DNA from: Ischnura elegans
Taxonomy: Eukaryota; Arthropoda; Insecta; Odonata; Coenagrionidae
Direction of reading: 5' to 3'
Assembly (NCBI RefSeq): GCF_921293095.1
Contig: NC_060257.1
Coordinates: 91,191,449-91,255,448 of the forward strand
Length of the DNA stretch: 64,000 nt
Shown: piece by piece, positions 1 through 64,000 of the stretch
Layout: the number at the start of each line of letters is the position of its first letter
How positions within the stretch are numbered: position 1 is the stretch's first letter
Notes under the pieces: model-generated
Seen by the model: only the letters and a program-made list of their open reading frames with translations
Told to the model about the DNA's origin: nothing
The model's database searches: none
Translations under genes and position numbers: made by a program

Positions 1-2649
1 TGTCCACGTGTAAAGAAACGCAGGTGGTAGGAAGTCGGGGGGCAGGGGGGGCGCTGCGGCCGCCTTTTAGGCAGCGTTTCGGCATGAAGGAATCGACATA
101 CGACAAAGCGGTTGAAATATTTGTCCAAAGAACTTTAAAACATCATTACTACCTATAATTACGTTTTATCAGGGTCGAAAAACTTAGCATTCAAAATAAC
201 TGCATTTTGGCCCACACGGCTATCCGGCGTCACACGAACCTGGAACTCTTCTTATACCTAATAATTTTCTCACCAACTCGCACATTTTGAGAATAGGAGT
301 TTTGAATCGGATCATTTTTGAAAAATAAGTTTCGGCCTAATCTCACATGGTCTTCCAAGATAGCTACCGAGAGAGTAGGTATTCGCAATATATTGGGTCC
401 AGGGAATTACATCATCAAAATAAGTGCTTTCGAAAGCAAGACTCAAAAACTCACTTTTAAAGTTTTTGAGTGCGTATATAACAGTTTTTTTGAAAAAACT
501 CAACTTAGCTTTTCTAAGCACTAAATATTAAACTGATACTATCGTAAGAAGAAGACAGAAGCAGGCAAGGAAGAAGAAGATAATGAATTTGTAACGGGAT
601 CTGTATGAAGTAATGAATTTGAAAAATAATTAAATAATTCAAATAGATTAAATAGGTTTCTGTGTTATTTTGGACTAACTAGTTTTACCCGGAAGTTGAT
701 ATTTAAAAAAACACATGTTTTTATAGGAGAAAGGAAAAAAAAACAGAAAAAACATATGTTTTTACAGGAGATGTTACGTAACAGGAGAAAGTGGTGGCGT
801 GCTACAGCGAGGAGGAATTTTGGGACATCAATGGGAAACAGGTACGTGAGCAAAACAGCAATTCTTACGTCCTATCATCATTTATCTAACGAAATATTCA
901 TTTTGTTGAGTTTCATCTCCATCTACATACTAATCCATATACTGCCTCAATGGGCATGCGGTCTTAGAATACCAGCTGTCCAAAAAGAGAGAAGGACATT
1001 CGGATTTTGAGTTCCACCCCTGGCATTTTTTTAAAGTCTTTATTTTTCGGGAAAAATGAAATTCTGTATCTATCGGTTGGGCAAGATATTTCTTTTCATG
1101 CATCGTGACCTAAAATATAGTGTAGTTCGAAGATGATAGTCACCATGTTACTCTGAAGGATATCTGCATAACGAATTTCAATTTGTGGCTGGCACTAGGC
1201 TAATGATCGGAGCATTAAAGTTATAGAAAGACTCGTAGCAATAGGTTAAGAACATGTTTCTGCTGGCTATAATATGGTTAATTTATAGTTAGAGTCAAGA
1301 GTAAATGTGGCTTACGGCTAGGCAGCAAGCAGAGCAGCGCGAACCACGTCAAATTCGCACGAGAGGTATTTATAGGATAGATAGCGGCGGTTTTGAGAGC
1401 AGACGCGGTGGCAGTGAGGTGGTATAGGATATCAGGGGAAAAAGTGGTTCACCTCATCAAGTGGGGAACGAATGGAAGTCTAGCAAAGAAATGCGTAGTT
1501 TCTGCTGTGTGTGGGCGTCATAATTCATCTCCTTGGGACCGTTGCGGTTGTAAAAATTGTTGAACAGATTACCAACAGGCCAAGACAAAGGCAGATCAAT
1601 TTTTGCTCGTTTTGTACATCTTCAGCCCCCAGCCGGAACCCCAACACCCGGCTGTCTCCAGGCGTTCCTTCATATTGATGAATCACGTATATTTTATGAT
1701 TATCCGCTCATTGTGTACTACAGGCAGGCATTGCAATGAAACATTAACGATGTTTAATTTGAATCTGGGATTTGGAAAGGGTGAATGGCTAAAGAGTCGA
1801 TATTTAAGGTTTAACGGGGCTTCATAGTCCCAAAATATTTTTCCAGTGTATGAATTTTGGCTTCTGGGAATGTGTAGAAAATTTCATTAATTCAGATTAC
1901 CTACGTGGGAGTAGTGATGGGAAAATGACGGTTGAAATCGATTTTCCAAGCTATCGATTTTTAATCGAAATGAAAATCTCAAATTCTTAACAAAATTCGA
2001 AATTTGAGTCAAAGAGCGATAAATCGAAAAAATCAACGCTTCTTAAAAGAAAACAGTTTTTACAAAAGAGTGTGCATTATTCATACAAAAGAACACTCAA
2101 AATACCCACTAGAAATTGTAGAAAAAAACTACTTAGAATACATGCTTGAATGCAAGTGGTAAAAATTTAGGAATGCACGAGCATTTAAGTTTTGAAATCA
2201 CCGCTTGATACCATTAAGATTCCCTAAAATTTTTAAGAAATATTAACTAAATGGGATGCTTTTTTTATGACTAAGGACATGTCTTTCTAATTTGACTGGT
2301 CTCAGGCTAAAGTCTATCACGTGAGACAGAAGACGTCGTTGTAGACCGGTGGTGACGCTGTTGAGATCAAAATGGCTAACATCGGATTTGAGGAATCGAG
2401 TTTAGTTCTCCCACTCAGTCGATTGAGTCGTATATTTAAACTTTCATTGGTTTTCTAGTACATAATGAATTTCAATTCTTACAGTCATTGATTTTCATAA
2501 ATGTATTCATGAATTTTCAAAAGGATACTGTCGAAAGAGAAGGAGAGTAGCATTAATTGAGTTTTAAAGAAGAAGAAGAATTAACTCTAGTTTTATGGAT
2601 TTTGCGACGGAATCTCAAATGATTTACTACGTCCCTTTAACACCGATTG
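1..2649. other. Non-coding stretch, no gene recognised
   Basis: Only short open frames without recognisable domains occur here. A perfect 11-bp inverted repeat (441-451 and 461-471, 9-bp loop) is visible. Around 1,915 a run resembling a hAT-type end (AGTGATGGGA) is followed by repeated ATCGATTT-like words, but no matching right end was found. Nothing else could be assigned. Confidence 0.6.
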
Positions 2650-2652
2650 TAA

Positions 2653-2885
2653 AGGCCGTTTTACACGGTACACAGAATTGCGCAATCCGACGAGCGTGCG
2701 AAGGCGCAGTCAAAATTGCGTCGTGTAAAGTGGTGAATTGCTAGAACACATGCGATAATGCGTGGCTTCGAGACGGCAAAATAGCCCCTGTTCTAATTTT
2801 TTTCATGCATTCGCGCATTTCCGCGCCATTTTAAAAATAAATGCAGCTCTAACCTGCGCAATTCTTGCCCCGTGGAAAACGGTCT
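2653..2885. mobile_element. MITE with imperfect TIRs, TAA target duplication
   Basis: The left end (AGGCCGTTTTACACGG) and the reverse complement of the right end (AGACCGTTTTCCACGG) match over the first ~16 bases, and both continue into AGAATTGCGCA after a short gap. No ORF lies inside the ~233 bp. TAA precedes the left end (2650-2652). The same TAA follows the right end once the adjacent element at 2888-4499 is mentally removed (4501-4503). A 3-bp TWA duplication is typical of PIF/Harbinger-type insertions, so a non-autonomous element of that class is likely. Confidence 0.7.
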
Positions 2886-3092
2886 TAGGGCCAGTTTCAC
2901 CAACGAGGATAATGGAATTAACTCGGATATTATTCTCCAAAAACCGAGATATTACAACAATCGCGTTTCACCAGATGCATTAACTCGGTTTTGGGCTGTT
3001 ATCTCGGTTTATACTTTTACTGACGATATTCCGCCGTTCAAAGCTTATTATCCGAGTTAATCTGAGGACAAATGTAATATGGCAAGGCGCAT

Positions 3093-3374
3093 ATGCAGCT
3101 TCATCAGCTCTCGGAAAATACGAATGACAGCGATAAAGAATATCAACATCCTATTCGGAGACCACTTTCATTGTGGATAAATGAGCGTGCAGATTATTTT
3201 AATATATATGGTAAAGTACATGTATTTAGTCATCCCAAAATGGCAAATGAAACTGCAAAGGCAGTTCTCGCTCTCATTGAAGAAGACGAATTTTACTCAC
3301 AAGGGGAGGTGGAGGTTTCCAATGCCGTATATTTTATAGCATTCGGAATGGCGAACACATCTCTAAACTGGTAG
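3093..3374 (+). CDS. Unrecognised 93-aa ORF inside the Harbinger-like element
   Basis: This frame starts with MQLHQLSENT and ends in NTSLNW. It contains an acidic stretch (IEEDEF) and no obvious zinc, DDE or HTH motif. It lies in the left third of the TIR-bounded element at 2888-4499, so it could be a remnant of an element-encoded protein, but I do not recognise a Harbinger transposase or its Myb-like partner in it. It may simply be a chance open frame. Confidence 0.2.
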   Translation: MQLHQLSENTNDSDKEYQHPIRRPLSLWINERADYFNIYGKVHVFSHPKMANETAKAVLALIEEDEFYSQGEVEVSNAVYFIAFGMANTSLNW

Positions 3375-3485
3375 TGGTTCTAATGAATGGGCCTTAGCTT
3401 GGCTGTAATTAATTAATTTTCATGCGGTACTTTTAACAAGCCTTAATAAGCTATAATTCTAAAATAGCGCGCTATCGTATACTGC

Positions 3486-3552
3486 TGGCAGTTGTTGTAG
3501 CGGAACCGTCGTCGACTCTCATCCGGAGGGCCAGGGTTCGATCCTTCGGCAT
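3486..3552 (+). repeat. tRNA-like SINE head
   Basis: A Pol III B-box-like sequence (GGTTCGATCC, 3535-3544) follows an A-box-like stretch about 40 bases upstream. The cloverleaf is not good enough for a functional tRNA. It lies inside the Harbinger-like element, so it is probably a later SINE insertion. Confidence 0.4.
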
Positions 3553-4964
3553 AGCAACTTTTGCATAGCTTTTTTTTGTCGTCTTCATTTTGATCACGCG
3601 GCGAAAAGTATGTGATTAATTTTAATTGAAGCAAGCATAGACATGAGCGAATTTTTTTTATCATCATAATGGATACTAGATCTCCCCTTGTCAAAGCAAT
3701 TTCACGTTTCTTTCTCTTAAACTTGTGCTTTTCCATCCCTATGCTCCTCTTGAGCAAATGATTCCGACAACTCTTGCCAAAATATGTTCGTATTCATAAA
3801 TGTTACAAGCCTTTCTTTGAATTTTCTTACATATATACAAAAACCCTTAATCTCTGTCCTCTTCCTGAATTAATACCTATGTAACAGCATCGTTATCTTC
3901 GAAATCGCAATTTTACCAATGCGAGACGTAATTGATAATTGTGGCACAAAATAACCAAGAACTGTGTTTATTTAAATCTGGGAGTCTCGGTAAATTAAAA
4001 ATTTTCATTTTAAATAACGATGCATTAAACAAAGTTTCTTACAAGTTTTTTACCGCAATATCTCGCTTTCCTTGCTCTTGCCAAACGCGGTTCCCCTATT
4101 TGTTTTTTATAGATTTTTTTATTACCCGTGCGTGGTATTCGGTAAGGCAAATTAATAAATCCTTCCATGAAAACGTAATTTTTTAGCTTATCTAACTCTC
4201 ATTGTCAATATTAACACTGTTGCTGTTCATTTTCTCACTCTGTACTTGATTATACACTTACCGGCTTATTAAAGCTTATTCCATGTCATACGGTTGCTTC
4301 CTGTCATTTATTATTCCCACGTCAGAGTTATGAAAAACGTACGAGCCAAATCATTTATTCTGATTATCTCGGTTTTAGAAAACTAAGATAAAACGTCGTT
4401 GGTGAAACATGATCCTCACATTTCTGAGATAATAATTTTAACCGAGTTTTTGAAAACTGAGATAATAGAGAATATTATCCGTGTTGGTGAAACTGGGCCT
4501 TAATGTATTATGTGAACTTATTCTTTCTCAGCTTTTTTAGTTGACCCGAGATTATATGCAGTCCGTACATGAATCGGAATAGATTAAAAATAGCAGTGAT
4601 ACATTATGAAGATCATGTAATGGTGACTTAGTACTCCTTAACAGCTCCTCCCCTTAACAGCTGTAAATATATTCCAGGATTCCGAATCGCTCTACCGTAA
4701 TCTAATAATATTGAAATGAGCAGCGGATGTGGAGGCAGAGTTCAGAATCCTCTATTGTAAATAATATTCCCAATGCAGACTCTCAAGTTTATCAAACACT
4801 TAAACGCAGCGTGCTACCTGGAAATCTAATTAAAATATAGGTTTCTCCTGCTTTTGTAGAAGTATTTAATAGATGATCCAGCCCATATTGGTAATAAGTA
4901 CTCGTTGAAATCCATTATATTATTTCAATCATATTGCTCTTAAAGGTTCGCCGCTGGCACTAAT

Positions 4965-5125
4965 ATGAAGGGTGAAGCAAAGGCAGTCCTGAGGGGTCAG
5001 GGGGGGGGCCCTGGAGAACTGCTTCAAAAGTGACCGAAGTGCTGAATCAGGAGGACGCGCGTCAATCTTCCAAAACTCCCCTTCAGTGATAGAGGCCTTT
5101 TCCACCCCCTCCCCTCCGCCTCCAA
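4965..5125 (+). repeat. C/T-rich dispersed repeat, copy 1 of 4
   Basis: It contains ATATGAAGGG, then AAAAGTGACCGAAGTGCTGA and ATCAGGAG, then CCTTCAGTGAT followed by a C-rich tail. The same ordered blocks recur near 6712, 7655 and 8318. No ORF or terminal repeat is evident. Confidence 0.6.
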
Positions 5126-5174
5126 CTGCCTCCCTCTTTGCACCCCCTTTGCACCCCTCTACGGATTGAATCGA

Positions 5175-5235
5175 TGTATTTGGCTAGAGTTCTGGCTTCA
5201 CACACCATGTGTCCGGGTTCAAATCCCGAGGGTGT
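5175..5235 (+). repeat. tRNA-like SINE head
   Basis: An A-box-like TGGCTAGAGTTCTGG (from 5181) and a B-box-like GGTTCAAATCC (5216-5226) have tRNA-like spacing. No clean acceptor stem is seen, so a tRNA-derived SINE head is more likely than a working tRNA. Confidence 0.45.
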
Positions 5236-5289
5236 TGGCTTTAGTCTCTTATACAGCTTTGTGAAGGGCACTTCATGCACAGCAACAAA

Positions 5290-6229
5290 ATGTCTACTAG
5301 ATTACAATAGAGTCTTCTATTTTGCCGTATAATAGCTACGGAAGTGGTGTTGAGAATGGCCATCCGAAGGATTCTGGATTACCACAACAGCAATATTACA
5401 AAAGAGAATTCTCCAGTAGGTTGTTAAAGTTGCTGTCACTCAGTATACTTTTAGATGGGTTGTCAAACGTGGTCACTCGTGTCACTGACGGGCAGAGTGA
5501 TCCAAACTTCACAGAGAAACAAGTCATAATGAGTGCTATTGACAGAAATCTATCTTTAGGCGATGATTTTATTTAAGGAACGATTGAAGCATCCCGGGAT
5601 TGTGTCGTTATTGTTGATGGCCTTCCCTCACAGGAATGTATAATAGTCGGCGGCCTCCTGTCGCTAAGTCGCGGCATATTCACAATTTTCTGTATCTTTT
5701 TTAGCTCGCCCGCTTTACCTAGAGATAGACCAATTCCCCCTCATATCGCCGTCGCATTTTGTTCATGACTGCTTATTCTACGAGTAAACTTGCTCATCTT
5801 GCAGCTAACCTTTATATCTAGTGCTTGACTCACTATTTGCTACGCGGAGGAAGGACCCGGTGGCTTTCAGCTTTGCCACAAGCTATTGCAAGTATTGATA
5901 ATTAATATATTGCCTTGCACTCAACACCACCTTGCCAACCTTTTGACAAGTGGTCAGTTTGCGCCGGAATTAAGCTTCTACCAGACGGGCTGGGGCAACC
6001 TCAATGTTGTATCGTTGCTTCCAAGTCTCCAAAACATACGAAATCAAACGCATCGCATGGAAAGTTGGATAAAATGTCGTTTCGGCCTACTTAGTAAGAA
6101 ATATGAAACGGATTATTAACCTCATTTGATTTTTGAAATTATTCTGCCCGTAAATGTAAATTTGCATAGAGCGTTTACGAATTATCTCCCCTCCCACCAT
6201 GGACTTTCCTCTTCAATATTTTGTACCAT
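5290..6229. other. Non-coding stretch, no gene recognised
   Basis: The open frames here are short and show no recognisable motif. I see no terminal repeats or RNA gene. Confidence 0.5.
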
Positions 6230-6575
6230 TTCATTTCATCCTATCTATATATCCTATGCTTATTTTTCCCCTTTCGCTGTCTACCAACACTTCCTCCATA
6301 CAAAACTGATGTCAACATCCCCTCCCCGTTATGTGCTCCCTCTATCCAAACCCTCCGCCTCCTCCTGAATCGTCTCATCCAGAAGCTTTCTCCAGTCGCT
6401 CATCGCGTGTATTACCTTCCCTGCACTCCTCTTCTTTTCCTTCCAGTATATTTTTTCATATACACCCTTTCGTTCAAACCTTTCTACCTCTACTCTATCC
6501 TTTCTTCCTCAAAGACCACGTTTCCCCACCCCAGACTCTTCAACGCCCTTTCCGTGTCCTCGCCAATGGCAAGGT
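6230..6575 (-). pseudogene. Degenerate LINE ORF2 tail (minus strand)
   Basis: The plus-strand text is the complement of a LINE C-terminal coding region. The stretch from about 6310 to 6440 aligns by eye with 30510-30610, where the minus strand encodes RRRQKVWMEP and GDGMLKTV, the post-RT tail of an RTE/craniofacial-type endonuclease-RT. Many indels have destroyed the frame. The copy is 5'-truncated and lacks EN and RT domains. Confidence 0.5.
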
Positions 6576-6711
6576 TCAAGGGTAATCTGATAGACAGAGA
6601 ACATATAAACTGCCTTGATGTCCATACTATAATCATGAAGAATTTTTAATTATCTCCTTTTGAAAATACTACATCACGGTAACCTTGAGGCTTGCCAATA
6701 ATGCCATCCTA

Positions 6712-6895
6712 ATATGAAGGGAGAAGGAGAGTTGCTCCGAAGAATCTGTTCGTGGAACGTGTCAATCTTTCGACCCCCTCAACACATTCCTTCAGCGATC
6801 GCGTTACACCCGCCCATCACCTCCTCCTCTCCGCCCCCACCCCCTCAACCCACACCCCATTTACCCACCCTCTGCACGCACCCTTCGAATCTCGG
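6712..6895 (+). repeat. C/T-rich dispersed repeat, copy 2 of 4
   Basis: It has the same order of blocks as copy 1: ATATGAAGGG, GAGTTGCTCC, GTGTCAATCTT, CCTTCAGCGATCGCG, then a C-rich tail. The central GTGACCGAAGTG block is strongly diverged here. Confidence 0.5.
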
Positions 6896-7034
6896 ATACG
6901 AGAACGGAGACACGGATAATACTGAAGAGAGGGTGAAGGGTAAGAAGAGGAATGGCAAAGTGAGAAAGGTGGTGGGCAAACTGAGAAAGGTTTTGAATCA
7001 GATACGGAAGAGAGAGGGGGTTTGAATCGGGCGA

Positions 7035-7165
7035 GCACTGATCCGGGAGGAGATGTTTAAAACTGTGTATTAGTGGACGTGGAAGAGGAAGGAAGGGGAT
7101 AGGATTTTTGATAGTATGAAAAGTAGAAGGCCTTAATGTGTATTGAAGAGGGAAGTTCAAGATGG
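7035..7165 (+). pseudogene. Short LINE ORF2 tail relic (plus strand)
   Basis: The words GGGAGGAGATGTTTAAAA, GGATAGGATTTTTGATAG and AGTAGAAGGCCTTA follow the same order and spacing as in the better-preserved LINE tail at 29390-29520. There is no open frame left. It is a 5'-truncated fragment of the same family. Confidence 0.55.
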
Positions 7166-7654
7166 GGATGGAGACTGATAGATTCATTCTCAAGTGTTCC
7201 ATCCAAAGCTAGCTAAACTGGTGGATAAGTTAAATAATAATTAGTAAAGAGTATTTTTCCGACTGGTATATATCAAATTCCAATTAGATATAGGCTATAA
7301 TTAGGATTTTCAACCGATATTAATATTATCGATAAGGAAAATCTATGCAATTATTAACTATTCTCTCAATATCCTCGCTAATCCATAAATTATTTCGCAG
7401 TTATTAAGATAAAATAGACTTGCTGCACTCGTCGCCACTCTGTGGCCTTTTTTTGTGAGACGAGTAAAAAGTTAGTGAGGCGGAAACATAAATTAAGCTC
7501 CTAAGGAATGGACTGGGAACTTCCTTATGTAGACTCCTTTCACAGTGCATAGAAGTTTTGTTTTACTTCAGTTTCACCCTACTATGGAGGAAGCAGAAAG
7601 AGATGATCGACATGATATTTACAATAATTGTTTCTCCGATATAGTTTTAGATAT

Positions 7655-7830
7655 TCCCAGTCTACCGGATTATCCTTCGGCACTGTTTTAGCACCCAGAT
7701 ATGAGAGGAGGACACCGCTGAAAAAGGTGCTCTAGAGTTGCTGCAAAGTGACCGAAACTCTGAATCAGGTACACGCATGCCCCCCCTCCCCTCCCCCCAC
7801 AACGCCTCCCATCTGTGATGGACGCGTTAT
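7655..7830 (+). repeat. C/T-rich dispersed repeat, copy 3 of 4
   Basis: It shares the upstream words ATTCCCAGTCTACCGGATTA and TATCCTT with copy 4, then GAGTTGCTGCAAAGTGACCG and CTGAATCAGGTACACGC with copy 1, and ends in a C-run. Confidence 0.55.
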
Positions 7831-8035
7831 ATCGACCTAACTACACCTACCTGCAATTTGGAACCAAACCAGTTTTCTAAATAAATGGCTTATGATGTTG
7901 ATAGAGTGACATAATAAAACACTAAAGGAAAATATTTTAATGCGAAAAAAAGGAACTAATTGCGCTCGACCGTGATTTCGATAGGAATGGCTATAAACGA
8001 TGTAAAAGAGTCGCTATAAAAAGGCTAGCGCACAG

Positions 8036-8220
8036 GACTTGACTTGACTTTGCTGTTTATTTTACCAGGCCCAGGTGAGGCCTCAATCCGGCCCCTCCTC
8101 CCTGGGAGGGCCCGGGCTCTTTCACATGGCATTTGTTTTGGCATTGAACTTAAATACAGGAATTGGCACTAATATATTCTTTCGTCTAGTGAGAAAAAAA
8201 TAAACAAAGATTTTTCAGGA
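8036..8220 (-). mobile_element. LINE 3'-end fragment with AGTC-type tail (minus strand)
   Basis: Read on the minus strand, a GC-rich 3'UTR-like stretch ends in AAAATAAACAGCA followed by repeats of AAGTC. This resembles the AATAAAC plus short-repeat tails of the Jockey-like LINEs at 38123 and 46621 but is a different family. No coding sequence remains. Confidence 0.4.
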
Positions 8221-8290
8221 GAGAGGAATGGAGAACTGCACCAAACCAATCTGAGGAGTGTTGACGAATGATGATGGTGGTGATACATAA
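8215..8290 (+). mobile_element. 3' terminus of an RTE-like LINE (about 70 bp)
   Basis: The text GGAGAACTGCACCAAACCAA, then GTTGACGAATGATGATG, matches the 3' terminus of the LINE fragment at 32495-32555 almost word for word, including the GATGAT-type tail. It is a very short 5'-truncated copy. Confidence 0.6.
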
Positions 8291-8317
8291 AGAATGCTTC
8301 ATTCAAATAATTCAAGG

Positions 8318-8620
8318 TATTCTCAGTTTCCCGGATTATCCTTGAATTTTTCCTCTGTTTATAACCCTGGTGTGAGGGAAGTTGCTCTAAAGGTAAAACT
8401 ACAAACTGACCGAAGTGACGCTGAATCAGGAGATGTCCTTCGCCCCTCCCTCCACGAGGCCTCTCTTCAGTGATCGCGCCATCGACGCATTTTACAGACC
8501 CACCCTCTCGTCCCCCTCCTCACCCCTCCCACCCCACCGCCGGCGATTCCCAGATACGAAATTCATAACTAAGCCCTTCTCCCATCCCTGTATCGGGTCG
8601 CGGCGGCGACAAAAAAAACT
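8318..8620 (+). repeat. C/T-rich dispersed repeat, copy 4 of 4
   Basis: Shared blocks in order are TCCCGGATTATCCTT, GTTGCTCTAAA, CTGACCGAAGTG, CTGAATCAGGAG and CTTCAGTGATCGCGCC, followed by a C-rich tail. It is the longest copy of the four between 4965 and 8620. Confidence 0.55.
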
Positions 8621-10104
8621 TCCATTCGGAATCCGATGTGTGACGCCCTGTGTGTTGCTGTGCATCAGAGATCTCCGATACGCACGTCGGAATGACGTTC
8701 TGTCGACGCGTGAATCCGATGAAGGCATCGGAATAAGTGGGAGAGAAAGTTAGCGAAGCAAAATACGTGTAAATGATCGGAGATGATGTCGCTGCTTTGG
8801 TTATCGGTTGGCGACGGGCGAGTATCTCTTTCGAAAAAAATAAAACGAAGATTCTCGAGAGAGAGATAGTGCTCGAAGCGTGAGAATGAAGACACCCAAG
8901 AGATGAATATTTGATAGAAAAAAATATTAGCTCACTCAGCATTTTTCTCGCTTGAGAATCAAAATCAATGAGATTCTTGAAATAGGATGACATGAGGAGT
9001 ACACTCGTATTATTTATGGTTGGAAAGCTAGATGTAGCCCCTGAACAATGCGACATGAAATCTTTTTCTATCACATAAGTGCGGATATAACAAAAAAAAT
9101 TATGGAGGAGACTAAAATACAAACGACTCCTTGTTTTTTTTAATGAACAAAAAATTACCCTTTTCTTTACTCTCAACGTATTGACACTATTGGAATCAAA
9201 TTCTCTTTTGCGTTTGATTGCATTTAAACGATAAACTATTTAAAAAAATAACTTTCCCCACCTCGTGATATTTATTCCACCTCATTTTCAGTTAATTACA
9301 AAATTCTTACTGTGCAACTCTGAAATGATGTGCTTATGCTTATTAGTATGGATCGCACAATTGATGCTTGTCAGTAAAAGGGAAAAGTTTTAAATCATGC
9401 TGCGATATTCATACCAGCAACACAAACAGCATTTCTGGTACATCAATTTTTCAGCAGTATAATTCGGCAAAACTCAAAGATTTATGAATTTATAATTTCA
9501 AACTCGCCATACGTACCCACAAACTTGAAAGAATTTAGTAAATATTCTACTTCAATAACCTTTGCAGATTAATTCATACCATGCACTGAATTGTTATCTC
9601 TTGAATATTCATATGTGATGAACACACATTGTTATCTCTTGTGGTGTTTATCACATATGAAATGCGAAAAAAAATGTTTGAAGTCCTAGCGGTATTCTTT
9701 CGTAAAATATTTAAATCCATGGTATTGAAAATACAGCACTTTTGAAGTGAATATAAGAAATAAGAAGGTAATTAACATTTGATGGTCAATAATTTTACCG
9801 TGGTGAATGGCTATTGGCTGAATGGCTTAAAAGGTAATTTGAGTAGTATTGAAATTAATGTGATATATACGGAAATTTCTAGAAATGAACGATAGCTCTT
9901 TTGCAGCTTCGCTATCCGCGAGTTGGATATTAAAATTTTACCTTCAACGTATAAAATATAAATTTACTGGATTCACCGTTGATTCCATAAGAATCATTTG
10001 TCTATAATGATTAAAATTTGAAAAATGACTATACATCTTTTGGCGATATTTTCCACGAGAAATTGAGCATCAAGTTTTGCTTGGAGCATACATAAAACTC
10101 GTCT
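8621..10104. other. Non-coding stretch; one long hairpin
   Basis: No supported gene. An imperfect inverted repeat (arms near 9608-9630 and 9638-9659, TCATATGTGAT versus ATCACATATGA) could form a hairpin. The remainder is AT-rich without recognisable features. Confidence 0.5.
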
Positions 10105-10120
10105 CCCTCTCATGCATGGT

Positions 10121-10136
10121 GTCCTCATATGAGGAC
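10121..10136. repeat. Subterminal palindrome in the piggyBac element (left)
   Basis: GTCCTCATATGAGGAC is a perfect 16-bp palindrome, just inside the left terminal repeat. Near-copies occur at 10471-10486 (one central difference) and 13207-13222 (one arm difference). Confidence 0.8.
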
Positions 10137-11230
10137 GCCAAATGTCTGTCGCTATAATGTAACCATATGTAACTGTGTCGGTTCCCTAAGCTCCTAGCAG
10201 CTTTTTCATGATGTTCCGATCCAGCAGAGACAAAGAAACTTCATATTAGTGCTATATTGTCCCTCTTGGAAGTCAGCAAAGGAGTGGGGGTAGTGGCGCT
10301 GTGATCGGAGCGTGGATGCTCATTTTCGTGCTGTGATTTCATGGGTCTCTAACCAGTGGATTTTGCCTTTGAGTATAAATATTTGATTTTTGATGTTTAA
10401 ATAATTATTTACGGCAATAAGTTAAACAAATTTTATATCTATAAACATGTTTACGGGACAAATGTCATGCGTCCTCAAATGAGGACATTATGCGTGTACA
10501 AGGTCAAATGCATGGATAGTGTGGAGTTTTGTTTATTCCAATATTTTTACATTCTTACATGCTTAGAAGCTCAATGGTAATTACTTTGAGTGTTATTTAT
10601 TATAAGTAATGTTGTATGATATTTACAAACAGTACAAAGACTATGTAATTATTAGTTCATAATTTCTATTGCCAATATCTATACAAGTTTTGCGATAAAG
10701 TCGCTATTGATCCTTTCAAAGGAAATGAGCTTACATTAAAGTTATTTTTATCACTTCTAAGTAACTAAATGTGACTTGTATTTTTATGGCAAATATTATA
10801 AATTATTTAAATATTAATATTTATAAATTAAGCGAGGCATTATTTGCAATAAATAAAAGAACGTTAGTAAGTCATGAGATTGTAATAATCAATAGAGCTA
10901 ATTGAGATAGTATATTTGTGAAGAAGACTTGTGGCATGCAAGTTTATTAAAACTGAGACTTAATTATAGAATAACACAACCTACTGAGTTCTCTTTCTGA
11001 TATAATATGATGAATAGCAACCCAAAAGACCAACTAAGGACGTTATTGACGTAAGCATTTGGTGCTCCAGTTCCCGTTTTTTTTACTGTTTGAAATTGAT
11101 AAAATTGTCATTCGCTAAAATTCTAAGTATATTTAAGCATCACAATCAGTATGTTGGCTGGAACAATATATATTTATAATCGCTTCCCAAAAAATATTTC
11201 ATTGATGACCTTGTTTCAACTAGCTAACAA

Positions 11231-12890
11231 GTGGCAACACTTCCTCAGGATCGCATATGCATCTCAACTAGATCAAGAAAACGACTCGAGCAGAGTCGGA
11301 TTGTTGAAATCCTCAATAATGAATCAGAGGATGGAATGGAATGGGATAGTGATGGCTATATCCATGATCCAGGGAACATTTCAGAAATATCTTCTTCATC
11401 TGATGAAGATACCGTTGGCATTGCAACATCCAACAATTGTGCAAGTACAAATACATTGATATCTGTGAGTTTTGGGCGATCGCCATCCTCAGCTAATCGT
11501 AATGTAATATGGTTTGCTGAAAAGGATAACCCTTCATTAGGAACCCCCGTTCGACTTATTCACGGATGATGGTAAACTTCAATGGGGAGTTTCCTGTCGA
11601 TTACTTTTAGGTGTAATTGCAGAAGAATATTTGAAAGATTTAGTAGAGCAATGTTGCATATATGCATTTCAGAATGGCAAAGAAAATTTTAAACTGCCTA
11701 TTTTGGAATTGAGAGTTTTTCTTGGAATTACTCTTGCCATGACGTACGCAAAATGTCCCAGAGTTAGACTCTATTGGTCTCCAGACACTGCACTGGTTTG
11801 AAACTTTCATAAGTGGCTGAAAATATGACTAATAACAGATATGCACTTCGCATATTCTTCTAGAATACCAGAAGATAACAGGGACAAGTTGATTAAAACC
11901 CGGCCATTTTTGGAAATTCTCCACAAATCATTCCATAATTCCCTTGATCCAGAAGAATTACAATTGATAGACGAGATGATAATTCCTTTTAAAGGGGGCT
12001 CATCCTTGAAAAATTATCTCCCAAAAAAACCAAAGAAATGGGGATACAAAACGTGGGTAAGGACTGGGGCGTCTGAATATGTTTTCTGTTTTGAATTGTA
12101 CCTTGAGGCATGAAATAAATTGGAATATGATACATTGGAACATAAAGGGAAAACAGGTTAAAAGAAGCAGTAAAAAAGTTGAAGGATGTAAAAGACCTAA
12201 AGAAAGGTGGGAGTTCTCCCATTGCTACTTCTTCAGATGGTTAAACCGTGGCTTGGTGGATTGGCAATAATGCAGTGCATACTGTATCATCATACGCCGG
12301 AATTCAACCCATGGGAAAAGTCAAAAGATAATAATGAGGACGTGGATGTAAACCGACCCGTGAGCATTGAAATTAATAGCAAGCATATGGGAGTAGTAGA
12401 TCTCATGGATTCCCTTGTTGCATTGTACAGGAACGATATACGCAACTCAAGGTGGTATATGAGGATATTTTACCACATGCTGAATGTAGCGGTGGTTAAT
12501 GCCTGGCTATTCTGGAGGAAAAGTAATAATGTACCAATGGTTGTACTCGAATTCAAGAGTAGGGTGGCAAACGGACTGATTTTCAGTGGCAAAGCAGAGC
12601 AATCGAGAAAAAGGGGACGGTCAAATTCATCAAGCCCTTCTTCGCAGCCGATGAAGAAAAAAAACCGACCCATAAAGGACATAGATGAGCTAAGAGTAAG
12701 TACATGTGGCCACTATCCAAAAAAAGTAAAAGCAATAACACAAATGGGTGTCAGGACAAGAGATGCACAAGCAAAACCAGATACATGTGCGGCACTTGCT
12801 CTTGGTCCCGCTATTTCCGGATTGTTTTGAAAGTTTTACACAAAATGTACATTCAGGGGCCCAAAAATATGTATTGTTATAAATGTTAAA
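11231..12890 (+). pseudogene. piggyBac transposase pseudogene
   Basis: Pieces of a piggyBac-family DDD transposase occur in order across several frames. An acidic N-terminus (11231-11569) is followed by the core region with IDEMIIPFKG and the basic PKKPKKWGYKTW (11841-12113), which holds the first catalytic Asp. A later segment (12207-12830) has HMGVVDLMDSLVALYRND with the third catalytic region, then FYHMLNVAVVNAWLFW. The C-terminal Cys-rich domain is read in another frame (CQDKRC, YMCGTC, YCYKC; 12704-12889). The segment that should carry the second catalytic Asp appears deleted between about 12113 and 12190. Stops and frameshifts separate the pieces, so no active enzyme can be made. Confidence 0.85.
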
Positions 12891-13478
12891 CATTTTGTTA
12901 CCATTGTAATTTTCGGATTCATATTTTAAAATAATTTTTTTGCAAAGTTGTTATAAATGTTTGCTTCTAATTTTTATGTTATTTTCATTGCCTTGTTAAA
13001 AGGTTGATGTTAAAAATATTGAAGGAGATATCATTTATACATTAACAAAATTTAGCAACAAATACCTGAAAAATGTTTCTATGAATGTTAAATAAACAAT
13101 TAAAGACATAACAATAATAAAAGTAGAGTTGAATATTTTTTCTACCTAAAAGATCTAATTCATAAATTCAGCGGATTTTGTCACGATGACCTGTTTCAGG
13201 CATAATGTCCCCATATGAGGACGTCAAAATTTTGCCATGTAACGGCAAAAATGTTTATTTATAACAATATTACTTCAATATTATGGTCAATCACATGAAG
13301 AAACTCGATTTTTAAAATTTTTATCGCTTGAATTTAGTAACTCATGCATGAGAGGGTTAATCCATTTTGAAATGAAAATAAAATTCATCTGAAAGAAGAA
13401 ATTCAACGTAAGCCTAATTAATGTTTTTTTTTACTTTTTTCCAATCTCTCAGGTACGTAAGTGCTTAAATTACATTTA

Positions 13479-13523
13479 AACGCAATATTCTCGATACCAA
13501 AGCACAGTATGTGGTTGGTCACC
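13479..13523 (+). repeat. Short dispersed repeat, copy 1
   Basis: AACGCAATATTCTCGATA followed by CCAAAGCACAG and GTGGTTGGTCAC recurs at 14051-14096. It lies upstream of a SINE-like copy in both places. Confidence 0.6.
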
Positions 13524-13786
13524 TTGTACTCGACTAAGCGCATGGGTGCAAGCTATTTACAACAAGGGAGAAATTTGTAATCACTCGACCAGGCCGGATT
13601 TCGCTCACGGATCACGCGAAGCAATGATTTCGATTTCAAAAACCAGTTTTTATTAGCTGCTGCAATTAATGCTTATTAAAAAATGCTTAATAAATGCTTA
13701 TTTCTTTATTAAAACTTTTTTCTCCTTTTTTGCTGTCATATTTTCTTTTGTTGGTAATAAAAAAAATTACTTTCAAATTTATTTCC

Positions 13787-13940
13787 GGCTAGCCTAGTTG
13801 GGCAGAATTCGATATTTGAACTGCTAGTGCAATTGAGGGTTCTGGATTCAAATCCCAGCTGAGCAAAATGATTTATTCATGTAAAATTCCAATTTTTCTC
13901 TTAACGACTTCTCAATATGTGGAATCGGGTATGAAATAGT
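13787..13940 (+). repeat. tRNA-derived SINE-like repeat, copy 1
   Basis: A tRNA-like head (GGCTAGCCTAGTTGGGCAG, then the B-box-like GGATTCAAATCC at 13844-13855) is followed by CTGAGCAAAA, TTTTTCTC, ACTTCTCAA and GGGTATGAAAT. The same order of blocks occurs in copy 2 at 14180-14356. Confidence 0.6.
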
Positions 13941-14050
13941 ACAAATACTCTGACCCAATCTGAGTCATTTACTATCTTCATATACCGTCTGGGCTCCTGA
14001 GCTATAAAACGAGAGAATCTGAGGCTTTTGGATCGAAAATATTACATTCT

Positions 14051-14096
14051 AACGCAATATTCTCGATATCCAAAGCACAGCATGTGATTGGTCACT
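14051..14096 (+). repeat. Short dispersed repeat, copy 2
   Basis: This is the second copy of the block at 13479-13523 (AACGCAATATTCTCGATA, CAAAGCACAG, GTGATTGGTCAC), again just upstream of a SINE-like unit. Confidence 0.6.
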
Positions 14097-14179
14097 CACA
14101 TCATCGGGTATCGGGTATGAATATTTTTTCTATGTGAAATCGGGTATGAAATGCCTATTACGCATGAAAAAGCGCACGA

Positions 14180-14356
14180 AATCTACTTAGCGCTACCAGT
14201 CACGTGATGATGCCATTCCCGGAATACCTGACAGGCAATCGGGAGATCTGGGTTCGAATTCCGACTGAGCCAAACTACTTCCACTTCTCTCGGTGCTCAT
14301 AACTTCTCAAAATGTTTTTTTTTCTTGACTGAATGAGGTATGAAGTGCCTATTACG
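14180..14356 (+). repeat. tRNA-derived SINE-like repeat, copy 2
   Basis: The B-box-like GGTTCGAATTCC (14251-14262) lies in CTGGGTTCGAATTCCGACTG, followed by GAGCCAAA, ACTTCTCAAAATG and GGTATGAAGTGCCTATTACG. The tail motif also appears at about 14140-14160, directly upstream, suggesting a partial third copy in tandem. Confidence 0.6.
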
Positions 14357-17300
14357 CCAAGGAAATCACATAAAGCCCATGTGGAATATTATTTTTTCGA
14401 GGCGGAATTGAGAGTAAGGTGTTGCTCGGAACATGCATAAAACCTCGTCGTAAATCCGTCGCGAGATGAAAAAAAAATATTGAATCGAAATGAGGTGAAA
14501 TTGACTGCCTCGTGGCGGCTTGCGCATGTTTTTTTTTATTCGGCGCGCGGAGAATCGGCGCGGTTGGAGCCGTGAGGGGATGTCTCTCATTAGGTATTCG
14601 GAGAGCGATTTACACCCTTTGGCGGAGGAGACGGCAAGAAGAAGAAGAGTCCCTGGCGAATAAAAGCTCCCGCGAGGGCTGTTGGATTGGGGCTGAGGGA
14701 AAGGGCCCCCTGGGATTGGCCCTCCCGTTCGTAAGGGAAGGGGCCCTCACTTCCGCCTCCGCGTCACTTCCTGCCCGGGACACCGCGATTTGGGAGGGAG
14801 TTGAATCGATTAGGTATTTGGACGAGACACCTCAGACCTGAATCACACCACCATCATCTCTCACGTACGAGTTGAGGGCAACGATAGATCGAAAGATGGC
14901 TCTCTGACGTCTTCGCTTTCAGGGATGTATGCAATAATAAGGGATAATCGCGTTTCCATCGCTGAGAACGTCTATGAAATAAAGCAGCATCCAATCAGTA
15001 AACAAATCCAATTGCATATTATGGCAAAGCTATAGAGCTTTATGATAACGAAAACAATAAACATGAAGGGCACCTGGAATGACTAAGTGACACAGAGAAT
15101 GAAGGCTTAAGCAATCATTTTCCCCGTCATTGGAAAGCAAAGCTGAGAAGGTGGCTGATATGTTCAACCGAATGAGACTTGAAGGAGTGTAAGTTTGATA
15201 TATGAAGGGCATTTTCCACAATAATTTAATGAGTAATAATATGCATGAACTAATAGTGGCAAAGTGCCTTTCATTTCAACTTGACTGATATACAAAAAAT
15301 GGTCGATTGGTTCAGTCTTTTGGTAAGATGGCACAATAGAGAAGGATAGGATCGATTAAGAACACAGAAACCCGGTGCTGGAGATGCTGCTATGAATGGA
15401 AAGCGGCAATGGGACTGTGGCTCAACTTCCCATACGACGGACGGTGTAGTGAACTCCAAGTGCCCTCCACCCGCCTTTTAAGCAAAGATCAGCTTCGTCT
15501 TGGAGCTCTCCGTCACCGCCGAGACTTGTATGCGGGCCCACAGTGCGGGAACTAAAATTCAATTTGGATCAAATATCAATTCAAGAAGTTCAGGAGTTCT
15601 TCAAACGTGCGACTACCTGATTTATTCCAAGCATTAAGCAATTTTTGAAAAACCACGGGCTAAAATGAAATTTTATGGTGGTTAGTTGTTATTCATTCAT
15701 CCATTATAATGAACTCATATTCATATGCATCGTTCGTGAAGATTTTGATCACCCAAAAATCCTAATGGTTCGAAGTGGTCCGTGGAAGGGAACCACCAAG
15801 CTTATCTTCTTATGCCTGAGGCTTTGTTTAGCCCGGGCCTTTAACTCAAGTTAACGCAATGGAGTAATGCTGTGTTTAAATTGTAGCCGCATAACTCACT
15901 GGAAAGATAATGCATTAAGAGTTTTGCTTCATTCTCCTGAAATAAATCATTTTTTAGCCATTCACCTGATATGGTAGGTATACATGGAGCATTTTGCAAG
16001 TCAATCCAGTTTCTTTCATCTCCAAGACTACCTATCCAATTTCCAGTTAGTTTCTTCCGCATAAAAACGACCCCGAGAACCTTGTAGGTACCGCTGCAAT
16101 TAATCGACAACTGCCCCTACGGGTTATGTACCGTTCGATCAGTTTCCCAAGCTCATTTGATATCACCCCATATTTTCAGGGAGGATAGGGTTGGTAGTGT
16201 TTCCCACATCCTTTACAGTAGTGTTTTCTTTTGCGTCCCATGCGCATGTCTCTAGTAAGTGGTACGGGCTGTGCCTCAGCGGCGCCGCGGTGCGGGGTAG
16301 CGCCCTGGGGGGTGGATTGCGTTACGACGGACGATATCTCGTAAACGCTTAGAGATAGGTCAAAACAAACAGAAAACGGCCCTGAAGAACTTTACTTTCA
16401 CGTTTTACATAGAAATAGCACTTTTTCAGCCCCAAAAATCTAAATTGAGGGTCCTCAGTACTTAGGGCCCTTGGGGCACGGGTTGCCGTTATTTTTAAGT
16501 AACCAAATTTTAACGCGTGAATATGAAACTCATTTGGACCATTTTGAGACCAGGAAAACATAACTTTTCTCAATTCTGAAAAATAAGGGCCGGCCTATTG
16601 CCCATTCAATGGGCAGTAGCAACTTTTTCTTTTTTCATTTAAAACTTTCGAGAGAACGGCTGAATGCGGAGGATATTTATTTAGACCTGTTTCCAATTAC
16701 ATTCGGAGTAAACAACCTCTTTCCCTACTTTCCGAAAAAGACGTTGCGATCTTCGACTTTGGGCGAAATTCACGACCAAAATAAGACCAGATGGTTGGTG
16801 TATACGGCTCCGTAGTAAATCTTGGGCTGTGCCACCCATATTTAAAAAAAAACATGACGGATAGGCCCAAGCATGTTATCATTTATTTTGATCTTAAAAT
16901 GTAGTTTTATTGGCTTTAGCTTCACGTTTACGTTTCATATTCTTTTAGAGTATTAAAATATTATTTTTTTACACCCTCAGATGGAAAACTCTTCACCAAT
17001 TATATGACTCGTTTGTTCACATGGTGAGTGCGTTTACCTTACAAAGTTTTCGACTAGAGATGCGATTTTTTTTTCAATTTCGTACATTTGTTTATATTCG
17101 TCGTCGACCCATTTATTCTCATACTCGCTGCCATGGCGCCTCCTTCAATTTTCCTCTACACGTATCAATTCTCAAAACAACACTCATGCCCTTTGACGGT
17201 CATATATATATATAAAAATAACCATATTTATGCATGAATTTCACTCATATACTTCCACACAGCACAGCCCTAAGCTAGTTCTTTTGGTTTATTGTTCACA

Positions 17301-17899
17301 TACAGCTGCATTAATGCGCAATCGGTTCAGTCGTGCGTAGATATGTTCCGGTTTAGTAGTAATACTGGAAGCACTTGAGTACACGCGTGGTATAAATATT
17401 TTGGAGGTAATCTTGGATTGGAATCCGGCTTTATTCGTAACTTCATTCTCACTTCCAGCAACCTCAATCTTTTCACGATTTTGACTTCTAGTGTGCGACT
17501 CCATTACAAATCACTCCCACCAGTCACTCCCTCTATGCACTCAAATGAACGCTCAGAAACCGCGAATGGCGCGGTAAAACCGCTCTGCAGTCACCTATGG
17601 GAGGAGATCTTCCACAACCAACTGAGGTAAACGCTGCCATTTCTTTCCAGCAAATTAGAGAGAGACTCTCTTCATGGTGGAGGAGAGTCTAGATTGAGTC
17701 TACAATCTCCTCCGACCGTTTTCCCATCATTCCACGCAACACCACGGATTCCTCCAAGCCCATTCAGCCGTACCCTTCCGATAACGTGAAATTTTCATCA
17801 ACTTTATTCGGCGTAACTTTGTGTAATCTTATTGTGTATTATTGTGTCCCTGCTGAAGCCAAGGTGACAAAATAGAGGAAGTCCTTAAGCCTGTTTGAA
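14357..17899. other. Non-coding stretch, no gene recognised
   Basis: No ORF with a recognisable domain. A GC-richer segment at 14510-14800 and another near 16260-16330 stand out against the AT-rich background. GGGCTGTGCC occurs at about 16268 and 16825, which could bound a repeat, but I could not establish terminal repeats. Confidence 0.5.
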
Positions 17900-18450
17900 C
17901 TCTTGAGAAGTTCACAGTGAAAAATTTTTGGGGAAAGGATTCAGTAAGGAGTTACACCGCTAACGGGGCTCAACTGTCGAATGCCGAGTTCTTAAAGTGC
18001 TCAAGGGTCACCACTAGTCGTGGTCTTTCTTGGGGTAAAGACATTCGCGAAATATGCGGGAAAGCCAACCGCAAACTGGGGTTTATAAAAAGAATTTTCG
18101 GTAAATGCCACGGAAAGTTACGTTCGGTTCTTTGTATGGATATTTTATAGGAATTACAAACCGTTGGCAAGTTTTGCCTTCGCATGACTGTGCATTTTGG
18201 GCTTATTAGTGATATTGTTATGACCGTGATGAGTGCATATTGGGATTGCATGCTGGTGATTGATCACCCCCTGCCAAACGCCCTAAGAGATGGCTCGCAG
18301 GGTATTATAAACAGAAAACAGACATTTTGAAAAAATCCTTCCTACATAGAGGAATAAAGGAGTGGAACGACCTACCTGAAGGTATTTTTAAGATCTTCGC
18401 TGCAAATGTGAAAATTTTTAGGAAGAAGTGCTCATCACTTATTAGTTAAT
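17900..18450 (+). pseudogene. LINE ORF2 C-terminal relic (Jockey/CR1-like)
   Basis: The frame at 17917-18150 reads VTTSRGLSWGKDIREICGKA, continuing NRKLGFIKR. This is the typical post-RT region of Jockey/CR1-type LINEs, where the matching text is a G/T-S-L-x-W-x-x-H-I block followed by KANR-L-GFI-R. Near 18340-18440 the sequence encodes IKEWNDLPEG-like residues in another frame, the usual C-terminal end. Between them lies a ~60-bp repeated block (18255-18312) also found at 58795-58855. Frameshifts and stops make it a pseudogene, truncated at the 5' side. Confidence 0.6.
18255..18312 (+). repeat. Dispersed repeat block, copy 1
   Basis: GGTGATTGATCACCCCCTGC, CAAACGCCCTAAGAG and TGGCTCGCAGGGTATTAT match 58795-58855 with few differences. 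It looks like part of a LINE 3' region. Confidence 0.65.
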
Positions 18451-19909
18451 TACATAGTGGTTTAAAAGCGAGGGTGTGAAATTGGGTTGATTGGGTAAAT
18501 GTACATTTGTTAGTTGTATTACATTAGAATTAATGCATTTAATCGATTGTTTGAAATCGGTTTATTGGTTAATGTTATTGGACAATGTTAAATTCTTAGT
18601 AGCATGAGATTAGAATTAATGTATTATTTTTTACCACGGGTGTCTTTTCTGTTTCCAAACATTGCATTAGATAGGTACATTTGTTATTCATGTGTATACA
18701 TCTAATGCTGCCACCAGGCAAAAGTCTACTTGCAGCAATAGCAATGTGTAATAATAATAAATAATAATGATATTACTTTTCCAAATGAGAACAGAATGAA
18801 CAATTTTTTTCATTGCTTCACTTCAGTATGATATAGATCCAGATAAAACCCGCGGTGGTTGTCCGCGCATTTAGTAGCCAATTGGATAATCCTCTATTGT
18901 AATATTCGTGGCTGAAACATTCCGCCAATCCCAGCATCTACTGCATACCAATCTTGAAAGATATAGAATACTTATGTCAATTGACACACCTTGCGAAAAA
19001 CATCACCGATCTTCCCGCTGCCAATTCATTTTAATTGAAATATGATCTTTGTCCTGATGACTACGCTAAGCTTGTAAACGTCATTTTAGTAGCTGTGAAT
19101 TTGTACACACTTTACTCAAGGTTTCAACTCTACAGTCACGCCAAGCTAAGTTTAATGAAATATTCTCAGGTTTTCGACTTTCATGACGATAGAGTACTTC
19201 AACATTGCTCTAAGGGATAGTTGTTCAAAATAGCCCAGACAAGAAGAACTTAACTCACTGTCGGACGCCCGAGACAATTGTAAAGTTAATTTTGACGGTA
19301 GATCACTATATAATTGCGGTTAGTGGTAGTTTGTTGGGGCCAAGATCCAGTCTGGTACATTGGACTCACTCAATGCTCGAACGCGACCCTTTTCCAAACC
19401 CTTCCCCGAGATATTCCGGGTCCTCGGGAGACGACCGTCACAGCAGAGGCCACCCCTACCGATATCACCTTTCGTAGAATATTTTTTACTTTGGTAATTT
19501 CAATACTTAGAGGAGAATCATTACATCAATCATCAGGGGGTCATCAATACACTAATCATATTCCTCACGGTTGAGCGATTAAAAGCGTCTTTTGATCAAG
19601 GTTCTACGATGAGAAATAAGGATTTTACGAAAAGAATTACGCCGAAGATTAGAATTAGAATTATAACAAATTTACGCCGGTTGCCTCCAGAAAATAGACA
19701 ACATCGAAATTGGGAGGGGAGGGGGAAAGAAAGAAACTTTTTCTTTCCCCACTCCAGTTTTTAGCTCGTCCACGTGTATGAGTGTATCCAGAGTTCTATG
19801 CATGTGCATTACTCCATGCAAGCCATCTCTAGTGTGTATGGCAGGGGGTGACCAATGACTAGAATCCCCTCAAGTGCGCTCCCCAATGGTTTTTCTCTAA
19901 TGTAAATGT
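18451..19909. other. Non-coding stretch, no gene recognised
   Basis: AT-rich sequence without recognisable domains or terminal repeats. A purine-rich block GGGAGGGGAGGGGGAAAGAA lies at about 19711-19731. Confidence 0.5.
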
Positions 19910-19916
19910 AAAAAAA

Positions 19917-20020
19917 ATGTAAATATCTGAGAGCAACTCGGTGTCCTTCTTTTTATACAGCCACACACGGGCAAAAATGTTACTGAAATTAGCGTCCGCC
20001 ATTTTGTACTGCAAGGACGA
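19917..20020 (+). repeat. Diverged ~370-bp-spaced duplication, copy 1
   Basis: TGTAAATATCTGAGAGCAAC, TCGGTGTCCTT and GTCCGCCATTTTGTA here match TGTAAATATCTCGAGGTAAC, TCGGTGATCCTT and GTCCGCCATTTTGTA at 20286-20372. Confidence 0.6.
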
Positions 20021-20285
20021 TAAATATAATACAGGACAGTAAAGAAATCAGGTTCCAACAAAAGGAAAATAAATGCAGTAATAATATCTATCATAGCTTT
20101 TATACCATAAATTTGCTTAAAATGATTCACTATCCAACATCCGTCGAGTACGGCAATTCCCGTGGCCAGCAGCCAGCTCAGGGCGGTGCCGCACGTTCGA
20201 AAAATCGATCTTAATTTCGGCCTCGCAAATGGTCGCAGCTGTACTTCCGGTTATCATAATCTATGTACTTTGTTGTATATGTGGT

Positions 20286-20372
20286 GTAAATATCTCGAGG
20301 TAACTCGGTGATCCTTATTTAAAAATCCTACCTTCGACGAAAAACAGGGTCCGCCATTTTGTATCGTATTGG
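20286..20372 (+). repeat. Diverged ~370-bp-spaced duplication, copy 2
   Basis: Second copy of the block at 19917-20020. The next 400 bases continue into the tandem repeat at 20750-21250. Confidence 0.6.
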
Positions 20373-20749
20373 TCACAAATACAACAACTAAGTCATGAAA
20401 GTTGATGGTAATCGATGGTAACTAACCGTTTAAAAATTTTATAAATTTTTGTTGCTATTGAATTACTACTAAAGGTATGACATTAGTTCAAAAATGCTGA
20501 AGTTAGAAAAAAAATCAAAGCGGGCAATTTGCGCCAAATTTGTTCAACTTTAAGGCAATTTTTTATATAAGAAATTAGCCTATGAAAACATTTTTCGTCA
20601 AAAAATGCGCTAATGCGTTGGTAACAACTGTGCAAAGTTTCAACTTCCATACTAAAAAAAACCATTTTCGAGGTTTTGTCCAGCTTTTTTCGATTTCAGC
20701 CCACTGTGCGCCGTCCCGTTTAATGTTAAAAAAAAATTTTTCTGGGTTT

Positions 20750-21250
20750 CTGTAAGTTTCAATTCTACATATTTCCGACCTTCAAAAATATACAAGGATT
20801 TGAGGAAAAATATTTTAACATTATGGCAAAGAAAGTTTAATACTTATCCGATTTCGTTCATATACGTTTTAAAACGTTCGTAATAAATAATCAATTATTG
20901 CAATATAGTTTCAAAGTGACGATTTTCCAAACTTTGAAAATACCCTGGTTTTTGTGCTTGACATACACCCAGGAAAAAGCATTTTAACAATCAACATGCT
21001 TGCATAGAAAGTTTAATTCTCATCCGATTTCTATCGGAAACGTTTTAAAACGTTCGATATAAATTAAGAAATAGTTCATTATAGTTTCAAAGTGGCAAAT
21101 TTATAAACTCCGGAAATATCCGTGGATTTGTGGTTGACATACACCAAGAAAAAAAACATTTTAACAGTCAACATTGTGGCACTGTATGTTAAGCATCTGA
21201 TATCGATCAAATACGTTTTACAACGTTCGTAAAAAATTAACAAATATTCT
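20750..21250 (+). repeat. Diverged tandem repeat, period about 170-177 bp
   Basis: The palindrome-like CGTTTTAAAACGTTCG recurs at 20867, 21044 and (one change) 21212. Between these lie ordered shared words TTTCAAAGTG, CTTGACATACACC or GTTGACATACACC, and CATTTTAACA. Three partial units are visible. Confidence 0.7.
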
Positions 21251-21254
21251 AGTA

Positions 21255-22080
21255 TTAACGCTTAGCTTAGCAATAGATTTTTTATGTATAAACCCTGTTT
21301 GGTACCTTTTTTGTGGAACTGTGCTCTGTTTGTTCGAAATCCATGAAGAAAACCTGTTGGCAAAATATGGCCCATAAAAATGGAGGAACACGGTAAAAAC
21401 CCAGAAGAATTACTGCCTACAGCCAATGTCCCAACATGCATGGGAGAATCGATTATGAATTTTTGGCAACCAAAACCTGAGTCAGGAGCGAAGTTTTTGT
21501 GGTGTGGAATGTACTCAGTGAATTTCTCGTCGTGTCCATACAAAGTTAATCCAAGTCAAGTCAGTGAATTAGTGAATTAACCCCTCGCATCTATTCAGTT
21601 GAGGTAAGGTAGGGATGGGGTTCTGTTGCACTCACCCCCTCCCCCCCACGAAATTCGCCCCCGCGAGTCGTTTGTCCCACTTGCCCCGCCGTCCTATCTA
21701 CGTCACATCCTCCTCACTTAACCCCCTCTCCTCTCCTATTATAACACCAACCTCCCCTTTCATCCTCTCTCACACGTCATTTCCGTTTCATCTTCCCGAC
21801 CCAGCCGTTCCAATTTCACACGGCACTTCAAAAAAAGTGTGCAAAAGGCATTTAGTTTCTCGGGTTTTGCACCACGTTTTTTTTTCAAATCATACATAAG
21901 GAGGAATATATTGTGTGACGGAGAACCCAAGAAAGGTTCACACCGTGCGGTCACAATTGACGTTCCCGTGGCCGGAAAGAAAATTGACTAACGCCCGCGC
22001 AGTGGTTTTGTTTGTGGTCTTCAGTCTTTTCGTTTGTGTGTAGAAAGAGTTTTGAAGAATGTTCGAAATCGACGAGGATA
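21255..22080. other. Non-coding stretch, no gene recognised
   Basis: No supported gene. 21615-21800 is C/T-rich and open in several frames by composition only. Confidence 0.5.
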
Positions 22081-22307
22081 GTGTGCAAAATTAAATACAC
22101 CAAAGGATGAAGTTTGCCATGAAAAAATATCTGACTTTGTAGGGATTCGAGCCCGTGTCTCCCGATTCAGAGAAATACTAACACGCCTAACTAACTAGAA
22201 ATACACGCCGATCAGGCGTGTTAACCAGTTCTACCACCAAGCCATTTTCTCAGTGCAAATTTCGGGATTTATTTTTTCATGTCCTTTGGTGTATTTAACT
22301 TTACACC
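22081..22307 (-). repeat. tRNA-like unit enclosed by inverted repeats
   Basis: TTAAATACACCAAAGGA (22091-22107) and CATGAAAAAATA (22118-22129) are repeated in inverted orientation at 22282-22298 and 22270-22281; the left arm carries a 10-base insertion between the two blocks. The middle holds, on the minus strand, a tRNA-like stretch with GGGCTCGAATCCC (22142-22154) as a B-box-like element and an inner inverted repeat AACACGCCT/AGGCGTGTT (22180-22188, 22214-22222). Confidence 0.65.
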
Positions 22308-22860
22308 CGTGCGCGTGACTGCGTGCAAAGTCACTTGTTCCTGCAGTGCTTTGAAGGCTATTGCACTTTGTTATTCCATGTTGAAGCCTCGGAATTTAAT
22401 GTCTCTTTTTGGCTAGTTTCCATGAAAAATGTATCATATTTTGTAAATGAGTGATTCTGGGAATTCTTGGATCAATTTTAAATCTGGCCAACGTTTCCTC
22501 TCCTATGCCGGATGCCTCATCGGGGGTAATAATCTCGCTTATGCAGCGCGACGATGTAAACCTGATTATGGTGGGAGGGATGGGATTGAATTTCAAATAC
22601 TCTGGATGTGCTCCTTCTTCTGAATATTGTTGAAAGACACGGGTCACCAGCATTCTACTACTTTTCTCCGTAAAAATTATTATTGTTATTAGGGCTTATC
22701 TTAAACTTTGCTTTTTGTACCACTTACCATTTTGGTTGATATTGAGCGCTTTCTATGGAATAATTAAACTATAAATTCCAACCTTTACTCAAGATTTTCG
22801 GACAGAAATTTACATTACAGCAGAATTTATGTGTGCAATTAGGGTAGAGAAGGCATTTAA

Positions 22861-23318
22861 CACTAGAACCGCGGACGGGACTTTTTCGTCCCATCGCCCT
22901 TTGCAAATGTTTGCCATTCATGCACTAGTGGTTTGATCCCTTTGAAATTTTCTGTCCTTCACTCATTTTTTATGCTCTTTCGAATGGTCATATCGAAATT
23001 CTGCCAGTTAGAAGTGCAGAAGGGAATAATCTGTGCACTGCGCCGGCCGCCTACTCACGCAGCGCCGGCCGCGTCGCCTCTGCCCAGCGCGTCTGCAGGT
23101 CTGAGCTTGCAAACAACACGTCAAAATAAGTTTACTGTATTCCTAATTATACTTAATAAAACGTTTTAAACATTACCTAAACACGTGTTTCGTTCACACA
23201 AACCACAAAAAAACGTCAATTATACTTAAACATGACAGGATCAACGTATTTTGTCAATCGGACAAAAAAGTCCCATGCCGCGGTTTTGGTGGGGTTGGAA
23301 AGTTCAGCGGTTCTAGTG
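22861..23318. mobile_element. piggyBac-type MITE, TTAA-flanked (458 bp)
   Basis: TTAA sits on both sides (22857-22860 and 23319-23322). The ends are CACTAGAACCGCGG on the left and, complemented, CACTAGAACCGCTG on the right. Subterminal GGGACTTTTTCGTCCC (left) and GGACAAAAAAGTCCC (right) are also related. There is no transposase, so it must depend on one in trans. The terminal sequence differs from that of the piggyBac element at 10105, which implies a different partner. Confidence 0.85.
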
Positions 23319-23477
23319 TTAAGAGTATAAACCCGGAGTCAGCAGTGGAACGGAACGGAAGCAGCAACGGAAAGCGCCGAGGGGACCACGATTCAACGTC
23401 CCATCGGACGGACGGAGTTCTTTGATTGAATTACTTTCCACGGAGCGCTTAAACAGCAATCGGGCAGTCTCTGAATA

Positions 23478-23545
23478 ATGCCTGTCATCTCTGGGATTTG
23501 AACGAGGATCAACTGCGTGGGAAGCCAACGCACTACTCACCTCAG
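23478..23545 (-). repeat. tRNA-like SINE head (minus strand)
   Basis: On the minus strand GAGGTGAGTAGTGCGTTGGC resembles an A-box region and CGTTCAAATCC a B-box, with tRNA-like spacing. No full cloverleaf could be drawn with confidence. Confidence 0.45.
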
Positions 23546-26349
23546 ATCATTCGTCCTATATTTTTCCCCGATTTGAGAATTGGCGCCATAAATAATTGCC
23601 TCACAGCGGAAATTGCCTCCACCCTTTCGAGCAAATACCAAATTTTAGGGTTCAGTGATGCATTTTTGTTGATATTTTGTGAGTTTTCTAGAGAATTCGA
23701 ATTCTTAGTATTTCTCTGAATAGTGAAATAACGTTGTAAGGCTAATGAAATTACAGGGGGAGTATTCAACGTAACTATAGCTTCCAATGGTTAATCCCTG
23801 GCTTTTTTGAGATGCAGCTCACGGGTTGTCCAAGTCTGTTTCTCGCACCTTATGTTTTCTCACCAAAAGTTCAAAGGAAAATATCCACGAAATACAACTT
23901 CTGTTACTTAACTAAGGGATGATTTGGGTAAATTATGAAAGGCCAAACGTTTTGTTTAAAATAAAGAAGCTGGATGCAGGTATTTTTAAGAGAATACACA
24001 TGGCCCACCACCTCGGTTAATTTTATGGGGATTTTAAAATTACTTTGATATGTAACAGAATGCGTAACCTATTCATTTCAAAGAAGCTAAATTGGAGCTT
24101 CACAAAATATTGCTGAAAGTAATAAACTGACTATTTTATCATTCATTTTGGATATGCGCATTTTAAAAAGTCGTCTAATTGGCTACATAAATTATTGAAG
24201 TGGTACAAATATTTATGGAGGAATATTCTCCGTAACTAAATTATCCAAATGTTAGTCTACATCCAGTGTCTCTGTCTTCGTCCAAAAGTATCCAATAGAA
24301 ATGGGGGATTTCTTACTACTAACGTTTACTTTGCGCAAATTTCTAAAATGAATATCAATGAAGCACAACTTAATAATGCAACTGCATGTACTACCTCAAT
24401 TTTATAATGAAAGGCCTCCTAATACATATATACGAGTATATTAAAACTAGTGAAGAAGAAATTCTTGTCAAGTAAATGAACGATACGCAACTGCTGTAGT
24501 GAGGGAATCAGGAATGCAGCGTGACCCCCAAGGAAAGGCCAACTATCTTTTGCGACAAAAGAAACAAAACTTTCGAGCGAAATTAATTATGCCCGTTCCT
24601 CAATCACATACCTATTTGCGGGACTGTGAATATCTCTTGATACTCTGGATGGGAGGATCTAAGTGTTAGCCCATAGCTTTGAGTCGACATTGGAAGTGTA
24701 GAGAGAGAGGGAGAGAGATGGTTGGAGGAGAAGCAGCCACTCCAAGGTGAGATGGTCTTGCACTCTGGAACTCGTGAAAGCACTAAGCGTCGCTCGGCGG
24801 TCTGGAAATTTCGGATCCGAATGATGCTCTCAATTTCTCCCTTCGGAATGAAGCCGTCTGTCTTCATCCCCTTAAGTACTTCTCCCCCCGCCCCTTACCT
24901 GCCACCCACCTCACTCCTTTCTCCTTCGCATCTTTCCATTCATACCGTTCTCTTCCATTCTTCGTTTCCCTTGTGTTCCATCCGTGACGCTTTTAGCTGC
25001 TACAATTGGAGGAGTTTCAATGTCGTATTCATTATGCATATTGATGCCTTTTTAAATCGTTTAAAGGCGAATTTCCATGACAAAAGAGCATCAATGTAAA
25101 CGCCTCTTGATGCATTGTTTCGTGAATCTTTGCGATATGCTGTGCATTTACCTTGAGATTCGTTGTCCTTAAGAGGGCACGGCAAACGACCTCTGCAACG
25201 TTTGGAAAAGCCTTAGTCCTCTTTTATTTCGTAATTGAATTTATGGCATCAATGTCATTTTGAATATTAGAATATGCATTTCAAGTTATTCTCCAGTCCC
25301 GCAAAAACGGCAGAGAGAAAATTCAAAGACTCCCTTCGTTTTCTCCCTGCTATCTCTCTTTTCGCATACTGAGTGAAGGGCTTTGCAGTTGGACAAAGAT
25401 TAAGGGCCAGCCCTCAAAGCATCTTTTCAATACGTCAAAAATGGCATCAAAAATATCGCGAAATAATTTTGGAAAGCGTTTGAAAATCTTCAATCTAATG
25501 TATGTTTATTTTTCAAGCAAACTAACAGCGTCTTATAATAACTAAAGTGGCTCGAATCAATTAAGCGCTACTGACGCGAAAGGGAAGTTATAATAAACAG
25601 TTGGATTACATTCCGAGAAATTAGTGCCATCCCTCTTCAACGCCAAAACACAATGCACAAACAAACACAAGTGTACGATACTTCTTAAGTGGCGCTTCAT
25701 AATGTGTAAGAAGTAATGAACAGCAAAAGGCGTCAAGACGATTTATAACTTGTATTACGAATATCCTTTTGAGCTACCTTTTTGGACAATTCAGAAATAA
25801 TTTGCAATATGTTACAGAAAGCCAAAATTTGAATTAAAAAATGTCACTTCAATGCCCTTACAACTATATAATTCTAAGGCTACACTTTGCCTATGGCTAT
25901 CGTCTTCAACAGTTTGTCAGAATAAGTAAAGTGGAGCAAAGATCTAAAAGGCGAATTCGTCCCTCTCAAGGTTAACAAATAGCGTTAACCTATAGCCCTA
26001 TAAAATATATACCTAAAGGGTTATAAAGTGTAATTTTCCGCTCTAAGTACAAATTAGCCACATTATTGGTAACAAAGTTTAGTAATCCTAAATTTAAAAT
26101 GAATATAAAAACGTAGAACTTTGTAAAATGTTTAAATTGTGGATTTATAGAATAGAAATTGCTGCTGAAATAGAAATGAAGCTGTGGTAAATACAAGATG
26201 TTTCGTGCTCTCACTCAGTGGTTCAAATCGTAAGTTTAGTAGAATAGGTGTGGCCAGAGCTCACCCTTGACTTAGCTACAGGTGTGTTAATATTCTAAGT
26301 ATTTAGGGTAGGGGGCGCTGATTCCTTTCCCCGTGGATACTCATGCTTC
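23546..26349. other. Non-coding stretch, no gene recognised
   Basis: No recognisable domain in any frame. Weak similarity between 23755-23800 and 24219-24260 (ATTCNNCGTAACTA) suggests old local duplication. 24840-24990 is C/T-rich. Confidence 0.5.
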
Positions 26350-26440
26350 GCCGATGTTTATTTTATTAGAGGTTTTATAGGGTCTCCCTCGGGAATCGAT
26401 CCTTGGACCTTTTGATCAGGATCATGGTACTTGATGGGTA
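26350..26440 (-). repeat. Possible tRNA-like SINE head (minus strand)
   Basis: On the minus strand GGATCGATTCC resembles a B-box, preceded by a weak A-box-like stretch. The evidence is thin. Confidence 0.25.
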
Positions 26441-26517
26441 TTGTACTAAATGCATGTACTAAATTGATAAATGCATGATTGTAAAAAGTAATTATAAATA
26501 AATTTATGAATATTTAC

Positions 26518-28343
26518 TAGGCATGTGTGAGTAGTACTTTTTGACCTCGAGTCGAGTATTGAATCGACTTGATAACTACTCGCGAGTATCGAGTCGAGTC
26601 GAGTATGGTAATTTCTAAACCAGGCAATACCACAATGCATGCTTCAACGCATTCTCATTTTCTTCAATACCCTTGGCAAATTTTCCATTTTGAATGCTTA
26701 GGTTGATGTAAAAATGGAAAGATAACGAGGAGCGTTTGGTGGTAAAATTAGTCACAATTACGAGATAAATGAAAATTAATGTGTCTTAAACAGTTCCATT
26801 AGCACAGTTGAAATGAATTAACTTCTAGCAATGTGTCGTCAATGTATGTATCAAAAACTGCTCAGAAGAACACTCAATAAAGATATTTGTACAATTTTTA
26901 TTAGGATTGTATACGTAAATGTAATATTTGAACCTTTCAAATTCTAATGCAGAAAACCAATTGTTCTACATGCTCAGGCAGCAGGTTTTGACGTCTCCGC
27001 GTTCCAGTATCACTGGCTGCAGAACAATGTCTTCGGCAACGCACCTGTGTAGCTGGACAAGTAGCTTATTCCCAAAGTTGCAAGGTTTGGGAGCCTTGGG
27101 AAGTTTTATAAAAAAGTTGTATCAAAGATTTATATGGTTCTTGAATATTCATGGAATTTTAGTGGACGAAGCGAACGAACTATAAAACTTAGCTTTGTAG
27201 ATCAAATAAAGAATTTTTCTTTATTTCAAGAGGGAAACTAAACGCAGCAAAGGAATAAACGAAAATTAACATGTACTAACTGCTCAAAAAGGCTAAAAGA
27301 TTACACCACTTGTGAAGTCAAACACCGGTAAAAATCGGCATGACCCGCTGAAACGTAAAAGTTGCATTTTTTTCCTTAGAAATCCTAATAATTTTTTACG
27401 AATTTCCGCGGCGTTTGAGTAAAGGAAGTATGTTAGGGTACAGACGTATCGCATAAGAAAGTATGAGCGAAGCCTTGGTGTACTCCGATTAATCCGAAAA
27501 CGCCGCCGGGGCGGAAGACGGTCGGACGCCGCGGCTGGCGAAAAGGTATTCGGCGCCCACGTCGGCTACAGCAGTAGTTGACTGCGACGTATACAGAAGC
27601 TTAAACTCCTAGGCCAAGACATTGGAACGACTTCATAAACGAGTATAAACGTATTACTAAAAGAGTTTCATGATAGCGCCTATACTCTGTTCATTTTATC
27701 TCTGCGGGTGAGCTGGTGTGGCCAAAGCAAGTGGAAATGAGGGGAGGGAAAGTTTCTCGACATGTGACTTTGCCTTTGCCAATCAGAAAACAGTAGGCGT
27801 GGCCTCAGTGAGTCGCTCTCAGACCTCCGCCGAGTGAACATCGTGGAGCAGTGTTGCCATACCTCACGCGTTCTCCTTGTATGTGACTGAGTATGCCTTC
27901 CACCAACGGTGTCTCATTGAGCGCCGTCGCTGACAATGTCATGTGCTCCTGTGAAAAAATTATCCTGAATACCTTCCACGTGAGAAGTCATTTTGTATGG
28001 GCGCCGGGGCCAAAATTCCTGTGTCCACTCACACGTTTTCAGTGACAAAATAGAGCGGCTATGTGCATTTGGCAACGTTATTTTCGCTCCTCCGCTCTCT
28101 CTTGTTACTACCCCTCCCCTATCAGCGAAGCCTACCGAGAGTATCCAGGCTCTCACGAAAGCTCACCCGCACATATAAAGTTAATAGACTATAATATCGG
28201 CAGGTTTCTGAACTTAGTAGCCTCGACAGCTCTGTAACCGAAACTACTCGACTCGAATCGACATTCGTATTCCTACTCGAAACATTCGAGTCGAGTACCA
28301 ACTACTCGACTCGACTCGAATTTCGAGTTCTTGCACATTCCTA
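26518..28343. mobile_element. hAT-like DNA element with 8-bp target duplication
   Basis: ATATTTAC occurs directly outside both ends (26510-26517 and 28344-28351), the 8-bp duplication expected of hAT elements. The ends are TAGGCATGTGTGAG and, complemented on the right, TAGGAATGTGCAAG. Long subterminal stretches on both sides are built from ACTCGA/TCGAGT words in direct and inverted array (26545-26610 and 28240-28325). No hAT transposase is recognised in the 1.8 kb; the open frame at 26928-27185 has no known motif. A GC-rich block lies at 27500-27560. It is therefore probably non-autonomous. Confidence 0.85.
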
Positions 28344-28372
28344 ATATTTACCGATATAGTTTTATTGGGATC

Positions 28373-28440
28373 GTAGTATATTAGCGCATGGAGTGTACGG
28401 CTGCTGATGATGATCGGGGATCAATTCCCGGATGTAGTCT
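28373..28440 (+). repeat. tRNA-like SINE head
   Basis: TAGTATATTAGCGCATGG resembles an A-box region and GGGGATCAATTCCC a B-box. The segment begins just outside the hAT-like element. Confidence 0.4.
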
Positions 28441-28564
28441 TTGGGCATCACCAAGCGAAAACTCTCACAATAGACATCGCTTTCAGGGAAGAGCTACTCT
28501 CTCCGTGGCTACTAGCTACTCCGATTTTATGTGAGTGATAATGTGAGTGCTCAAAGACTTCACT

Positions 28565-28625
28565 CGGCATAAGAACCCAGGACCATTAGATCTTTAGCCA
28601 AGCACTCTATTCACAAGATAGTTCA
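28565..28625 (-). repeat. tRNA-like SINE head (minus strand)
   Basis: On the minus strand AGAGTGCTTGGCTAAAGATC and TCCTGGGTTCTTATGCC give tRNA-like A and B regions. It faces the plus-strand tRNA-like unit at 28373. Confidence 0.35.
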
Positions 28626-28849
28626 CATACCATGACTTTACCATGATGGAATTCGGGAAAGAAAGCTATAGTGGTTTTGAGCTGCCCCTTTTGAGTGGTT
28701 AAAAAAAACAATTTTCAAGGCGTTGCAACTGACTAAATTAGGAAACTTGCCCATGCCTTTGCTGTAACAGTGCTTCAAAAGGTCACCGTGCCGAAAACTA
28801 TCTCTCTTAACGACCTATCAGTCTTATTCACCCTCCACGAGATGAAGAA

Positions 28850-29600
28850 AAAAGGTAACTTAATGCTTACAAAATTATAGAACAGTGGTTTTCGGGACTA
28901 AATTTCTCAATCAATCTCAAGGAGACCAAAGTAATGCGGTTTTGTAAAGTATGGCGAGCGAAGAATGTAAGACTAAAGATAAAAGTAGGTGGGGAGAAGT
29001 TTGAGCAGGTAGAGCAATTTAACTATTTGGGCAGCAGATTAGAGGAAAACGGACGCAGTAGCAAGGACATCAGGAGGCGAAATGCACTAGCAAAGGAGGC
29101 GTTCGTGAACAGGTAGGAGCTTATGAGAGGAGCTCATGTAATAGTTTAAGGAAAAGGTCAGTGAAGAGTTTGATCTGGAGTGTAGCTCTCTACGGTGCGG
29201 AAACGTGGACACTGAGGAAAGAAGACGATAGAAGATTGGAGGCATTCGAGATGTGGGTATGGAGAAGAATGGAGAAGGTGAAATGGACGGAGAGTAGGAG
29301 AAACGACGAAGTGCTGGACATGGAGGGTGAGGAGAGGCAGCTATTAGGTGATATACGGAAGAGACAGAAGGTATGGATGCAGCGAGTACTTAGCGGGGAG
29401 GGGATGTTGAAAATGGTGTTAGAGGGTAGAATGTTAGGGAAACGAGGGTGGGGATGGAAAAGAATAGGATTTTTAGATAGATTGAAAGAGAGTAGGCCTT
29501 ACAGTGAATTAAAGAAGGCAGTGCTGGAAGGAAAGGGAGGCTCCCAGATCACTTCTTTAGTACTCCGTGGAAGCCTACCTTAATCTGTAGAATACCATAA
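28850..29600 (+). pseudogene. 5'-truncated LINE ORF2 tail (RTE-like)
   Basis: Two in-order frames encode the post-RT region: FEQVEQFNYLGSRLEENGRS (28934-29116) and LIWSVALYGAETWTLRKEDD, then FEMWVWRRMEKVKW, and a basic tail with RQKVWMQRVLSGEG (29161-29583). The intact LINE at 51369-54341 has the same order (FQYLGSLVRWNG, VVLYGCESWTVKKKE, FEMWVWRRMLKVKW). EN and the RT catalytic core are missing, and a stop separates the pieces. The tail lacks the GATGAT repeats and ends near 29600 in an AT-rich repeat, so it is a related but distinct subfamily. Confidence 0.75.
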
Positions 29601-30439
29601 TAATGATAATAATTTCTCAAATACTATCAGATAATGAGTAAAACGTCACAGTAATTAATAAATTAAGCAAAAATCATAAAAGGAAATTTATGAATGAATT
29701 TGAAAATGTAGATAATAGTCACTTCTTCAAAAAGCGTAATTTTATGGTTTCAAAATGATTGAAAATCGTTGTTTGAGATGTATTCCCTAAAAATCGTATT
29801 TTTTTAAATCGTAGTAATCTTTGCACTTAGATGCACATTAAAAATGAACATTGTGTATTACAGCTTAAATTGTGGACCACAAATCCTCTCTCTTGTAAAG
29901 TGGCGTGTGCAAATCTGAATTAGGTACATGAGGTTTCGTGCCCTAAACATGCGAAAAAAATGGTCGGCCCCATTGAGTATTTTTGTTCGCCTTTCCGTCC
30001 TCCCGCACCCTTAAGGATATATATCGCAAACCCCGACATCCTTTCTTTCCCACGCACTCCTGCTGCTCAAATCTCGCTCACGCACACGCTTAAGCACGCA
30101 AACCAAACATCCCCAAACTCCATCCACCTCCCTCTCAGAAGAGCCCATCCCCTTCAAAACAAGGAGTTGTAGAAAATTAAAGTATTATACTGTTTAATAT
30201 GGAGCTATTCCCAGATTACCACGATCTTCCCTCCTAACTTGCTCTTCCCTCTTCAATTCACTGGACATCCTATTCTCTTCCTTTTTTCGTTCGCCCACAA
30301 ATTTGAACCAGATATATATCTGGGAATTGTCCAACTTCCGGTGAGTACAAATACTACCTCTTCAACTATTTTGAATGTGCGCTTAATGTGTACCAAGAGG
30401 ACAAATGACACAAAAAGTTTAAGAGGCCAGTATTACCTT

Positions 30440-30720
30440 TCCACTGTAGGTGTAGAAGATCCTATTTTCTTCCATCCATTCCCTCGTTCATCCAACATTC
30501 TACCCTCTGACACTGTTTTCAACATCCCATCCCCGCCTAGTACTGGCTCCATCCATACCTTCTGTCTCCTCCGTATCTCATCTGAAAGCTTCCTCTCCTC
30601 ATCCACCATGCCATAAATCATGCAAGTGATATTCGATGCAAATTTTCCAAGTGATCTTCGATGTTCCTCTTTCACCTCTCCGTCTACTTCACCTTCTCCA
30701 TTCTTCGCCACACCCACATC
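30440..30720 (-). pseudogene. LINE ORF2 tail fragment (minus strand)
   Basis: The minus-strand frame encodes SDEIRRRQKVWMEPVLGGDG, then MLKTVSEGRMLDERGNGWKK. It matches the tail of the copy at 28850-29600 (IRKRQKVWMQRVLSGEGMLK). Only the extreme C-terminus is present. Confidence 0.7.
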
Positions 30721-31689
30721 TGGAATGTCTCCAGTCTTCTCTCATCTTCCTTCCTAAGAGTCCACCTTTCTTTACAGTAAAGCGAAGCACTACCAACCAG
30801 TCTCTTTACTTCGTTTCTTCAAATTCTTGAAGTGTAAATGTAAAAAAAGATGCTCCAAAAGTCGTACCAACTTACACTTATCCGTTTTAAACTGACCCGG
30901 AATCTGCTGCATTGGTTTGCGAGATGGAAAAGGACTGCAGGGACCATAGACAGCCTCTCAACCGGTAAGCCTTTGCACTCACACACACAACAAGCTGAAA
31001 CTGCAGGGAGAATAAGATCAAGAAGAGCGGGTCAAGATGTACCTGTATAATAGGAAAGTTAGCTAATTACCTCAAATTCAGTTCTTACATTGTGATCCTC
31101 TCTTCAGCTCCATTCTGTTCACGGACGCCTCCTTTGCTTCAGAAATTCTCCTGCTCTCATTTCTGCATACGTTTTCCTTTGGTGTGCTGCCTGAATGGTT
31201 TAATTGCTATAACCGCTTAAATCTTTTACGTTACTTGCTCACGATGCCTTACGAAGTCGCATAAAGGTGTTCCTAGTAGTACATATATGAGTGCATGTAG
31301 CTGATTTATTGATAAGAGTTATATTCTATTTTATGTATAATTAGAATATTAAAAAATAACCTTTATATGCAAGCATCTTGTTTTTTGTGTAATCCAATAG
31401 TATACAGTAGGTCTTTGCATTTTATTTTATTGGCTTTTCTTCTTTATATTCCGCACTTCTCGCAAACTCATTACTCCGGCGCTATCGATAGGGAAGTGAT
31501 CTTACAACTTCAGAAGGTGTTTATTGGGAAAATATTTTAAAGCACTTTAAGTGCCGAGTAAATTAAAACATTGGATTTATTATCATGTTCCATCCGAGTT
31601 GTTATATATCAGTAAATTTAAATTAATGGGCAATTTTCCATAAATACTATATTCCACTTCACTGACGATCTCAATATATTTTGTGTTTT

Positions 31690-32560
31690 ACCAGACTATA
31701 AAAAAGCCATTAATGAAATCAAAGAAAAGGAATTGGGAGTGAATATCCATGGAGAAAAAATTAACATGCTAAGATTTGCCAATGACGTAGCCGTTATAGC
31801 AGAAACAGAGAAGGATTTGAAAAATATTCTGGTTAATATGGGTAGGGTAATGAGTAGATATCAACTGAAAATAAGCACGAAGAAAACCAAGATCTTAGTA
31901 TGCAGCAGAAGAGAAGAAGTCAAGACCAACATTAAAATAGGGAGGCAAAAACTGATAGAGGTGGATGAATTCTGTTATTTGGGAAGCAAGATAACTAGTG
32001 ACGGGAGAAGCAAGAAAGAAATTATCAGCAGAATAGCCCAGGCGAAGAGAGCATTCCACCAAAAGAGAGACCTGCTTACAGCGGGAAACTTAAATATGGA
32101 AGTAAAGAAACAATTTATAATAACCTACATCTGGAGTAAGCTCCTATACGGAAGTGAGGTATGGACAATGACCGCAGCGGAGAAAGCAAGGATAGAGGCC
32201 TTTGAAATGTGGTGAAGAAGAATGATGAAAATCAAATGGATCGACCGAGTTAGTAACGAGGAAGTCCTAAGAAAGGTAGGAGAGAAGAGAAGCCTCATGA
32301 AAACCTTAATAAGAAGACGGAACAACCTTATAGGCCACATCTTGAGACATGATGGCCTGATGAAGACAATCGTCGAGGGACAAGTGGAAGGCAAGAATGG
32401 AAAAGGATGACCCTGAACAAAATATATGGAACAAGTAAAGAGGGATGTGAAAGAGAAGAAATACGTAGGAGTGAAAAGATTAACTGATAGGAGAACTGAG
32501 TGGAGAGCTGCGTCAAACCAATCCTAGGATTGTTGACCAGTGATGATGATGATGAAAAAA
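31690..32560 (+). pseudogene. 5'-truncated RTE-like LINE, RT motif C to 3' end
   Basis: The frame begins in the RT palm at MLRFANDVAVIAETEKDLKN, corresponding to the YADD motif of the intact copy. Here it reads FAND, so one catalytic Asp is Asn. The post-RT region follows: EFCYLGSKITSDGRSKKEI, LLYGSEVWTMTAAEKARIEA, FEMW, then a stop codon. The frame resumes as RMMKIKWIDRVSNEEVLRKV and GHILRHDGLMKTIVEG (32222-32410). The 3' end is GTTGACCAGTGATGATGATG (tail 32532-32555), as in other family members. The coding part is 5'-truncated and carries at least two stops. Confidence 0.8.
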
Positions 32561-33079
32561 GTCTTTTTTTTTTAATTGCCAGTGACATTTAATTCAATAC
32601 CAAGTAATTGACTCTATCTGCTTGGCAGAAAGAAATAACCAATGGAAGTAGTAATTTGACTTTTTAAATGTTCATAATATCAAACTTAGTATTTCTTATT
32701 AATTTATATGCCTTGCTCTGTGATAGGTAAGATTTAAGTAATTGACACATTTGGAATCTTAAAATATTTAAATTCGAAGTCTAGTAAAATAAGTAGGGGG
32801 TTGCTCAGAGGTATCAATGCTTATTTCACATGTAGTCCGTTCTAAATTTTCAAAGTACTAACGAATTTGGCCGTAGTAACTCAAATGATCCGATGGCGAC
32901 TGAGAAAAAAGTATGGTTCGGTGCCTTTTTCATTTTTTCCACTATTCTCTTAGTTTGACCCAATGAATTTTTCAATTTGTAATTTACGGACGATAAGCAT
33001 GAAAGTAACAACCACTATAAAGCAGAGCATTAAAAGAATTGAAATAAAAAAGTGTATGAAATTGAATGCCAATTAGTGC

Positions 33080-33245
33080 TCCTCAACAGTCAAAATTGGT
33101 ACCGTCAGAAGATTTGGGATATTTAGAGATATTAAAAAAATAAGAGTACTTAATTCGCTTTGCGATGGAATCCACTTAAATGCGTACTTGAGTACTCTAG
33201 GCGAGTACGTATGTGCCATCCAAAAACCTCTAAAGCGCCTTTTTG
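33080..33245 (+). repeat. Diverged duplication, copy 1 (about 425 bp apart)
   Basis: TTCGCTTTGCGATGGAATCC, GCGAGTACGTATGTGCCATCC and AAGCGCCTTT align in order with TTCGCTTTGCGCTGGAATCC, GCGAGTACATATTTACTATCC and AGGCGCCCTTT at 33505-33680. Confidence 0.55.
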
Positions 33246-33504
33246 GCATGCCACTTTTTATTTATTTTGGTATTATTTATTCCAATAATCCGCCGATAAA
33301 TCAGAAAAAAATAGCCCTGTGTGGTTGAACCTTTGTCTTAAAATCGTCAAAATTCGCGTTTCACGACGTTCTTTACGTTAGCTTGAGTCAAAACGACAGT
33401 TTGCAGTCCTGATAGAGCACTAGATCCAAATTAAATGGTAGGATTTTAGCTTATAACATTAAGAACTCATAGAATATATTTTACTCCGAATATTTTTGCA
33501 TAGT

Positions 33505-33680
33505 GTTCTGTAGAATTGGCCCTATGAGTTTAGTTGGGGTATTTGGATAACTGAAAAAAACAAGGGAGAGTATTTACTTCGCTTTGCGCTGGAATCCACT
33601 GAAATTTGTACAGAAGTCCTCTTTGCGAGTACATATTTACTATCCTCCGCTCCCACAAAAAACACTCAGGCGCCCTTTCC
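33505..33680 (+). repeat. Diverged duplication, copy 2
   Basis: Partner of 33080-33245. It runs on into a long C/T-rich tract at 33680-34260 that includes a (CA)/(GCAC) microsatellite at about 33992-34025. Confidence 0.55.
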
Positions 33681-34265
33681 CCAGCGCATCTGCCTCCCTT
33701 CCAACCCCTCTCCGTGTTCGTTTAACCCTATCCTTCTTCCCTCGCGACCCCTTATTTCCATGCTGCGTTTACTCTATTAATCTTTCTCCTTCTCTCTTTC
33801 TCTCCCACCCCCACTCCTGTTAATCTCCCCGCTACACCCCCTGCCACACTCCTCCCCCCCTCTCTCTCTCTCCCCCTCTTTTTGCGCTTCGCATCCCTCT
33901 CTCCCCCTCCCCTCATTCCCACCCTCCCCCACCACGGATAAAAAAAACAACCCCGCTTTTTTTATTCTTTTCACATTTTTCTCCACTCTAGCACACACGC
34001 ACACGCACGCACACGCACGCAGACAAACACAGGCGCCCCCTGGCCGTCGTCTCTTTTCCCATTCACCCTTTCTCCCGCCCAATTTATCTTCCCTTCGACT
34101 CCTCCCTCAAACCCACCACCCCCCAAAAAAATACCACCCTCTCGAAGAATTTCCCCCACCCTCTCCTGTTCACCGCGTGCCTTCAACGATTTCTTCGACC
34201 CGCAAGCAGCGAATCCACTTGAACTTACGCACATCCACTCTTCACTGAAACTCCCATCCCTCAAT
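33681..34265. repeat. C/T-rich tract with CACACG microsatellite
   Basis: This is nearly pure pyrimidine in long runs. The open frames on both strands here are a composition effect. ACACACGCACACGCACGC-type repeats occupy about 33992-34025. Confidence 0.7.
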
Positions 34266-34654
34266 TTTACTGCAAAAATATCTGTTGATATATCGGATGG
34301 AAAAATTAATACTTCTGGCCGCTTTCTCCTCGTTTTTTGTCGCGATGTGGCAAAATATTGCCGTGATAGAAGCCTCTTAGGATTTTTAAAGAGATGATGT
34401 TATTTTTAATCGATTATAATTTGAAAAGCAACACAAATTTATGCACTTACATAAATGATCAATTCTCGCACTCGGCAAATTCGCGAATACATCGCGGTCA
34501 TTTAAATACCGCGGATGACTCCGTAGCAATAAATGCTTACGTTCACTCAGTGATTCAACCACATTTACCCGTGCCGCACATTAGACGTTGGGGTGTCCGT
34601 TTCTTTCCCTGGGCCTCCAAAGGATTAAATTTAGGTGTGTCCGAAGACTTGAAC

Positions 34655-34725
34655 CAGGATTTGATTCCGGAGCCCTTCGAGTAGCAGCCAAGTTTTCTAC
34701 CCCCTAGGCTACCACACTTCCAAGT
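34655..34725 (-). repeat. tRNA-like SINE head (minus strand)
   Basis: On the minus strand GTGGTAGCCTAGGGGGTAGA has an A-box-like core and CCGGAATCAAATCCTGG a B-box-like core with paired ends. It is close to a tRNA layout but the anticodon arm is poor. Confidence 0.5.
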
Positions 34726-34789
34726 ACTTCTGTGCTGTAAATAATTTCAAAATTTAGATGTTTGTTTCTTTGTTTAAATTAGTTCTGGT

Positions 34790-35060
34790 CATGATAGGTG
34801 AAGAAAGAGGGCTTCTGGGTGATGTGTTGAGGTGAGAGAGGATTTGGATGGAGGGAATACATAGCGGAGAGGGGGCGTTAAAAAAAGGAAGAATGTTGAG
34901 TATTATGGGGAGAGGAAGAGATGGGATTTATGGAAATATTGTTAGGGAGTAGGCCGTAATATGAATTGTAAAGGCATTTACAAGCTGGGAGGGGGAAAAA
35001 ACTAGGGTAGTTTGCAAAATCCTCCATATAAACCTATCTTGATTGATAGAATACTTACAT
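34790..35060 (+). pseudogene. LINE ORF2 tail relic (plus strand)
   Basis: GGGCTTCTGGGTGATGTGTT, GAGAGGGGGCGTTAAAAAAA, GGAAGAATGTTGAGTATTA, TGTTAGGGAGTAGGCCGTAA and the terminal AACCTATCTTGATTGATAGA follow the order of 29335-29595. The reading frame is lost. Confidence 0.6.
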
Positions 35061-35394
35061 TATAATTAAAATTCCGAGTAATCGCGTGAATTCAAAGATT
35101 TATCGCCCTCAAGCCCCAGAATGTTGCCAGAATGTGCGCATTCGTACTTCAGCTGTTTAAAGTAACTCTCCAGTGACTCTTTTGTCCTCTCCTCCTAGAA
35201 AAAAAACATTCCCCTTCTTTTTTTCTTCGCCGTCTACATCATCATTTTCTCAATGCCTCCTCTCTCCCCGTGCCGCTATACGACCTCTATTTCGTAATTG
35301 CTCATGAATATATGTTTTCTGTTTCCATCCAACCACGTTTCCATGGAAACCGCTGTCGACACCTCCCCCGCTGCACGGCAACCCCTCCGGTCAT

Positions 35395-35870
35395 GCCTTT
35401 TTCTAAGCATTCAGCCGGAGGCCCTGCTTCACTTGGTCACTCCACCTGAGCCGTGGTCTTCCCAGCGACCGCCTTCCTAAGGGTTGCCTCATCCATACCC
35501 TTTTCCTCATCTCGTCCCCCTCTCGCCTTTGCATCCGTCCCAGCCGCCTTAACCCCCTGCTCTTCACCAGTGATACAATTCCAGGATCCATGCATATATT
35601 TCCCTCAGCTCACGATTTTTCTTTTCACCATTTTATTTAACCGGTCCACATGGTCTGCGATAAAGTTTATTTTCTAATAGAAATGAGTTTCTTCTCTCTT
35701 TTAATTGTAAGCTCCCAAATTTCCGCTCCACATAGTACAAGTGGTTGTATTATTAATTTATGCATGTCAAGTTTTGTTTCTCTGGCCAGCAATTCGATTC
35801 CAAATAGTTTTCATAAACTCCAAAAGCATCATTTCGCTGGCGCTAGTCTACACTGTACTCCCTCCTCTTC
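35395..35870 (-). pseudogene. LINE ORF2 tail relic of another family (minus strand)
   Basis: The minus strand encodes LVKSRGLRRLGRMQRREGDE and GRRSLGRPRLRWSDQVKQGL (35403-35591), the familiar R-L-GH(R/M)-R...GRP-LRW-DQV tail of RTE/R4-type LINEs. Upstream, near 35700-35760, a frameshifted segment resembles the VLYGSE-W-L block. EN and RT core are absent. Confidence 0.65.
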
Positions 35871-36295
35871 GCTGTTTTAGTTGGTTATTCGGACACCCAG
35901 GTGCTTAAAAGTGTTTTTCTTTCATATATTTGCTGCTCAATCCACTACGTACCGTGTATATTACACAAAGCAAAGGAAAAAAATCTTGTTGTAGCTAGAG
36001 TGCTGGAAAAAGTGCAGGCTAGGTTTAGTTCTTCCTACTTTACTACTACTACCACTCCATTACGTCACAAGATGAGAAAGATGTTGACCATTCGTTTTAT
36101 CATAGGATTTGAAGTACGGCTTTTAAATGATTATTACTGAATGAGCAGTGTTGACATAGGCTTCGTTTCTCTTTAACTTAACCTCCGGATATTCGCATTC
36201 TATCTAAAACAGAGCATGCATCTGTAATGCATGTTATGTCTCGCGGAGCATTGCTTCATTCCCGAATACAATTACTCTCAAAATCGTAGGCGGAA

Positions 36296-36326
36296 TTAAT
36301 GATGGTGGATTGTTCAACAGCTGTTA
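36296..36326 (+). repeat. Short repeat shared with 61151-61181
   Basis: GATGATGGTGGATTGTTCAA followed by CAGCTG matches GATGATGGTGGATTATTCAG followed by CAGTTG in the distal part of the window. Confidence 0.5.
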
Positions 36327-36730
36327 AACCTTGATCGAATGCAAAGGGTTTAATTTATGGCTAGCGGCTGTAATTACTGTGAATTACGAAATATGTGGTG
36401 GTAAATATTTAAATGCGGAGATTTTATGCATCAAATATTTTATTACTGCTGCTTCCAAAATTTTGTGTGTGCGCCATTTCGTTGTACTAGGCGATATCTA
36501 CGACTTAACATGATAAACCTCTTGATCTCTTATCTATTCCTTATCTACTAGGTCCCGAAAACTCCCCGCCCACTTTCCTATTCTCCATGAATCCAGCTCG
36601 CACTTCCGCACCAAAGGAAAAGAAGGCCAATCCGGTTTTACATATGCTTTGCGTATTCCTATTTCCTCGAAATATTCATCCCTTTTATAGGACGGCTTTC
36701 ACCCCGAAATACTCCCCCATACGTTACATT

Positions 36731-36910
36731 CTAGGATCCCTCCACTACACCTCCTGTCCTCCTCTCTTGGCAAAACTCATCTTTCTTTCTTTCTCCTTCT
36801 TCTTACCTCCATTCCATTATCCTATCCATTTCACAAAGCTTCCCCATCCCCTTAAAAAAAACCCTGCAGTTGAACAGCTAAGGCCCTTTCCACCATCCCC
36901 CGCCAACATT
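36731..36910 (+). repeat. Dispersed C/T-rich repeat, copy 1
   Basis: CTAGGATCCCTCCACTACAC, CTTGGCAAAACTCATCTTTC, CATTCCATTATCCTATCCAT and GCAGTTGAACAGCTAAGGCC recur in the same order at 58908-59075. Confidence 0.75.
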
Positions 36911-37135
36911 CTTGCCCTATCATTATGAAATTCCCAGGGCGTACAGAAAATACTCTTGTCGACAACTCTACGGTGTCTCAAAAATAAAAATTGTTTCTTA
37001 GAAAATCCTAATTTTGAGGCAAAATGCTTGTATATAACGTTCAAGAAATATTTCCTGGGTTCTCAAAAATTTCAGGATGGTAGTTTCAAGCAAAAACAAG
37101 TATCCAAAACAATATAAATGCATATGGTAATTTCC

Positions 37136-37174
37136 ACTCCGTAATATATATATATATATTTATATTACGGAGTG
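37136..37174. repeat. Perfect 14-bp inverted repeat around an AT run
   Basis: CACTCCGTAATATA (37136-37149) and TATATTACGGAGTG (37161-37174) are exact complements with an 11-base AT spacer. It may be a terminator-like hairpin or a tiny foldback repeat. Confidence 0.7.
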
Positions 37175-37614
37175 ATATATATATATTTCCCCTACCGACC
37201 TTGGTTTCGGCACTGTGTCATTTGTATGTCAATGAATGGTTACGAAAATTACTTTGAATGATTTGAACGATAGGATAAACGATTTGCACGAACAGATAAA
37301 CAGACACTTTGATGTAGGAGGAGGGGTATAAATGGCGTTGGTGTATACTGTACTTCATACCTCTGCATGGCTCTTCCATATGCCCCATCTTCTTACCTTG
37401 GCTCTGGTGTAAATATGTGCGAGAATGTCTCTTTGTTACATTGAAAATGGCATTGAGTGTTGAAACTATGGACTGTAGAGGAGTTATATATTTAAGTGTG
37501 GAAATTGCCATTTGCATTTTATATTTTATCATGAATGAAGATCTGAGGTTTTCCCGGCGTATGATGATGTTGAAGTTATTTCGGGTTTCCCACCGGATGA
37601 GGCTCTCCATCTCT

Positions 37615-37655
37615 GCCGAAGTTTCGATGGTCGTGTCGTCCATCGTCATCAGGGC
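37615..37655 (-). ncRNA. Hammerhead-ribozyme-like motif, copy 1 (degenerate)
   Basis: On the minus strand the order is GCC, CTGATGA, a 5-bp hairpin (GATGG/CCATC, 9-base loop), GAAAC, then TTC where GTC would be expected, then GGC, which pairs with the first GCC. This is the layout of the minimal hammerheads known from Penelope-like elements. One unpaired C follows CTGATGA, and the cleavage triplet is altered, so activity is unlikely. Confidence 0.5.
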
Positions 37656-37666
37656 TTGTCTTTGCG
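37655..37666 (+). repeat. Empty copy of the 12-bp LINE target
   Basis: CTTGTCTTTGCG, identical to the target duplications at 38111-38122 and 46609-46620, here without an insertion. The identity extends leftwards (TCATCAGGG) with the copy at 38101. Confidence 0.75.
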
Positions 37667-38110
37667 AATGAGTGTCACTAATTGTCCGCGCCTAAGGCGC
37701 GTTTATTCCGCTGTACCGGTGAGAACAAACTCACCACAACCAGCCAGCTTACAGAAGAAAATTAAATAAATGGCGCATATGTTGTGTTGTCAGTGTTAGT
37801 AAGAAAATTCAGAGAAAAAGAAAAGCATTTTTATTTTTGTTTTGCATAGTTAGGAATGCATTAAGTAATCCATTTTGATTTTTTTTAAATCTTTTGATAG
37901 TTTTTAATGGATTTAAAAATATATTTTTTTCATCACATTTGGAAATCCAGTTGCAGGTCAAAGGTACCCAAATTAAAAAAAAAACATTTATACCTGTGAC
38001 TGGAAGGAGGTAAGACATAGTAAAGACACATAGACATGAGAATAATTAAGGCAGTGTAATTTGTAATGAATAAAAGTCTGTATTAGTTTTATATTTTGCC
38101 CTCATCAGGG

Positions 38111-38122
38111 CTTGTCTTTGCG
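38111..38122 (+). repeat. Target duplication at 3' end of LINE A
   Basis: CTTGTCTTTGCG directly follows the short-repeat tail of LINE A, read on the minus strand. The same 12 bases occur at the other end of LINE A (46609-46620). Confidence 0.8.
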
Positions 38123-38559
38123 TTCAGTTCAAGTTCAAAAATCGTTTATTCCACGAGAAAAACAATAATAACAAATACATAAACTGTAACAACAAAAACA
38201 ACATCTCGTGGAGCTGGTTTAGGCTTGCGCCTCTTCAGCATTACTGGGTATTTGTCACTGGTACGGGAGTGGTGTTGGCCCGGCATTCGCCCTAAGGAGG
38301 TGGGAAACCCGTAAAACCACCGTCAGACCACCACGGTTCACAATAAAATATATAATAATAAATTCAACAAGATTGTCACCCACGATCCAAGTAGATTACG
38401 TTGGTGACATAACAATAAATATACTCTGAATAAATAAAATAAATAAATGGACAACACACAATAAATAAATAAATTAACATATATATCACTGGATTGGGTC
38501 TGATACCCTTCACTGGAGATCACTGGAACTTAAACTGGAGTCTGTGCTGTCTTTTAGTT

Positions 38560-41532
38560 CTATTCTCTATCTGCCGCCCTTAAGGGACGCACTTGGGGAC
38601 ACATGGGGGGGTCACTGGTATCTTCGGTGATTGTTGGCGTCCTCTTCCTTTTCCTTGTCTTCCTCTTCCGCACGAGTGGGAGTCCAGGGGTGATGGTCAG
38701 AGTCTCTGGAGCTGGTATGGCCGGTCGATTCGTCGGGGTGTGCGGTATTACGACGTCGCGGTGGTAGAGGTGCATGTGGTCGTTGATGAACCTGGGGGCA
38801 GAGTAGAGCTTCTTCCTTTTCCTTTTGATGATGACCCCCTTAGATGTAAGCATGATGTCCTCGAAGAGCCTTGGGTTGTGTACGGAGATCCGCTGGGCCG
38901 CGTTGGTCCTTAGTCTGCATAGTCTGTGGAGGAGAGGTTCAGTATTAGTGGATTCGTATACCCTTCGAGCCTTCGTTCGAGGGTGCAACAGGAAAATCTG
39001 ACGTAAAACTCGTCTTTCAAGTGTGGCGTATTTTCTTAGGGCATTACTAGTCGGGAGGACAGCCAGTGCGGCGTACTCCATGACAGGTCTAATGAAAGCC
39101 TTGTATAGGAGCAGGCCGCACTGTTCTGAGACCCCGCGCCCTCTGGCTCTTACTGCGCGGATTAGGTTACTTCGTCTGTTGCACCTCGACCATACGTTGT
39201 AGACATGCTTCCTGAAATTAAGGTTTTGGTCGATTAAGGTCCCCAGATACGTTGCGGTGTCGGCCCGATGAATTTCTTGTCCCCAGAGGGTGACACTGTG
39301 GTTGTCAAAGTGCTTCTTCGTCGCGGGTTTGATGACTATCAGTTGCGTCTTCTTCGGGTTGGGCCGGATTCTCCAGTCCTTGAACCACCTCTCTAGCCGG
39401 AAGAGCATGGTTTGGACTTTCTTCACTGCCTTGTCGGCCTGCGGGGATATACTCCATAGGGCAGTGTCGTCAGCATATTGGATAACTTCCACTCTTGCGG
39501 TCCTGCGTTGGCAGTTGTGAGTGGGAATGTCGTGGCAGTACAGCGAGAAGAGTAGGGGGGATAGCACAGTGCCCTGAGGGACACCTGCTCGTAGTGGGAA
39601 TGCGGAAGAGAGCTGCGATGCGACTCGTACCTTCGCATTTCTGTTTCTCAGGAAACAGTTAATGAGCCTCAGGATGTCCGGCTCCATCCCGGGCAGCTTC
39701 TCTAGCTTGTACATGAGTCCATCGTGCCACACGCTGTCGAATGCCCTCTCTATGTCCAGGAATAGTGCGGCCGTGTATTGGTTCCTGTTGCTGGCTTCTG
39801 CGGCGGTGCTGGTCAGGAGTGTCAACGGGTCTGTGGTGCATCTGTGAGGACGGAACCCATACTGGAGCTGTGGTAGTCCTCCATTACTCTCCAGGAGATC
39901 CGTCAGTCTCCGGACTACGATCCTCTCGAACCATTTTCCCACGGTGCTGGTCAGACTGATGGGCCGGTAGTTTTCTGCCTTGGCTTTGTCCTTTCCGGGC
40001 TTGGGGATCATCACCATCGTCATTTTCTTCCAAGCCCGGGGGTAGTATCCGAGGGCGAGGGAGGCGTTGAAGATTTTGTTCAGGAGTGGAAGGCACGCTG
40101 GGGCTTTCTGTAGGTGGAGTGTCCGGATGCCATCGTCGCCCGGTGCTTTGTTCTTCCTGGGCCTAGTGTCTTCCATTTCCTCTTCTGATATGTGCTTGAG
40201 TAGTCCTGTGTCCGGCTGGACTGCATCCATCGTCTGCTTGGGTTGCAGGTAACCCCTTTTCCTTACTGCGTGCCTGGTGCAGATCGCAAACTTCTTTTCA
40301 CTGAAGAGGGGGTCGTGCATCGGTGAGTATACATCCTTAAGTACTCGCCGGAATTCCTCTGCTTTTCCTGCCGCGTCTGCTATTGGTTTGTCATCGGGGC
40401 CTTTTAGGGAGACAGGCGTGTTCGTCATCTGGCCTGTGAGTATTTTAAATTTCCGCCAAAATGCCCCTCCGTCCCGGTAGTCCAGTTTCTTGCAGGCGGC
40501 GGCCCATGCCTTCTCTTTCGTCTGGATGACGTTCTGCCTGATGATGGCGTTTTGCCGGTTCCACTCCTGTTTCACAGCTGGGTCTTTGGTTTTAATCCAT
40601 TCCCTGTAGAGCGCCCGTTTTTCTTTTATCCTGCGGACGATATGCGGAGCCAGGGGAGGGCATGCGGTGTCGATCTTCCTCATTGGTATGGCTGCGACTG
40701 CTTCGTGGAAGGCTGCTTCCATTGTTGCTATTGCCTCGTCCACTTCTGCAACTGTGTGGATTTCTTCTGCAGGTGTAGTTTTTTGTCGTACCGTCCCGTT
40801 GAAGGCTTGCCAGTCCACTTTCTTCCAGTCCGGGGTTTCAAAGACGTAGTTCCCACGATGCTTGACCCACCTGAAAGGGAAAGAAAAAGGGAGGTGATCA
40901 GATGTCAGGCAGTCGTCGACGGTGACGTCTCCCACGTAGGGCGAGAGGTCACTCGTTATGAGGGCGTGGTCCGGGTAAGTTGCCCCTCTCCCGATACAGG
41001 TAGGAGAGGGGATGTCCATCCGCACTACGGGACTACGGAGGAGGAAGGATAGAAGTTGTCGTCCTTTTGCGGTTGTGGTATGGTCCCTGAAGGCGAGATG
41101 GCGGGCGTTGAAGTCTCCAAGGATGATGGTGGGCTTCTTGCTATCCACGATGAAGTCCAGGAGCTTCATCGGGAGCGGCGCTTTCGGTCTGCAGTAGAGG
41201 ACGCAAATCTGTATATCTCTACGTCCCAGTCGCACGCTGGCCATCACTGCGTCGTTCCCCTCTGGTATGCAATCCTCCGGGATGTCTGTTGATGATGCCG
41301 CAAGGTCTGAACGGGTCAGAAGGGCGACCCCGCCGGATCGTGGTCGGGCCCTCGGCACGGAGAATTCCTGGAAGCCAGAGATCTTTACTTTAGCGGAGGG
41401 TTTGAGGAAGGTCTCCACCAGTCCCATGATGGCGACCTTCCTGCTCCGTAGGTGTTCTCGGAGCAGTGCCCGTTTCTGAGTCACTGCCCCGTTGATGTTC
41501 AGGAACGACACTCTTGGTTCGGACTTATCCAT
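38560..41532 (-). CDS. LINE A ORF2: endonuclease-reverse transcriptase (990 aa)
   Basis: The frame is uninterrupted. An N-terminal APE-type endonuclease shows N12 in LNINGA, E40 in GLVET, D140/N142 in ILGDFNARH and the C-terminal SDH at 211-213. The reverse transcriptase has NKAPGDDGI (461-469), AENYRPISLTS (519-529), FLDIERAFDSVWH with D593, AGVPQGTVLSPLLF (649-662) and the catalytic QYADD (685-689). A basic, Cys-poor C-terminal region follows. There is no RNase H domain. These features and the ~990-residue length fit the Jockey clade. The protein nicks target DNA and copies its own RNA at the nick. Its ATG overlaps the ORF1 stop (ATGGATAA), pointing to coupled translation. Confidence 0.92.
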   Translation of the reverse strand: MDKSEPRVSFLNINGAVTQKRALLREHLRSRKVAIMGLVETFLKPSAKVKISGFQEFSVPRARPRSGGVALLTRSDLAASSTDIPEDCIPEGNDAVMASVRLGRRDIQICVLYCRPKAPLPMKLLDFIVDSKKPTIILGDFNARHLAFRDHTTTAKGRQLLSFLLRSPVVRMDIPSPTCIGRGATYPDHALITSDLSPYVGDVTVDDCLTSDHLPFSFPFRWVKHRGNYVFETPDWKKVDWQAFNGTVRQKTTPAEEIHTVAEVDEAIATMEAAFHEAVAAIPMRKIDTACPPLAPHIVRRIKEKRALYREWIKTKDPAVKQEWNRQNAIIRQNVIQTKEKAWAAACKKLDYRDGGAFWRKFKILTGQMTNTPVSLKGPDDKPIADAAGKAEEFRRVLKDVYSPMHDPLFSEKKFAICTRHAVRKRGYLQPKQTMDAVQPDTGLLKHISEEEMEDTRPRKNKAPGDDGIRTLHLQKAPACLPLLNKIFNASLALGYYPRAWKKMTMVMIPKPGKDKAKAENYRPISLTSTVGKWFERIVVRRLTDLLESNGGLPQLQYGFRPHRCTTDPLTLLTSTAAEASNRNQYTAALFLDIERAFDSVWHDGLMYKLEKLPGMEPDILRLINCFLRNRNAKVRVASQLSSAFPLRAGVPQGTVLSPLLFSLYCHDIPTHNCQRRTARVEVIQYADDTALWSISPQADKAVKKVQTMLFRLERWFKDWRIRPNPKKTQLIVIKPATKKHFDNHSVTLWGQEIHRADTATYLGTLIDQNLNFRKHVYNVWSRCNRRSNLIRAVRARGRGVSEQCGLLLYKAFIRPVMEYAALAVLPTSNALRKYATLERRVLRQIFLLHPRTKARRVYESTNTEPLLHRLCRLRTNAAQRISVHNPRLFEDIMLTSKGVIIKRKRKKLYSAPRFINDHMHLYHRDVVIPHTPTNRPAIPAPETLTITPGLPLVRKRKTRKRKRTPTITEDTSDPPMCPQVRPLRAADRE

Positions 41533-42994
41533 TGCGGGTGAAAACGTTGGCGTAGCTCGCGGCGTCGTTGCCCCATCCGAAGACCTCTCTGGCTGCCGTG
41601 CGGATGATGGCTGCCAGGGCTCCCCCGTCTCTTGATGGCGACGTCTCCTTGACCACCCTGGTGAAGAACCGTACTACGTCGTTCGTCGTTGCCGGTCTGG
41701 ACGTGTCGGTTTCTGGAACCTGTAAAAGGTCATAGAAAGGGTCGGGGAGATTAGGTGTTACTTCACGCTCCGCCGTCGGACGCTGGGGGCACGTCGGCGT
41801 CGGGGCGTGTGAAGGGGCGGCCATTGGCGACGGGGGCCGCCGTTGGTCGCGCTAGGGGCGTCTCTCCTCTCCGTTGAACTCCCTGGAGACTGGGCGGGGC
41901 GGCTCGCACCGATACCAGCGATTGCCCAGCCAAAGCCCAGTCCTGCACATTTTGTCGCAGACGTCCTGTGCCGGCTGCGTATCTCTGAAGAGGACCCGGA
42001 CGTATCTGGTCCTCCGGTACCGGTAGTCAGTGATCCTCCATGCCTCTACGAACCGGATGCCCATCCTCTCCAGCTTCCGGCCGATCACTTCCACCCTGGT
42101 GGAGAAGGGAACTCCGCACACAACAAAGCATGTGCGGGCAGAATCATTATTAGTCGAATCGGGGTCACGTTGTTTCCTGCTGTCGGGGGGGAAATGCCAT
42201 CGGAGCGGCTCCCCCAGGCGGTGGTCTAGGAGGCGGTATCCGCGCCTGAGGAATTCCATCTCCTTGGCCGTTACATGTACCACAGCCGTGCCCCTGTCAG
42301 TATCTACTACTCCGGAGACTTGGCTGAGTCCCGGGAAAACCGCGCGCCAGGCTTGGGAAAACCCGCGCTGACTGCAGTTCCTAGGGAGGCCCGAAATTTG
42401 GAGGGGAGAGGTCCGTCGTGGTTGCTGGGTAGGTTGGGGTGAGTTGAGGGTTGGTCTCTCGGGGGGGCAGGTGGTAGCAGGTGGGGGGCGTGCTGGGTCC
42501 CCGGATGGAGGCCTTGTCGCATTAAGGCGGACGGTATTGCTCGGGTTTATGGAAGAGGGTTTAACTGGAGTGGCGCGTACCAGAGTAAGCACCGAGGATG
42601 GGGTTGAGGTAGCCGCAGGTTGGATCGGGACAAAGGCGGACTTAGGGGAGGTGAGCAACCTCATGGATGTGTCCTTAAATGGCGAAAGGGAGGACATTGC
42701 AGCGCGGGGGGGAGTGTTGTCCTGCGCAGAGGGCGAGGCAGCATCATCTAGGGGTGCATCCCGACTCACTCGTGCTGACGGCACGCTTGAGCCCGGGGAG
42801 TCTGGTGAATCCTGCAGTGGCGAGGCAGACGGCTCCGCCACCTTGGAAGCACCTTTGCCATCCGGGGGCACGCTGGGCGACTTAACTGTCGAGAGGAATG
42901 GCGGTGGTCCGAGAGATCTTAGGGCGTAACTCCGCAGGGAGCATAGGGAGCTTGGGCGGCGGATGCGGGAGTTTGGGCGCGGGAGCCGGTCCAT
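41525..42994 (-). pseudogene. LINE A ORF1 (gag-like) with one in-frame TAG
   Basis: Two frames listed separately by a stop (42994-41852, 380 codons; 41824-41525, 99 codons) are in the same phase: a TAG at 41852-41854 and nine sense codons separate them. The N-terminal half is Pro/Ser/Arg-rich and low-complexity. Residues around 265-370 (CFVVCGVPFSTRVEVIGRKL, YVRVLFRDTQ) resemble the RRM/PRE_C2HC-like part of Jockey gag proteins. The end, IIRTAAREVFGWGNDAASYA, resembles the end of LINE B ORF1 (ILDNAARDVLGYSVKTVYSW). No CCHC zinc knuckle is present anywhere, although LINE B has three. The TAG is one change from CAG. Confidence 0.75.
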
Positions 42995-43499
42995 CCCTAG
43001 GCTTGCCCAGGCCCGTTGTCGGTGCCTGGTCCCCGGGAGGCGGGGCAGTCCAAGGAAAGTGGCCGATAGGCGGTTCTTTAGATAGCGGTTGTCGTGACGC
43101 GGCTAGTAGATACAGTTGCTACTTTAAAAGAGGTCACGATATGTCGCAAAGTGCGTTGCTAAGTGAGAGTGAAGTAAAATCAAGGATGGAATAGTAAGAC
43201 TTAGGCTGTATAAGCTGGGTACTGAAGCTAATGCACTAAGAGTGAGTGAACAGGTGAAATGAAGGTCGAATAAGATGGGGTTGAAAACAAGTAGGGGACT
43301 GAAGCTAATGCACTAAGATTGAGTTACTTGTGAGGTGAGAGGTGAGGCTAAGTTGTGGTGATAGGAAAAGGGCTCTTATACCCCTTTCGCCCTAACCAGT
43401 TTGGGGAACGCTGCGGGCTCTTATGCCCGGTACACTTAACCTTGAAAGGCTCTTATACCTTTCGGTGTTAACCTTGCGGTATACTCAGTTCGCTAGTAG
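42995..43499 (-). promoter_or_regulatory. LINE A leader next to ORF1, with repeat block copy 1
   Basis: The ORF1 frame stays open upstream of its ATG to a TAG near 43103, so the first ATG (42994) was taken as start. The block 43353-43535 (GGGCTCTTATACCCCTTTCG, AACGCTGCGGGCTCTTATGC) is repeated at 43776-43955. Confidence 0.5.
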
Positions 43500-45240
43500 A
43501 GTGTAGAAGTTAAAAATTGACTAAGTCCGGAGATAAGAAAATAAACTAAGTCCAAGTGAAGTTAGAAATTGACTAAGTCCGGGGAGAAGAAAATAAACTG
43601 AGTCCAAGTGAAGTTAAAAATTGACTAAGTCCGGGGAGAAGAAAATAAACTAAGTCCAAGTGAAGTTAAAATTGACTAAGTCCGGAGAGAAGAAAATAAA
43701 CTAAGTCCAATTGAAGTTAAAATTGACTAAGTCCGGGGAGAAGAAAATAAGCTAAGTCCAAGTGAAGTTAAAATTGACTAAGTTGTGGTGATAGGAAAGG
43801 GGCTCTTATACCCCTTTCGCCCTAACCAGTTTGGGGAACGCTGCGGGCTCTTATGCCCGGTGCACTTAACCTTGAAAGGCTCTTACCCCTTTCGGTGTTA
43901 ACCTTGCGGTGTACTTAGTTCGCTAGTAGAGTGTAGAAGTTAAAATTGACTAAGTCCGGAGATAAGAGAATAAGCTAAGTCCAAGTGAAGTTAAAATTGA
44001 CTAAGTCCGGGGAGAAGAAAATAAACTAAGTCCAGGTGAAGTTAAAATTAACTAAGTCCGGGGAGAATGAGTTAAAATTGACTAAGTCCGGAGAGAAGAA
44101 ATAAACTAAGTCCAAGTGAAGTTAAAAATTGACTTAATCCGGAGATAAGAAAATAAACTAAGTCCAAGTGAAGTTGGAAATTGACTAAGTCCGGAGGGGA
44201 AAAGATGGGCTAAGTGCCCAAGCTCGAAATTGACTAAGTCCGGAGAGAGGAAAATAAACTAAGTCCAAGTGAAGTTAAAAATTGACTAAGTCCGGAGAGA
44301 AGAAAGTAAACTAATTGTAAGTCCAAGTGAAGTTAAAATTTGACTAAGTCCGGAGATAAGAAAATAAACTAAGTCCAAGTGAAGTTAAAAATTGACTAAG
44401 TCCGGGGAGAAGAAATTAAACTAAGTCCAAGTGAAGTTAAAATTGACTAAGTCCGGGGAGAAGGAATAAACTAAGTCCAAGCGAAGTTAAAATTTACTAA
44501 GTCCGGAGATAAGAAAATAAACTAAGTCCAAGTGTAGTTAAGAAATTGACTAAGTCCGGAGATAATAAAATAAACTAAGTCCAAGTGAAGTTAAGAAATT
44601 GACTAAGTCCGGAGATAAGAAAATAAACTAAGTCCAAGTGAAGTTGGAAATTGACTAAGTACGGAGGGGAAAAGATGGGCTAAGTGCCCAAGCTCGAAAT
44701 TGACTAAGTCCGGAGATAAGAAAATAAACTAAGTCCAAGTGAAGTTAAAAATTGACTAAGTCCGGGGAGAAGAAAATAAACTAAGTCCAAGTGAAGTTAA
44801 AATTGACTAAGTCCGGGGAGAAGGAATAAACTAAGTCCAAGCGAAGTTAAAATTTACTAAGTCCGGAGATAAGAAAATAAACTAAGTCCAAGTGAAGTTA
44901 AGAAATTGACTAAGTCCGGAGATAAGAAAATAAACTAAGTCCAAGGGAAGTTAAAATTGACTAAGTCCGGGGAGAAGAAAATAAACTAAGTCCAAGTGAA
45001 GTTAAAAAATTGACTAAGTCCGGGGAGAGGAAATAAACTAAGTCCAAGTGAAGTTAAAATTGACTAAGTCCGGAGAGAAAATAAAGTAAGTCCAAGTGAA
45101 GTTAAAAATTGACTAAGTCCGGAGGTGAAAAATGGGCCCAAGTTCGAAACTGACTAAGTCCGGAGAGAGGAAAATAAACTAAGTCCAAGTGAAGTTAAAA
45201 TTGACTAAGTCCGGAAGAAAGAAAAGAAACTAAGTGCGAA
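43500..45240 (-). repeat. Tandem repeat array, unit about 52 bp, in LINE A 5' region
   Basis: More than 25 units, each built from two related halves: GACTAAGTCCGG(A/G)GAGAAG and AACTAAGTCCAAGTGAAG. A larger pattern is also visible: the variant with GGGGAAAAGATGGGCTAAGT occurs at 44196 and again 470 bp later at 44666, with a shorter relative near 45121. A 180-bp block without the unit is duplicated at 43353 and 43776. The array lies upstream of ORF1 on the coding strand, so it may be a multi-monomer 5'UTR/promoter region. Confidence 0.9.
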
Positions 45241-45879
45241 CCAACCGCGGACTTACTGCTGGAGAGAGGCTCTTATGCCAACTCCCACACGATGATCTTC
45301 TTCTGAGAGCGCGCTTAGATTCGAAGAGTGTAAGTCCGTAAAAGGCCCTCTTTGGGTCCTTTTTCGGTTTGGGTGGCTGAAGGCCCTGGTGTCAGGTCCC
45401 CCCCTGACGGGGGAGGGCCGCCTAGCGCTGTGTTGTCCCCCCTACCCCAGTGTGCCTATTGGACTACTTGCCCGCAGACAAGCAGAGAAGCCCCGACGAT
45501 GAGCTGCCCCACGGCTGGAGAACCCACCGCACGTTACGTGGGCGCCGTATGTGTTTGTGATGGGGAGTTTCCTTCGGCTGCCAACGAGTGCGTTAGCGTG
45601 CAATGACTCGGGAGTCAGGGACTCTCACTCTATGGCCGACGAGTGCGTCGGGGTAGATCGGATGAGAGGTTTTGCGTGTACCAGCCGGCGATTGGAGGAC
45701 CGAACCCTCTCCACTAGCAGACTTCACTTGGGCAGATACTAGTTCCCCCGGGCGGGGGAATGCCCCTGCAGTCACAAGGGTGCAAACTTTGGGTTACCCG
45801 TAGGGCCCGCAGAAAGTTCCTTGCACTGGCCTAAAAGAGACAGGAGAGAAAATGGCCCCGAAGAGGACCAAGTAGCCGG

Positions 45880-46387
45880 GGAGAATAGGCTGGTGGTGAC
45901 TCCCTCCTCCTGGTGGTGGACTTCCTTCCTTCCTAGTCCTGTCCTTAGGTTGGTGGTCTGCCTTCCTGGTCCGGTCCTTGGCTCCTAGCCTTCGGTCGCG
46001 ACTAGCGCTTCCTCAGGCGGTTTCCCTTGGTGGCGCTGTTGTCCTCCTTCCTTGGTTGGTCCTGGCTCTTGTCCCCTGTGGAAGAAGGTTAGTCGGTCGG
46101 ACCGACCGTATAGGCCCTTAAAAGGACCTTAAGCAAAGGAGAATAGGCTGCCTCCCTCCTCCTGGTGGTGGACTTCCTTCCTTCCTAGTCTGGTCCTTAG
46201 GCTGGTGGTCTTCCTTCCCTGTCCGGTCCTTGGCTCGTAGCCTTCGGTCGCGACTAGCGCTTCCTCAGGCTGTTTCCCTTGGTGGCGGTGTTGTCCTCCT
46301 TCCTCGGTCGGTCCTCGCTCTTGTCCCCTGTGGAAGAAGGTTAGTCGGTCGGACCGACTGTGTAGGCCCTTAAAAGAACCTTAAGCA
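45880..46387 (-). repeat. Two direct repeats of about 255 bp in LINE A 5' region
   Basis: 45880-46137 and 46138-46387 are near-identical in order (GAGAATAGGCTG, TGGTGGTGGACTTCCTTCC, GTAGCCTTCGGTCGCGACTA or a variant, GGAAGAAGGTTAGTCGGTCG, CCCTTAAAA, CCTTAAGCAA). A fragment of a third unit follows to about 46420. Together with the 52-bp array this suggests a modular 5' region. Confidence 0.85.
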
Positions 46388-46608
46388 ATGGAGATTGGTG
46401 GTAGGTGGGTTAGCCCGAGATGGACTCTCCCTCCTTGGCACGCCTTGGCGGCTGTCCTCGGTTGCGGCAAGCGCTTCCTCGGACGGAACCTCCTTGGCGG
46501 GTGTTGTCCTATCTCCTTGACGCGGGTCGTCGACGGTACGCTCGCCTCCTTGCCGCTGTCCCTCGATGAGCTGCTCCTCGGTGATCCTCTCGGCGAAGTC
46601 TCCCTCTT

Positions 46609-46620
46609 CTTGTCTTTGCG
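46609..46620 (+). repeat. Shared target duplication between LINE A and LINE B
   Basis: CTTGTCTTTGCG lies exactly between the 5' end of LINE A and the 3' tail of LINE B. Two insertions at one site should leave three copies of the target, and three copies are seen (38111, 46609, 49135). Confidence 0.85.
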
Positions 46621-49134
46621 TCAATTTCAATTTCAAAAGCGTTTATTTCCAATGCTGCCAGTGTACATGAATATTTACATAGTATTGGTAATATATATAT
46701 AGACATATTTACAGCATGAACCCCGTTATAGGACATTTTTCCTCTTCAGGGCTTGTCATTGGTATTTTAGTTTACAGATGTTTGTGAGCTTGTAGCAGCA
46801 TTGTCATACAGATTTTGCTGGAACTCTTTTCCTCCGGGATGGCTTTTGGTCTGACATTCGTCCGAGACGTGAGGGAAACCGGCAAAACCCCACGTAGACC
46901 GCCGTGTACATGGTGCTGATGAGTGTTGATGTTGCAGCAGAAGTCAAGTGGTGTCTGGAAGGCGTTATCCTGGTGTCCTTTGCTTAGCCGGTGTGGAGTG
47001 CTGTAATTTTACAGATCGGAATTAATATACAATATAATACAATAGAGCAAGCACTAGGTTGTTATTGGGCATTTTGATATATATACAAGTGAATAAATAT
47101 ATTATTTATTTACATGATAAGCAAATCGTTTATGGTCATTGTCATTTTCATTTGTATATTTATTTACATGCCATTCGTCAGAGTTAAGATAATTATCAGG
47201 CTTTATTTTGCTTTACATATTTACATTTAATTTTAATAGATGAATGAGCTTTATTTCAGGATATTTAATTTGAGATTACTTAGGACAAGATAGGAAAGGA
47301 AGTCAGTTAAGTCCTGGGCCAAATTGGCGTTAAATTTATGCAATTTAGGTTCATATTAAGTAAAGTATTCAAATTGATATTATTGAATAGGTGAAACTAA
47401 ATTTGTTTAACAAATATTTCTTGGTATCCGTAATGCAGATAAAGTCAAAGGTCATGCATATGAATTTGAAAGTAGGATTTGTAAGATGAAATTTGTGCAT
47501 AGAAATTTAACTTTAAGTATTGATGTATTTGATTGAAGTTATTGGTTCCTGGATTAAAGATTAAATTTGAGATAGTTCACCACAATTGAGGACCTTAGAT
47601 GTTCATATTACTGAGTTTACTTTAATTTAAATTGAATTTAATAGCACATAAAATGATATTCAAATAGAGAGCAAGTTTACTGATTGCCGTAAGGGCCAGC
47701 AGTGCGATAGGATTTAAAATTAATTTATGTAAGAAAATGGAATTTTGCTCATCCGTCTATCTTCTGCACCGCCGCCAGCTGCTGCTTCCATGAGTAGACC
47801 GTCTTCACGGAGTACCCAAGGACATCACGCGCCGCGTTGTCTAGGATGTTGGCCACTTCTGCTCTCTCCTGCGGGTGCAGGTTGGCCACGAGGAGGCTCA
47901 GGAGCCGCAGGAGGTCGTCCTTGGTGACGAGGGACTCGGATGCCGGACCTGGAGAGGGGAGAGAAGCGCAAGACGTTAGTGGAACAGTTTGCGCCAACCC
48001 TTCCGGCTTAGCCGGTCGCACGGGGCATTTCCAGTCCCCGGCGTGATGCCTTCCTGCGCAGTTGGCACATTTCAGACACTCCGCCTCGCAAGTTGCGGAG
48101 CGATGGCTCGCTCCACACCTTGCGCATCGAAGGTCCTTCGTGCACCTGTGTGTCGGGTGGTCGAAACCCTGACACCTGCGGCATTGGGCGGGTTGGCAGC
48201 GTGGCGGATGGGAGGGCTCTACTCGGAACCGTTTGCCAAAGGCAATCAGTCCGTCGTGCAGGAGCCGCTGCGCCGTGTCTGCGTCTCTCGTGATGACCCT
48301 CATCAAGGTGGTTGGTTGGCCGGTCCTTCGGGCGGTGATCCTCATCACCCGGATGCAGCGAAGACCGGCGAAGACCGGCGAAGCCCAGTGCCTCCTTGAT
48401 GTCTGCCTCCGTAGTCGTCCTGTCCACGCCGCGCACCACAACTGAAAAGGAGGAAAGAGAGGGGCGGTTAGTTGTTGCCGGCCGAGCGGTCGAGCGCCGC
48501 ACGTGTGCAGCGCACGGCTCGCCCAGCCGGTGGCTCAGCTTCTTAATCTCCTCCGCACTCTCGAAGAGGCTGCCATACGCCGCTGGGATGCGGAGCATGG
48601 CGCGTCTCTCTTGCGAGAATACGGAGACCTCTGCCGTGCGGAGAGAAGGGAAGGTAGAGGTCAAGGCGGAGAAGAAGGATTTCTGGGTAATGGAAGCGGG
48701 AAGATTACTAATGAACACCGAAGTGTCATTAGCAGGTGGTTTGGAGGCGGCAGAGGTTGAAGGAGTCGGGTGTCGTTGGGTTGGGGTTTGGGAGGGGGAG
48801 GGAAAGGGTGAGAGTTCGGTGTCGGACGCCGTGTCCGATTGGTACGAGACGTCCGATGGCGTGTCCGGGGGTGGGCTTGGCTGCGGCGGCGGAGCAGGAG
48901 CGGGGTTGGCGGACTTCTTCTTCGGGACGATACCGGTCACCTTGGCTCGTCCTTTCCTTCCTGGAGGGCCAACTTTCAGCCAGGACACGCCTTCGTAAGG
49001 GTCCTTAGACGCCTCATTCCGGTCGCGCCCCGGAGTACTCGTTGCCCCGCTTGTCGCTGGCGTTCGGCTTCCTTCCTTCCCTCCTTCCATCCTTCCTTCC
49101 TTCCCAGGCTGCTAGGCTGCTTGGCTGCTCTCTT
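46621..49134 (-). mobile_element. LINE B: gag-only, RT-less partner of LINE A
   Basis: About 2.5 kb between 46609-46620 (CTTGTCTTTGCG) and 49135-49146 (CATGTCTTTGCG, one mismatch). Minus-strand order: a very short leader, ORF1 with CCHC knuckles, a stub of ORF2 (about ten codons starting at an ATG that overlaps the ORF1 stop), then ~1.1 kb of 3' region ending in AATAAACGC and TGAAAT repeats. The tail and the block at 46740-46915 resemble LINE A. The 5' start (AAGAGAG) also resembles that of LINE A (AAGAGGG). It looks like a deletion derivative that needs an RT in trans. Confidence 0.8.
47749..49090 (-). pseudogene. LINE B ORF1: gag-like protein with CCHC knuckles, frameshifted
   Basis: The first frame (49090-48008) starts MEGGKEGSRTPATSGATSTP and contains VFISNLPASITQKSFFSALT and FSVVVRGVDRTTTEADIKEA, as in the RRM-like core of Jockey gag proteins. 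The second frame (up to 48441, ending 47749) continues with SPVFAGLRCIRVMRITARRT and three zinc knuckles: CRRCQGFDHPTHRC, CARCGASHRSATC and CANCAGRHHAGDWKC. The switch falls at a 10-bp tandem duplication (GAAGACCGGC twice, about 48360-48382), which shifts the frame. Without it the protein would be about 445 residues. The knuckles are expected to bind element RNA. Confidence 0.85.
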
Positions 49135-49146
49135 CATGTCTTTGCG
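49135..49146 (+). repeat. Target duplication at 5' end of LINE B
   Basis: CATGTCTTTGCG differs by one base from the other copies. To its right the sequence is the 3' flank of the PLE endonuclease gene. Confidence 0.75.
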
Positions 49147-49181
49147 TTGAGTGATCCCACTTATATAGTATGGGCTCCTAG

Positions 49182-50047
49182 TCAGGTGACTTGTGATTGG
49201 TCCGCCTTTTCCCGCCTTTTTTCCCGGGCCTCGCTGACGAATTTAAGCACCGGTTTCCAGGAGTTGCTTAGGGCGTAACCAGCATCACGGTTCATGGTGT
49301 TAGTCGTCGTTCGAATTTCGATAGCTTCCTTGGTCAGCCTTTCCCAGAATCTGTCCACACGGCACAGGACCTTCGTGTTCTCCCAGCAAATGGCATGGTC
49401 GCGTGATATGCTGTGCTCAGCCAAGGCGGATTTTTCGGGTTGGCCGAGCCTGAAATGCCGCTGGTGTTCCTTCATCCTGGTGGCGATAGTCCTTCCCGTC
49501 TCACCGACATACACCTGGCCGCATTCGCATGGAATCTGGTAGACCCCTGGTTTCATGAGGCCGCAGGGATCCTTGGCAGTCACTATTTGTTTTCTAAGTT
49601 TTGCAGGTGGGCGAAAATATGTTTTAATATCATACCTCTTGAGTATTCTAGCTATTTTGCATGAAACGGTCGAGACGAAAGGTAGGCCAGCAAATGCTAT
49701 TGGTTTTTCTCCTTCTTCTTTGGTGGCGGTGTGGTGGTTCGTGAAGGCCCTTTTCAGGGCCTTGGAAATGTCTCTTCCGTTGTGGCCATTCTGCCGGAAG
49801 GTCTTCTTCAGATGAAGTAACTCCTTGGGGAGACTCTCTGAATCACAAATTGGTTTGTCCTGATGGATTAGGGTGGACAAGACTGCTGCCCTTTGGGAAG
49901 GATGATGATGACTTCGGCCGTTAAGATAGAAGTGTGGGTCGGCTTCCGATAGACGCTATGCCCTAATCTTCCATTTCCCTTCCGATAGATGAGTATGTCA
50001 AGGAAGGGTATCCTGTTGTCTTTTTCCGTCTCCATGGTGAACTCTAT
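49182..50047 (-). pseudogene. PLE C-terminal part: RT end plus GIY-YIG endonuclease
   Basis: The first part (minus, from 50047) encodes IEFTMETEKDNRIPFLDILI and YRKGNGRLGHSVYRKPTHTS, the conserved post-palm region of Penelope RTs. A one-base loss near 49921 shifts the frame. The second part (49880-49182) continues STLIHQDKPICDSESLPKEL, a linker with FRPPAKLRKQI, and the endonuclease GVYQIPCECGQVYVGETGRT with R and E-H in ATRMKEHQRHF. This is the GIY-YIG nuclease found at the C-terminus of PLE proteins. It ends KADQSQVT. The protein cannot be made whole because of the frameshift and the upstream insertion. Confidence 0.88.
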
Positions 50048-50166
50048 GTTGGGGTCACGGTCTTAGAATATGAGAAGGTCTGGAAAATCCTCGCCCAGGC
50101 AAGGTCATTTAATGAAGCCGTTTCCTGTGGAGGTCGGTAGAGGCGCCACCTATCCTGAAGGGCAAG

Positions 50167-50996
50167 TTCCCTGTGTACTGTATACGAAACTTCAGTATTT
50201 ATGAACTAATTTATGGCGAAAATGATGATAAACACATCGATATCGGTTACTAGTTAACAAGTTCATATGCACTTAACATTTTATAGCGTTACATGCCTTG
50301 AAAACGTTCTCATACGTGAGTATTAATCAATTGGAAGGTGTTGGATTTCAGCTTCGTCTGCTTACATATCTTTGTATTAAAATCAGTTAAAGCTATAATG
50401 AAAGATTGTCAGCAGTTAAAAACTTATGTAGTGAGGAAAGGTATTTTTAAGGAAATAATTATTTATGGCTACCTTGTTGTAAACGTCAACATAAGGTCTT
50501 TCAAGAATATAGATGTTACTCCTTGCTTTCAAACACGATTTACAAATATAATATCGCAGAAGCGCAAACGACGTCTTACCAAGGCCTACGTGAAATACTT
50601 CTTATGAAGTAACACATGTTAATGTTTTTACTCTCCAGAGTCTCGATCAAATAGTAATAATTAGGTAGGGCACATCAAATCTCCAAAAAATTTCATTATA
50701 TCCTAGGGGCGACGTTTTAACGGGTATAGAATTTGCATATTTAAGCGTTGAACAGGGTGAATAATTTCCGGAAATACTATTATTACCGTTAAAGGCTATT
50801 ATATAACGATACTTACCTACTCACCAAAGGAAGAATTTGAGATAAAATATATTTATCATCGGAAAGATAAGAACGAAAGAGATTTCTCAAATAATTTCCG
50901 AATAAACTTCCATGAAAACAGTGCAATGGATATAATCTGAGGGATTTGCGGATGAGTCTTAGGTGTTGGCAAATCTGAAATATTTAACCTTCCTAT
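50167..50996. other. AT-rich body of the insertion, no gene recognised
   Basis: Between the left inverted repeat and the LINE C target duplication there is no recognisable coding sequence. Confidence 0.5.
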
Positions 50997-51360
50997 AAAT
51001 AAGATACTCTCTCTCTAAAGTACTGGAGAACCAAGGTAATGCCTTTTGGTCCTTGGTTCAATGAAAGGAAAATCCTGATGATCACCTCCTCGTGGTAGAG
51101 AGGGGGCAACGTTATTAAAAACGGCTAACGACACAGGGACCGAGTATCTCCCGGGATAAGGAGACCCCCCCTGTCAAAGCCAACAACCTCTGTAGAGGAT
51201 GGATGAGCGGACAGGGGTTAGGGCACCCTCTTGCCCTTGGAATGGGAAATCATTCCAAAAGGCGGATGAACCCACCAGGTCAACGGCATAGGATGCGGAA
51301 GGCAAGGGGAAACCACCGCATTAAAGACCCTTACGGTATCCCTAGTCCCACTGGACTACA

Positions 51361-51375
51361 ATGAAAGCATGGTGA
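51361..51375 (+). promoter_or_regulatory. Four-codon upstream ORF overlapping the LINE C start
   Basis: ATGAAAGCATGGTGA encodes MKAW and a stop. The main ATG (51369) lies inside it in another phase, so ribosomes would have to scan past or reinitiate. This may limit translation of the ORF. Confidence 0.5.
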
Positions 51376-54341
51376 TTCCTGAGAATAAGAAATATTCCGG
51401 AGTAATATGCCCACATTCGGATCTCCGGGTGGGCACTATCCCAGGAGAACTGTGTGGTTTGAAAGAGAGGAGAAAGAAGAAGGGAAAGGTAACATCAGCA
51501 TTGAGAATAGGAACATGGAATGTCAGAACAATGAATAGGAAAGGGAAGTTGGAAAATGTGAAGAAAGAAATGGTGAGACACAACATCAGTATTCTAGGAT
51601 TAAGTGAAGTAAGATGGGAAGGAGAAGGAGAATTTGATTCAGGAGATTATAAGATTATTTATAAGGGAGGGGAATCTAAGGAAAATGGAGTCGGGTTGAT
51701 ATACAGAAAGAATTTGGAGAGAAATATAACAAAAGTTATGCCAGTAAGCGATAGAGTAGTGGCTATCAAGATACTGAGTGAGCCAGTAGATACATTAATT
51801 ATCCAAGTGTACTTGCCAACATCAGATGCAGAAGAAGAAGAGATTGAACGGATATATGAGCAAATAGAGGAAATATATGAAGAAAATGGAAAAGGCAAAG
51901 TAAGAACTATAATGATGGGAGATTGGAACAGTGTAGTGGGGAATGGAAGAAGGACGAATGTAGTTGGAGATTATGGACTTGGAAGTAGAAATGAAAGAGG
52001 AGAAAAATTGATAAATTTTTGTGAGCGCTTGGAGTTATGGATTGCAAATACTTGGTTTAAAAATCATAAAAGAAGGTTGTACACGTGGAAAGCACCTGGA
52101 GATATTTCAAGATATCAGATAGATTTTATTATTGTCAATCAAAGGTTTAAGAATAGTGTTGAAATGGCAAAAACCTACCCAGGAGCAGATGCTGACTCTG
52201 ACCACAATCTTCTAGTTACTGATATAAGAACACGATTGAAGCTTGTTAAGAAAGGGAGGTTGATAAGGAAATGGGATGTAATAAAGCTGAAAAATGAGAA
52301 GAATGAAGCATATAATAAAAATGTTGAGAAAAAATTGGAAGATGTAAGACAAAGTAATGAGGTATCAGAGGAATGGAATAACATTAGGGATGTAATATGG
52401 GAAGTCTTAGAAGAAGAAGTTGGTGTTGTACAAAAGGAAAGAAATAGGAAGGAATGGATCACTCAGAGCATGATAGATAAAATGGAGGAAAGGAGAAAGT
52501 GGAAAAATGTTCACACTGAAGAAGGAAAAGGGCAATATAGGAAACTTAACAATGAACTACGAAGATTAACTGATAAGGCAAGAGAGGAGTGGATGGAGAG
52601 AGAATGCGAAAAGATGGAAGTCCTAGAAGAACAAGGGAGATTGGAAGAAATGTATAAAACAGCTAAAAAGTTCACAAAAAGAGAGCCAAAGAAAATAAGT
52701 AAACAAGGAATGTTAAATAAATACGGAAAGATAACAACAGGTGTTGAGGAAAACAAAAACATATGGAAAGAATATGTGAAAGAACTATATGATAGTAAAG
52801 ACGATCATTCTGAGATGGAGCTGGAAGAGGAATGGGAATGTGAAGAGGTGAATAGAGGACCAAACATACTGAGAAGAGAAGTGGAAAAGGCAATCAAGGA
52901 TCTCAAGGAAAGGAAAGCAATGGGATGCGATAGAATACCATCAGAAGCATTAAAGAACCTAGGTAACAATGCAATGAGTCGATTAACAAATTTAATCAAT
53001 AGGATATATGATACCGGGAGCTGGCCTGATGATCTACTTAAAACTATTCTAATACCAATACCAAAGAAATGTAATGCCAAAGAATGTAAAGACTATAGGA
53101 CAATTAGTCTTATATGCCATGTTACCAAAGTAATTACAAGGATTATATTAAAAATAATCGAAGGAAGAATTAAAGAAAATATGGGAGAAGATCAATTTGG
53201 ATTTAGAAAGGGTAAAGGGACTCGTGATGCAATAGGATGCTTGAGGATGATAGGAGAAAGAATGATGGAAGTGAATAGAGATTTGTACATTTGCTTTATT
53301 GATTGGGAAAAGGCATTTGATAAGGTTAATTGGAATGTGTTATTGAAAATTTTGAAAGACATTGGCATTGATTGGAAAGATAGGAGATTAATAAAGGAGA
53401 TGTATTGTAGGCAGGTAGTAGTTATAAAAATTGGAGATGATGAAACAGAAGAAATTGGCATAGGAAGAGGAGTGAGGCAAGGGTGCTGCCTTTCTCCAGA
53501 GCTCTTCAATGCTTATGCAGAAAAAATGATGGAGAAAGCTTTAGAAAAAGCTAGAGGAGTTGTAATAGGAGGAGAAAGAATAAAAACAATTAAATATGCA
53601 GATGATCAGGCAGTGCTGGCAGAAAGTGAAGAAGATTTACAACAAGTGATGGATGATATAATGGATGTGGGGAGGGAATTTGGAATGAACTTAAACATAA
53701 ATAAAACCAAGGTGATGAGAATCAGCAGAAAAGAAGGTTGTGTTTGTATATCCTTAGAAGGAAATATCATACAGCAAGTACAGACTTTCCAATATTTGGG
53801 AAGTCTGGTAAGATGGAATGGAAGTTGTACTGAGGAAATAAGAAGAAGGATATCAATAGGTAAAGGAGCGTATGGAAAGGTAAAAGCATTGTTAACAGCA
53901 AAAAGAATTCCAATAGAGATGAGGAAGAGGTTTATGAAATGTTTTGTGTGGAGTGTAGTGTTGTACGGATGTGAATCATGGACTGTTAAAAAGAAGGAGG
54001 AGAGATATTTAGAAAGTTTTGAAATGTGGGTATGGAGACGAATGTTGAAAGTGAAGTGGACTGACAGAGTGAAGAATGAGGAAGTTCTAAGAAGAATAGG
54101 CGAGGAAAGAAAATTAATACATATGATTCATAAGAGGAAGGCAAGTTGGTTAGGGCATATATTAAGAAGGAATTGTTTGGAACGGAGAATAATAGAAGGG
54201 AAGATAGATGGAAAGAGAGGAAGAGGAAGAAGGAGGATGGGAATGTTGGATGATATAAGAAGAGGAAGAAAATACAAAGACCTAAAGGAGGATGCTCAGG
54301 ATAGAGAAAGATGGAGAGAAGTCCAGTGGAAACCTGTCTAA
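51369..54341 (+). CDS. LINE C ORF: endonuclease-reverse transcriptase (990 aa)
   Basis: One uninterrupted frame. The APE-type endonuclease has N51 in GTWNVRT, E80 in LSEVRW, D185/N187 in GDWNSV and D278-H279 in SDHN. The RT shows KAMGCDRIPSEAL (516-528), KDYRTISLICHVTKV (574-588), GFRKGKGTRDAI (611-622), D645 in FIDWEKAFDKVNW, GVRQGCCLSPELFNAYAEKM (701-720) and the catalytic YADD (743-746). The C-terminal part has FQYLGSLVRWNG, VLYGCESWTVKKKE, FEMWVWRRMLKVKW and SWLGHILRRN, followed by a Lys/Arg-rich end. The residues needed for nicking and copying appear present. This family is often annotated as craniofacial development protein 2-like or RTE-type. The upstream ATG at 51369 was kept because the frame is open from it. 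Confidence 0.93.
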   Translation: MVIPENKKYSGVICPHSDLRVGTIPGELCGLKERRKKKGKVTSALRIGTWNVRTMNRKGKLENVKKEMVRHNISILGLSEVRWEGEGEFDSGDYKIIYKGGESKENGVGLIYRKNLERNITKVMPVSDRVVAIKILSEPVDTLIIQVYLPTSDAEEEEIERIYEQIEEIYEENGKGKVRTIMMGDWNSVVGNGRRTNVVGDYGLGSRNERGEKLINFCERLELWIANTWFKNHKRRLYTWKAPGDISRYQIDFIIVNQRFKNSVEMAKTYPGADADSDHNLLVTDIRTRLKLVKKGRLIRKWDVIKLKNEKNEAYNKNVEKKLEDVRQSNEVSEEWNNIRDVIWEVLEEEVGVVQKERNRKEWITQSMIDKMEERRKWKNVHTEEGKGQYRKLNNELRRLTDKAREEWMERECEKMEVLEEQGRLEEMYKTAKKFTKREPKKISKQGMLNKYGKITTGVEENKNIWKEYVKELYDSKDDHSEMELEEEWECEEVNRGPNILRREVEKAIKDLKERKAMGCDRIPSEALKNLGNNAMSRLTNLINRIYDTGSWPDDLLKTILIPIPKKCNAKECKDYRTISLICHVTKVITRIILKIIEGRIKENMGEDQFGFRKGKGTRDAIGCLRMIGERMMEVNRDLYICFIDWEKAFDKVNWNVLLKILKDIGIDWKDRRLIKEMYCRQVVVIKIGDDETEEIGIGRGVRQGCCLSPELFNAYAEKMMEKALEKARGVVIGGERIKTIKYADDQAVLAESEEDLQQVMDDIMDVGREFGMNLNINKTKVMRISRKEGCVCISLEGNIIQQVQTFQYLGSLVRWNGSCTEEIRRRISIGKGAYGKVKALLTAKRIPIEMRKRFMKCFVWSVVLYGCESWTVKKKEERYLESFEMWVWRRMLKVKWTDRVKNEEVLRRIGEERKLIHMIHKRKASWLGHILRRNCLERRIIEGKIDGKRGRGRRRMGMLDDIRRGRKYKDLKEDAQDRERWREVQWKPV

Positions 54342-54378
54342 GGACAGTAATCACTGATGATGATGATGAAATAAGATA

Positions 54379-56115
54379 AGAACATTAACAGAAACCACGG
54401 ACTAATATGTAGTAATTTTACTTTTCATGAGAGTTGCACCATCGATAACATCTGCATTAAAACAAATCATTGAAAGAGGTATTAAAAAGGAAACAAAATT
54501 CAGATTTTTCCAACTTATATAATGTAGGTACACACACATCAAATCTTCATTTCCTGAATGAATACACAACTCTATTGGAACTGAGATTATTTATACAATC
54601 AATGCAAAGTAATCTAATGAAAATTAAATTTTAAGTACACAACATGTAGCATTTATATTAAAACAGATTCAAATTAGAAAGAATGATGAAAGCCATCGCA
54701 CATCTTGCTTTTTCTCAATTTTACTTCGTTCCTCCAATTTCAATGACAGTGACCACTGGAATAGCAGAACCTGTAATTTAAAATATGTATAAATTGTGCA
54801 GCTTTAGCACACCAAAAAAAGGAATCAATGAACAGCATCTACGCGTGCTATATCAAATGCTCAGTATCACCAGACATGATACAGTTCGAGCTCTGTAACT
54901 CTGATCTGTAACCTCTGTGTGTTTATTAAACATCCAATCACTTAAATTTTTTCGGGTTTCCCACCGGATGATGTTCTCCATCTCTGCCGACGATTCGATG
55001 GTCGTGTCGTCCATCGTCATCAGGGCTTCATCTTTCATGGTTTGCGCGACAGGAAAACGAAGTCTGAGCAAATTCAATTAGCAAACAAATTCCTGCAAAT
55101 TAATTCTGATTCAAAGATGGCTATCTCCCGGCCAATACTGTCTGCCGGAGGTCCCCCTTCTTCAGCTTTAAAGCACTTATCCCATGTTAGTCCGCCGGAC
55201 ATAGCATACATCCATCACAACTATAGGAAGACAAAATAGAGAAGGTATTATCGTATTATGCTACATTCAATATTCCAACATGAAATAAAACAGACTTACG
55301 CATTAACCAAAATAATATATAACTACAACTATATTAAACTATTCTATTACTCAATCATTACCTTCGTAAACTTTCTGGCTACTGGAACAAATTAACATTT
55401 TAAAACTTACCAAATAGCAGAATAGGTTGATGAAAGTCATGGTCCAAAGGATTACAATTCATATCCTCAACATTAATGTAAATCATCATCAGAAAAAATC
55501 CAAACATCACCGTTATACCTCCGTGGAATGCTTCTTAGATATCCTTCCGTCGCTATAATTAAACAAAATAATTTTCAAGGTAAGATGAAACGATAAAAAT
55601 TTCTGGATGGAAATAATATTTATAAAGGAAACTCAGAATGGCTGTGAATTTATGTAAATCAAACCTACCGATAGAAACATTCTCAATAATTAAGACGTGA
55701 TTTCAAAACCAGAAAACAGGTCAGGGAAACCTTCAAGTCAATCTTCATGACAGCCTCAAATTACTGACCCTCATCACACTGATGAGAACCAACTATGCTT
55801 CTCAAACAACACGTTCATGGAACACATCATTCATATTCCTCGAGTACTACATCCAATGCCTCTAAAAAGCGAAATCCCCGAAGTCTTGTGTCATTACCAG
55901 TGGTGCAACATGGTACCACACACGTCCACGGCATTTTCCTTTTTTCAGTAAATCTACTCTATATATCCACGAAATATTGATGTAGAACAATAAGGAAATA
56001 ATGCATAAAACTAGCATACGAAAATAAATGAAAACTAAATCTAAATTAATTACTAATATCACCATTTCCATTTACCTGTAGCACGCTCTCAACGATAAGG
56101 AAATGAACTTACCCG
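54379..56115. other. AT-rich body of the insertion, PLE motif only
   Basis: No coding region is supported. 54948-55036 is a PLE terminus fragment; the rest is unassigned. GTAAGT next to the inverted repeat (minus strand, about 56107-56112) has the form of a splice donor, as in PLE leader introns, but this is weak. Confidence 0.5.
54986..55026 (-). ncRNA. Hammerhead-ribozyme-like motif, copy 2 (degenerate)
   Basis: Minus strand: GCC, CTGATGA, the same GATGG/CCATC hairpin as copy 1, then GAATC (the conserved GAAA is damaged), GTC cleavage triplet intact, GGC pairing with GCC. Copy 1 has the reverse pattern: intact GAAA and damaged triplet. Confidence 0.5.
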
Positions 56116-56240
56116 CTAATGCTTGCCCTCCAGGATAGGTGGCGCAGCCCCGGCAAATGTGCGGCAGGTTGAGGAAACGACTTCAATAATAGACCATGGG
56201 CGTGGAGTGGGATAGGGAGTGTCATTGGGCTGGTTGGGGT

Positions 56241-57090
56241 GCTGGCTATTCATATGATCTAAAAAATGGTTGAGCGTATCCGGTCCGTGTGGCCAAACGA
56301 TGAAGGTATCATCAACGTACCGGAAAAAACATTTCGGCCACAGGGGGGCAGTGGCGAGAGCCTTTTCCTCGAAGTCCTCCATGAAGAAGTTTGCAATTAG
56401 CGGGGAGAGTGGCGATCCCATGGCGACTCCGTCGGCTTGCTCGTAGAATTCTCCGTCATACTTGAAATATGTAGTCGTTAATGCGTGATGAAAAAGTCTC
56501 ACCGTGTCACTTTCAAACTTGGATTCCAGCAGACGCAGCGTATCCCGTACAGGCACTCGGGTGAACAGAGACACTACGTCAAGGCTTATCATTATGTCGT
56601 CTCCACCAAGTTGAATATCTGCAAGAGTGTTAACGAACTCTGATGAATTCTTGATGTGGTGATCACAGTTGCCTACATGCGGTGATAAGATGTTCGTGAG
56701 AAATTTCGCGACGTTATAGGTGGGTGATCCAATGGCGCTCACGATTGGCCTCAGAGGCGCCCTCCTTGTGGATCTTTGGCAGACCGTAGAGCCTTGGAGG
56801 TGCGGGTGCTGGAGGATGCAGATTCTTGGTGGTGTCCGTGGGAAGGCTGCAACTCTTGATCAAAGCGATCGTTTTCCGGGTGACGGAGTCTGTGGGATCG
56901 CGGTGAATTTTCCGGTATGCCTGGTCCCGTAGAATATCCAGTATCTTTTGGTGGTAATCTTCAGTGTTCATCAGGACGGTAGCGTTTCCCTTGTCAGCTG
57001 GCAGAACTTTGATCGCCTTGTTCCTCTGTAGCGCACGAATGGCGGCTTGCTCGTTTCTGCTGATGTTTGCTTTCGGCTTGAGGCTAAATT
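56241..57090 (-). pseudogene. PLE N-terminal part: Penelope reverse transcriptase core
   Basis: The minus strand encodes NISRNEQAAIRALQRNKAIK, VLPADKGNATVLMNTEDYHQ and PPRLYGLPKIHKEG, the conserved start of Penelope RTs. A frameshift (two bases lost near 56750) leads to IVSAIGSPTYNVAKFLTNIL, then D55 (numbering from the ATG at 56742) in MISLDVVSLFTRVPV, DGVAMGSPLSPLIANFFMED and the catalytic YVDD at 142-145. The frame then runs FLDHMNSQHPN into the insertion, which adds an unrelated end and a stop at 56116. The sequence before about 57090 has stops in this frame, so the 5' part is missing or degenerate. Confidence 0.88.
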
Positions 57091-57250
57091 TACTTAGTTA
57101 AGTCGGAGAAGATGTTTCCTCAGACGACGTGAAACATATCCTTCGTGTACCGTTATACTATGGTAGACGTGATCACGAGAAGAAAATGAAAGAAATTTAC
57201 GACAGAACAGAGAGATTTATAAATCTCGTTCTTTCTCCTTGGGGGGACTA

Positions 57251-58559
57251 GGGAAGACTGGGACACACTTTGGAACGCAATTTTTTGTGAAAATATTAGC
57301 AGCCTAAATATTTTTTTTGCAATCCTTAGTTGCCTTGAACCTTCTAAATTCCACATAAAATTCCTCGAGAAATTAGAGTGGGTGAGCACTGTGGAACTTG
57401 GCATTTTCTGAACATATGATACATGTCCCAATCCCCTCTCATTCCGGGAGGAGTGGGACGGTAACTGGGAGGAATGGGGCACTAATTTATGTGTGCAAAA
57501 ATGGTAAGAAAAAATAAATGATGAATTCAAAATACGTAAATAATAGATATTGTAGTTATTCCCGTTCATATTTATACGATTTACGGTATCAGTAGTAAAT
57601 ATAAACGAGGATTTCACTCTTACAGTGCCTTTAAACAAAATTGGAGAATTCAAATACAGATTATTATCTTTTTTCTCTATGAAAATAATATCTTCTTACT
57701 GAGGGAAGAAGAATTTTAAATTAGTTCCCCTTTTTTGCGTGCATTTTACATCATATCCATCATCATACTCATTACTAAAACATTTCCCCGCGTAGTGCAA
57801 AAGAGGAAAACCATTCCACAGGTCAGATTACTGTGAAATATTAGTGAATCCCTGTCCTTGGAAGCAAATGCTTTCATTGCAAATTTTTATAACGCAGATT
57901 TGGATTAAATCTTTACACTTTCTACCTCCATCGCACTTTTGCCTTCATCAAACACCATCTTCACAGCTTCCAGAATGGTACAATTTGGCACGGGTACCAG
58001 ATCTAGATTTTTTTCTCTGGAACCATTTCGGGATCACTTATGAGGCATAATTACCTAATACTAAACGTTAAAATACCGTATAAAATAGAACTTAAAAAAT
58101 AATAGTGCTATGGAGGAGTAATATACTGTCCCATTCCTCCCACATATCTGATGTGCCATACCTCCCTTATGGGCCATTTTGTATTTCACATTATTTTTGT
58201 ATTATATTACATATACATATAATATATATTACATTTTTGTATTATTAGGCTTTATAAAGCAACTTGATTTTAATAAAATTACCAGTTATACACTCTACAT
58301 TTTCATCAGTGCTTCCAGCGATAAAAAGTCTTAATTAAAATAATAGAAATTTAAAGCTAAAGCGTCTCACTAAAATTACCAAATTTGGTGTGAAAACCAA
58401 CATCCTCATTTTAACTCACATTCACAAAAGTGAGCCAGGAGCCATTTTAGGAGGAAATGCTGCAGCTTAGCTGAAGCATACATGTTAGAAAAGCAAGGGC
58501 TAAAAAAATGTATTTAGCATAGGGAAATTTGGACTGTCCCATTCCTCCCTTGTTTCCCC
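57251..58559. mobile_element. Inverted-repeat DNA element, about 1.3 kb
   Basis: Left end GGGAAGACTGGGACACAC; right end complemented GGGGAAACAAGGGAGGAATG, then GGACAGTCC. TA lies outside both (57249-57250, 58560-58561). The words GGGACA and GGAGGAATGGG recur several times inside in both orientations (57440-57480, 58128-58165). No transposase is recognised; frames at 57153-57653 and 58447-58632 look accidental. Confidence 0.5.
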
Positions 58560-58794
58560 TACTATTAAGGACAGCAACGGTGTTTTCATTGATAAAATTA
58601 ATGACTTCACTCTCAAGGACGACTAATTGCATGTATTATATATATTCTATTGTTCTAACGCTGTACGAATTAGCTATAGGAATTGCTAACCTTTGACAAG
58701 TTTTGCCGGATTATGCGCGTATATTCAACTGTTATATGTAATATATTGTATATGTACCGTGCGGTGTACATGTGGCGGTCATCTTGCATGCTGC

Positions 58795-58865
58795 ATGATG
58801 GTGATTGATCGCCCCCTGCCAAACACCCCAGAGGTGGCTCGCGTGGGCATTATGTAGATGTAGAT
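58795..58865 (+). repeat. Dispersed repeat block, copy 2, with ATGTAG tail
   Basis: GGTGATTGATCGCCCCCTGC, AAACACCCCAGAG and TGGCTCGCGTGGGCATTATG match 18255-18312. Here it ends in ATGTAGATGTAGAT, which looks like a LINE 3' tail of short repeats. Confidence 0.65.
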
Positions 58866-58907
58866 CTATCCCTTTTCTACGACGTCTAACACCGCACAGT
58901 TCGTTAC

Positions 58908-59090
58908 CCTAGGAACCCTTCACTACACTCCCTCTCCTCCTCTTTTGGCAAAACTTACTATCTTTCTTTCTCCCACTTCCTTCCCACCCCCATTCCATTA
59001 TCCTATTCATTTCAAAAGTCCCTCCTCCCCTCACAAACCGCAGTTGAACAGCCAAGGCCCTTCCCTACACTCCTGCCGCTGCCATCGCGT
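58908..59090 (+). repeat. Dispersed C/T-rich repeat, copy 2
   Basis: Partner of 36731-36910: CTAGGAACCCTTCACTACAC, TTTTGGCAAAACTTACTATC, CATTCCATTATCCTATTCAT and GCAGTTGAACAGCCAAGGCC in order. Confidence 0.75.
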
Positions 59091-59985
59091 CGCTATTCTC
59101 ATTCCCCTCTCGAACATTCCTTTTTCCCATTCAATACCCTCTCATTCTTCTCTCCAGTCTGGCAGAAATATCGCCGTCTCCGGGGCAACCACCCCTCCAC
59201 CCCCTCTTCCCCCCTTCCCAACTCACAATTACGAACCATTTGAATTCGCCGGCCTCTTCCTTCCCGCAGAGCAAGCTGCCGTTCGCATAAAAGCCATGAA
59301 TAGATAAATAACTGGCGCTGACGGGTGGGTGGGCAATGCATGCTGCGTGGCGGGGATGCTTTCTTCCGGCGGAGAAATAATAAAAGAATATAGACGCCCA
59401 CCGACGATGAAGTTAAATAAATATAAATTAAGGTCGCTCGTATTTTGATGGCACGCAGAAATCACTAAGTCATCCGTATTATGCCTGTATGCGGAGCTTT
59501 CTGCATGAGTTCTCGAAAGAGGAATAAACTGGATTTCCAAGCTTTGATATGCATGTGTGTTCATTCCGTTGTATCAACATAATACTCCATACACTTTGGC
59601 CTCCGTTTATTTCAAACTCTTTGTCACAGTAACGTCGCGTCAACAGTAAAACCATAAAAATATTACATAGCATGAAGTACAGTCATCATCATCAACAGTC
59701 ATCAATCCTAAGTTTTGTTAGACCCTCCACTCATTTCTCCAGGAGAAAAATCTTTGAACACCAACATTATTATTCTGCTTTGCACAATTCATCACCTGAT
59801 CTATTTATTTTATGCGATACTAACCTCTGTTTAATTCCCTTCCACATGCATGTTCCGCAACTATAACTTTCATTATTCCATGGAATCTCATGATATGACG
59901 GATTGGATTATCTTGTTTTCCACCCTAGGTATCCGAAAGACTTCTCTTCTAAAAACTTCCGTATTATTCAAAAGAATTATATCTA
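59091..59985. other. Non-coding stretch, no gene recognised
   Basis: C/T-rich at the left, AT-rich to the right. No recognisable domain or terminal repeats. Confidence 0.5.
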
Positions 59986-59994
59986 AATCAGCAC

Positions 59995-60801
59995 AATCTT
60001 TGTGCTGATTGCCAGGTATCACACCACAAAGACATTTTTTGAGAGTTTCAAAATTATTGCCGCCAGAGGCATTATTAAGTTACATGTAAATATATCCTTC
60101 ATCAGCATCGTCATTTTAATTGCCTACGAATTTATCTTCATTCACGTTTTATAGGTTACATATTTATTGAGGATAGCGCAATTTTTACTAAGTTATGTAC
60201 TTTCTTATTAATTCCATAGATATTAGCGTAAGCAAGCGCAAGTAAGCAGCATTTTGAAGTCTTCGCCAAAATATCATCATAATCATCACGTGTCAATAAT
60301 AGTACTATGCTGTGACGTAGCTCTCGATTCCTCTCTCCTATCCGCTAGACTTATCATAGCGACGTATTTCGTCTCTATTCCATCCTTTGTGTACTCTGCC
60401 ATATGTAACTCATCAGGGGCCCTCCCCTGCTCTTCTTTCCGTCCACCTGTCCTAAGTCTTCTTAATTCGTATCGCAAGAGAAAAGATCCGCGACATGCCC
60501 CAAATTATATTTATGGTTTATTAGAAAGACAGAAGAAAAATGGTGGCACCGATTTTAATCTCGCTCCTTCACTGATCCCTTGGTTGGTTTGGATAGGTGA
60601 GGGTAGTTCGCATCCCCGTCTAAGCCACAGGTGTGTGAATTTCAAACACTTCGGGGTGAATGGCAGATTCCTTAGTTTTGTACCACCTCGCAACTTGGAA
60701 TGCATTCCCATGATCCTGTTCAAAATTTTCACCCAAATTCGAACCTGGGACCGTTCGTTCAACACCCATCGCTCTACCGTCTAAGAATCTTTGTGCTGAT
60801 T
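59995..60801 (-). mobile_element. Segment flanked by 16-bp direct repeats, tRNA-like at one end
   Basis: AATCTTTGTGCTGATT occurs at 59995-60010 and 60786-60801. Directly inside the right copy, on the minus strand, a tRNA-like head begins (TTAGACGGTAGAGCGATGGG, then the B-box-like CAGGTTCGAATTTGGG). A retroposed unit with a Pol III head and a target duplication fits, although 775 bp is long for a SINE and no A-rich tail is seen at the left. The left repeat also forms a hairpin with AATCAGCACAA at 59986-59996. Confidence 0.5.
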
Positions 60802-63685
60802 AATTTTTTTTACCTTTTATTCAATTACTCTTGTGTTTATATTGCGCTCATTCCATAATTATTGTATTTTCAGCAGAATCTGCACTCATGTCTTCCGCTC
60901 TCAATGATTTCTCAGAGCGTAAATGACACCTTTCATTCGTTCATTCATTGGCTGGGGAGCTTTACTTTTGTGAGCATTTAACTCGCCGTTAGCGCCATAG
61001 GCTACGTACCGTTCGAATTTTAATACCTGATTCTTCAATGAAGTGGTCCGTTTGCATTTAGATATATTCTGTCGCACAGACGGAATGGTTTAGCGCGGGC
61101 AAGCACTTAAAAAATATATATATTTATGTATTATCAAACTCGTATGCGATATTGATGATGGTGGATTATTCAGCAGTTGCTACGCCTCGGTGAATTCACG
61201 AACTTTTACGCCTGGATAGCCGTTTGGACGCATAGGTTTTTGCGAGTGTCAGAGGCTAAACATGAACGAAAATCCACTTCGTGTGATAGATCGGGAGTTG
61301 GGTTTTTTTTTAATCGATTTAATTTTAAAATATGACATGATGTCATGCATATTTTTTGCGTTTTTCTGTTCAACGGTCGAAGTCAGATTCTTATTTTTTT
61401 ATCCATTCATTCATTCATCAAGTTTGTGGCGTGCGCCGTCGCGATTTCATTTTTTATCCATTCATTTCGCTCGTTCGAGGGGAAATAATAATCAGCGGCG
61501 AATTATGCGCCCGTGCAAGTGGGAATGCCAGGGGGTGTTATGTAGCCTCCAAGACGTATTCATGCAAGGTGGAACTCAACTTTTATTTAGATTACGGCCT
61601 ACGAGAGGCGTGGGAAGTGAGCTTGCCATGCCATTCTTATGGTACATTTCAATTTCAAAGTTTATAATTTATATGTTGTCGTACGCCTCATTTGAAGTTA
61701 CAATTCAAAAATAATTTAAAATATGAATTCACAAGAGAAATCTTTGTTATTACTTATGACTGAATTTTAATAAATTATTACCATAAAGCAATCAAAGTTA
61801 CGTCACTCCCTACCGTAATCTTATGGCATATTTCGAGAATCATTAGCAATTATGCGAAAACGCACGACTTATTTCAAGAGCCACAGCTATTTAATTCAAA
61901 GCATGAATTATTTACTGTATCCTCGGGAAAAAATAACCTGAAAAATGTAAAATAAACCTAAATCATTCCAAACGAAGAGTTTCTTCAAACGACGAGCTAA
62001 TTTATTATGCACAGTGATATTGAACGCTCCATTTGTCATGAATGGCTACTGCTTTATAGCGATGATAATGATTACACAGAATTTTGTGACGTAAACCAAA
62101 TATTAGCAGCCCAAATGGCCTTGTCGAAGACAATTTTCATAGTGGCATAAGGAGAAACTCAAAAACAGGCGCACTACTTTCAAACAGTTGACAATCGAAA
62201 TTCGGATGAGTTGGTAGACACATCTCGGATGCGAAGATGTATGCTACGGTGTTTCAAAGATTGGAGGAAGAATTAACTTCAATGTCTATCTGCTACAATG
62301 TTGCACAGCGGATTTATTATAACCATTTGGAGATGGTATTTAATTATAAGTACGTTAGACTTAGGCATATGTACGTTTGAGTTGGCAATATGTGAAATAA
62401 ACGGTATGTTAGAAGCCTGGAGGCATATAAAATTGAAAGTAATGGTGACGGCTGACACATAGTGAAGCATAATTACTACAGGAAGCAAGAAAATGTTGCA
62501 AATTATACTTTAACAAATTAACCTCATTGGACTCTACATGTTTCATTGCTCTGTAGCATCGTCATGACTATTCGTGGTGTTTCAGCTTGTGGCTGTGCTT
62601 CATTGTATTCATTTCATGCTGTTAAATAACCTTTGAAATATTTGAGAAGATCAATGCCTCCAACACAAAGAGGAGGGAGTATGAAAGGAAATTTGCAGAA
62701 TCCTATATCAGGTGATTTTCTTCGAGTAAACGAGGAATATCGATATTAATAATTAGCTGTAACCCATTTCAACAAAACATTTTTTTAAATAAAACATAAA
62801 AAATAGTCTAGAAATAACCCGATCAAGAATTATGTGGTCATTTCGAGTTACCACTCCCTCAATCCGTAACTACACGAGTGTGTACATGTGTTCTCCTCAG
62901 CGGCGCCAATGGTCGGTTGGTGGTGGCTCTCCCAATTACTCCTCGTTAGAGAGACGGAGGCGAGCAGATGGGCGCCATGACCAACACCAACCCGACATTA
63001 CGCTCCGCTTCCTCGACACCCATCTGCAACGATAAAAACACAACCCTCTCAGCACGCCACATATTTATGCTCTTTTTTCTTCGCGAATGGAGAGAACGGG
63101 GAAAAAATGAAACGAAGAGAATGACATACATACCCTCTGGGTATTTAATTGCGTAGGAATCAAAGATCAGTTTCATTTTATAGCTACACATCACTGGAAT
63201 TATGGTACCATTATGGTGAGCATCCAATGGATCTCACGGGTTCGAAGGACACCTTTCTTATCCAAAGACAATGCTACATTGAGGCTCCTAGTCCATACGG
63301 CAACTATGCAATACACTCTGTTCACTCGTTGCGAACAATCATCTGCAACTGTTATGAAATAGTGTATGGATGGGAGTAGTGAACAAGCGTAGTAGCTACA
63401 CCATTAGATCGAGTTTAAAATTCGCAGCGTGATAGGAGATGGAAACGAAAATATTCAGGGATAACTGTATTTTCTCCAGCCTCCAATGGGTCTAAGATAT
63501 CATCGATATCGATATTCAAGATATTATCGATAGAATAGTATAGTCAAACGCCTAGATTTGTGCAACCCGAGATACATTAATACCACCATAATAAGGCAAT
63601 ATGGTCCCTTTCGCCCCCTTCCTATAGCATAGCAGCGGAAACAAAATAGTCTCCGTGAATATGAATTACGCCAATATACATGGTG
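60802..63685. other. Non-coding stretch, no gene recognised
   Basis: Only short, motif-free frames. 61151-61181 is the partner of the short repeat at 36296. Near 63490-63535 ATCGATATCGATAT-type words form self-complementary runs. Confidence 0.5.
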
Positions 63686-63689
63686 GTAT

Positions 63690-64000
63690 CCAGAAGTAGT
63701 AGGACTGTTTTTTTTCCGCGCGGACGGAAAGATTAAGGGAGGTATGCAAGACTGGATGTTGTGGGGGGGAGCCTTAGGAACAAGTTTCGACGTGCGGCAG
63801 TCGTCTGCGTGCATTAGTTGACTGTGGACAACTGTTTTCGTGACCTCCTGTTTTGACGTCTCGTCGTTAGTTGCGACGGAGCAAAATTTAGATCAGCGGT
63901 ACGCCATCAAGTTTTGCTACAAACTTGGAAAATCGGCAACAACGCTTACGCAGGCCTACAAGGAGGATACCATTAGCCGTTCCTCGGTATTTGAGTGGCA
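63690..64000 (+). mobile_element. Mariner element, left part (runs off window)
   Basis: The left end is probably near CCAGAAGTAGTAGGACTG at about 63690. The transposase start follows ~180 bp later and the element continues beyond the window, so its right end and target TA cannot be checked. Confidence 0.7.
63876..64000 (+). pseudogene. Mariner transposase, N-terminal part (partial)
   Basis: The frame encodes EQNLDQRYAIKFCYKLGKSA, then TLTQAYKEDTISRSSVFEWH, the first DNA-binding helices of a Tc1/mariner transposase. The expected start codon reads ACG, and several residues usually present after GKSA (an ETF-x-x-L-like segment) are missing, so this copy is probably inactive. The DDD catalytic domain lies outside the window. 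Confidence 0.8.

Follow-up and report, generated by a model that had tools for sequence, protein, structure and literature searches.

Organization of the nested locus

The window, that is, the whole stretch of 64,000 nt of Ischnura elegans DNA analyzed here, contains a locus in which LINE B and LINE A are arranged head to tail inside one Penelope-like element (PLE), with the same 10–12 bp flanking each. The components, all read on the minus strand, are as follows.

49185..49955, minus strand: 3' part of a PLE GIY-YIG-like endonuclease ORF, the insertion host (from its translation and from the uninterrupted PLE copy L166)
49160..49167, minus strand: PLE TATA box TATATAAG, also found in L166 and in the genome pattern search
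49137..49146, minus strand: first copy of the target-site duplication (TSD), CGCAAAGACA; transcription start predicted near its last A from the TATA distance
46621..49136, minus strand: LINE B, whose gag-like ORF1 is split over two overlapping frames and whose 3' region is AT-rich
46609..46620, minus strand: second target copy, between LINE B and LINE A
38123..46608, minus strand: LINE A, with a long 5' region containing a 51-bp tandem array, ORF1, ORF2 and the tail TTGAACTTGAACTGAA
38102..38122, minus strand: third target copy, 21 bp, including the start of the hammerhead core
37667..38101, minus strand: insert X, a repeat with AATAAACG at its 3' end, as in LINE A and LINE B
37646..37666, minus strand: fourth target copy, the right border of X, containing a supposed unoccupied site
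37615..37655, minus strand: putative PLE hammerhead core (CTGATGA, stem II CGATGG/CCATCG, GAAAC, UUC|GGC)

Exact copies of CTTGTCTTTGCG lie at 37655, 38111 and 46609, and a copy differing in one base lies at 49135. As a bare motif it is not unusually frequent in the window (8 matches with at most two mismatches vs. 5.15 expected), and the 1.72-Gb genome contains 146 exact copies vs. 94 for the reversed pattern; what gives the copies meaning is their placement, bordering LINE B and LINE A. An earlier note on this DNA had claimed repeated entry of LINEs into one site inside a PLE, next to a hammerhead motif, and had proposed a search for PLE copies with and without the insertions. Both claims are supported, the site being located immediately upstream of the PLE's hammerhead. 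An uninterrupted copy exists: the part of L166 (G000:C1:4326900-4327500) that ends at base 265 matches the endonuclease side of the window at 93%, and the part that begins at base 256 matches the hammerhead side at 91%. The two PLE flanks of the window thus overlap by 10 bases on L166, as a target-site duplication would. The reverse order of events, a PLE inserted beside LINE tails, was rejected for the window because the uninterrupted copy matches both flanks. In addition, a 21-bp direct repeat, CGCAAAGACAAGCCCTGATGA, flanks X at 38102-38122 and 37646-37666, and the same PLE thus continues across B, A and X. The copy at 37655, which had been regarded as unoccupied, is therefore not empty; it lies within the second copy of this repeat, at the far border of X. 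The first T of the TATA box is located 21 nt before the start of the TSD (20 nt if an ambiguous A is counted in the TSD).

The endonuclease ORF had no Pfam match, and we take it to belong to a PLE from a GETGRT-type motif recognized by eye. Likewise, the hammerhead core, for which Rfam listed no hammerhead in the window, was read by eye and is presumed from the general anatomy of hammerheads. In its minimum-energy fold stem II is formed and stem I is not, and in a second hammerhead copy at 54976-55046 both stems I and II are formed.

The inserted elements and their target-site duplications

ORF2 of LINE A (38560-41532) is open and encodes 990 aa with an APE endonuclease and a reverse transcriptase (Pfam: RVT_1, 2.3e-36; Exo_endo_phos_2, 6.6e-14; Exo_endo_phos, 6.2e-9), and no RNase H family was listed by Pfam. 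The combination of an APE-type endonuclease and RT in one ORF lacking RNase H identifies LINE A as an APE LINE. Its nearest named ORF2 relatives are X-element-like (33% identity) and BS-like (32%) proteins, which we take to be members of the Jockey clade, and LINE A is presumably Jockey-like; a search of viral contigs found no relative of ORF2. The ORF1 of LINE A (41855-43102) matched no Pfam family, and the 5' end of this copy is about 20–25 nt shorter than those of other full-length copies. LINE B is a gag-only element: its ORF1 frames, at 48011-49111 and 47752-48534, matched no Pfam family, a regular expression picked out three zinc knuckles in the second frame, no ORF2 was seen, and other copies are continuous from about 610-630 to the 3' end, also without an ORF2. 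For insert X, a first look yielded 589 candidates in the genome.

All insertion counts given below are from this one genome. Flank pairs were scored for target-site duplications, leaving out A/B copies with a 5' end outside the DNA read as well as L045, L057 and L061, which were split matches or duplicates. Sixteen of the 41 A/B pairs and all seven pairs like A2, a second subfamily, reached a duplication score of 9 or more, vs. 1.4% of mismatched A/B pairs. The 23 resulting insertions of A, A2 and B with a supported duplication, among 48 flank pairs, and the 5' truncation of many copies constitute the signature of TPRT; 25 of the 48 pairs showed no duplication at this threshold. The duplications are about 8–16 bp long, and the duplicated bases vary from site to site. 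Over 16 A/B sites the nick has no visible consensus, which does not fit a site-specific LINE of the R1/R2/Tx1 type, and the 12-mer suggested earlier as the target was rejected because the sequences at other sites are unrelated to it.

Hammerheads and host units

The earlier note also proposed that these LINEs target the ribozyme-bearing end of PLEs, and that the genomic 3' flanks would reveal this. The outcome was mixed. A hammerhead regular expression matched 10 of 37 LINE A flanks vs. 17 of 5908 background windows, the PLEs concerned belonging to several families, and recurrence of LINE A at this place is thus confirmed; but it matched only 1 of 30 LINE B flanks and 1 of 13 A2 flanks, each a weak signal on its own, 27 of the 37 LINE A flanks lacked it, and the 5' regions of histone H3, H4 and H2B genes as well as other hammerhead-free places were also entered. 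Insertions are accordingly not confined to PLEs, and the hammerhead was rejected as a guide because it is absent from many sites. Three loci among the 37 LINE A flanks probably represent a single histone H3 insertion, and the 30 LINE B flanks contain at least five duplicates from subtelomeric regions as well as four matches that stop short of the 3' end. These counts use the looser of two definitions; a strict detector gave 6 of 37 for LINE A, 1 of 30 for LINE B, 1 of 30 for a control LINE and 4 of 5908 for the background. Four more LINE A flanks (L009, L099, L103 and L104), missed by the looser expression, resemble cut or decayed hammerheads by eye. Under the looser definition, 2 of 19 X copies and one of 30 copies of the control LINE (L107) were also followed by a hammerhead, which could mean that PLE starts attract insertions in general.

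In the genome, TATATAAG is followed by CTGANGA after 25–34 nt in 3710 units, vs. 207 for the reversed pattern. With such a short spacing, the hammerhead appears to be placed beside the start site by PLE architecture. These PLE-hammerhead units represent 4.2% of the 87,806 genomic copies of TATATAAG; compared with this fraction, 10 hammerheads in 37 LINE A flanks have a P of 2e-6, although the test is rough, as the two hammerhead definitions differ.

A TATA-like box at a recurring distance from the nick

The sequence shared by the sites lies upstream. A TATA-like box (at least 7 of 8 matches to TATAWAWR, a motif chosen after the first flanks had been seen) starts 17–22 nt upstream of the nick in 13 of the 23 supported sites, vs. 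2.19 ± 1.35 for random offsets (maximum 8 in 5000). The mean score over the 23 sites peaks at −20 (5.57) and does not exceed 3.57 outside of −22 to −17. With a score of at least 6, the number rises to 19 of 23 (random offsets, 5.21 ± 1.91). In the 13 sites, the duplication ends 28–36 nt after the start of the box, at the predicted transcription start. Boxes scoring at least 7 were found in 10 of 16 A/B sites and 3 of 7 A2 sites (5 of 7 at a score of at least 6), and in 4 of 5 PLE sites and 9 of 18 non-PLE sites. Ten of the 23 sites score below 7 and four below 6, and L070/L189 has a clear duplication and no TATA.

For the control LINE from the same genome, 6 of 20 pairs were unresolved and 4 of the 14 resolved pairs scored below 9, leaving 10 sites. 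None of these has a TATA-like box with a score of at least 7 at −22 to −17 (0 of 9 without one site that has too little upstream sequence; Fisher P = 0.0033 for 13/23 vs. 0/9). A fixed distance to a core promoter element, which would characterize promoter targeting of the TRE5/Ty3 type, is thus seen in 13 of 23 sites vs. 0 of 10 in the control, and the other 10 sites fall short of it. The control reaches a score of 6 in 4 of 10 sites, and the looser threshold therefore discriminates poorly.

Unanchored counts were obtained from 58 A, A2 and B flanks, excluding L075 (no motif) and both L089 and L091, which duplicate L090; L096 was added by hand, and for L070 and L076 the start of the element was corrected by hand. 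Within the 75 nt of 5' flank nearest the element, TATAWA is present in 22 of 58 sites (shuffles, 3.1 ± 1.6) vs. 4 of 20 for the control LINE (shuffles, 2.3 ± 1.2). The plain presence of TATAWA in flanks of 60–70 nt does not separate the two groups (20–22 of 58 vs. 4 of 20 in the AT-rich control, P 0.12–0.18), in a comparison in which the control flanks stop about 10 nt before the junction (element start found in 0 of 20). Directional TATA boxes are oriented with the LINE: TATA[AT]AA occurs 14 times in sense and twice in antisense, and TATATAAG eight times in sense and never in antisense. The looser, near-palindromic TATA[AT]A[AG] gives 19 sense and 12 antisense matches. Truncated copies also have the motif (TATAWA in 12 of 30); thus, selection for expression is not needed, and survival of expressed copies only is an unlikely explanation of the pattern.

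Interpretation and alternatives

Taken together, the results indicate, with a probability of roughly 0.8, that LINE A, A2 and the gag-only LINE B select their targets, prefer Pol II TATA core promoters and take them over. In most supported sites a TATA-like box precedes the first nick by about 20 nt, and the endonuclease would be positioned by something that measures the distance from the box, most simply TBP or the initiation complex. The cuts would be made at the edges of the initiation bubble, at about −11 and +1. Since the TATA box and one copy of the initiator would then abut the 5' end of the new LINE, a full-length copy could take over the promoter, and the next LINE could reuse the same TATA box, which would explain the head-to-tail stack of B, next to the TATA box, then A, then X. 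The frequent hits in PLEs would reflect the thousands of TATA promoters that they offer, with the hammerhead as a bystander at the 5' end of the predicted PLE transcript.

For a more specific version the odds appear about even: in this LINE lineage, the Pol II initiation complex would itself be the target, with the template strand nicked at the upstream edge of the bubble and the other strand cut at +1, so that the duplication corresponds to the bubble. A full-length insertion would steal the TATA promoter, its own RNA starting at or next to its first base, and promoters would collect head-to-tail stacks in which variable 5' leaders are relics of initiators captured earlier.

Alternatively, the endonuclease could read TATA-like DNA itself, by sequence or bend, and cut about 20 nt away, promoters being hit only for their TATA boxes. 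LINE endonucleases read DNA sequence and shape, and the TATA-like box is the only shared sequence seen; however, an offset of 20 nt is long for an APE-type endonuclease, several histone genes were hit, and hammerheads follow LINE A far more often than the small share of PLE-hammerhead units among TATATAAG copies would imply, which makes this explanation unlikely. Quite improbable is the idea that PLE and histone starts are open, often single-stranded DNA used by any LINE RT, in the absence of dedicated targeting. The X copies and the control copy upstream of PLE hammerheads would fit it, but the control LINE has none of the boxes at the fixed distance, and its TATAWA count is near that of its shuffles. 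Finally, a LINE specialized on the ribozyme-bearing PLE end, with all other insertions as errors, is highly improbable despite the excess of hammerheads over background and the several PLE families hit, given the majority of LINE A flanks without them, the variable duplications and the TATA-like boxes in half of the non-PLE sites.

If the preference for TATA core promoters is real, these elements represent a natural system in which RNA-templated insertion is directed to promoters, and a LINE may be able to do without an internal promoter by inheriting one. The same preference would explain the presence of one parasite in both Penelope elements and histone genes, and would allow initiation sites to be read from sequence in a non-model insect, a damselfly.

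Comparison with known systems

The distant X-element-like and BS-like relatives share the APE endonuclease and RT in one ORF and, to our knowledge, are not regarded as TATA- or start-site-specific. HeT-A, TART and TAHRE of Drosophila, from the Jockey clade, combine gag-only and RT-bearing partners and form head-to-tail arrays, with a promoter outside the transcribed element and variable 5' additions. These traits have counterparts here, the outside promoter being a predicted one; however, HeT-A, TART and TAHRE extend chromosome ends, whereas the present LINEs enter internal TATA promoters and are flanked by target-site duplications. Sequence-selective LINEs with a fixed target read by the endonuclease include R1, R2 and Tx1L of Xenopus, the last of which inserts into another transposon. 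The damselfly LINEs are likewise selective, and also enter another transposon, but their nick sequences differ and it is the distance to the TATA box that recurs.

Pol III promoters are known targets of LINE and LTR elements, whereas the literature searched yielded nothing like Pol II TATA targeting by a LINE, nor any LINE said to set its insertion site by the distance from a Pol II TATA box. TRE5-A, a non-LTR element of Dictyostelium, targets Pol III-transcribed tRNA and 5S genes, inserting about 40–54 bp upstream of tRNA genes in the opposite orientation, and its ORF1 protein was found to interact with TBP, Brf1 and Bdp1 (PMC5911963). TRE5-A resembles the LINEs described here as an APE-type LINE guided to a transcription initiation site at a fixed distance, and differs from them in that the promoters here are of the Pol II TATA type and are entered at the predicted start and in the same orientation. 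The LTR element Ty3 integrates at Pol III start sites and interacts with TFIIIB (PMC5911963); insertion at a transcription start site, here a predicted one, is common to both systems, although Ty3 relies on an integrase and uses Pol III genes.

Nested insertions in a Penelope-like element

The interrupted Penelope-like element (PLE) of the window and its insertions, all on the minus strand, are listed here in the order in which that strand is read.

Features of the interrupted PLE
49955-49185, minus strand: PLE endonuclease ORF
49167-49160, minus strand: TATATAAG, the TATA box of the PLE, 3' of the endonuclease ORF and followed by TGGGATCACTCAA
49146-49137, minus strand: CGCAAAGACA, after TGGGATCACTCAA and adjoining LINE B
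49136-46621, minus strand: LINE B
46620-46609, minus strand: CGCAAAGACAAG, between LINE B and LINE A
46608-38123, minus strand: LINE A
38122-38102, minus strand: CGCAAAGACAAGCCCTGATGA, 21 bases, between LINE A and insert X
38101-37667, minus strand: insert X
37666-37646, minus strand: repeat of the 21-base CGCAAAGACAAGCCCTGATGA, then the remainder of the hammerhead (ribozyme) core

An uninterrupted PLE copy (L166), in which the empty site reads TATATAAGTGGGATCACTCAACGCGAAGACAAGCCCTGATGACG, matches the window PLE at 93% on the endonuclease side up to its base 265 and at 91% on the hammerhead side from its base 256. Because this copy matches both flanks, everything between them is inserted DNA, and about 10 bp are duplicated. 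The window has another copy of the PLE hammerhead (54944-55028), 93% like the first and without the TATA or target sequence of the window PLE; a fragment of a PLE-like reverse transcriptase (56119-57097, with RVT_1 on 56119-56859) lies nearby.

A TATA-like box upstream of the nick

Target-site duplications were called by pairing 5' and 3' flanks, with a threshold score of at least 9. This score was reached by 16 of the 41 flank pairs of LINEs A and B, compared to 1.4% of mismatched pairs; about half of the flank pairs had no resolved duplication. For copies resembling A2, a second LINE A subfamily, 13 3' ends were taken; seven of these had a 5' partner, and each of the seven pairs passed. Across the resulting 23 sites, the score for TATAWAWR (out of 8) peaks at −20 from the first nick. 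Scores of at least 7 within −22 to −17 were observed in 13 of the 23 sites, compared to 2.19 ± 1.35 for random offsets, and scores of at least 6 in 19 of the 23 sites, compared to 5.21 ± 1.91. At the higher cut-off, the box is present in 4/5 PLE and 9/18 non-PLE sites, and in 10/16 sites of LINEs A and B; the consensus was picked after the first flanks, and A2, a small later set, was positive but weaker (3/7). At the nick itself, there is no consensus over 16 sites.

The control was another LINE family of the same genome, represented in the window by a very young plus-strand copy with a (TGA)n tail (51010-54370). In the same box test, it gave 0/10 at 7 and 4/10 at 6. Of 493 candidates for its 3' end, 40 were scored, and 40 of the 41 matches are 100% identical; for its 5' end, 29 of 40 matches are complete at 98–100%. 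The 5' end carries an HDV-like ribozyme (Rfam RF02682; the 32 bits fall short of the gathering score, 44), the P1 partner of which, by eye, starts near 51010.

Counted from the start of the box, the duplication in the 13 box sites ends at +28 to +36, mostly +30 to +34, a range partly fixed by the chosen window. By the rule that transcription begins about 30 nt from a TATA box, this is the position of the predicted start. All sites are from one genome.

The box is also oriented. Of 58 flanks, 14 have TATA[AT]AA in the sense of the LINE and 2 have it on the opposite strand; for the near-palindromic TATA[AT]A[AG], the numbers are 19 and 12, respectively. Selection for expression cannot favour truncated copies, 12 of 30 of which have TATAWA. 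The bare TATAWA count does not separate LINEs A, A2 and B from the AT-rich control LINE; relative to their own shuffled flanks, A/A2/B are clearly enriched (22/58 against 3.1 ± 1.6), compared to 4/20 against 2.3 ± 1.2 for the control.

Host sites

The first look gave 426 candidates for the 3' end of LINE A and 510 for that of LINE B, with 40 scored in each case; these repeat counts are lower bounds. For LINE A, 37 3' flanks were analysed (30 loci plus 7 added). For LINE B, there were 30, including four that stop short of the 3' end. A hammerhead, detected by regular expression, is present in 10/37 flanks of LINE A, 1/30 of LINE B, 1/30 of the control LINE and 17/5908 background windows. The hammerheads beside LINE A vary among themselves and represent several PLE families; therefore, these sites are not one duplicated insertion.

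Histone genes are a further host. Three LINE A loci (L014, L015 and L016) lie 31–35 nt upstream of a histone H3 start codon; the frame is open in L014, with Pfam support, and in L016, and broken in L015. The three loci probably go back to a single insertion, the cluster having been duplicated. Another LINE A copy (L017) is located 58 nt upstream of the start codon of what we take, from its sequence, to be H4 (Pfam histone model below cut-off), and an A2 copy (L192) lies upstream of histone H2B. In a subtelomeric repeat, LINE B is found 27 nt upstream of a short ATG frame, which is not an annotated gene; the repeat downstream of LINE B contains no frame of 50 codons.

Sequence or promoter

Genome-wide (1,722,721,009 bases, 110 contigs), TATATAAG occurs 87,806 times. 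It is followed after 25–34 nt by CTGANGA, a pattern permitting 33–42 nt from TATA start to core, in 3710 units; reversing the pattern gives 207. Transcripts of these PLEs would thus have the hammerhead at their extreme 5' end. With bare TATATAAG as the target, PLE hammerheads should receive about 4% of insertions, whereas LINE A shows 10/37, a rough test given that the two hammerhead definitions differ. This favours promoters in use, rather than sequence alone, as the target.

PLE start sites may be a general hot spot because insert X and one control-LINE copy are also found there. Insert X is a repeat for which the first look gave 589 candidates. It is bounded by 21-bp direct repeats, has a PLE hammerhead in 2 of 19 other 3' flanks (L202 and L207) and may share the target of LINEs A and B. 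In the case of the control-LINE copy (L107, G000:C7:69056750-69056850), a hammerhead comes directly after the LINE. Judged from uninterrupted units, which supply the expected box position, this copy entered about 18 nt after a PLE TATA, hinting that these sites attract other LINEs.

The elements

In LINE A, ORF2 is open over 990 codons and encodes an APE endonuclease and a reverse transcriptase. The element also has an array of ~51-bp repeats (AAATTGACTAAGTCCGG...) in its 5' region (43507-45250); its ORF1 has no zinc knuckle by regular expression. The closest relative of ORF2 is an unnamed metagenome protein (54% identity), and the nearest named ones are X-element-like (33%) and BS-like (32%). 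The A2 subfamily, revealed by ORF2 search, mostly shows 71–74% protein identity. One LINE A copy (L100, G000:C7:36537990-36538170) has a 3' flank that, by eye, resembles LINE A ORF2, suggesting a nested or chimeric copy.

The ORF of LINE B is gag-like, contains three zinc knuckles (by regular expression) and matches no Pfam family. LINE B has no ORF2 and is gag-only, like HeT-A. Further copies continue unbroken between about position 610-630 and the 3' end; five of these have a common subtelomeric flank and probably arose by duplication of a single insertion. Several chromosome ends (L040, L041, L044, L045 and L046, near the ends of C19, C5, C1 and C7) carry one LINE B insertion with an identical 3' flank, apparently spread by subtelomeric duplication. 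The 3' motif AATAAACG..TTTTGAA, common to LINEs A and B, suggests that both use one reverse transcriptase.

Proposed mechanism and known systems

The template strand would be nicked about 10 nt upstream of the start, and a second cut would follow at about +1. Two such cuts would create a duplication equal to the initiation bubble, and the TATA box and one initiator copy would then lie directly in front of the LINE. In full-length copies, the duplication is separated from the shared 5' sequence by variable leaders, read by eye as ~4–36 nt long. These fit transcription of each copy from a different captured promoter, although they are suggestive only. In the window, LINE B is probably the latest arrival because it is nearest to the TATA. 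In two further cases, the 5' end of a LINE B is preceded by another copy, of LINE A in L022 and of LINE B in L060, as predicted by repeated use of one TATA.

In our search of open-licence papers (titles and abstract openings), no TATA-targeting LINE was found. A putative TATA box and an initiator-like sequence are described in the pLTR of a rotifer Penelope element (PMC3846280). The nearest mechanistic parallel is TRE5-A, which is directed to Pol III and has an ORF1 protein that interacts with TBP, Brf1 and Bdp1 (PMC5911963).
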